Shown: piece after piece, positions 1 through 28,877 of the stretch
How positions within the stretch are numbered: position 1 is the first letter of the stretch
How the letters are laid out: each line of letters opens with the position of its first letter
Source of the DNA: a virus
Length of the DNA stretch: 28,877 bases
Reading direction: 5' to 3' (one strand)
IMG/VR virus record: IMGVR_UViG_3300025543_000141
Span: 1-28,877 of that record
Translations under genes and position numbers: made by a program
Notes under the pieces: model-generated
Database searches by the model: none
What the model was told of the DNA's origin: nothing
The model's input: the letters and a program-made list of their open reading frames with translations, nothing else

Positions 1-493
1 ATTTGCTTTTTCCTGAGTTTATGAACTTATCTCCCATTAAAGTGATGTCTGGGTTATCTTTTTTGTAGTCATCTTTCATATCATCCCACAAACTTTTAGA
101 ATCAGAGGGTCTAGTATTATCTCTTGCAGGAGTTACACCTCTACATTTAGATACCAATAATCTAAAATTTTCATTGTATGCAAGACTCGGATTGCTGTTA
201 ACTCGACCACACATCTTCATTAATTCTAATTGTTGTTTGATTGCTACGTTTTCTTTTGAAGTCTCACAATCTGTGCCTAAATATTTTCTGTATGTAAAAC
301 TTATACCTTGTTGTTCATTGGTACTACCATCACTATAGTTATAATCAGTATCCCGTCTTTCTGTTCTTACTTCTAATTCTCCACATCTACTATTACCATC
401 GTTAAGATATTCGTTTCTAGGATATGCAGGTCCACCAAACAAAGCCAGTAGTGTTAACATAATTATAAGTAGTGCTGTAAATCTGTAATCCAT
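1..493 (-). CDS. Secreted conserved phage protein, 3' end cut by window edge
   Basis: The frame opens with ATG at 493 and stays open for 164 codons to the left edge, so the C-terminus is missing. A strong Shine-Dalgarno (GGAGG, about 8 nt upstream) supports this start. Residues 6-20 are a hydrophobic stretch after a short basic N-terminus, ending near GGPAYP, which looks like a signal peptide or membrane anchor. The rest is polar with four cysteines (C37, C76, C95, C117), consistent with disulphides in the periplasm. It begins 18 nt after the stop of the membrane/coiled-coil gene at 512-811, so the two are probably co-expressed. I do not recognise a domain. Its position next to a spanin-like protein allows a role in lysis or envelope change, but that is inference only. 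Confidence 0.75.
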   Translation of the reverse strand, partial: MDYRFTALLIIMLTLLALFGGPAYPRNEYLNDGNSRCGELEVRTERRDTDYNYSDGSTNEQQGISFTYRKYLGTDCETSKENVAIKQQLELMKMCGRVNSNPSLAYNENFRLLVSKCRGVTPARDNTRPSDSKSLWDDMKDDYKKDNPDITLMGDKFINSGKSK

Positions 494-511
494 CCTGAGA
501 ACCTCCATACA

Positions 512-811
512 TTACCTGTTTAAATCCTTAATATCATAGTCGTGTTCCCTGACTTGATCTGCTAATTGTCTATATAAATTTTCTGCCATCTGCCAAGTAG
601 ACTCTGCAGAAGTTAGTCTTGTGTTTTGATCTGTAATTTTATCTTCAGCAACTTTTAAATCTCTTTGTAAACTTATAATTTCTTGCTGGTTTGAATTGAT
701 TGTGTCTGTTAGATTAACAATATAACGAACGCCAGTGAATGTACCGACTAGCACAGAAGCTACCACAGGTACCATGACTATATTTTTCTTTAATAAATCT
801 GCTAGGTTCAT
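512..811 (-). CDS. Small membrane protein with periplasmic-type coiled coil (spanin-like topology)
   Basis: A 99-aa protein. A hydrophobic segment at about residues 11-31 follows the basic start MNLADLLKK and is followed by a heptad-like polar region at about 35-80 (NSNQQEIISLQRDLKVAEDK and onward). One N-terminal membrane helix plus a coiled coil is the topology of phage inner-membrane spanins (Rz-like), and the length fits. However, no Rz1-type small lipoprotein is seen, and the endolysin lies 10 kb away, so this is only a candidate. A GAGGA Shine-Dalgarno sits about 6 nt before the ATG and overlaps the end of the upstream gene at 821. It could equally be a membrane anchor for another phage component. 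Confidence 0.7.
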   Translation of the reverse strand: MNLADLLKKNIVMVPVVASVLVGTFTGVRYIVNLTDTINSNQQEIISLQRDLKVAEDKITDQNTRLTSAESTWQMAENLYRQLADQVREHDYDIKDLNR

Positions 812-820
812 TTATAATCC

Positions 821-1465
821 TCATTTTTTTTCTTCAATTTCATAAAAGAAATTGTCTGTGTCTTCAGTTTTCCATTTACCTGAGTCTTCTACATTCCATT
901 CGTTAGTTTGTACTTTCCAGTCAGGAATATTGTCCTTAACTGTGAATGATGGGATGTCCCAGATTAATCTATTGTTTGGCTGAGCCGCATAATTGCCGTC
1001 ATCTAACGCCAATATGTGAGCGCACTTGTGTTCGTGCGGAATCTCCGAATGATCGGTGTCTACTATATTACTCTCTGGATGTGCAAAGTCAACGGTAAAT
1101 AAGTAACTGCCGTGATGCCATTTTTTATCTTTACCTATATATTTTCCGTGTTGTCCACCTAAAATATCATAAGTAGTAATAGCAGGATAATAACTAAAAG
1201 AATTCCAAAGCTCCAATTCATCAATTCTTTTGGGTGGAACAGACTTGGGTTCATAACCACGTTGAATAAAAGCCGTAATTGGGAGACGATAAAAGATTGC
1301 GCCATTTTCCATAAGTGCGTGCCATAAGATAGCGCGACCTGTAATACAGCTAATACCAAAGATAATACAGTCTTCAACTTCTCCGTGATGTTTTTTAAGA
1401 TCATATAAATACTCCCTTTTTATTTGAGCATATTGTACAGGAATGTTTGCATTTAAGTAAGCCAT
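821..1465 (-). CDS. Conserved hypothetical phage protein
   Basis: A 214-aa soluble protein with no signal peptide or membrane helix. I do not recognise a family. It has aromatic-rich segments (LWNSFSYYPAITTYDILGG) and a His-rich stretch at about 143-150 (HEHKCAH), which could bind metal, though no complete catalytic signature is evident. The C-terminus is acidic (EDTDNFFYEIEEKK). It starts 6 nt after the DNA polymerase stop and ends 9 nt before the membrane protein gene, so it is the downstream member of the replication operon. No clear Shine-Dalgarno precedes the ATG at 1465. G+C is a little higher than in its neighbours (25 of 60 bases in line 961-1020). Confidence 0.7.
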   Translation of the reverse strand: MAYLNANIPVQYAQIKREYLYDLKKHHGEVEDCIIFGISCITGRAILWHALMENGAIFYRLPITAFIQRGYEPKSVPPKRIDELELWNSFSYYPAITTYDILGGQHGKYIGKDKKWHHGSYLFTVDFAHPESNIVDTDHSEIPHEHKCAHILALDDGNYAAQPNNRLIWDIPSFTVKDNIPDWKVQTNEWNVEDSGKWKTEDTDNFFYEIEEKK

Positions 1466-1471
1466 AATTTA

Positions 1472-3325
1472 TCATTTTATATTACCCCAATTTGGACCAG
1501 ATTCATAGTCCACTTTATTAGGTACTTTTAATTCAACTGCGTTCTCCATAATTTCTTTTATTTTACTCGCGTGTTCTGGAGACTCAATAGATATATCAAG
1601 TTCATCATGCACTTGTATATGCGGTATGATACCCTCTTTATATAACTCTATCATTGCTTTCTTTGTCATATCTGCTGCACTACCTTGAATTAGTTTATTG
1701 AGTGCTTTGTAAGTATAAGCTCTTCTAATCCCTGGTCCATGTTCCAAGAGCGCTGCGTCATGTGTCATTGCTTTATGCATACCAAACATATTCGGCTCCC
1801 ATAGATGGAACCTACATAGTCTTCCAAGTAAAGTTCTTATCTGACCACGTTGCTGTGATCTCTGCATTACATTATCCATTAGTTGTTTAACAAAGGGAAC
1901 TCGATCATGGTATTGTTTGAATAGACCATCAGAAGTTTCTTTATCTACCCCTAGTTCAGCCTGTAATTTATTTTTACCCATACCATAGAATAATCCTAAG
2001 TTAATTGTTTTAGCTTGAGATCTTGGTATGTTAGCCATATCTGCAACGATAGTGTGAAAGTCTGTATTAGGGTCATTATTATAAGAATCTAATACATCAT
2101 CAACGCCATATAAATTCTGTAAAGCTGCATAATGGACTACCAACCTAGGCTCTTGCTGAGAATAGTCAAATACACCCCATGTATGGCCCTCCTCGGGTAT
2201 AAATAAAGACCTAATCATTGGTCCAAGTTCCTTATTTCTAGCAGGAATTTGCTGTAAATTAGGGTTTGAATAACTAAATCTGCCTGTCACAGTTCCACCA
2301 TTATCTCCACGTAATTGATTAATTTCTGCGTGGATTCTACCTTTATGTGAATGTTTTAATATGGTATCAATAAATGTTGTATGAGCTTTATTTACTTCTC
2401 TAGCCTGTGCAATCTTTTGAACCACTGGATGCGGATGGTTTTGTAAAAAATTTTTAGTAAAAGAAGGAGCAGATGTTTTCTCAGTTACGTCATAAGGTAA
2501 TTTTAGTTTCTCAAAAACTTTGGCAATCGATCTGGCTGCCCATATCTGAGGTTCTATTCCTGTTTCTTTTTTCACTGCTAGTAATGCTAATTCTTCTCTT
2601 TCAACTAATTGTTTCTTTAATTTACCTGCTGCTTGAACGTCTACACGAACTCCTAAAAAACGCATATCAACGAGGCAAGGAAATAATTCTGTCTCCATAT
2701 CAAAAATAGATTGGATGTCTTGATTAACAATTTCTGTTTTTAGATACTGCCATAGTTGTAATGTAATCGCTGCATCTTTTTCTGCGTATTGACCTACATA
2801 CATTGCAGGTAATTTATACATCTCTCCCTTAGGATCGATTCCCCATTCTTTTGCTGCTGCATACAATGCTGCTTCATCTTTTCCTGTACCTACATATCTT
2901 TTAGCACAAGTATTAAGATCAAAACGAAATTGATTTTCATCACATAAAGCAGATGCAATCATAGTATCTATAATAGTGCCATTAATCTTTAGACCCATAG
3001 CTCTAATCCAACATACATCATACATTGCATTGTGAAATATTTTACTAGCCTTAGTATTTAAAACATCTTGAAACCATTTAAGGACCATAGTTTTATCCAT
3101 GTTTCCACCACCGCCATGAGCGATAGGATAATATCCACACCAACCTTCAACAGCGACGGCTATACCAACAACTTCTCCTTTACCAATGATTGCTCCTGAC
3201 CCCATCTTCGTTAGTTCAGGATCTTTAGTTTCTAAGTCAATTGCAATCTCATCATGACTAGATAAGTCTGGAAAATTTTCTGGTGGTAGCCATTCGGTTT
3301 GTGGTTTAAATATTATCTTCTGCAT
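1472..3325 (-). CDS. polA: DNA polymerase I (family A) with 3'-5' exonuclease domain
   Basis: A 617-aa replicative phage polymerase. The DnaQ-like proofreading domain is at about 20-200: Exo I D30/E32 (AIDLETKD), Exo II N99/D103 (HNAMYD), Exo III Y180/D184 (YAEKDAA). The polymerase domain is at about 210-617: the TGRFSYSNPNLQQIP segment near 347-361, motif A D387 (DYSQQEPR; most homologues have DYSQIELR), motif B R435/K439/Y447 (RSQAKTINLGLFYG) and motif C H573-D574-E575. All catalytic acids are present and there is no 5'-nuclease domain, as usual for phage Pol A. The residue matching E. coli F762 is Leu443. The start overlaps the nuclease gene by 20 nt and has an AAGGAT ribosome-binding site. 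The family call is secure. Confidence 0.97.
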   Translation of the reverse strand: MQKIIFKPQTEWLPPENFPDLSSHDEIAIDLETKDPELTKMGSGAIIGKGEVVGIAVAVEGWCGYYPIAHGGGGNMDKTMVLKWFQDVLNTKASKIFHNAMYDVCWIRAMGLKINGTIIDTMIASALCDENQFRFDLNTCAKRYVGTGKDEAALYAAAKEWGIDPKGEMYKLPAMYVGQYAEKDAAITLQLWQYLKTEIVNQDIQSIFDMETELFPCLVDMRFLGVRVDVQAAGKLKKQLVEREELALLAVKKETGIEPQIWAARSIAKVFEKLKLPYDVTEKTSAPSFTKNFLQNHPHPVVQKIAQAREVNKAHTTFIDTILKHSHKGRIHAEINQLRGDNGGTVTGRFSYSNPNLQQIPARNKELGPMIRSLFIPEEGHTWGVFDYSQQEPRLVVHYAALQNLYGVDDVLDSYNNDPNTDFHTIVADMANIPRSQAKTINLGLFYGMGKNKLQAELGVDKETSDGLFKQYHDRVPFVKQLMDNVMQRSQQRGQIRTLLGRLCRFHLWEPNMFGMHKAMTHDAALLEHGPGIRRAYTYKALNKLIQGSAADMTKKAMIELYKEGIIPHIQVHDELDISIESPEHASKIKEIMENAVELKVPNKVDYESGPNWGNIK

Positions 3326-3800
3326 TTTTATTTATCCTTTTTATATTAGTTAATTGTTCCATATCCTGAAAGGGAACCATAGTGATTTTATCAAGTCTAC
3401 CTTCGCGTTGATAGATTTGATAAATTCCTTTGCCTTTTTCAAAATTCTTTTCTTTTAATTTAGATTCAACATGTTCTAATAGTTCTTGTCTATCAATCAG
3501 TAGCCAATGATCAGTTCTTTCAAATACTATATAATCTGCTTTGCCTTTTACCCATCCAGGTTTACCTCTAACATTCGTTCCTTCAACCCAAGCAATATCA
3601 TCCTGTGATTTGTTATCCCAACGATTTACTTTCTTCATACCCTTTACATCAAATTTTAAAAGCTGACCATCTAAAGTTCCTTGCACATCCCAATGCTCTT
3701 GCATATCTTGATAGTCATTTGCCCATACTGGGTCTTTTAAATTCTTTGCAAAGTTTTGTTCTATTATTTTTGCTCTTGCTCTGTATTCTTGCCAACTCAT
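3306..3800 (-). CDS. Putative PD-(D/E)XK-fold endonuclease
   Basis: A 164-aa protein. The core resembles a restriction-endonuclease-like fold: an acidic residue at D38 (HWDVQG), then a beta-strand ending in D51-V-K53 (LLKFDVKGMKK), which fits the (D/E)xK half of the motif, followed by GKADYIVFE at about 86-94 and a strand WLLIDRQEL as seen in many phage recombination nucleases. Such enzymes cut branched or specific DNA during replication and recombination. It lies between a 58-aa gene and polA, overlapping polA by 20 nt, which matches a job in genome processing. The fold call comes from motif spacing by eye. A Holliday-junction resolvase, a T7 endonuclease I analogue or a host-DNA nuclease all remain possible. 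Confidence 0.6.
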   Translation of the reverse strand: MSWQEYRARAKIIEQNFAKNLKDPVWANDYQDMQEHWDVQGTLDGQLLKFDVKGMKKVNRWDNKSQDDIAWVEGTNVRGKPGWVKGKADYIVFERTDHWLLIDRQELLEHVESKLKEKNFEKGKGIYQIYQREGRLDKITMVPFQDMEQLTNIKRINKNAEDNI

Positions 3801-3976
3801 TATTTATCCTTTTCGTTATTATAATAAACCATTCTCATACTGCCCTCATATTTTTTTAGACGTTTCTTCATTTTTTGATTCTCGTTATAAAGTTTTTCAC
3901 AGTCTTCTTTAAGTTTTTTAATTTTTGATGCATACAGTTCTCTGTAATGTAGGCTCCAATTCTTTGCTATAATCAT
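3800..3976 (-). CDS. 58-aa lysine-rich coiled-coil protein
   Basis: Hand translation from ATG at 3976 gives 58 codons ending in TAA at 3800-3802. The start overlaps the stop of the DUF3310 gene as ATGA (3973-3976), and the stop shares one base with the nuclease ATG (TAATG at 3800), so it is translationally coupled on both sides. This is strong evidence that it is real. The protein is highly charged, with a predicted helix at about 16-45 (SKIKKLKEDCEKLYNENQKM), consistent with a short coiled coil. No family is recognised. It could be a small DNA-binding or adaptor protein in the replication operon. Confidence 0.7.
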   Translation of the reverse strand: MIIAKNWSLHYRELYASKIKKLKEDCEKLYNENQKMKKRLKKYEGSMRMVYYNNEKDK

Positions 3977-4212
3977 TTGTCATCTTTTAATTTCAATATT
4001 TCTAAATCACAATAATGTTTTATTTTTTCAAGATCTTGTATGCCTGCTTTGTTTTTGTATCTGCAAACGTATTTAATTACGTTGCCCTGAAAAAATGAGA
4101 GATCATTCTTTGAAATAAATTCATAGGGTTGAATATGAAAGTCTTTGTAGTGACTCCCGCCTATCTGCTTATCTTGTGGAAATGAATCTTCAAATATATC
4201 TTTATTGGTCAT
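3973..4212 (-). CDS. DUF3310 family protein
   Basis: A 79-aa protein with the DUF3310 signature: QIGGSHYKDFHIQPYEFI, then the FFQGNVIKYVCRYKNKAG segment and DLEKIKHYCDLEI. DUF3310 proteins are common in phage replication regions and are sometimes called nucleotide-kinase-like, but no reaction has been established that I know of. The start at 4212 is chosen over the upstream ATG at 4236 because it gives an ATGA overlap with the helicase stop (4209-4212) and has an excellent GGAGGAGGT ribosome-binding site at the right spacing. The longer form would add only MLPNGGGI, most of which is that ribosome-binding site translated. The gene is coupled downstream to the 58-aa gene. Confidence 0.88.
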   Translation of the reverse strand: MTNKDIFEDSFPQDKQIGGSHYKDFHIQPYEFISKNDLSFFQGNVIKYVCRYKNKAGIQDLEKIKHYCDLEILKLKDDK

Positions 4213-5711
4213 AATACCTCCTCCATTGGGTAACATTTGCTATCATCTTTTGGTCTTATAATATGTAAGTGTTCCTTTGTTCTTGTTGCACCTACGTAAA
4301 ATAATCTTGTTTCATCATCTTGGTTCTTGTCATATGATTTCTTAGTATTAAAGGTAAGATCAGTGAGTAAGACTACATTGTCTTCTTCACCTCCTTTAGC
4401 ACTATGAATGGTTGATAGTTTTATCCGTGGTTCTTGATTCAACATCTCTCCATTACGTTTCATACGTCGTATATAAGTAATTCTTTTTTCTCCAGCTTGA
4501 TCAAAAGCTTCATACCAAATCTCATTAGTTCCAAGTCCATAGTCATTCTGTAATTGATCTAAGCTATACAGTCCATTCTTAACCATTGACTTTAATTTAT
4601 CCTTGTTCCATTTTTCAGTGCTGATGTACTTTGAAATATTTTCTATTTGTTTTGAATCTAACATCTGTCCTTTGATTAAATATTCCCAGTTAGTTGCAGC
4701 GATTTGAATATCTTTTTCATAAAGTTTTTTAAATCTATTCTCATAATAAAAACCTTTTTCCCTTAATGTTTCCTCTAGAGGATCTAACATTGATCTTGTT
4801 CTAGTTAACACCAACCATTTACCTGTTGTCATATTCACATCTTCAAAGTGATCATAAGAACTTAGTTTTCCTTCATGTTGTTTAGGGTTCCAACTTTTTT
4901 CTATTCTGTTATTAACCCTACCAATAATTGAGTTTGCTAATTGGTGTATCTTTTTTGGAACTCTTCTAGATTCTTTCAGTTCAATAATCTTTCCTTTTTG
5001 TGCAATGAATGAATCTACATCTGCACCAGCCCATCTAAATACAGCTTGATCATCATCTCCTGCAATAAAAGAATCAACTGTTTTATCAGTAATATGTTTA
5101 ACCATATCCCATTGCATTAAAGATAAATCCTGAGCTTCATCAATAAATACCACATCGAAGTTTGGTGATTTTTCTTCTTTGATAAAATTTAAAATCATAT
5201 CGTTGTAGTCAATAAGATTATATTCTTTCTTATATTCTACTAGTCTTTCACTTAAATGAACTAGAGTTGAGTATTCAACATCTTGATTATGTTCTTTCAA
5301 ATTATACTGCTCATCTATTGTAATGTTTCTAAGTTTAGCTAGATTGATTATTCTAAGGTAATCACTTTTAGTAGAAAATAATCCCGTCTCTTCTTCATCG
5401 TAATCATTGTAATCTAAAAACAAATGTTCTTTCCTACCCAGATCTTCGTAGTGTCTCTTCTGCATTACTTGATTTTTTTTCAACCCTAGTGATTTAAAAG
5501 CAAGAGAATGTAGTGTTCTAAAATAGGGAAGATCATCTTCTTCTAAATTAAATTTTTTCATTGCTCTTTCTTTAGCTTCATTTGCTGCTTTCTTTGTAAA
5601 AGCAAAGTAACCAATTCTATCTGGGTTAGTTGTCTTTAGATATTCATCTACCTTTTCTAACAATGTATGTGTCTTTCCTGTACCTGGTGGTCCGAATACA
5701 ATTGTCTTCAT
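4209..5711 (-). CDS. UvrD/PcrA-like superfamily 1 DNA helicase
   Basis: A 500-aa ATP-dependent helicase. SF1 motifs occur in order: Walker A GPPGTGKT (7-14), motif Ia AFTKKAA (37-43), a TLHSLAF segment near 66-72, motif II DEAQD (191-195), motif III GDDDQAVFRWAGAD (218-231), an LTRTR motif near 302-306, motif V STIHSAKGGEEDNVV (433-447) and motif VI RLFYVGATRTKEHLHI (469-484). It is shorter than cellular UvrD (about 720 aa), with reduced accessory subdomains, as is common in phage SF1 enzymes. It probably unwinds DNA at the phage fork or in recombination. It starts one base into the PrimPol stop (TAATG at 5711) with an AAGGAT ribosome-binding site, and ends in ATGA overlap with DUF3310, so it is a core member of the operon. 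Confidence 0.95.
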   Translation of the reverse strand: MKTIVFGPPGTGKTHTLLEKVDEYLKTTNPDRIGYFAFTKKAANEAKERAMKKFNLEEDDLPYFRTLHSLAFKSLGLKKNQVMQKRHYEDLGRKEHLFLDYNDYDEEETGLFSTKSDYLRIINLAKLRNITIDEQYNLKEHNQDVEYSTLVHLSERLVEYKKEYNLIDYNDMILNFIKEEKSPNFDVVFIDEAQDLSLMQWDMVKHITDKTVDSFIAGDDDQAVFRWAGADVDSFIAQKGKIIELKESRRVPKKIHQLANSIIGRVNNRIEKSWNPKQHEGKLSSYDHFEDVNMTTGKWLVLTRTRSMLDPLEETLREKGFYYENRFKKLYEKDIQIAATNWEYLIKGQMLDSKQIENISKYISTEKWNKDKLKSMVKNGLYSLDQLQNDYGLGTNEIWYEAFDQAGEKRITYIRRMKRNGEMLNQEPRIKLSTIHSAKGGEEDNVVLLTDLTFNTKKSYDKNQDDETRLFYVGATRTKEHLHIIRPKDDSKCYPMEEVL

Positions 5712-7231
5712 TAATATGGATCCTTTTCTTTTAAGACTTTAGGTGTATGAGTTTTTTCTGGTTTCTCAAATGCGTCCACTACCATAATTGTTGGTCTCTT
5801 CTTACCAATTACAATTCGATCATCACTACAATCACAATATTCTTTCAACATTTGCTGTGTAACTTGTGGTTTCTCTGGCCATTTCTTTCTAAGTAAATGT
5901 CCATGATAAAATTTATGAAATATAAATTTATGTTTACCTTCTTCTGTAAAGACGTTTCCATTTAGAATATCTTTTTTAGTAGTCTCCGCTGCAGTTCTAT
6001 TAGTACAGAACTCTTCTAAATGTTCTTTTAATTGATCTACCATTGAAGAACCTTTTGGTGCTTTGATTATTTCTACACCTTGTAATAACTGATCAACATA
6101 TGTTTCAAATTCTTTCACGGTTACTCTTTTTGGTTTCTTATTGATTTGTTTTACAACTGTTCTTCTAAATAATCTTTGTTCCATTAGACAATCAATGTTA
6201 TCTAATTTCACTCTATCCCCATCTACATTGACCCAATAGTAGGGTTCGTCTAGTTCAACTTTTTGAAGATCAGATAGTATTGGAAATACTGAGTCTCCAC
6301 CAATACCATACGTCCTAGTTCTACATAAATTTTTATCACAATGATTACACATTGGATCTTCATTACATTTAAAACCTAGATCTTTACCATCATTAAATTT
6401 TATTTTACCTTGAACAATTCTATCTTCTAATGGCCCTGAAGGATGTTTCTCAAAGTATTTATAATTAAATGCATTGATCTTTGTTTGCCAACTATCTGGC
6501 CATTTTCTTTTTGCATACTGTATGTATTGATAAATAATTCTATCTCTGCCATCTTTAATTTCAGTTTGAGTAATACTTTCCAAACAAGGTGGACCATCAC
6601 TAAACTCTGAGTCAGGTCTCTTGATTGTTAATGTTTCTAACTGTTCTGGAGTAAGTTTATATAAATCATGTAGTAAATAAAAACGTTCCAGATTAACAGC
6701 TTCACCTTGATCATTAAAGCAATATCTTGTTGTTTTATCACCATTAAAGTATGGTAAATTTAAAAAGTTTCCTGTATCATCTTTGGATTTTAATTCTACT
6801 TGTTTTGGAAATACTTCCGACCCCCCATAACCTAACACTGCACTAACTGATACTAACTTATCTCGCATTAGTTTTGCTTCAACAGGAACTGTTGTAAAAC
6901 AAAATACGTGTGCACCTCCACTCTTAGATCTAAATACTAATAAAGGTAAATCTAAACTTTTAATTTTATCTATTAATTTCTTGTGATCAAAACCTGCATA
7001 AGAATCGATATCAACACAACCCCATTTACAAGTATTAGTTTCATTAATCGGTATGATTCCTAAACTAGGTTCCGCACCGTTTAAATGGTCTTGCCACATA
7101 TTATCTGTGACCATACCTCTTTGAACGAAAGATTTACCTTTGATCTTTTGACCGTCGGCACCTTTCTTGTCGACGTATGTTAATCCATACGCACGTTCTA
7201 GCCCTGAGAATATCTCTTTAAACTTTTCCAT
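5711..7231 (-). CDS. PrimPol-like primase (archaeo-eukaryotic primase superfamily)
   Basis: A 506-aa protein. Residues 1-180 carry the AEP catalytic core: D74-I-D76 (CVDIDSY) as the metal-binding DxD, S104-G-G-A-H108 (SKSGGAHVF) as the sxH nucleotide motif, and a conserved segment at about 140-163 (EVFPKQVEL, then GNFLNLPYFNGD). This resembles primases of phages and of TOTE-type conflict operons. A four-cysteine motif follows (C289, C295, C298, C303, then RTRTYGIG), probably binding Zn or Fe-S, and then a C-terminal region that may be a helical or winged-helix domain. It likely makes primers, and perhaps DNA, replacing DnaG or T7 gp4. No Shine-Dalgarno is seen before the ATG at 7231; a GC-rich hairpin lies just upstream. 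The C-terminus EKDPY resembles that of the upstream protein. Confidence 0.85.
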   Translation of the reverse strand: MEKFKEIFSGLERAYGLTYVDKKGADGQKIKGKSFVQRGMVTDNMWQDHLNGAEPSLGIIPINETNTCKWGCVDIDSYAGFDHKKLIDKIKSLDLPLLVFRSKSGGAHVFCFTTVPVEAKLMRDKLVSVSAVLGYGGSEVFPKQVELKSKDDTGNFLNLPYFNGDKTTRYCFNDQGEAVNLERFYLLHDLYKLTPEQLETLTIKRPDSEFSDGPPCLESITQTEIKDGRDRIIYQYIQYAKRKWPDSWQTKINAFNYKYFEKHPSGPLEDRIVQGKIKFNDGKDLGFKCNEDPMCNHCDKNLCRTRTYGIGGDSVFPILSDLQKVELDEPYYWVNVDGDRVKLDNIDCLMEQRLFRRTVVKQINKKPKRVTVKEFETYVDQLLQGVEIIKAPKGSSMVDQLKEHLEEFCTNRTAAETTKKDILNGNVFTEEGKHKFIFHKFYHGHLLRKKWPEKPQVTQQMLKEYCDCSDDRIVIGKKRPTIMVVDAFEKPEKTHTPKVLKEKDPY

Positions 7232-7241
7232 AATAATATTT

Positions 7242-7273
7242 AAGCGGGCGTTTCCACTCTCGCTTTAACGCCC
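7242..7273 (-). other. GC-rich hairpin with an alternative pairing upstream of the PrimPol start
   Basis: The 59-bp gap between the ssDNA-binding-like gene and PrimPol holds a perfect 7-bp inverted repeat, GGGCGTT at 7246-7252 with AACGCCC at 7267-7273 (14-nt loop). An overlapping 5-bp alternative, AAGCG at 7242-7246 with CGCTT at 7261-7265, cannot form at the same time. No U-run follows on the minus strand (GCTTAAATATT), so a simple rho-independent terminator is unlikely. A regulatory or RNA-processing element controlling the downstream part of the operon is more plausible. Confidence 0.5.
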
Positions 7274-7290
7274 ACTACCTAGGATACTGT

Positions 7291-8058
7291 TTAGTATGGT
7301 GATTTTTCTGTTGTCTCAGTTTCAGAGTCGTGTTTAATTTCAACCTCACCTTTGCTAACTTTTTCAGCAAAGTCTTTGGCGATATTATAAACACCAGCGT
7401 CTGATACAGGTCCAACTTTAGTTACATCCCAACCAAACCATGTTCCTTTATCATTAGTCATTTGAACTGACTTTAGATTATAAACGTGGCTAAATGTTGG
7501 TGGAGTAAATAAACCGTTTTTACCCTGCATCTTTATAGACATCATCATAGAGTTCCAAGTTCTACTTACTTTCAACTGTGTTCTTGTCATAGACAATAAT
7601 GCAGTAGATGGTACTGATCCCAAAGTAACAACAAAATGATTTGCCGTGTTCTCAAGATAGTTACCATTAGGTAGCCTGTCTCTATTCATCTGGTCTCTTG
7701 TAGCTGTTTTAACAATAGGATCGTCTATTGAATACATCTTTACAAGACCTCCGCCTTCTCCTCTATCTTTCCACTCAAGAAATTTTCTATTGTAGAAAGC
7801 AGGAATTACATTAACTCCTTTTTCACCATTGAATAATTCTTTAGTGACAGAGTTCAATATCATCCCAGGTTCTGCGCCGTCAACGTATTTACCATCTCTT
7901 TTATTTATCTCTGGAGATAACTGTCCTAAGACTTTAAGAAAGGGTAAGGCAACATCGTCCTGACCAATATTTTGTGCTCCTGCGTTAGCATCAGCTTCAA
8001 ACATATTCGTAGCTAATGCACCTTCTGTTTTTTTCGTAAGGTTTGTTTCTTTTGACAT
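7291..8058 (-). CDS. Putative phage single-stranded DNA-binding protein
   Basis: A 255-aa soluble protein. The middle (about 35-225) alternates predicted strands with many aromatic and basic residues (FYNRKFLEWKDR, MTRTQLKVSRTWNSMMMS, TWFGWDVTKVG), and the last 25 residues are acidic (KHDSETETTEKSPY). A beta-rich core with an acidic, aromatic-ended tail is the architecture of T7 gp2.5-type ssDNA-binding proteins, whose tail contacts the polymerase and primase. The gene lies between a coiled-coil protein and the primase, where an SSB is expected. I do not identify a named family, so the function is inferred from architecture and position. Ribosome-binding site AAGGAA precedes the ATG at 8058, with a 2-nt gap from the upstream gene. 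Confidence 0.5.
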   Translation of the reverse strand: MSKETNLTKKTEGALATNMFEADANAGAQNIGQDDVALPFLKVLGQLSPEINKRDGKYVDGAEPGMILNSVTKELFNGEKGVNVIPAFYNRKFLEWKDRGEGGGLVKMYSIDDPIVKTATRDQMNRDRLPNGNYLENTANHFVVTLGSVPSTALLSMTRTQLKVSRTWNSMMMSIKMQGKNGLFTPPTFSHVYNLKSVQMTNDKGTWFGWDVTKVGPVSDAGVYNIAKDFAEKVSKGEVEIKHDSETETTEKSPY

Positions 8059-8060
8059 GA

Positions 8061-8615
8061 TTATTTTTTCCTTTTGATTGTTGTTTTATTTCCAACAAAG
8101 ATGCTGAAAATTTCCGTAGGCATTTCTTGACCTGCCTCAATACGTTGACGGACCAACGCTTTTAGAGTCATGGGTTCAACCTTTAATTTCTGCGCAGGTT
8201 GAAGGCCCTGACTCTTTGCAAGTTCAGCATATTCTGCTGCCTTGTTGTCTTCTCCACGGCCAAAAGATACTACCATTTCGTTTTTGATAATGTCTCCCAG
8301 ACCATTTTGTCGAAGCCAGTTAAAAGCCGATTCTCTATTAGCCACTGTAATGGTAGCATTGTAGAACGGCTTGACGTCAATCATAGAACCATCCATTAGT
8401 TTGAGTTGGGATAGACCCATCTCAGACATCATAGTAGGAATTACCTCTGCTGATATAACATCTAAATCTTTTTTCTTTTTCTTTAAGTTCTCTTCGATGC
8501 CCTCTATTTCTTTTACTAGAGACTCCATCTTTTGAACTTCATTAGATAGTGATTTTATATTTTCACTCTTATCTAATATATCTGTTTTGTCTTGCTCAAA
8601 GTTTATATTATTCAT
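8061..8615 (-). CDS. Conserved phage protein with N-terminal coiled coil
   Basis: A 184-aa protein of unknown function. Residues about 15-58 form a charged coiled coil containing a five-lysine run (EENLKKKKKDLDVISAEV). The remaining part (about 60-184) looks like a compact alpha/beta domain: MSEMGLSQLKLMDGSMIDVK, then NRESAFNWLRQNGLGDIIKN, and a basic C-terminus (NKTTIKRKK). A coil plus a small domain suggests an oligomeric DNA-associated protein, but no catalytic motif is visible. It starts with an AAAGGAA ribosome-binding site, overlaps the 3' end of the upstream gene by 8 nt and stops 2 nt before the putative SSB, so it is coupled to replication genes. A recombination or SSB-loading accessory role is possible but unproven. 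Confidence 0.7.
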   Translation of the reverse strand: MNNINFEQDKTDILDKSENIKSLSNEVQKMESLVKEIEGIEENLKKKKKDLDVISAEVIPTMMSEMGLSQLKLMDGSMIDVKPFYNATITVANRESAFNWLRQNGLGDIIKNEMVVSFGRGEDNKAAEYAELAKSQGLQPAQKLKVEPMTLKALVRQRIEAGQEMPTEIFSIFVGNKTTIKRKK

Positions 8616-9000
8616 CTATTTTTCCTTTCTCGTATAGATTAATTGCAATAGGATAATATTGTCTTTCTTGTTTATCCCATTTCAATACATTATATTTACC
8701 ATTTGTAATGTCAGATGCAATAGAACATGCAACACCTATAATTGCAGGATCTCCTGTAAGTAATAAATAATCTTTTTTCTTAAAAGATTCCAAACCTTTT
8801 TTTAATTTAAAAATTAATGGACCTGGAGAAAAAATCATTTGAGAAAATTCTGGTAATAAAAATTTAAATTTTCCATACTTAGCTGCACCCATAATATTTA
8901 TTTTAGGATTACCTGATTGAGTACCAGGAATTTCTTGAATAACATATACTGTTGGATCAGTAGTATTTTTTATTTCTTCGTATTTTATTCTTTCTGACAT
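8608..9000 (-). CDS. Conserved hypothetical protein, first gene of the replication operon
   Basis: A 130-aa protein from ATG at 9000 (MSERIKYEEIKNTTDP). An ATG at 9018 in the same frame would add six residues (MLYVLS). I prefer 9000 because the minus-strand promoter predicted at 9009-9036 would start transcription close to 9002, leaving the 9018 ATG outside the mRNA; in that case translation would be leaderless or nearly so. Neither start has a good Shine-Dalgarno. The protein has mixed alpha/beta character with a Lys-rich middle (FKLKKGLESFKKKDY) and a small-residue segment (GDPAIIGVACSIASDITNG). No family is recognised. As the first gene after the promoter it may be an early regulator or accessory protein, which is inference only. 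Confidence 0.65.
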   Translation of the reverse strand: MSERIKYEEIKNTTDPTVYVIQEIPGTQSGNPKINIMGAAKYGKFKFLLPEFSQMIFSPGPLIFKLKKGLESFKKKDYLLLTGDPAIIGVACSIASDITNGKYNVLKWDKQERQYYPIAINLYEKGKIDE

Positions 9001-9028
9001 TGACAAAACATATAACATTGTTTATATA
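9000..9028 (+). promoter_or_regulatory. Predicted sigma70-type promoter for the SNF2 helicase
   Basis: Consensus -35 TTGACA (9000-9005), a 17-nt spacer and -10 TATATA (9023-9028). The expected start is near 9035, giving a leader of about 23 nt with a purine-rich site (GAAAGAAGAAAA, 9041-9052) before the ATG at 9058. The region also has dyad symmetry about position 9018: TTGAC/GTCAA (9000-9004/9032-9036) and AACA/TGTT (9014-9017/9019-9022). Confidence 0.55.
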
Positions 9029-9036
9029 GAAGTCAA
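9009..9036 (-). promoter_or_regulatory. Predicted sigma70-type promoter for the minus-strand replication operon
   Basis: Read on the minus strand, -35 TTGACT (9031-9036), a 16-nt spacer and -10 TATATG (9009-9014). The -10 is weak (four of six). Transcription would begin near 9002, just before the ATG at 9000. It overlaps completely with the opposite-strand promoter at 9000-9028. Confidence 0.4.
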
Positions 9037-9057
9037 TACAGAAAGAAGAAAATATTT

Positions 9058-10488
9058 ATGAATTATAAATTTAAAACAAAGCCGTATGCACATCAATTAA
9101 CTGCGTTAGAAAAATCTTCTAACAAAGAAAGTTATGCTTATTTTATGGAGATGGGTACAGGTAAGACTAAAGTATTAATTGATAATATGGCGATGCTTTA
9201 TGATAAAGGTAAAATAGATGGTGCTTTAATTGTTGCACCTAAAGGTGTTATTGGCACTTGGTATAATCAAGAAATTCCAACACACTTACCTGATCATATA
9301 GAGAATGTGTCAGTTTTGTGGCAAGCAAATATTACAAAAGGTCAACAAGAAAAATTAAATGAATTATTAAAAAGTAGTGATAAGCTACATATTTTAATTA
9401 TGAATGTTGAAGCATTAAGTACATCTAAAGGTACAGACTTTGCAGCGTCGTTTCTTAGAACTCATAATACTATTATGGCAATCGATGAATCTACAACTAT
9501 AAAAAATTCTGCAGCTAAAAGAACTAAAAATATTTTAAAGCTTGCTCCCCAATCTAAGTATAGAAGAATTATGACTGGTTCTCCTATAACTAAAAATCCA
9601 TTAGATCTATATAGCCAGTGTGAATTTTTAAGTCCATGGTTATTGGACTTTGCATCTTATTACGCATTTAGAAATAGATATGCAGAAATGAAAACTATTC
9701 ATGCAAAAGGTAGATCAATACAAGTTGTAAACTTTTTTAAAAACATTGGTGAGTTATCAGAAAAATTAAAAGGTTTTTCTTATCGTGTACTAAAAGAAGA
9801 CTGCTTAGATTTACCTGATAAAATCTATGTAAAAAGAAATGTTGCACTTACTGAAGAACAATCAAAACTTTATAAACAGATGAAAACTATGGCTCTTGCT
9901 ATATTAAATGGTAAGCAGACAACTACAGTTAATGTTCTAACTCAGCTAATGAGACTACATCAAATTACCTGTGGTCACTTCACTGCTGATGATGGTAGCA
10001 CTCAAAATATAAAAAGTAATAGAATAAATGAACTAATGAATGTCTTAGAAGAAGTAGAAGGTAAAGCTATTATCTGGGCCAACTATCAAAAAGATATGTT
10101 TGAAATTAAAAAAGCTATTGAAAAAGAATATGGTGAAGGATCCGTGGTCGATTATTACGGACTCACTCCACAAGAAGATAGACAACCCAACATCAAACGT
10201 TTTCAAGAAGATCCTGAATGTAGGTTCTTTGTGGGTACTCCCCAAACAGGAGGTTATGGTATTACATTAACTCAAGCAAACACTGTTGTATATTATTCTA
10301 ATGGTTATGATCTTGAGAAAAGATTACAGTCAGAAGACAGAGCACACAGAATAGGTCAAAAAAAATCTGTGACCTATGTTGATTTAATGGCAGATGACAC
10401 CGTAGATGAAAAGATAGTTAAAGCTTTACGTAAAAAGATTAACATTGCATCAGAAGTTTTAGGTGAAGAATTAAGAGACTGGATATAG
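9058..10488 (+). CDS. SNF2-family superfamily 2 helicase/ATPase
   Basis: A 476-aa protein, the only plus-strand gene in the window. SF2 motifs are in order: Q-like KPYAHQ near 8-13, Walker A MGTGKT (32-37), motif Ia VAPKGVIGTW near 59-68, motif II D143-E-S-T (DEST rather than DEAH), motif III TGSP (173-176), motif V GGYGITLTQAN (398-408) and motif VI QSEDRAHRIGQ (424-434). The QxxDRAHRIGQ form is diagnostic of the SNF2/Rad54-like group. It is a minimal SNF2 core without extra DNA-binding domains. Phage SNF2 proteins are thought to remodel protein-DNA complexes, start replication or aid recombination. It diverges from the replication operon, ends beside a structured intergenic region, and probably has its own promoter. 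Confidence 0.93.
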   Translation: MNYKFKTKPYAHQLTALEKSSNKESYAYFMEMGTGKTKVLIDNMAMLYDKGKIDGALIVAPKGVIGTWYNQEIPTHLPDHIENVSVLWQANITKGQQEKLNELLKSSDKLHILIMNVEALSTSKGTDFAASFLRTHNTIMAIDESTTIKNSAAKRTKNILKLAPQSKYRRIMTGSPITKNPLDLYSQCEFLSPWLLDFASYYAFRNRYAEMKTIHAKGRSIQVVNFFKNIGELSEKLKGFSYRVLKEDCLDLPDKIYVKRNVALTEEQSKLYKQMKTMALAILNGKQTTTVNVLTQLMRLHQITCGHFTADDGSTQNIKSNRINELMNVLEEVEGKAIIWANYQKDMFEIKKAIEKEYGEGSVVDYYGLTPQEDRQPNIKRFQEDPECRFFVGTPQTGGYGITLTQANTVVYYSNGYDLEKRLQSEDRAHRIGQKKSVTYVDLMADDTVDEKIVKALRKKINIASEVLGEELRDWI

Positions 10489-10499
10489 GTTTTAAGAAT

Positions 10500-10576
10500 G
10501 GGATCTATGAGTACCCTTGAGGCGAGTGGTAGCGTCTCGTTTTAACAAACGCAGTTGGTTCGGTCCATACGATCCC
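10500..10576 (+). other. tRNA-like folded element in the convergent intergenic region (not a valid tRNA)
   Basis: A 77-nt segment closed by a perfect 6-bp helix, GGGATC (10500-10505) with GATCCC (10571-10576). Inside are a D-arm-like hairpin with loop AGTGGTAG (GAGGCG 10519-10524 / CGTCTC 10533-10538), an overlapping hairpin CGTTT/AAACG (10538-10542/10547-10551) and a T-loop-like GGTTCGGTCC (10557-10566). The T-stem has two mismatches, the anticodon loop is 4 nt and 13 nt separate the acceptor from the D-arm. It is therefore not a functional canonical tRNA, but could be a decayed tRNA, an attachment-site relic or a structured RNA. Confidence 0.35.
10519..10543 (+). terminator. Possible rho-independent terminator after the SNF2 helicase
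   Basis: Stem GAGGCG (10519-10524) with CGTCTC (10533-10538), including one G-T pair, loop AGTGGTAG, followed by GTTTT. It starts 31 nt after the helicase stop. The U-run is short, so the call is moderate. Confidence 0.45.
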
Positions 10577-10607
10577 TGGTTTTCATTACCGTTAAACCAA
10601 CAACTGC
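10551..10607 (-). terminator. Possible terminator after the endolysin (long bulged hairpin)
   Basis: The arms 10551-10564 and 10588-10607 are complementary over 14 bp (GCAGTTGGTTCGGT) except for two 3-nt bulges in the second arm; the loop is 23 nt. On the minus strand the stem lies just past the endolysin stop and is followed by GTTTGTTAAAAC, a weak U-rich tract. It competes with the tRNA-like fold on the same bases, so the two convergent transcripts may end in alternative structures of one region. Confidence 0.45.
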
Positions 10608-10610
10608 CAC

Positions 10611-11096
10611 TTAACCAACTACTTTACCGTCTTTCCATTCCATATCTGGAAGACCTTCGGTATATTTTTTTCCGTCAAAGGTAAGAATTTGTTTTCTGTT
10701 AGATCCTTTTTCATCATAAGACACGTGTATCCATCCTGCCTGGTCATCTTCGGGTTTATAATACTCGAGAATACATTGATCGAAGTCAACATTGTTAGTC
10801 AGCCAGTAAGCGACCTTAATATTGGGCACTGAATGAATTTCGAAATCGGCGGCGCAGCCAAGAGCATGCTGAGAGGTTTTTTTGCTCCCTATCGCTTCGC
10901 ACAGCGCTTCTGAACGGTATCCCGAGCTGATGCTTAGGGGTTTGTCGAAGTGTGCTCTAACGGGCTCTAAGACCTCGTAACAGAGGTTTCCTAAATTTTT
11001 TATTTCTCCAGGGCCTGGAATGTTGTCAATCCCCTTACGTACAGCAGTCATGCTACGTGTCATCTCTTCAAGAGTAAAATGTTTTGAAAGCTGCAT
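10611..11096 (-). CDS. Peptidase M15-type endolysin
   Basis: A 161-aa zinc peptidase of the M15 (D-Ala-D-Ala carboxypeptidase-like) group, which cuts peptidoglycan stem peptides and releases virions. The signature GYRSEALCEAIGSKKTSQHA leads into S75-x-H77-xxxG-x-A-x-D84 (SQHALGCAADF), and the third Zn ligand is H124 (GWIHVSY). N-terminal LSKHFTLEEM is typical of the family. The length is normal for a single-domain phage M15 lysin, and there is no signal peptide, so a holin is required. The XhlA-like gene begins upstream, with a 2-nt gap. My hand count of 10801-10980 gives about 51% G+C, against 26% at 9301-9420, so it looks recently acquired. Confidence 0.92.
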   Translation of the reverse strand: MQLSKHFTLEEMTRSMTAVRKGIDNIPGPGEIKNLGNLCYEVLEPVRAHFDKPLSISSGYRSEALCEAIGSKKTSQHALGCAADFEIHSVPNIKVAYWLTNNVDFDQCILEYYKPEDDQAGWIHVSYDEKGSNRKQILTFDGKKYTEGLPDMEWKDGKVVG

Positions 11097-11098
11097 AA

Positions 11099-11278
11099 TT
11101 ATTTAAGCATGTTTAATAGTAGAGCAACTACTATTCCAAATGCTCCACCTATTATCATTTTTTCCATTCGTTCTAATCTTTGTTTAACTTCTTTGATTTG
11201 ATCAAAAGTTTGTTTCTGCATAATCCGACACAATTTTTCATGGTCCTCTATTTTCTGTAATGCAGATTTTCTAGCCAT
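11099..11278 (-). CDS. XhlA-like small membrane protein, holin candidate
   Basis: Hand translation from ATG at 11278 gives 59 codons ending in TAA at 11099-11101. A charged amphipathic coil at about 5-41 (FDQIKEVKQRLERMEK) is followed by a C-terminal membrane segment at about 41-57 (MIIGGAFGIVVALLLNM). Coil then hydrophobic C-terminus is the XhlA (haemolysin/holin accessory) layout. Its position 2 nt before the endolysin gene fits a holin. The start codon overlaps the stop of the mini-ORF at 11278-11358 (TAATG). The G-rich ribosome-binding sequence lies in the loop of a hairpin at 11281-11302. Identification rests on topology and context. Confidence 0.7.
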   Translation of the reverse strand: MARKSALQKIEDHEKLCRIMQKQTFDQIKEVKQRLERMEKMIIGGAFGIVVALLLNMLK

Positions 11279-11358
11279 TATATTGTAACCCCCGCTACAA
11301 TAGAAACCCGATAGGATAGACCTATCACACCGCCCAAACTTTTAATTTTGTTTATCAT
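11278..11358 (-). CDS. 26-codon mini-ORF (small peptide or translated leader)
   Basis: ATG at 11358 shares one base with the stop of the 1459-aa gene, and its TAA shares one base with the holin-candidate ATG, so it fills the gap exactly by two TAATG junctions. The peptide MINKIKSLGGVIGLSYRVSI continues with VAGVTI and is basic, then Gly/hydrophobic, as in small membrane-active peptides. The nearest GAGGA lies about 16 nt upstream, which is far. Two hairpins lie inside, so it may be a structured spacer through which coupled ribosomes pass rather than a functional peptide. Confidence 0.4.
   Translation of the reverse strand: MINKIKSLGGVIGLSYRVSIVAGVTI
11281..11302 (-). promoter_or_regulatory. 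Hairpin presenting the ribosome-binding site of the holin candidate
   Basis: On the minus strand TATTGTA pairs perfectly with TACAATA (7 bp), with the 8-nt loop GCGGGGGT carrying the G-run about 10 nt before the ATG at 11278. Just upstream a second perfect hairpin, GATAGG/CCTATC (11310-11315/11321-11326, 5-nt loop), is present. Together they could set the timing or level of holin translation. Confidence 0.4.
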
Positions 11359-14300
11359 TACGTTGTAAAAAATTCCTCTATTATTTTTGATCGTTCAGCA
11401 GTAGGTAAACTAGCAAAGTTAGCAGGTAATGTCGACCCTGTATTTTGGCTCTGTACCACTTGTGTATTTATAGATGCGTCTGACGTTAAATTAGGTGTCG
11501 TGATCCGTGGTTCTTGTTTAGGCATTCCATAACTAAGATCAGACATACCTAAATTTCCTTCTAATAAATCAACTCTTCTATTTTTATTCATAATACCATT
11601 GATAACGGGTAAAGCTTTAAAGTATGGGTTAGGCACAGCATTACCTTCTTTTCTATTTAGATCTCTATTTATTTCTCCTGTTCTTTCAATAAAGAAATTG
11701 GTTGGTCTTTTAGGAGTATAGACACCTAACATTACATCTGAAACAACTTTTGAAGATAGACCTTTTCTTTTCTTTAATTCTTTTTTAATTTTATAATCAG
11801 GCATTCCAAGTTCTCTCATAGCATCAACGTCCTTAGCCATTTTTTTTAAAACTTGAAATCTTGCTTGTTCAGAATATTTATATCTATTTATAATATCTTC
11901 AGGGCTAACTCTACCCCCTTTTAATAAAGTAGATGTAAATAAGTTTTCACTCTTCTTTAAGTCAGATCCAAACTGTGATGTCTTATATACTAAAGATCTT
12001 TCAGGATCTGCTGTCTTAATACCAAAGCCAGCTAGTCCAGGTAATTCATCAAATACATTATATTCTTTTCCGTACTTAGGATCAGTCTTACCCAATAAAC
12101 TATTACCTAGTCTCTCAAGTTGTCTGTACGATCCAGGTTCAAAAGACTTAGCTACATGACCAAATCCTTTTACTATTTTTATAAACGGATCATCTGCTTG
12201 ATCCCATACTCTTCTACCTTCTCTTCCAATACCTCTCCTTATTGTTGAGTCTACTAAAGCTTCAGTAAAAATAGATTCTGTTGTAAAAGGTTTTAATAAC
12301 TCTACAGCTGACTCTTGAAGTCCTTCACCTAAAGATTGTTTAAGAGATGTCTCATCATTTTTACCTTCTGCTATTGCGTTAAAAACAGTATTAAAAGGTC
12401 TTAATAATGTATCGTATGCATTAGAATAACTAAAATCCACATATTTTAAATAACCATTTTTATCTCTACCCATAGGTAACAGTGTAGAATTCTTAGACCA
12501 TTCAGGGACTACTCTTCTTAAAGCTTCCATCTCTTCATTATCTACGTCATGCATAGCTTTAAATGATTCTTGTGCAATTTTTGGAATACCACCTACAGTT
12601 AAACCAAAACTTAATATTCTTCTATTACCTAATGACACAAGTTCGGGTATACCTGTTGCTCTTTCTTTAATACCTTGTTCAAGAATATTAGATCCTGTTC
12701 TAAGTATCTCTAAAGGAAATGCTATAAAGTTTCCAAATGGTGATAGACGTAAAGCTTTACCAGCTCTTCCAATATATGCGTAGTTAGGAACTAGATTACG
12801 AGAAAGATTAGCTGCAAACTCATCTAAAAAATCATCATAACTTCCTATATATGTCCCAGCTACAGGATCAAAATTTCTTTTAACACCTTGTCTTACATAA
12901 TCTGACATTTCTTTTGAAACACCTGTCTCCGTGCCTTCTAATATTTTTTTAAAGTTTGTAGAGGTAACTCCTTGTTTTGTAAATATATCTTCATAACGAT
13001 TACGTTCTAAACCCCATGTAATTGTTTTCCAAAAATCATCTTCTGCAACATATGCATCTTGAATCTTGCCATAAGCTTTTTTTCCTTTTTGAACTAAATT
13101 AGTAAATCCTCTAAATGTTTTAGATTGAGTTGTAGCAGGATCAACAAAAGAATTTTTATAAAAGTCTTGACCTAATCTATCTAATTCTCCTGTAATTGGA
13201 TTGGTTTTAACCATCCCTATTTTTAATAATCTTTCATATAAATCTCTATCTTGACGAGTCATTGTTCCTCTTATTCTTCCATAAGTAATTCTTTTTGCAG
13301 TTTCAAATAATCCAACACCTTGTTTTGTTTTAGGATCGATAAGTCTCCCAGCTTGAAAAATATCCCCACCTAAAGATTTAGGAAGTAAAGAAGTGAAGTC
13401 TGTTCCTGTTGGAACAATAGCACCATTAGCTGCAGCAAAAGCACCTGCACTAATTAAGTTTCTAGCGTGAGTTATGGGTGAAAGTATTGTTTTAGTTATC
13501 TGTGATACCGCTTTAGGAGCAAGCACTCCATATTTATATACAGCTCCAATTTTACCCGTGTTTAAAAATTGAGCAGTTGTTTGAAATATGTCATCATAAA
13601 AAGGTGCTCTTACATATTGATTTTCTAAAGGAAGAAGACCTATTAAATTTTTATCTTTTAATGCTTCTACTTTTTTAAATTGTTTAGGATCATTTAATAT
13701 AGCTAGTCCGTCAGCTGTTTGTTGCGGTGTAAGTGGAACAAGATTTCCTTTTGGATTTCTAACTTCAGGAATATTTAATAATTCTCTTATAGCTCCTTCT
13801 TCAGTGCCATCACCAAATATATATCTACCAGGATTTAAAGTCGTTCCATCTTTTAAAAATTTTTTAGAACCTATTCTACCTACATCTTCCATAAGTTCTA
13901 ATGTAGAATTTAATGTTGCCATTTTAGTTATACTAGAAAGGTATGTATGCTTAGGATCTGTTATTCTCCCATATATTATTTCTTCAAATTCATTTAATCT
14001 TTTACCTTTTAAAATTTCAGGATTAACTTTTATTACTTGATCTTCTAATTTAGCTGCCGCCTTATCAATACCACCTGATGGAGTTCTAGGTTTATCAACT
14101 AAAATTTCTTGTATGTTTCTTTTGTCTTGTCTTAAAAGATCAATTGCTGGATCATCTATATTTTTAGCTGTTAGATATTTTGCTATTAATTGTTCACCAT
14201 CTTTAGCAACTTTATTCATAAAATCAGCGTTTTGTTTTAATGTAGCTATTGGAATTTTTTTTATAGCCGCTTCTTCAGTTAATTTTGCAGCCGTATAATA

Positions 14301-15737
14301 TTTTAAAGCTTCTTGTTTTTGAGCTGCCGCTGCATCACCTGTTCTAAAAAATGAAAAAGCGGTATCAGTAAAATGATCATAATCTGCGGTTAGATAATTA
14401 CCTAACTCACTTTGAAGTTTGATTGACATATCTTTTTGATTGTTTTTATTTAACAGCTTACCTGTCATATTATCAACACCGTTTCTCATTTTTATAACTA
14501 AATTTTTTAATTCTGTTGAAACTCTTCTTCCTTTGTTACCGCCAACAGTGTTTTCAACATCTTTTAAAAGTTTATCAAATTCACCGCCTGGTACTATTTC
14601 ATAATCACCAGCTGTAAATAATCCATCAGGTCCTTCTGCAGTTTTAAGTCTTCTAAAACCTTCTTCAGTTTCTGAAAACTCTAACAGTTTTCTAGCATTA
14701 TTTTTTAAACCAGATTTAGATTCTATTAAATCAGGTAATTTTTCAGCTGTAATATTTGCTGCTTTCTTACCAGGTATGGGTTGCATTACTTTTTGAATTC
14801 TTTTTAATATTTCTTCTTCATTTTTAAGCACAGTGTTTCCTGTAATATTAGGAACTACTTCTTTTACGGTATCAAATAAATCAATAACATCTTGACCTGC
14901 ATCAAATTTAATTGCTTCTGCAACATCTGCAGATCTTCTTGCTCCTTCAGCACTTACTTCATCTAACATACCAGCTTGACTAAAACCAAACTTAATATAC
15001 TTTTCATATAATTCTTTTACACCACCACTAAAACCAGTTCCTTCTGTATATCTTAACAAACCTTCTTTAGCAGGTCGTCTTAATGCATTAATACCTTTAC
15101 CTGCACCAGCTATACCTAGATTAAATATTGATCCATCTATTCCAAATTTAACTCTGTTAGTTAATCTACGAAAAGCTTCTTCTCTACCTTCTTTTTTATC
15201 TCTGTTCATCATAGTGAATGCAACAGGTTCTAGTGATGTGCCTTTTAACATATCACCTAATGTTCCTATTTCCTCATCTGATACAATAGCTTCTCCAACT
15301 GCAGCACCACCTATACCACCAGCTAACTGAGAATTTTTTACATTGTTTATTACTTTCCCAAATCTACTAAGCTCAGCATATTTACCTATTTTTCTAGCAT
15401 CAATAGCTTTTTTAGCTAAACCCATTCCTATCTTAGCACCTTGAAATGCAGGGACTCCTATTTGTGCTAAGGCTGTTGTAATTTTACCAACTGTTCTTGC
15501 TTCTGCTTCATCATCAAAAGGATTAAGATCATCAAAAAATTTTTCAACAGAAGTTGCTGTATCTGTATCCCCTATTAAATCAAATAGTTCAGCTCCTAAA
15601 GATACAAAACCTTTTGGTATATTTATTAATCCAGTTGCAACTCCTGCTAATGCGGACTCAATAAATCCAGTCTCATCTGCTTTTTTTCTTTTTGCTGATC
15701 TAGTAGGGCCGAAAGCTTCTTCTTCAGAAATAGGCAT
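11358..15737 (-). CDS. Very large virion protein, probable internal/ejection protein
   Basis: At 1459 aa this is the largest protein in the window. It has long helical, charged stretches broken by Gly/Ala-rich weakly hydrophobic segments, for example SALAGVATGLINIPKGFVS (about 27-45), LAGGIGGAAVGEAIVSD (about 138-154) and HARNLISAGAFAAANGAIVP (about 755-775). Such proteins in podoviruses (T7 gp15/gp16, P22 gp16/gp20) are packaged in the head and injected to make a conduit for DNA. No lytic transglycosylase or other enzyme motif was seen. The C-terminus is low-complexity and Ser/Thr/Asn-rich. A perfect AGGAGGT site precedes the ATG at 15737. Its place between virion genes and the lysis genes supports a structural role; the exact function is inference. 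Confidence 0.6.
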   Translation of the reverse strand: MPISEEEAFGPTRSAKRKKADETGFIESALAGVATGLINIPKGFVSLGAELFDLIGDTDTATSVEKFFDDLNPFDDEAEARTVGKITTALAQIGVPAFQGAKIGMGLAKKAIDARKIGKYAELSRFGKVINNVKNSQLAGGIGGAAVGEAIVSDEEIGTLGDMLKGTSLEPVAFTMMNRDKKEGREEAFRRLTNRVKFGIDGSIFNLGIAGAGKGINALRRPAKEGLLRYTEGTGFSGGVKELYEKYIKFGFSQAGMLDEVSAEGARRSADVAEAIKFDAGQDVIDLFDTVKEVVPNITGNTVLKNEEEILKRIQKVMQPIPGKKAANITAEKLPDLIESKSGLKNNARKLLEFSETEEGFRRLKTAEGPDGLFTAGDYEIVPGGEFDKLLKDVENTVGGNKGRRVSTELKNLVIKMRNGVDNMTGKLLNKNNQKDMSIKLQSELGNYLTADYDHFTDTAFSFFRTGDAAAAQKQEALKYYTAAKLTEEAAIKKIPIATLKQNADFMNKVAKDGEQLIAKYLTAKNIDDPAIDLLRQDKRNIQEILVDKPRTPSGGIDKAAAKLEDQVIKVNPEILKGKRLNEFEEIIYGRITDPKHTYLSSITKMATLNSTLELMEDVGRIGSKKFLKDGTTLNPGRYIFGDGTEEGAIRELLNIPEVRNPKGNLVPLTPQQTADGLAILNDPKQFKKVEALKDKNLIGLLPLENQYVRAPFYDDIFQTTAQFLNTGKIGAVYKYGVLAPKAVSQITKTILSPITHARNLISAGAFAAANGAIVPTGTDFTSLLPKSLGGDIFQAGRLIDPKTKQGVGLFETAKRITYGRIRGTMTRQDRDLYERLLKIGMVKTNPITGELDRLGQDFYKNSFVDPATTQSKTFRGFTNLVQKGKKAYGKIQDAYVAEDDFWKTITWGLERNRYEDIFTKQGVTSTNFKKILEGTETGVSKEMSDYVRQGVKRNFDPVAGTYIGSYDDFLDEFAANLSRNLVPNYAYIGRAGKALRLSPFGNFIAFPLEILRTGSNILEQGIKERATGIPELVSLGNRRILSFGLTVGGIPKIAQESFKAMHDVDNEEMEALRRVVPEWSKNSTLLPMGRDKNGYLKYVDFSYSNAYDTLLRPFNTVFNAIAEGKNDETSLKQSLGEGLQESAVELLKPFTTESIFTEALVDSTIRRGIGREGRRVWDQADDPFIKIVKGFGHVAKSFEPGSYRQLERLGNSLLGKTDPKYGKEYNVFDELPGLAGFGIKTADPERSLVYKTSQFGSDLKKSENLFTSTLLKGGRVSPEDIINRYKYSEQARFQVLKKMAKDVDAMRELGMPDYKIKKELKKRKGLSSKVVSDVMLGVYTPKRPTNFFIERTGEINRDLNRKEGNAVPNPYFKALPVINGIMNKNRRVDLLEGNLGMSDLSYGMPKQEPRITTPNLTSDASINTQVVQSQNTGSTLPANFASLPTAERSKIIEEFFTT

Positions 15738-15746
15738 ATATACCTC

Positions 15747-16880
15747 CTACGTTTTTTTAGTTTCTTTTATTTTTGCAATAAATTCAGGGTCTCCTGGTAT
15801 GTAAATTACTCCATCTACAACTCTTACTGGTTTACCATTATCTCTAATATAGTATTCACCATTAGGACCTTCTTTATAATCATCAGGTAATAATTCAATA
15901 TCTTGTCTAGTAAATTCACCAACTAAATCTCCTAGTCCCGCATCTTCTAATTTTTCCATTTCTTTTAAAAACCCTGTTTCACTTATTCCTCTTCCTTTAG
16001 CAAAGTCCATAAGAGCTTTACTTTCTGCAAGTCTAAGAGCAGGGCTTCTTTTGGATTCTGTTACTAAATTATAAGCTTCTTTAAAAGAATCTAATCCATA
16101 TTCTTTTTGTATAGCTTTAACAAATTTAATTTGTTCTGGTTCTTTCATATCATCAAATGATTTTTGTAAAGCTAACATCTTAATATCTTTTTCTGCTTTT
16201 TGTTTGCTAGCTAATACTTGACCAACACCTTCTAATGGATCTGCTGCAGCTCTACCAACAGCACCAACTAAGTCACCGCCTGGTTGAGCAGCTAAACCTG
16301 CACCAAATTTAGCAAGTTGTAAATATAATTGTCTTTTTGTATCTTCATCTGAAGTACCCATTACTTGATCAATAATACCTTTGTTGTCAGCATATACATC
16401 TAATAATTCTTTTTCAGGATCTTGAGGAATTTTTTTCTCGGTTGTTTTTACAGGTATTTTATTTACAGGTTCTTTGTCCTCTTTCATTGAGGGTAAGGTA
16501 AACCCTTTTTCAGCGGATGTTGGAAAACCAAAAAAATATGCTTTGTCTGGATCATTTCCTGTAAACTCACTAAATTCACCACCAGTTAATAAATCCATTT
16601 GTTTAGTTCCAGAAAAACCTGGATTGTAACCAAATAATCTTCCTAAAGTATTTAAAGGAACATTAGCAAAATCTAAAGCCGCAGCTATTCCAGCATTAGG
16701 GCCGTAAGCTACAGCACCCTCCGCTGCTTTAGCTATAGGTGTTTCACTAAACTTATATTCTGGTCCAGTGTTTTTTTTAACTTCATCTCCCTCAGCATAT
16801 CCAGGTCTAACAGACATAATACCATCATCGCTTCGACCACCCATTCTAAACATAGGTCGTTTTAAAATACGATTCATCAT
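15747..16880 (-). CDS. Virion-associated protein with N-terminal MGG/GIM/YAEG module
   Basis: A 377-aa protein. The N-terminus has a basic, glycine-marked stretch (RPMFRMGGRSDDGIMSVRPG followed by YAEGDEV, within residues 1-34) that recurs in related form in the 17808-18827 protein (YAEGGEV, GGIMNLGG). The middle is Ala/Gly-rich (about 180-215, LAKFGAGLAAQPGGDLVGAV), followed by a lysine-rich helix and a C-terminal beta segment (YYIRDNGKPVRVVDGVIYIP). No enzyme motif is seen. It lies between the large putative ejection protein (9-nt gap) and the Gln-rich protein, so it is probably a minor virion or assembly component. The start could also be the second ATG three bases later. Confidence 0.55.
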   Translation of the reverse strand: MMNRILKRPMFRMGGRSDDGIMSVRPGYAEGDEVKKNTGPEYKFSETPIAKAAEGAVAYGPNAGIAAALDFANVPLNTLGRLFGYNPGFSGTKQMDLLTGGEFSEFTGNDPDKAYFFGFPTSAEKGFTLPSMKEDKEPVNKIPVKTTEKKIPQDPEKELLDVYADNKGIIDQVMGTSDEDTKRQLYLQLAKFGAGLAAQPGGDLVGAVGRAAADPLEGVGQVLASKQKAEKDIKMLALQKSFDDMKEPEQIKFVKAIQKEYGLDSFKEAYNLVTESKRSPALRLAESKALMDFAKGRGISETGFLKEMEKLEDAGLGDLVGEFTRQDIELLPDDYKEGPNGEYYIRDNGKPVRVVDGVIYIPGDPEFIAKIKETKKT

Positions 16881-16881
16881 G

Positions 16882-17808
16882 TTACTTCAATGCTCCGAAT
16901 ATTCCTGCGAGTCCTGTACCTAATCCTAGTGCCGTTTGTAATGGTGATGCTGGTGGTGTTTGTGAGAATTGATACTGTGCAGGATAACCACCCATCAATC
17001 CAGTTACACCTTGACCAAAGAATCCTAATCTCTCTAATGGTTCATAGGCCGCTGTTCTTGCCCCTTGTCTCGCTGCATCTAATTCAGCTTGTGTTTGTGC
17101 TTGTTGTGCTGCACCTACTTGACCCAGTGTTGAAATATCTGCTCTTTGTAATTGTGGTACTTGACCTGCTAATCCAGATTGGAATGAACCTAATCCTAAT
17201 TGTTGTTGTGCTAATCCAGATTGCGCTTGTCCTAAACCAAATCTGTTTTGAATATCTTGTTGTCTAGCTTGTTGTGCTTGACCGAAACCTTGTTGTAACA
17301 TTTGTGCTTGAAGTGCTGCTCTGTCTCTATCTGATTGAGACTGATACTCTGCTCTTTGTACACCTTCTCTACCACCACCAAATGCTCCTGATGCAATTGC
17401 TTGATCAGCAATAGATTTTTCTTGTATGGCTCTTTGTCTATCAAACTCTGATAATGTTGTATCAATTACTTGTGATTGATAAGGTGACATGTATTGTTGC
17501 ATTTGAGATGAAGTTGGTGCTCCAGTTAAACCAGCAATACCACTTAGTGTAGTTCCAACATCTCCCACTGTCTGACCAGCAGCTGTTCCTTGTGCTTTTG
17601 CTTGATCTATAAATGGTTGAAAAGATCCAACACCAGAACCTGCTAATGTTGCAGCTTGTTTTTGTAATGCATCTTGACCTGCAACTGTTGGTGCAAACTT
17701 AGAAGTATCAACAGGAATAGCAGTTGCTGCTGTTAATTGTTTTGCATAATCTTTTCCAAGATCTTCTATAAACTGTGCGGGTAAATTTCTAGTTTCTGTT
17801 ATTGCCAT
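16882..17808 (-). CDS. Gln/Ala-rich virion protein, possible DNA-ejection (T7 gp14-like) protein
   Basis: A 308-aa protein of strongly biased composition. Residues about 100-250 are a long Gln/Ala/Arg-rich helix (SQVIDTTLSEFDRQRAIQEK, then AIASGAFGGGREGVQRAEYQ, then QQARQQDIQNRFG), flanked by hydrophobic Gly-rich ends (ALGLGTGLAGIFGALK at the C-terminus). Long Gln/Ala helices with a Gly-rich hydrophobic tail are typical of small podovirus internal or ejection proteins. No catalytic motif is seen. The codon bias creates spurious open frames on both strands here. The start at 17808 shares one base with the upstream gene's stop (TAATG), and it ends one base before the next gene begins. Confidence 0.55.
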   Translation of the reverse strand: MAITETRNLPAQFIEDLGKDYAKQLTAATAIPVDTSKFAPTVAGQDALQKQAATLAGSGVGSFQPFIDQAKAQGTAAGQTVGDVGTTLSGIAGLTGAPTSSQMQQYMSPYQSQVIDTTLSEFDRQRAIQEKSIADQAIASGAFGGGREGVQRAEYQSQSDRDRAALQAQMLQQGFGQAQQARQQDIQNRFGLGQAQSGLAQQQLGLGSFQSGLAGQVPQLQRADISTLGQVGAAQQAQTQAELDAARQGARTAAYEPLERLGFFGQGVTGLMGGYPAQYQFSQTPPASPLQTALGLGTGLAGIFGALK

Positions 17809-18827
17809 TATACTTGAGACTCCAAATTTTTCATCATACTATACATCTTATCTGCGCCTTTATCAACACTTCCTCCACCTGCTGCTCTGACTGCATCTGC
17901 TGTCATTACGAACTCATTTTTGGATAATCTTGCTGGCACATCATCTGCTTTTTCTTTAGCTCCTAATGGCACAAAACCACCACCTCTAAGGTCCATTTCA
18001 TTACCTCCAAGGTTCATGATTCCTCCATCAGCTTTATCTTGACGTTGTTTAGTTTTAATTATATTGATTTCTTCTTGAGATGCTCCCGTTATACTTGAAA
18101 TAGTGCTATCATCCATTCCTTTATTTAACATGTCTTTTATCATAGAAATTGTTTTATTTACTTCACCACCTTCTGCATATGAATCTGTAAATTGTCCACT
18201 GGGTAAAAATCTAAATTCTGAATCTCCTTTTCTTGCACGTGAAAGTATATCTGCAAAATCAATTCCTTCACCTCTATCTAATTTACTAATATCTATTTCA
18301 TCGTCTTCATCTTGTTCACCTGCTGCTAGTAATCCACCAAGACCTGACACTCCAGCAATACTTGCAATTTTACCTAAACCTGTTAAAGACGTTCCTTTTG
18401 CTAGACCTGCTTTTCCTAATAAATTAGCTAAACCACTTTTATATCCAAACCCAGTTTTTAATGGGTTGAAGCTACCTTTACCAAAAAAAGAACCTAATCC
18501 ACCCTTACCTGCAAGACCACCAAACTGTGTTCCAGGTATACCAAAGGTTAATCCTGCCATTAAAGCAGCTTTACCTATTTTACTTTTAGCAACTTTCTTT
18601 ACAGCCTTTGCTGCTTTTTTAAAAATTTTTTTAAAAAAATATGACTTGATCCCTGTTCCATTAATATCTTCTCCTGCTCCACCTAATGATTTTAAAAGTG
18701 CAGCTTCTTCTGGATTAATATATGCTAAAGATTCCCCTGGAGGAGCCATTCTTTTAGCTTGATCTAAAGTAATAATTCCACCTTCATCGTAGAGTTGTCT
18801 ATTCATATCTGATCTTGAAATTGCCAT
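17808..18827 (-). CDS. Modular Gly/Lys-rich virion protein with C-terminal EFVMTADAVR module
   Basis: A 339-aa protein of distinct zones: N-terminal NRQLYDEGGIITLDQAKRMA (9-28), a very basic stretch about 65-86 (KKIFKKAAKAVKKVAKSKIG), a Gly-rich hydrophobic region 88-170, an acidic patch 171-192, the YAEGGEV motif near 218-223, DGGIMNLGG near 267-275, and the C-terminal module VPARLSKNEFVMTADAVRAA (297-316) then GADKMYSMMKNLE. The last module resembles VPAMLTPGEFV-type segments that recur in phage tail and tape-measure proteins. The basic and Gly-rich parts suggest nucleic-acid or membrane contact during ejection. It is structural by context; the exact role is unknown. Confidence 0.55.
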   Translation of the reverse strand: MAISRSDMNRQLYDEGGIITLDQAKRMAPPGESLAYINPEEAALLKSLGGAGEDINGTGIKSYFFKKIFKKAAKAVKKVAKSKIGKAALMAGLTFGIPGTQFGGLAGKGGLGSFFGKGSFNPLKTGFGYKSGLANLLGKAGLAKGTSLTGLGKIASIAGVSGLGGLLAAGEQDEDDEIDISKLDRGEGIDFADILSRARKGDSEFRFLPSGQFTDSYAEGGEVNKTISMIKDMLNKGMDDSTISSITGASQEEINIIKTKQRQDKADGGIMNLGGNEMDLRGGGFVPLGAKEKADDVPARLSKNEFVMTADAVRAAGGGSVDKGADKMYSMMKNLESQV

Positions 18828-18839
18828 AATTTATCTATC

Positions 18840-19010
18840 TTATTTGGTTTTACCGAAAATATCAAGGCTTGGCATAAGAACTTTTATATCTCTTCGAATG
18901 TCTGTCTCAGGTATTCCCTTTGATTTCCATTCATTATCGTCCTTATATTCCTCACCTGTTTTAAGGTTAGTTATTTTTTCTATTATTTTCTCTGGTTTTA
19001 AGACTTGCAT
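18840..19010 (-). CDS. 56-aa conserved small phage protein
   Basis: Hand translation from ATG at 19010 gives 56 codons ending in TAA at 18840-18842. A good Shine-Dalgarno (AGGAGA) lies about 5 nt upstream, just inside the 3' end region of the 19018-19347 gene. The protein has a predicted helix followed by strands (EKIIEKITNLKTGEEYKDDN) and ends IRRDIKVLMPSLDIFGKTK. It is acidic/basic mixed with no membrane segment. No family is recognised. It fills the 190-bp gap between two virion genes, so it may be a small structural or assembly protein. Confidence 0.65.
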   Translation of the reverse strand: MQVLKPEKIIEKITNLKTGEEYKDDNEWKSKGIPETDIRRDIKVLMPSLDIFGKTK

Positions 19011-19017
19011 ATATCTC

Positions 19018-19347
19018 CTATGTTCTATCGATTTCTAATATCGATACTGTGCCTTCAAATATGTCGGCTGTTGCTGCTTGTAATTGTAGTTTGTCACTCT
19101 CTTCTAATATAATTGTTCCATCAGATATAGATTTAGAATCACCTGAGTTAACAGTATGTTCAGCAAATTGATAAGCTCTACCTGCAGATGTGTCATATAT
19201 AAAAGCTTTAATCTCAACGTTACCTGCTCCAACATTAGCTGTATGAATGTTTTGTATGATTGCTCTAGATTCCGTTGGTACAGTATAAATATCTGTAGCA
19301 TTAGTTGTCGTTAAATCAAATTGTGCGTTTCTATATCTATTAGCCAT
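19018..19347 (-). CDS. Small beta-rich virion protein
   Basis: A 109-aa protein with alternating strands and turns through its whole length: ANRYRNAQFDLTTTNATDIY, then VEIKAFIYDTSAGRAYQFAE, then ISDGTIILEESDKLQLQAAT. This looks like a compact beta-sandwich, as in minor capsid-decoration, neck or tail proteins. There is no signal or membrane segment and no enzyme motif. It is coupled to the upstream 59-aa gene by TAATG (19345-19349). Its place among virion genes upstream of the Gly-rich proteins supports a structural role; no specific homologue is claimed. Confidence 0.6.
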   Translation of the reverse strand: MANRYRNAQFDLTTTNATDIYTVPTESRAIIQNIHTANVGAGNVEIKAFIYDTSAGRAYQFAEHTVNSGDSKSISDGTIILEESDKLQLQAATADIFEGTVSILEIDRT

Positions 19348-19526
19348 TATGCTTTACTTCCACTGCTCATGAACCAAGTAAACCTTTGCTGTTCATCTCT
19401 TAAATCTTGTTGAAACGTAGAGTTTAATTTCTCAATCAATCCATCTAAATCTCTAACTAAAGAATCAGCATCTTGCTGTCTATATTCTTTATTGGGTCTT
19501 GTAAATACTACGGTTATCTTTGCCAT
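19347..19526 (-). CDS. 59-aa helical protein between virion genes
   Basis: Hand translation from ATG at 19526 gives 59 codons ending in TAA at 19347-19349. Both ends are TAATG junctions: the start shares a base with the stop of the 270-aa gene (19526) and the stop shares a base with the next ATG (19347). The sequence begins with a strand (MAKITVVFTRPNKEY), followed by a charged amphipathic helix (QQDADSLVRDLDGLIEKLNS) and an aromatic segment (QQRFTWFMSSG). The perfect fit between neighbours makes it a real gene. The function is unknown, perhaps a small connector or chaperone. Confidence 0.7.
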   Translation of the reverse strand: MAKITVVFTRPNKEYRQQDADSLVRDLDGLIEKLNSTFQQDLRDEQQRFTWFMSSGSKA

Positions 19527-20338
19527 TATAGAAGCCCTGCTAGTCCACCATTTTTAAAAGATCCCATTGAGTCTGAACCACCTTTGTCTGCTGCTCCCAT
19601 ACCGCTACTAGCACCTGAAGGACCATCCATAAAACCACTATCATATCCTGCTTGATAACCACCCGTACCTGCAGCTTTATTTGCTGCTGCCATAGATTTA
19701 GTTGCTCGCTCTCTTGCTGCTTCTTGAGCTGCTTCTTGAGCTTGAAGTTTAGCTAAATTTTTAAGAGATATTTTTTTACCTAATTTTTGTCGCTCTAACA
19801 TTTTAGAAATTCTTGATGTTCTTCTTCTAGAAGATCTTGCAGCATCTGTATAATAACCTCCTAAAGCATTTTGTTTATTTAAATCCTCTGGATCATAAAC
19901 ATTTCCAAATTCATCTATAACGCTGGCTCCTAAAGGTCTATTTTCAAATTGACTTGTTATTCCAGATAAGATTTGCCCTGCAAAAGGTATACCTGTTATT
20001 GCTGATAGTATTCCATTAAGAGCAGTTTTTCCTAAATCAAAACCTTTGCCAACACCAGACTTTGCTTTATCTGTTAGAGTTTCGATTCCACTTATTGCTT
20101 TTTCAAAAGGATTTTGAACAGCAGGATTATTAAAAAATTGTCTGTTTGTTAATCTACTTTTTAAACTTGTGGGTGCATCAATAAAATTATATCCTGGTAT
20201 TTCTTGATAAGGTTCATTATCAATTACAAAATCATTTATTTGATTTTGATAGCCAAACGGATTAGGGTCTCCCTGAACTCCACCCATAATCTTATCTTGA
20301 TATGGATTAGTATTATATAGAGTGTTAATTATTGCCAT
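19526..20338 (-). CDS. Virion protein with Arg-rich middle and Gly-rich C-terminal tail
   Basis: A 270-aa protein. The N-terminal third is Asn/Pro-rich (NTLYNTNPYQDKIMGGVQGD). A Gly/hydrophobic segment lies at about 95-130 (GILSAITGIPFAGQILSGIT), then a basic patch (ARSSRRRTSRISKMLERQKL, about 166-185), an Ala-rich helix (QAQEAAQEAARERATKSMAA) and a flexible Gly/Ser tail ending SFKNGGLAGLL. It shares with the 17808-18827 protein the order of basic, glycine and hydrophobic zones, suggesting an internal or ejection-linked virion component. No enzyme motif is seen. The start shares one base with the stop of the stabilisation-protein gene (TAATG at 20338). Confidence 0.55.
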   Translation of the reverse strand: MAIINTLYNTNPYQDKIMGGVQGDPNPFGYQNQINDFVIDNEPYQEIPGYNFIDAPTSLKSRLTNRQFFNNPAVQNPFEKAISGIETLTDKAKSGVGKGFDLGKTALNGILSAITGIPFAGQILSGITSQFENRPLGASVIDEFGNVYDPEDLNKQNALGGYYTDAARSSRRRTSRISKMLERQKLGKKISLKNLAKLQAQEAAQEAARERATKSMAAANKAAGTGGYQAGYDSGFMDGPSGASSGMGAADKGGSDSMGSFKNGGLAGLL

Positions 20339-22509
20339 TATCGTCTTCCATCAGGTTGTGTGTCTAATCTAAAAGTACCTAACTTCCAACTTTGAGAAGC
20401 TCCAGTATTAGCTACTTTTAAAGATATAGCTCTTGCTCTTGCACGAGTATCTACCTTATCCGTAGAACTTGTAATTGTAAAGGGTCCAAGTGGTGAACTT
20501 GCTTGAGAATTGTTTGGATAGTTTCTTAATTGTAATGTTACTTGAGTATTACCTGTTTGTGATAAAAAGTCAGGCACAAATCTTCTAATCTTCATAAGGT
20601 GCTCACCATCTCCTTTAAAGTCAGCGATACCTGTCATTTGATTACCTACAATTCTTTGAGTAATGTCAAAGTCACCTGATTCAATATTAGAGGTAATAGC
20701 TGTAACTGTTCCACTAGCCACCTGATCAGTTCCTTTTTCATGTTCAAAATATATTGTACTTCCTTCAGTATTACCTTGAACATCAAACGATGCATCATCA
20801 CCTGCATTAAAAAAAGTTGCGTGAGGTAAACCAAATACAGAAGAGTCTTGCCATGCTCCTCTTGCTAAAGTTCCTGTTGTCCACACAGGTCTTTGAGGTG
20901 ATGAGTCCATATAATTATAACTTACGCATCTATTTAAAACAGTTGAACTTTCTGTACAATAGAACCAAGTGATTTCACCAAACAAATTATTTAATCCAAC
21001 ATTAATTAATTGATTAGCTGTTGTATTTAAATCATCAAAAACAAAATCTTCTACTAAACAAATCATAGTCTCAAGATTACCAGAGTATTTAAAGAAACCA
21101 TTTTCCGAAAACCAATACGCAGCACCATCAACTTCTAATGCAGCGTTCTGTCCAATCAATCCACAGTTAGTTCCTACTTGTTGAAAACCAAATGTAAATG
21201 GTTGACCAATAAATCTCATAGTAAATAGTGAAGTATCTGTCCAAATATAAGTTGCATCTCTACCTCTAACCGCACCTACAATTTTAGATCCATCTGCAAG
21301 TCTTTGTGTACCTGCGGTATTAACTGCTGTTGGTTGGTATGTATTAATATCTTCTTGGTTTGAAAATCTAATAAACATTTCATCTTGAGTTGTTGGATCA
21401 CCAATGGTTAATTCTGTTCCAAAGAATACTAAGTGTCTGTCAGGTGTAGATACTAACATATCTCGTGATGCAGTTGGTGCACCTGATATAATACTTGCTC
21501 TTACTGTTACAGCATTCGTTGCATTTGAGTCCCATTCAAATACTTGTGCATTATGAATTAGTGCAATTACTTTATCTCCAAAGTTATCAATCGACCATAA
21601 ACCTGGATCAACAACTAAATCACCAGATGCAGCTTCTCCCCATGCAATGTAGTCTGAACTGTTTAATACAGTTGCACCATTAGAATGCGTTGCAGCTGTT
21701 GTGTTTCTAACTCCTCTAGTAACACCTGTTAAAGTGTTTGTTGATATACCTGTGTATGAAATTTCTTCTGTTCCTATTTGAATAAAGTTTGTACCTGAAC
21801 TTGGAAACTGAGATGCATCAGTTAATACAATAGTTGTTGTAACAGCATTGATACCCCCATTTAAAGTTGTTGTTGCTTCACCTGTTACAGTTCCGCCCCA
21901 AGAAGCTAATCCCCAACCAAAACCAGGTAATTGTTCTGCAGGTCCTACTGGATAATAATGCTGTACTCTAATGCCACCAGATGTTGTAGCACCTGAACCT
22001 GTTTCATTAGATGGCATTGTAATAGTTAAAGTTGTTCCTGTTGGTACACTTGTTACCATAAATTTTTTATCATCAAAGTCTGATGCTGAAAAATTAGAAT
22101 TAGTTATTGCTGTAAAATTATCTAAAAGAATAATATCATTTTCTTGAATGTTATGATCCGTGCTAAATGTTATCGTGACTGTTGGCGAACCATTCGTTGT
22201 ACTAAATGCATTTGATAAAGTTGTTGTAGTTTTAATAGGGTGAATATCATAATAAACACCACCTGTATAAGCGTATAAAATTCTGTTTGTACCTATGATT
22301 GCAAACTTGTTTCCTGATTTATTGACTAAATGATGTAAAGCTCTTGCAGCTCCTGTAAGTTTGGATTCTCCTAATTGTGACCAACCACCAATTTTTTCAG
22401 GTGTACCATATCTAAAACGTACGTTGTCACCATCAACCCATTGTCCTTCGGCTGTGGTCTCTGTAATCTGTTTATTGAATCCTGGTTGGAATCCTATTTT
22501 TTGTAGCAT
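20338..22509 (-). CDS. Phage stabilisation protein (P22 gp10-like tail hub)
   Basis: A 723-aa protein. The N-terminus (LQKIGFQPGFNKQITETTAE, then WVDGDNVRFRYGTPEKIGGW) is the hallmark of the P22 gp10-like stabilisation family, which closes the portal channel and links the tail to the head. Most of the rest is strand-rich, with repeated WT/GxW turns as expected for a propeller-like hub (SPQRPVWTTGTLARGAWQDS). It is longer than P22 gp10 (about 470 aa): extra Thr/Ser-rich beta modules sit at about 93-175 and 211-283. The second one ends in the TGISTNTLTGVTRG pattern seen in other phage tail proteins. The ribosome-binding site GAGGTT precedes the ATG at 22509. It is the downstream neighbour of the oxygenase cluster. 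Confidence 0.82.
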   Translation of the reverse strand: MLQKIGFQPGFNKQITETTAEGQWVDGDNVRFRYGTPEKIGGWSQLGESKLTGAARALHHLVNKSGNKFAIIGTNRILYAYTGGVYYDIHPIKTTTTLSNAFSTTNGSPTVTITFSTDHNIQENDIILLDNFTAITNSNFSASDFDDKKFMVTSVPTGTTLTITMPSNETGSGATTSGGIRVQHYYPVGPAEQLPGFGWGLASWGGTVTGEATTTLNGGINAVTTTIVLTDASQFPSSGTNFIQIGTEEISYTGISTNTLTGVTRGVRNTTAATHSNGATVLNSSDYIAWGEAASGDLVVDPGLWSIDNFGDKVIALIHNAQVFEWDSNATNAVTVRASIISGAPTASRDMLVSTPDRHLVFFGTELTIGDPTTQDEMFIRFSNQEDINTYQPTAVNTAGTQRLADGSKIVGAVRGRDATYIWTDTSLFTMRFIGQPFTFGFQQVGTNCGLIGQNAALEVDGAAYWFSENGFFKYSGNLETMICLVEDFVFDDLNTTANQLINVGLNNLFGEITWFYCTESSTVLNRCVSYNYMDSSPQRPVWTTGTLARGAWQDSSVFGLPHATFFNAGDDASFDVQGNTEGSTIYFEHEKGTDQVASGTVTAITSNIESGDFDITQRIVGNQMTGIADFKGDGEHLMKIRRFVPDFLSQTGNTQVTLQLRNYPNNSQASSPLGPFTITSSTDKVDTRARARAISLKVANTGASQSWKLGTFRLDTQPDGRR

Positions 22510-22523
22510 ATAACCTCATCCTA

Positions 22524-23171
22524 TTACATATTCCTTATTGGTGGAATACCCAATAATGGTCGTTTATCAAACTTATTTTTTTCAGCGAACGGACCATTCC
22601 TGTGGTTATAATGTAAAAACACCTGACCACAAACTTGACCTTCAAAAGGCTCCCGCCAATGTTCGAGTTCGCAACCACTATATACTAACATATCCCCTAC
22701 TTCAAGCAAGACTTTCGTGCCTTCTGGAGCGTTGGGTTTATGTATATTTTTGTATTCATCAATGACAGAATCTGCACCTGTACCATCTATAAAGATTGGC
22801 CATGGGTCACCTCCTAAATTAATAGTAGTTGATATTTCACAACTAGGTCTGTCTTTGTGTCTTTTTAATTCATCACCGTGTTTATATAACCTTGCATAGG
22901 AATAAGTAGGACATAGATCTAGGCCAGTTTCATGAGCCATTACTGGCAATACTTTAACCAACAGAGTCTCCATTACAGGATCTGCATAATGTGAGTATGT
23001 ATTTGGTATTTGTTGATCGGTCCATGTACCCAACATTCCATTGTCATAGGTAATATTATTTTCATACATAAATTTAACTGCATCTCTTTTAAGAAGAAAA
23101 TAGTTAAATATAAAATTAGCTAGCTCGTAGCTAATAGCCTTTTTAATTACTTGATATTTATTAAAAGCCAT
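22524..23171 (-). CDS. 2OG-Fe(II) oxygenase-like protein (fourth of the cluster)
   Basis: A 215-aa protein with the double-stranded beta-helix signature of Fe(II)/2-oxoglutarate dioxygenases: metal ligands H105-x-D107 (LKRHKDRPSCEIS) and distal H171 (GCELEHWREPF). The residue expected to anchor 2-oxoglutarate about ten positions after the distal His is not basic (CGQVFLHYN around 181-189); R173 lies close by and might substitute. Strands about 112-127 (EISTTINLGGDPWPIFI) and GDMLVYSG support the fold. Such enzymes hydroxylate proteins, nucleic acids or small molecules; the substrate is unknown. It overlaps the previous oxygenase by 11 nt and sits just upstream of the stabilisation protein. 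The family call is good; activity is uncertain because of the missing Arg. Confidence 0.8.
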   Translation of the reverse strand: MAFNKYQVIKKAISYELANFIFNYFLLKRDAVKFMYENNITYDNGMLGTWTDQQIPNTYSHYADPVMETLLVKVLPVMAHETGLDLCPTYSYARLYKHGDELKRHKDRPSCEISTTINLGGDPWPIFIDGTGADSVIDEYKNIHKPNAPEGTKVLLEVGDMLVYSGCELEHWREPFEGQVCGQVFLHYNHRNGPFAEKNKFDKRPLLGIPPIRNM

Positions 23172-23739
23172 GTTGTATAAAATTAAAACTTACTGATATC
23201 CTTATATCATTTGATTGATTAGGTTCAACACTATGCCATAACCATGCAGGAAACATTATAATACGTCCTGGAAATGGATCAATATCTGCATCTCTCCATA
23301 AATGTTTCGGAGGTTTTCCCTCTTTTCTATTAGGCATTACTATTTGTGCTCCAGGTCTAGGGTCATATATTTTAAGTCTACCAGCTTGTGGGTTTGACTT
23401 AACATAATACACACCTGAGAATAATGAGTTTGGATGTATGTGTGGTTTGTTCATTCCATCTTTTGGATTTATGTTAGCCCACATATTACCAAGAATAGGT
23501 TCTCTATCTAACCACTCTTCTTTAAATACATCTTTACACATGATCATTAGCTCGTTGACTAAGGGTTGATACTCTGGCTTTGATGCCATGTCGGTCGTAG
23601 AATGCCAGCCTTTGTAATTTGTTTTCTGTACTCCTTGATCTTGATTAGACCAATTGACAATGTCTTGTGTTAGTTTATCATTATCTAATTGTACATCTTT
23701 ACCAAAAACACTGGTTGGAAAAAATTCTTCTCTAATCAT
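23161..23739 (-). CDS. Putative 2OG-Fe(II) oxygenase, TIGR02466-like (third of the cluster)
   Basis: A 192-aa protein similar in pattern to the TIGR02466/PF13759 group of putative 2OG-Fe(II) oxygenases: H100-I-H102-P-N-S-L-F-S-G (KPHIHPNSLFSGVYYVK), the strand GRLKIYDPRPGAQ, then GRIIMFPAWLWHSVEPN with distal H169, and R180 eleven residues later for 2-oxoglutarate (DIRISVSFNF). The usual HxD/E acid is absent in the first motif; HxH takes its place, which may be a family feature. The N-terminus has the FFPTSVFGKDV start common in the group. Its start overlaps the preceding oxygenase stop as ATGA (23736-23739). Substrate unknown. Confidence 0.78.
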   Translation of the reverse strand: MIREEFFPTSVFGKDVQLDNDKLTQDIVNWSNQDQGVQKTNYKGWHSTTDMASKPEYQPLVNELMIMCKDVFKEEWLDREPILGNMWANINPKDGMNKPHIHPNSLFSGVYYVKSNPQAGRLKIYDPRPGAQIVMPNRKEGKPPKHLWRDADIDPFPGRIIMFPAWLWHSVEPNQSNDIRISVSFNFIQHGF

Positions 23740-24329
23740 CTAAAAGGCTTTCCTCCAAACCAACAAACTAAAGACTGCCTCATACCTTTAGTTACTGGAT
23801 TAACTCTGTGATTTAAAAATGATGCAAATATAATAGCGTGTCCTTGTTTAAGTTCTGCAAATTTACCAGGTGCCATTAGTTCAAGGTCTCCTCCTTCAAA
23901 CTCTGATGGATCATTTAACAACAACGTCATTGATATTTTTCTTACAGGTGGTTCGTGTTGCATGTTCACATCACAATCCATATGCCAATCATAGAACCCT
24001 CCTTCAGGGTATTCTGTAAATTGTGCATTCTCTGTAACTTGTATATCACCAAAACCAAAATGGTTTTCATTTGTTTTTTGTATAAAGTTATTAAGATCAC
24101 GATACATATGTCCCATTTCTTTAAATGGTATCCAAGATATTGTAGTTACTCTTTTCTTTGTATCTGTTCCTCCACCTGGTTTATTCATACCCACTTGTGC
24201 TTGTTGTGGTTTTTGTGCTCTACCTGATGCAATAATCTGTCTGCATTGTTCGGGTGTAAAGAGTGGTGTAGTTGTTTGAACTATCCAACTTTTCCATTTA
24301 GGTTCTGTAATATGTCTATTCTCGTACAT
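23736..24329 (-). CDS. PKHD/prolyl 4-hydroxylase-type 2OG-Fe(II) oxygenase (second of the cluster)
   Basis: A 197-aa protein and the most canonical of the four. H116-x-D118 (YDWHMDCDV) and H174 (LNHRVNPVTKG) bind Fe(II), and R184 (GMRQSLVCWFGG) binds 2-oxoglutarate. The surrounding strands, FTEYPEGGFYDWHMD, ISMTLLLNDPSEFEGGDLEL and GHAIIFASFLNHRV, match PiuC/PKHD-type hydroxylases, and the N-terminal FTPEQCRQII is the usual opening helix. All catalytic residues are present, so it is expected to be active. Substrates of phage members are not established. It shares a base with the stop of the first oxygenase (TAATG at 24329) and is in ATGA overlap with the next. No signal peptide: cytoplasmic. 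Confidence 0.93.
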   Translation of the reverse strand: MYENRHITEPKWKSWIVQTTTPLFTPEQCRQIIASGRAQKPQQAQVGMNKPGGGTDTKKRVTTISWIPFKEMGHMYRDLNNFIQKTNENHFGFGDIQVTENAQFTEYPEGGFYDWHMDCDVNMQHEPPVRKISMTLLLNDPSEFEGGDLELMAPGKFAELKQGHAIIFASFLNHRVNPVTKGMRQSLVCWFGGKPFR

Positions 24330-24997
24330 TAACTTACTCCCCTGTTTCTAATTGGGTCATAATGGACATCCATGTTTGCAGCTAGTGTTCGTCTCATACC
24401 TGGTCCATTAAATGGATAAACACAATGTCTCATGTCATATGGAAAGATATAAAAATCTCGTTCTTTAATATTGGGTTGATAGTCTACATTTGCAAACATA
24501 CCTGAAACTGAACCTAGTATTTGTAATTTACCATTTTGTGGTGACTGTGCTGCAGAATATTCTACACCATAAGACTCGGGTAATTTTAAAACCATAACAC
24601 TTGATAGACCTGTAAACAATGATCCTTGATGCACGTGCACTGGATTATACTCATGCTCAAACATAGTGTTAACCCATACAGAATTAAAATGCATATTATA
24701 TTCTCTCACTTTATTCCACTCTAAATAATGTTTAAATTTTGATTCAAACCATTGCATTACATTGTGTGGTAAATGATTATGTCTAGTCATTTTAGGACTA
24801 TCTTCCCCATTAAAAAATAAACTATGTTCTTTTTCAATCTTACCCACCAATTGTTTATTAGCTGGTTTTAATTCAGGATATTTTGTTTCGTAAATATGAT
24901 TAATGATATTATAAACATCTAAAGGCACTTGGTATTTTAATACCGACTGACCTAAAAATATAAAATCAAATTTATTTTGGCTTAGATCCGAGGTCAT
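24329..24997 (-). CDS. Putative 2OG-Fe(II) oxygenase, divergent (first of the cluster)
   Basis: A 222-aa protein related in pattern to the 23161-23739 product: H121-V-H123-Q-G-S-L-F-T-G (NPVHVHQGSLFTGLSSVM), then DFYIFPYDMRHCVYPFNG with H191, and R202/R203 (GPGMRRTLAANMDV) at the 2-oxoglutarate position. As in its paralogue the acidic ligand of HxD is missing, and here the residue two after H123 is Gly. The N-terminal 100 residues are helical and hold a second His-rich stretch (TRHNHLPHNV). The fold assignment is moderate, supported by the neighbouring oxygenases. It overlaps the upstream coiled-coil gene by 26 nt and has no alternative nearby ATG. Substrate unknown. Confidence 0.65.
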   Translation of the reverse strand: MTSDLSQNKFDFIFLGQSVLKYQVPLDVYNIINHIYETKYPELKPANKQLVGKIEKEHSLFFNGEDSPKMTRHNHLPHNVMQWFESKFKHYLEWNKVREYNMHFNSVWVNTMFEHEYNPVHVHQGSLFTGLSSVMVLKLPESYGVEYSAAQSPQNGKLQILGSVSGMFANVDYQPNIKERDFYIFPYDMRHCVYPFNGPGMRRTLAANMDVHYDPIRNRGVS

Positions 24998-25652
24998 TAG
25001 TCAATTGTTCTTTCTTGTTATAGATCATCTCTCCTGATTTTTTAACTCTTTCTATCGTTTGTAATTGTCCTAATACATTAAACACTTCAGGTTGACTTGA
25101 GCCTGATGTTAATGTCTCTGCTTTGTTTTTCATAATCAAATGATATGAATCTAATTGGTGTCTATTGACATCTTGAGTATCAAATGAACCATCATCAAAT
25201 TCTTTTTTAAGTGTTGACCATAGTTTAATTTCTCTCATTCTGTCCCTAGCTACAAGTTGCATGTTAGCTACAGAATAAGTTTTTTCATCTATGTCTATTT
25301 GAAGTAGTTCTCTTTTTAAAGGATCTTCTTCTGTCTTTAATTTTTCTTGTAATCTTTTTAATTTAACTTCATTACGTCTAGCATCAAATGAAAGACTCAT
25401 TAAATTTTCTAGGAATACGTTCTGTTCTCTAACACACTGCCAATATTTTGAAGCTTTAGTTGGGTATTTTGCATCTTGTAAAACAGACATTCTCATTTCT
25501 GTTTCAGTTCTAAACACTTGTTTTTTAGTCCAAGTATCTCTAAGCTCATTAGTCATTTCTTTAAATTCCTTGACATCATTTGGGTCAAGTAAATTATTTA
25601 AGCTAGGAGCTTCTTTTTCTATTAGTGCATGTATGTTTCTTTTTTCAGTCAT
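24972..25652 (-). CDS. Coiled-coil conserved phage protein upstream of the oxygenases
   Basis: A 226-aa mostly helical, highly charged protein. Heptad-like segments lie at about 27-45 and 93-125 (RNEVKLKRLQEKLKTEEDPL), with a polar C-terminus (NKKEQLTNDLGSKPK). There is no membrane, signal or catalytic motif and I do not recognise a family. It leads the oxygenase gene run: a predicted promoter lies directly upstream (25680-25707), and its 3' end overlaps the first oxygenase by 26 nt. The first oxygenase has only a weak ribosome-binding site of its own, so its translation is probably coupled to this gene. It could be a scaffold, chaperone or substrate-presenting partner, which is inference from position only. 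Confidence 0.7.
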   Translation of the reverse strand: MTEKRNIHALIEKEAPSLNNLLDPNDVKEFKEMTNELRDTWTKKQVFRTETEMRMSVLQDAKYPTKASKYWQCVREQNVFLENLMSLSFDARRNEVKLKRLQEKLKTEEDPLKRELLQIDIDEKTYSVANMQLVARDRMREIKLWSTLKKEFDDGSFDTQDVNRHQLDSYHLIMKNKAETLTSGSSQPEVFNVLGQLQTIERVKKSGEMIYNKKEQLTNDLGSKPK

Positions 25653-25679
25653 TATATATCCCTTTCATTGAATAATGTT

Positions 25680-25707
25680 AATATAACCATTACTGATTAT
25701 AAGTCAA
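25680..25707 (-). promoter_or_regulatory. Predicted sigma70-type promoter for the coiled-coil/oxygenase genes
   Basis: On the minus strand, -35 TTGACT (25702-25707), a 16-nt spacer and -10 TATATT (25680-25685); five of six matches in each box. It lies in the 56-bp gap after the fibre gene, with the -35 directly next to the fibre stop codon. The leader carries AAAGGG before the ATG at 25652. It has the same -35 and spacer as the minus promoter at 9009-9036. Confidence 0.5.
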
Positions 25708-25708
25708 G

Positions 25709-27535
25709 TTACGATGTTGTAATATTACTTGCAGGCGCTGCAGCTGTTGTTTCACCTGTAAATTCTTCTGTTGTAGTAACTGCTGTCCCACCACTATTAG
25801 CTCCTGATGCCATTAGTGCAGATGTTGAAGTCCCAGCTCCAGCTCCTCCTTGTCTTGCAGTTGCCATTGAAGCTCTTGTTGACCAAGATGTTCCATCATA
25901 TCCATTTGTATTTCCTGTTGTTGGAGGAATACTTCCAGAAAAAACTAACCCTGCTGTTAAAATTCCAGCTGCTGATGCCAATGTAATATTTGTTGGATAA
26001 ACATTTACAGCAGTCCAAGCAGTTCCATTATATTCTTCTACATTATTAACATTAGGAGGTGAACCTCCAACAGCGACTGCTGCTGTTTGTGTTCCAAAAG
26101 CTGCTGCTCTTTCTCTAGCAGTATTCATATTCCCACCTGCTGACCAATCAGTTCCGTCATATTCATAGGACTCTGCATTATTGCCTCCAGAAGTGCTACC
26201 ACCTATTGATAACGCAGCAGTTTGTGTTCCAGCTCCTGCAAGCTGTGAAATGTCTGCGGGCATATCATTAACTTCACTCCAAGAAGATCCGTTCCATTCT
26301 TCGGTTTCTGATTTTCTAGTGCTAGTTACTACACCACCAAAAAGTAATGCAGCTGTTTGAGCAGCCTGTGTTGCTTCTCCTGCTCCATATCTTCCTGTGT
26401 TTAATGTCGGTGCTGCAGTCCAAGATGAACCATTATATAATTCACTATTATTTAAAGTATCAGCGCCACCCATTATAATTGCAGCTGTTTGTAATCCATT
26501 TCCTGCAGTAGTTCCTAAAGCGGTATTTGTATTCCCACCACTAGCCCATGCTGCAGCTGTAAATGTGTTTGTTGAAAAATTAAATTCTTCTGTTGCATCA
26601 AATGCTTCTCCACCGCCGCCTGGTCCAATTCCCCCTGCAATCCAAGTCCCTGATGCTGTGTTTCTTCCTGTTCCAGCTCTTGTTCTTGCAGTTGCTAAAG
26701 TAGCTGGTGATGTTGCCCAAGAGGTTCCATCCCAACTTTCAATTGTTGTTTGTGCTGCTTCACTTGGAGGTCTATCTCCACCGAAAGCTAACCCATCTGT
26801 TTGAGTTCCTGATCCTGCTATTTGGTTTCTTCCAGTATTCATTGTATTACCAGATGTCCAATTAGTTCCATTATATACTTCTGTTATATTACTTTCACTT
26901 GGAAAACCTCCAGCAAGAACTGCTGCGGTTTGTGTTCCAAAAGCTGCTTGACCACCTTTAGCTGTATTTCTAGCATTTGCTGCTGTCCAGCTAGTGCCAT
27001 TCCAATGATGCATTGCTGTGCTATCGTAAGCTTGAGTTGAAACAACAGCAGTATTAACTGCTCCTATTCCTTGCATAGAGTTACCACCTGTTGGAAAACT
27101 ATTTCCTGAAGTCCAACTTGATCCATCATAATTATATGTTTCTGCTGGTGAACCTGGAGCTGGCGAACCTGGTACTCTTCCACAATATGCTATTGCTGCT
27201 GTCTGTGTTCCAGCGGTTCCTGCAGAATATCTATTAGTTGGATAAGTTCCACCTGCTGTCCAACCTGATCCATTGTATTCTTCTACAGCAGATAAATAAG
27301 TAGAATCATCTAGACCTCCAACAACTAAACCTGCAGTTCCAGTTCCAACACCAAAACCGTATAAAGATCTTTTATTTGTCATGTTTGCTGAGCTACTAGT
27401 AGACGCAACACCGATACCTTGCACACGCAAGTTGCCTGTAGTAGAATTATACCATACCTGTCCGTCTTCTGCTCCTGCAGGATCTGCTGATAAGTATTTA
27501 ACTCTCAGTCCTCTGATTTCATTGTAGCCAGCCAT
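25709..27535 (-). CDS. Kelch-like beta-propeller repeat fibre / putative receptor-binding protein
   Basis: A 608-aa protein. Residues 1-45 form an anchor-like N-terminus (GLRVKYLSADPAGAEDGQVW, then YNSTTGNLRV). The rest is about eleven kelch/galactose-oxidase-like repeats of roughly 45-50 aa. The pattern is EEYNGSSWT, a variable loop, then NTAR, then GTQTAALAVGG; examples are YNGSGWTAGG (about 87), YDGSSWTSGN and WNGTSWTAAN. One odd blade has EEFNFSTNTFTAAAWASGG. The C-terminus ends EEFTGE and then a Ser/Thr tail. The repeats should fold into one or two beta-propellers, as in host-recognition or glycan-binding fibres. A paralogue lies at 27882-28877. Ribosome-binding site AAGGAA precedes the ATG at 27535. 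Repeat identity is certain; the receptor role is inferred. Confidence 0.75.
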   Translation of the reverse strand: MAGYNEIRGLRVKYLSADPAGAEDGQVWYNSTTGNLRVQGIGVASTSSSANMTNKRSLYGFGVGTGTAGLVVGGLDDSTYLSAVEEYNGSGWTAGGTYPTNRYSAGTAGTQTAAIAYCGRVPGSPAPGSPAETYNYDGSSWTSGNSFPTGGNSMQGIGAVNTAVVSTQAYDSTAMHHWNGTSWTAANARNTAKGGQAAFGTQTAAVLAGGFPSESNITEVYNGTNWTSGNTMNTGRNQIAGSGTQTDGLAFGGDRPPSEAAQTTIESWDGTSWATSPATLATARTRAGTGRNTASGTWIAGGIGPGGGGEAFDATEEFNFSTNTFTAAAWASGGNTNTALGTTAGNGLQTAAIIMGGADTLNNSELYNGSSWTAAPTLNTGRYGAGEATQAAQTAALLFGGVVTSTRKSETEEWNGSSWSEVNDMPADISQLAGAGTQTAALSIGGSTSGGNNAESYEYDGTDWSAGGNMNTARERAAAFGTQTAAVAVGGSPPNVNNVEEYNGTAWTAVNVYPTNITLASAAGILTAGLVFSGSIPPTTGNTNGYDGTSWSTRASMATARQGGAGAGTSTSALMASGANSGGTAVTTTEEFTGETTAAAPASNITTS

Positions 27536-27547
27536 TTATAAAATTCC

Positions 27548-27835
27548 TTATGGGAGTGTTATATCGCTTGGTCTACTTGATAATGCTTTTTGCTCATCAG
27601 ACAAAGCATCCCATGCTGTTTGTGCTGCAGTTATTTCTGCATCCACTAAAGCTTGAGCTTCTGCTTTTGTCTTTTCAACACCGTTCTTTTCAGCTAACCA
27701 TCTTGCGCCATCGACATTGTTTCCAATGCACCAAACGTCAGCAGGAAAACCTCTAAGAAAAAATTCTCTTCTGTCTTCTGCAGTAAAGAACCCTTTTCCA
27801 GTGTTTGTAGCAGTACCATATATAAAGTGTGCCAT
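27548..27835 (-). CDS. Small tail-fibre-associated/assembly-like protein
   Basis: A 95-aa protein. The C-terminal helix KTKAEAQALVDAEITAAQTA followed by WDALSDEQKALSSRPSDI is a pattern common in small phage tail or fibre-assembly proteins placed beside fibre genes. The N-terminus is strand-rich (HFIYGTATNTGKGFFTAEDR). No signal or membrane segment is seen. It lies between the two paralogous kelch-like fibre genes, which supports a role as chaperone or adaptor for one of them. A strong ribosome-binding site (AAAGGAG, 9 nt before the ATG) and a near-consensus promoter (27857-27885) suggest high expression. The assembly function is inference. Confidence 0.65.
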   Translation of the reverse strand: MAHFIYGTATNTGKGFFTAEDRREFFLRGFPADVWCIGNNVDGARWLAEKNGVEKTKAEAQALVDAEITAAQTAWDALSDEQKALSSRPSDITLP

Positions 27836-27856
27836 AGTATTTACTCCTTTGTTGTT

Positions 27857-27885
27857 ATTATAAACTTATTATTAATCATTATCAA
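27857..27885 (-). promoter_or_regulatory. Near-consensus sigma70-type promoter for the small fibre-associated gene
   Basis: On the minus strand, -35 TTGATA (27880-27885), a 17-nt spacer and a perfect -10 TATAAT (27857-27862). The -35 overlaps the stop codon (27882-27884) of the upstream fibre gene. It is the best promoter match in the window. Confidence 0.6.
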
Positions 27886-28877
27886 CTAGATGTTAGGGTT
27901 TTGTAATCTAGTTGAACAATTTCTCCAGTAAATTCTTCTACACCTGTTTCAGCAGGAGATCCACCTATAGATAATCCTGCAACGTTAGTTCCTGCACCTG
28001 ATCCTTCTGCCGTAGCACCACCCATTGCAGGTTTTGAAGACCAAGCACTACCATCATATTCAACAGTTGTAGCTACTTTTGAAGGTTGGTATCCTCCAAA
28101 CGCTAAAGCTGCTGTTTGAGTTGCTCCACATCCCATTAAACCAGAAGTTCCTGTTGGTAATGCTCCTCCTGCTGTCCAAGACGTTCCACCATATTCTTCA
28201 GTATTAGCATATTTAGTTGAATTGGGATTATCTGATCCACCAAAAACTAAACCAGAAGTTTCTATACCAGCTCCTGCATAATATTGTCTAGCTTGAGATA
28301 AAGCTCCTCCTGCTGTCCAAGACGTTCCATTATATTCTTCTGTTAAAGATGAAACAGCAGGTCCTGTTGTTCCACCTGCAGCTAATGCTGCAGTTTGTAT
28401 TCCAAAACTTGCAAAAGATCTTCTAGCTGTAGACATAGAATTTGGTTGAGTAGCCCAACTTGATCCATCATATTCTTCAGTAGCTCCTGAAACTGGATTA
28501 TTTGCATATGTAATTGCTGCAGTCTGAGTTCCACACCCACCTGCATATTGTCGTGCTGTATTTAAACTAGGTGCTCCAGACATAGCAGTACCATTATAAC
28601 TTTCAACTGCTGTTGATGCTCCAGGAGGTCCAACTCTACCACCAACAGCTAATGCTGCAGTTTGAGTTCCAGCACTTGACATAGATTCTCTTCCAGTTGA
28701 TAAAGCTCCACCACTAGCCCATGTCGCTGCTATTGGGGAGTAGATTGAAAAATTAAATTCTTGAGTTATAGCTGCGGCTGGATCATTTCCTGCAAAAACA
28801 GCTGCTGTGCTAGTTCCAAATGCTGCTGCTTGTTTAGCGTTTGTCCCTAATGTTGCAGAGCTTGTTGTCCAAGTAGA
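27882..28877 (-). CDS. Second kelch-like repeat fibre protein, 5' end cut by window edge
   Basis: The frame stays open from the stop at 27882-27884 to the right edge (331 codons), so the apparent ATG at 28682 is internal and the true start lies outside. The visible part has about seven kelch-like units: YDGSSWATQPNSMSTAR, then YNGTSWTAGGALSQAR, then YGGTSWTAGGALPTG, each with GTQTAALAVGG-type strands between. One blade begins EFNFSIYSPIAATWASGG, the counterpart of the odd blade in the 25709-27535 protein. Both proteins end with EEFTGE and a Thr/Ser tail, so they are paralogues. It is probably a receptor-binding or tail-fibre protein. The DNA contains exact in-phase repeats. Confidence 0.8.
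   Translation of the reverse strand, partial: STWTTSSATLGTNAKQAAAFGTSTAAVFAGNDPAAAITQEFNFSIYSPIAATWASGGALSTGRESMSSAGTQTAALAVGGRVGPPGASTAVESYNGTAMSGAPSLNTARQYAGGCGTQTAAITYANNPVSGATEEYDGSSWATQPNSMSTARRSFASFGIQTAALAAGGTTGPAVSSLTEEYNGTSWTAGGALSQARQYYAGAGIETSGLVFGGSDNPNSTKYANTEEYGGTSWTAGGALPTGTSGLMGCGATQTAALAFGGYQPSKVATTVEYDGSAWSSKPAMGGATAEGSGAGTNVAGLSIGGSPAETGVEEFTGEIVQLDYKTLTSS
28162..28329. repeat. Exact 27-bp direct repeat, one kelch unit apart
   Basis: Positions 28162-28188 and 28303-28329 are identical over 27 bp. They are 141 bp (47 codons) apart and encode the same TSWTAGGA part of two adjacent repeats. Identity at DNA level, including third positions, implies recent duplication or gene conversion of a blade. 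Confidence 0.85.

Follow-up and report, generated by a model that had tools for sequence, protein, structure and literature searches.

Do four adjacent 2OG-Fe(II) oxygenase-like genes, lodged between a coiled-coil gene and the tail hub gene of a virus, act as one unit, and if so, on what? The question is posed by IMG/VR virus record IMGVR_UViG_3300025543_000141, whose 28,877 bases are the window analysed here and whose PolA is 62–64% identical to those of 023Pt_psg01 and HTVC027P, which makes its source phage a relative of the HTVC023P-type pelagiphages. Using a combination of profile searches, structure models and comparison of related loci, we tentatively propose that genes A, B, C and D, probably together with E, form a co-inherited cassette of divergent 2OG-Fe(II) oxygenase-fold proteins that may modify fibres or receptor-binding proteins. 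With the genes contiguous, inherited together and placed next to those for fibres, there is a concrete target to look for, namely oxidised residues on the fibres.

A packed block upstream of the tail hub

Genes A to D follow one another on the minus strand with overlaps of 1 nt (A/B), 4 nt (B/C) and 11 nt (C/D), while E overlaps A by 26 nt and only 14 nt separate D from the start of the hub gene, so that the five genes from E to D look like a single compact block (Table 1). The coordinates and strand thus agree with the preliminary description, which had reported the three overlaps and had placed the run between a coiled-coil gene and a gp10-like hub. The hub gene, directly downstream of D, is the 3′ border of the cassette. 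On the other side lie two fibre-like proteins with the same type of repeat, which in the 608-aa protein is kelch propeller-like with a weak Kelch_4 match (PF13418, 0.21).

Table 1. Genes of the cassette and its flanks (positions in the window)
Feature	Position	Strand	Length (aa)	Assignment
Hub gene	20338-22509	-		P22 gp10-like tail hub / virion structural protein; phrog_3287, 3.8e-107
Gene D	22524-23171	-	215	phrog_2954 family; double-stranded beta-helix by model
Gene C	23161-23739	-	192	TIGR02466 / PF13759 2OG-Fe(II) oxygenase, by family match
Gene B	23736-24329	-	197	PKHD/PiuC-like 2OG-Fe(II) oxygenase, by family match
Gene A	24329-24997	-	222	2OG-Fe(II) oxygenase fold, PF13759-like
Gene E	24972-25652	-	226	coiled-coil-like
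Fibre-like protein	25709-27535	-	608	phrog_27227, 2e-91 (function unknown)
Second fibre-like protein	27882-28877	-		phrog_27227, 1.5e-44; open at window edge

A scan of regulatory sites was uninformative, with 23 promoter-like sites against a shuffle mean of 26.6 and 4 terminator-like sites against 2.2. Elsewhere in the window, nearly all long genes lie on the minus strand, an exception being the helicase gene (phrog_62) at 9058-10488 on the plus strand; the gene at 821-1465 matches phrog_3704, labelled ‘ferredoxin’, at 3e-70 but lacks a Pfam match, and the label may be doubtful.

Fold and active-site residues of the four proteins

Family profiles place B and C directly. C matches TIGR02466 with 131.1 bits (4.6e-38) against a curated cut-off of 62.5, PF13759 at 3e-27, and the structures 3bvc and 2rg4 at ~1e-17; these two TIGR02466 proteins have the HxH seen in C but, unlike the window genes, are marine alphaproteobacterial proteins of unknown function rather than phage proteins. 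Its predicted metal ligands, H100/H102 and H169, form a His triad present in 275 of 275 relatives, and R180 stands at a position held by R or K among them. B matches PF13640 (8e-15), phrog_61 (4e-36) and the PKHD/YbiX models, and is similar at 3e-8 to the PiuC structure 9ghl, with a C-terminal HxD…H…R core common to both. Among 291 relatives the motif (H116/D118/H174/R184) is conserved, the substitutions D→E and R→K occurring in ~10%. Against the PKHD-type hydroxylase YbiX/PiuC equivalog, B scores 60.5 bits and does not reach the curated cut-off of 143, a shortfall large enough that we regard it as a relative of PiuC/YbiX and not as PiuC itself. On these matches, both B and C are assigned as 2OG-Fe(II) oxygenase-type beta-helix proteins.

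For A and D, sequence profiles say less. A passes the cut-off for PF13759 in the Pfam profile search (1.1e-7) and, with 16.9 bits, does not reach the curated cut-off of 62.5 for TIGR02466, leaving it PF13759-like only. D has no Pfam or NCBIfam match and matches PHROG families alone, the best being phrog_2954 (2.9e-49), and these are labelled ferrochelatase, which led us to model the structures of D and A, in each case with an alignment of relatives. The D model is very confident (pLDDT 94.8, pTM 0.90), and its structure matches include P4H, PHD2, PiuC and SnoN at Z 14–15.6; PHD2 and bacterial P4H, at Z 14–15, are 13–14% identical to D. The A model is of moderate confidence (pLDDT 78, pTM 0.78) and matches 3bvc/2rg4 at Z 14 and AlkB and P4H at Z ~13. 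Both models thus match solved 2OG-oxygenase beta-helices. By its model, D is a double-stranded beta-helix of the 2OG-Fe(II) oxygenase type, PHD2/P4H-like, and A, by sequence plus model, is likewise assigned as a 2OG-oxygenase-type double-stranded beta-helix protein. The 2OG-oxygenase-like pattern first noticed in all four genes is therefore borne out by family matches for B and C, sequence and model for A, and the model for D.

The active-site residues are not the same in all four proteins. In B and D the metal-site pattern is HxD/E…H, represented in D by H105/D107 and H171, a triad found in 280 of 280 relatives. A and C carry HxH…H, the TIGR02466/PF13759 pattern, which predicts three His ligands; in A these are H121/H123, kept in 152 of 152 relatives, and H191, kept in 151 of 152. 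An Arg or Lys for the 2OG carboxylate stands at the expected place in A (R202/R203), B and C, whereas D and its 280 relatives invariably have Gln (Q183 in D), unlike PHD2 and bacterial P4H. The motifs named in the preliminary description, including an HxD in D without a clear 2OG-binding Arg, are accordingly conserved across 152–291 relatives. The Gln in place of Arg may give D another way of binding 2OG and, like the three-His site of A and C, could mean that 2OG chemistry is altered or lost. Median dN/dS values of 0.17–0.43 for A to D (a rough Nei–Gojobori estimate, which synonymous saturation may inflate) point to purifying selection on all four genes and, with the near-invariant metal sites, suggest that A to D are conserved and probably active enzymes.

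These results bear on the annotation of D as a ferrochelatase acting on haem in partnership with the oxygenases. The label attached to phrog_2954 has entered the literature, where phrog2954 is counted as a seasonal ferrochelatase auxiliary metabolic gene (AMG; PMC11561400), and where, for this phage group, a ferrochelatase is presented as the partner and every ferrochelatase gene is reported to have an adjacent 2OG oxygenase (PMC9599517). However, the PF00762 ferrochelatase signature is absent from the window and from seven annotated phages carrying phrog_2954, in a search that was positive in eight of the control genomes; the confident model of D is a beta-helix whose listed matches are mostly 2OG oxygenases; and HxD…H is invariant. 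No ferrochelatase chain appears among the PDB matches listed for D, although absence from a ranked list alone is not decisive. Taken together, the missing signature, the model and the invariant motif indicate that the label is almost certainly wrong for D, and a haem-directed role of this kind is extremely improbable. The reported ‘ferrochelatase partner’ of 2OG oxygenases is very likely another oxygenase. With phrog_2954 relabelled as an oxygenase fold, the haem/iron partner story (PMC9599517, PMC11561400) would fall, to be replaced by more of the same enzyme class. We found no published correction of this label in the literature searched.

Other labels in related clusters invite similar caution. 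Members of phrog_274 (‘DNA endonuclease V’) and phrog_1644 (‘minor coat protein’) occur at L285:5468-6007, L251:1942-2436, L300:1399-1881 and L062:6841-7440; in part they show weak, sub-threshold Pfam 2OG-oxygenase matches, the last with DUF6445 as well, and their labels are probably also wrong there.

Spread and inheritance of the cassette

The preliminary description had considered four such genes in a row notable, on the view that marine phages often carry one or two. Neither point survives comparison, as runs of three to nine are common and the totals of 2OG-Fe(II) oxygenases reach 10 in S-CREM1 and 24 in S-SCSM1 (PMC9964418). Among 33 loci picked by the tail-hub gene only and with enough upstream sequence, at least two oxygenase-family genes lie directly upstream of the hub in 28, at least three in 26, at least four in 17, and none in 5, fractions that are rough because a single phage group supplied the loci and some of them may be near-duplicates. 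Runs of three or four, unbroken or almost so, occur in HTVC023P, HTVC033P, 023Pt_psg01 and HTVC027P, and they reach five in HTVC008M, five or six in Mosig and nine in S-CREM1. Co-located oxygenases have already been described in the HTVC023P-type pelagiphages (Wittmers 2022, PMC9599517), which have the phage group and gene families in common with the window: HTVC023P carries homologues of B, C and D in a row, and HTVC033P those of B and C, a small ORF, and then D. That account describes the oxygenases as often close by ‘although not adjacent’ and calls the partner a ferrochelatase, whereas A to D of the window are contiguous and D has an oxygenase fold by model. The T4-like marine phages HTVC008M, Mosig, S-RIM44, S-CREM1 and S-ShM2 resemble the window in their mix of superfamilies and in gene overlaps, often beside tail-fibre or neck genes, and phrog_2954 is present in HTVC008M, Mosig, S-RIM44 and S-CREM1, the four searched for it. 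They differ from the window in viral group, gene sets and order, and in some of them halogenase, haem oxygenase or DUF6445-like genes are present as well. The A–D cassette thus belongs to a known sort of marine-phage gene cluster, and what is new is the correction of phrog_2954, the joint divergence of A to D apart from the hub, and the usual place of such clusters after tail-fibre genes across podo- and myoviruses.

Gene order and divergence both suggest that the genes travel together. The order E-A-B-C-D-hub is conserved, A-B-C-D-hub predominates in related contigs (loci picked by A or D), and the gene directly before D belongs to the B or C family in ~257 of the 290 D-anchored places with a visible upstream gene. 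In a set of 69 distinct loci, A to D have pairwise distances that correlate with one another (r 0.36–0.64; Mantel p 0.001, the lowest that 999 permutations allow), whereas the correlation with those of the adjacent hub is r 0.01–0.21 only, even though the two halves of the hub track each other at r 0.92. Selection of the loci partly by similarity to A or D may affect the size of the effect but hardly the contrast. We suggest from this co-divergence and the decoupling of the hub that the cassette appears to recombine as a block, separately from the flanking hub. E co-diverges with A at r 0.84 and is therefore probably part of the cassette. Its similarity to the cyanophage family phrog_1409 is weak (9e-5), and we rejected E as a proven homologue given an hhalign probability of 23% over 47 columns; phrog_1409 sits in fibre regions, not always by annotated oxygenases. 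Genes E and F had no match in the phage collection. In several loci (for example L039:5651-6070), an ORF of ~139 aa with weak ParB_N similarity lies between C and D.

The earlier conjecture that these are not four unrelated hitchhikers gains support from the order kept in most related contigs, from the co-divergence of A to D and from the hub, which hardly tracks them. Conversely, the genes could be unlinked auxiliary metabolic enzymes, concerned with iron, with nitrogen or with the oxidation of small molecules, that have accumulated in a locus that tolerates them, as suggested by published readings of such genes as AMGs or PiuC-like iron genes (PMC11561400; PMC13184970) and by gene content that differs between loci. 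We consider this unlikely in view of the shared divergence and order, the purifying selection on all four genes, and the recurrence of a B- or C-family oxygenase directly before D.

Fibre neighbourhood and candidate targets

The surroundings of the cassette suggest the tail fibres as a candidate target. In 112 of the 153 D loci with enough sequence, and in 27 of 34 D loci of a distant set, a gene that a permissive profile assigns to fibre families lies upstream of the oxygenase run, no more than three genes away. In S-ShM2, two tail fibres and further genes of unknown function precede three 2OG oxygenases and a ‘minor coat protein’ gene; in S-RIM44, the oxygenase run comes after a fibre gene of 10 kb, two genes for fibre assembly and two halogenases, and before the neck genes; and in Mosig the oxygenase cluster has a tail fibre on one side and neck genes on the other. 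Across podo- and myoviruses, such clusters mostly come after the genes for tail fibres, and flavin halogenases accompany some of them. Fe(II) oxygenases have moreover been listed among the genes of hypervariable host-recognition islands (PMC3909814). This listing and the fibre-gene neighbourhood make a late modification step on tail fibres or on receptor-binding proteins our leading idea, which we hold tentatively; the wider suggestion that the target is a virion protein, fibre or envelope component is plausible from the place beside fibre genes. Position in a fibre region is not evidence of substrate, as unrelated cargo genes also accumulate there.

Several comparisons qualify the link to particular fibres. 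Fibre type, including fibre glycine content (p 0.47; Fisher p 1.0), showed no association with the presence of oxygenases among the hub-anchored loci, where only 5 are negative and the fibre is not visible in several. The distances of A to D correlate only weakly with those of the fibres (r 0.08–0.33). Many neighbouring fibres have glycine-rich tips (PF21722, Gly_rich_2), with kelch-like repeats in the window fibres instead. The five hub loci without a recognised oxygenase (L314, L320, L325, L327 and L328) have fibre-like genes upstream of the hub, several of them LamG- or repeat-like by eye, and the site thus looks like the position of a modular fibre cassette. Large myoviruses also have many oxygenases elsewhere in the genome.

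If fibres or receptor-binding proteins are the substrate, A to D would act as Fe(II)/2OG hydroxylases that are co-translated and produced late in infection, each oxidising a different residue or residue class on newly made tail-fibre or receptor-binding proteins. Such oxidation could change fibre folding or the adsorption surface, and phages would exchange the set as a whole, within a hotspot of host recognition. The 10 oxygenases of S-CREM1 are not named among the detected virion proteins in the main text of that study (PMC9964418), which is consistent with action inside the cell. A broader and rather doubtful extension is that a transferable module for oxidative, in some cases halogenating, tailoring is common to marine podo- and myoviruses. 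In it, several 2OG oxygenases, recurrently including the ‘ferrochelatase’ family and joined by flavin halogenases in some relatives, would act in series on new tail-fibre or receptor-binding proteins and so diversify the adsorption surface.

Two other substrates have to be weighed against fibre modification. The oxygenases might promote infection by hydroxylating proteins of the host's translation machinery or envelope, a reading prompted by the top Foldseek matches of D, which include the Pseudomonas putida P4H with EF-Tu and the ribosomal histidine hydroxylase MINA53, and by the closeness of B to PiuC/YbiX. These matches, however, are of fold only, with 10–16% identity, and both the site beside late fibre genes and the block swapping there fit a virion target better, so that we judge host proteins an improbable target. 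Modification of DNA or RNA bases is hinted at by the AlkB-like aspect of the A model and by the P-SSM2 relative of A, which lies between DNA polymerase and UvsX and not beside fibres. It nevertheless seems very unlikely, as the cassette is in the structural region rather than with the replication genes at 1472-10488, and no gene for thymidylate synthase or for thymidine hypermodification was identified in the window, although the record is a fragment.

Other enzyme genes accompany some of the related clusters. Flavin-dependent (tryptophan) halogenase genes lie in or beside them at L231:3972-5528, L271:7191-8756, L285:4260-5471, L337:3218-5865 and S-RIM44 104633-107744, as two in tandem in L337 and S-RIM44. 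We rejected the halogenase as a fixed partner, its presence in these loci and in S-CREM1 covering only part of the relatives; none was recognised in the window, and S-SSM5 and S-SSM7 have no oxygenase annotated beside their flavin halogenase. In Mosig (L006, 8969-10205), genes for haem oxygenase and phycocyanobilin:ferredoxin oxidoreductase follow directly after the oxygenase run.
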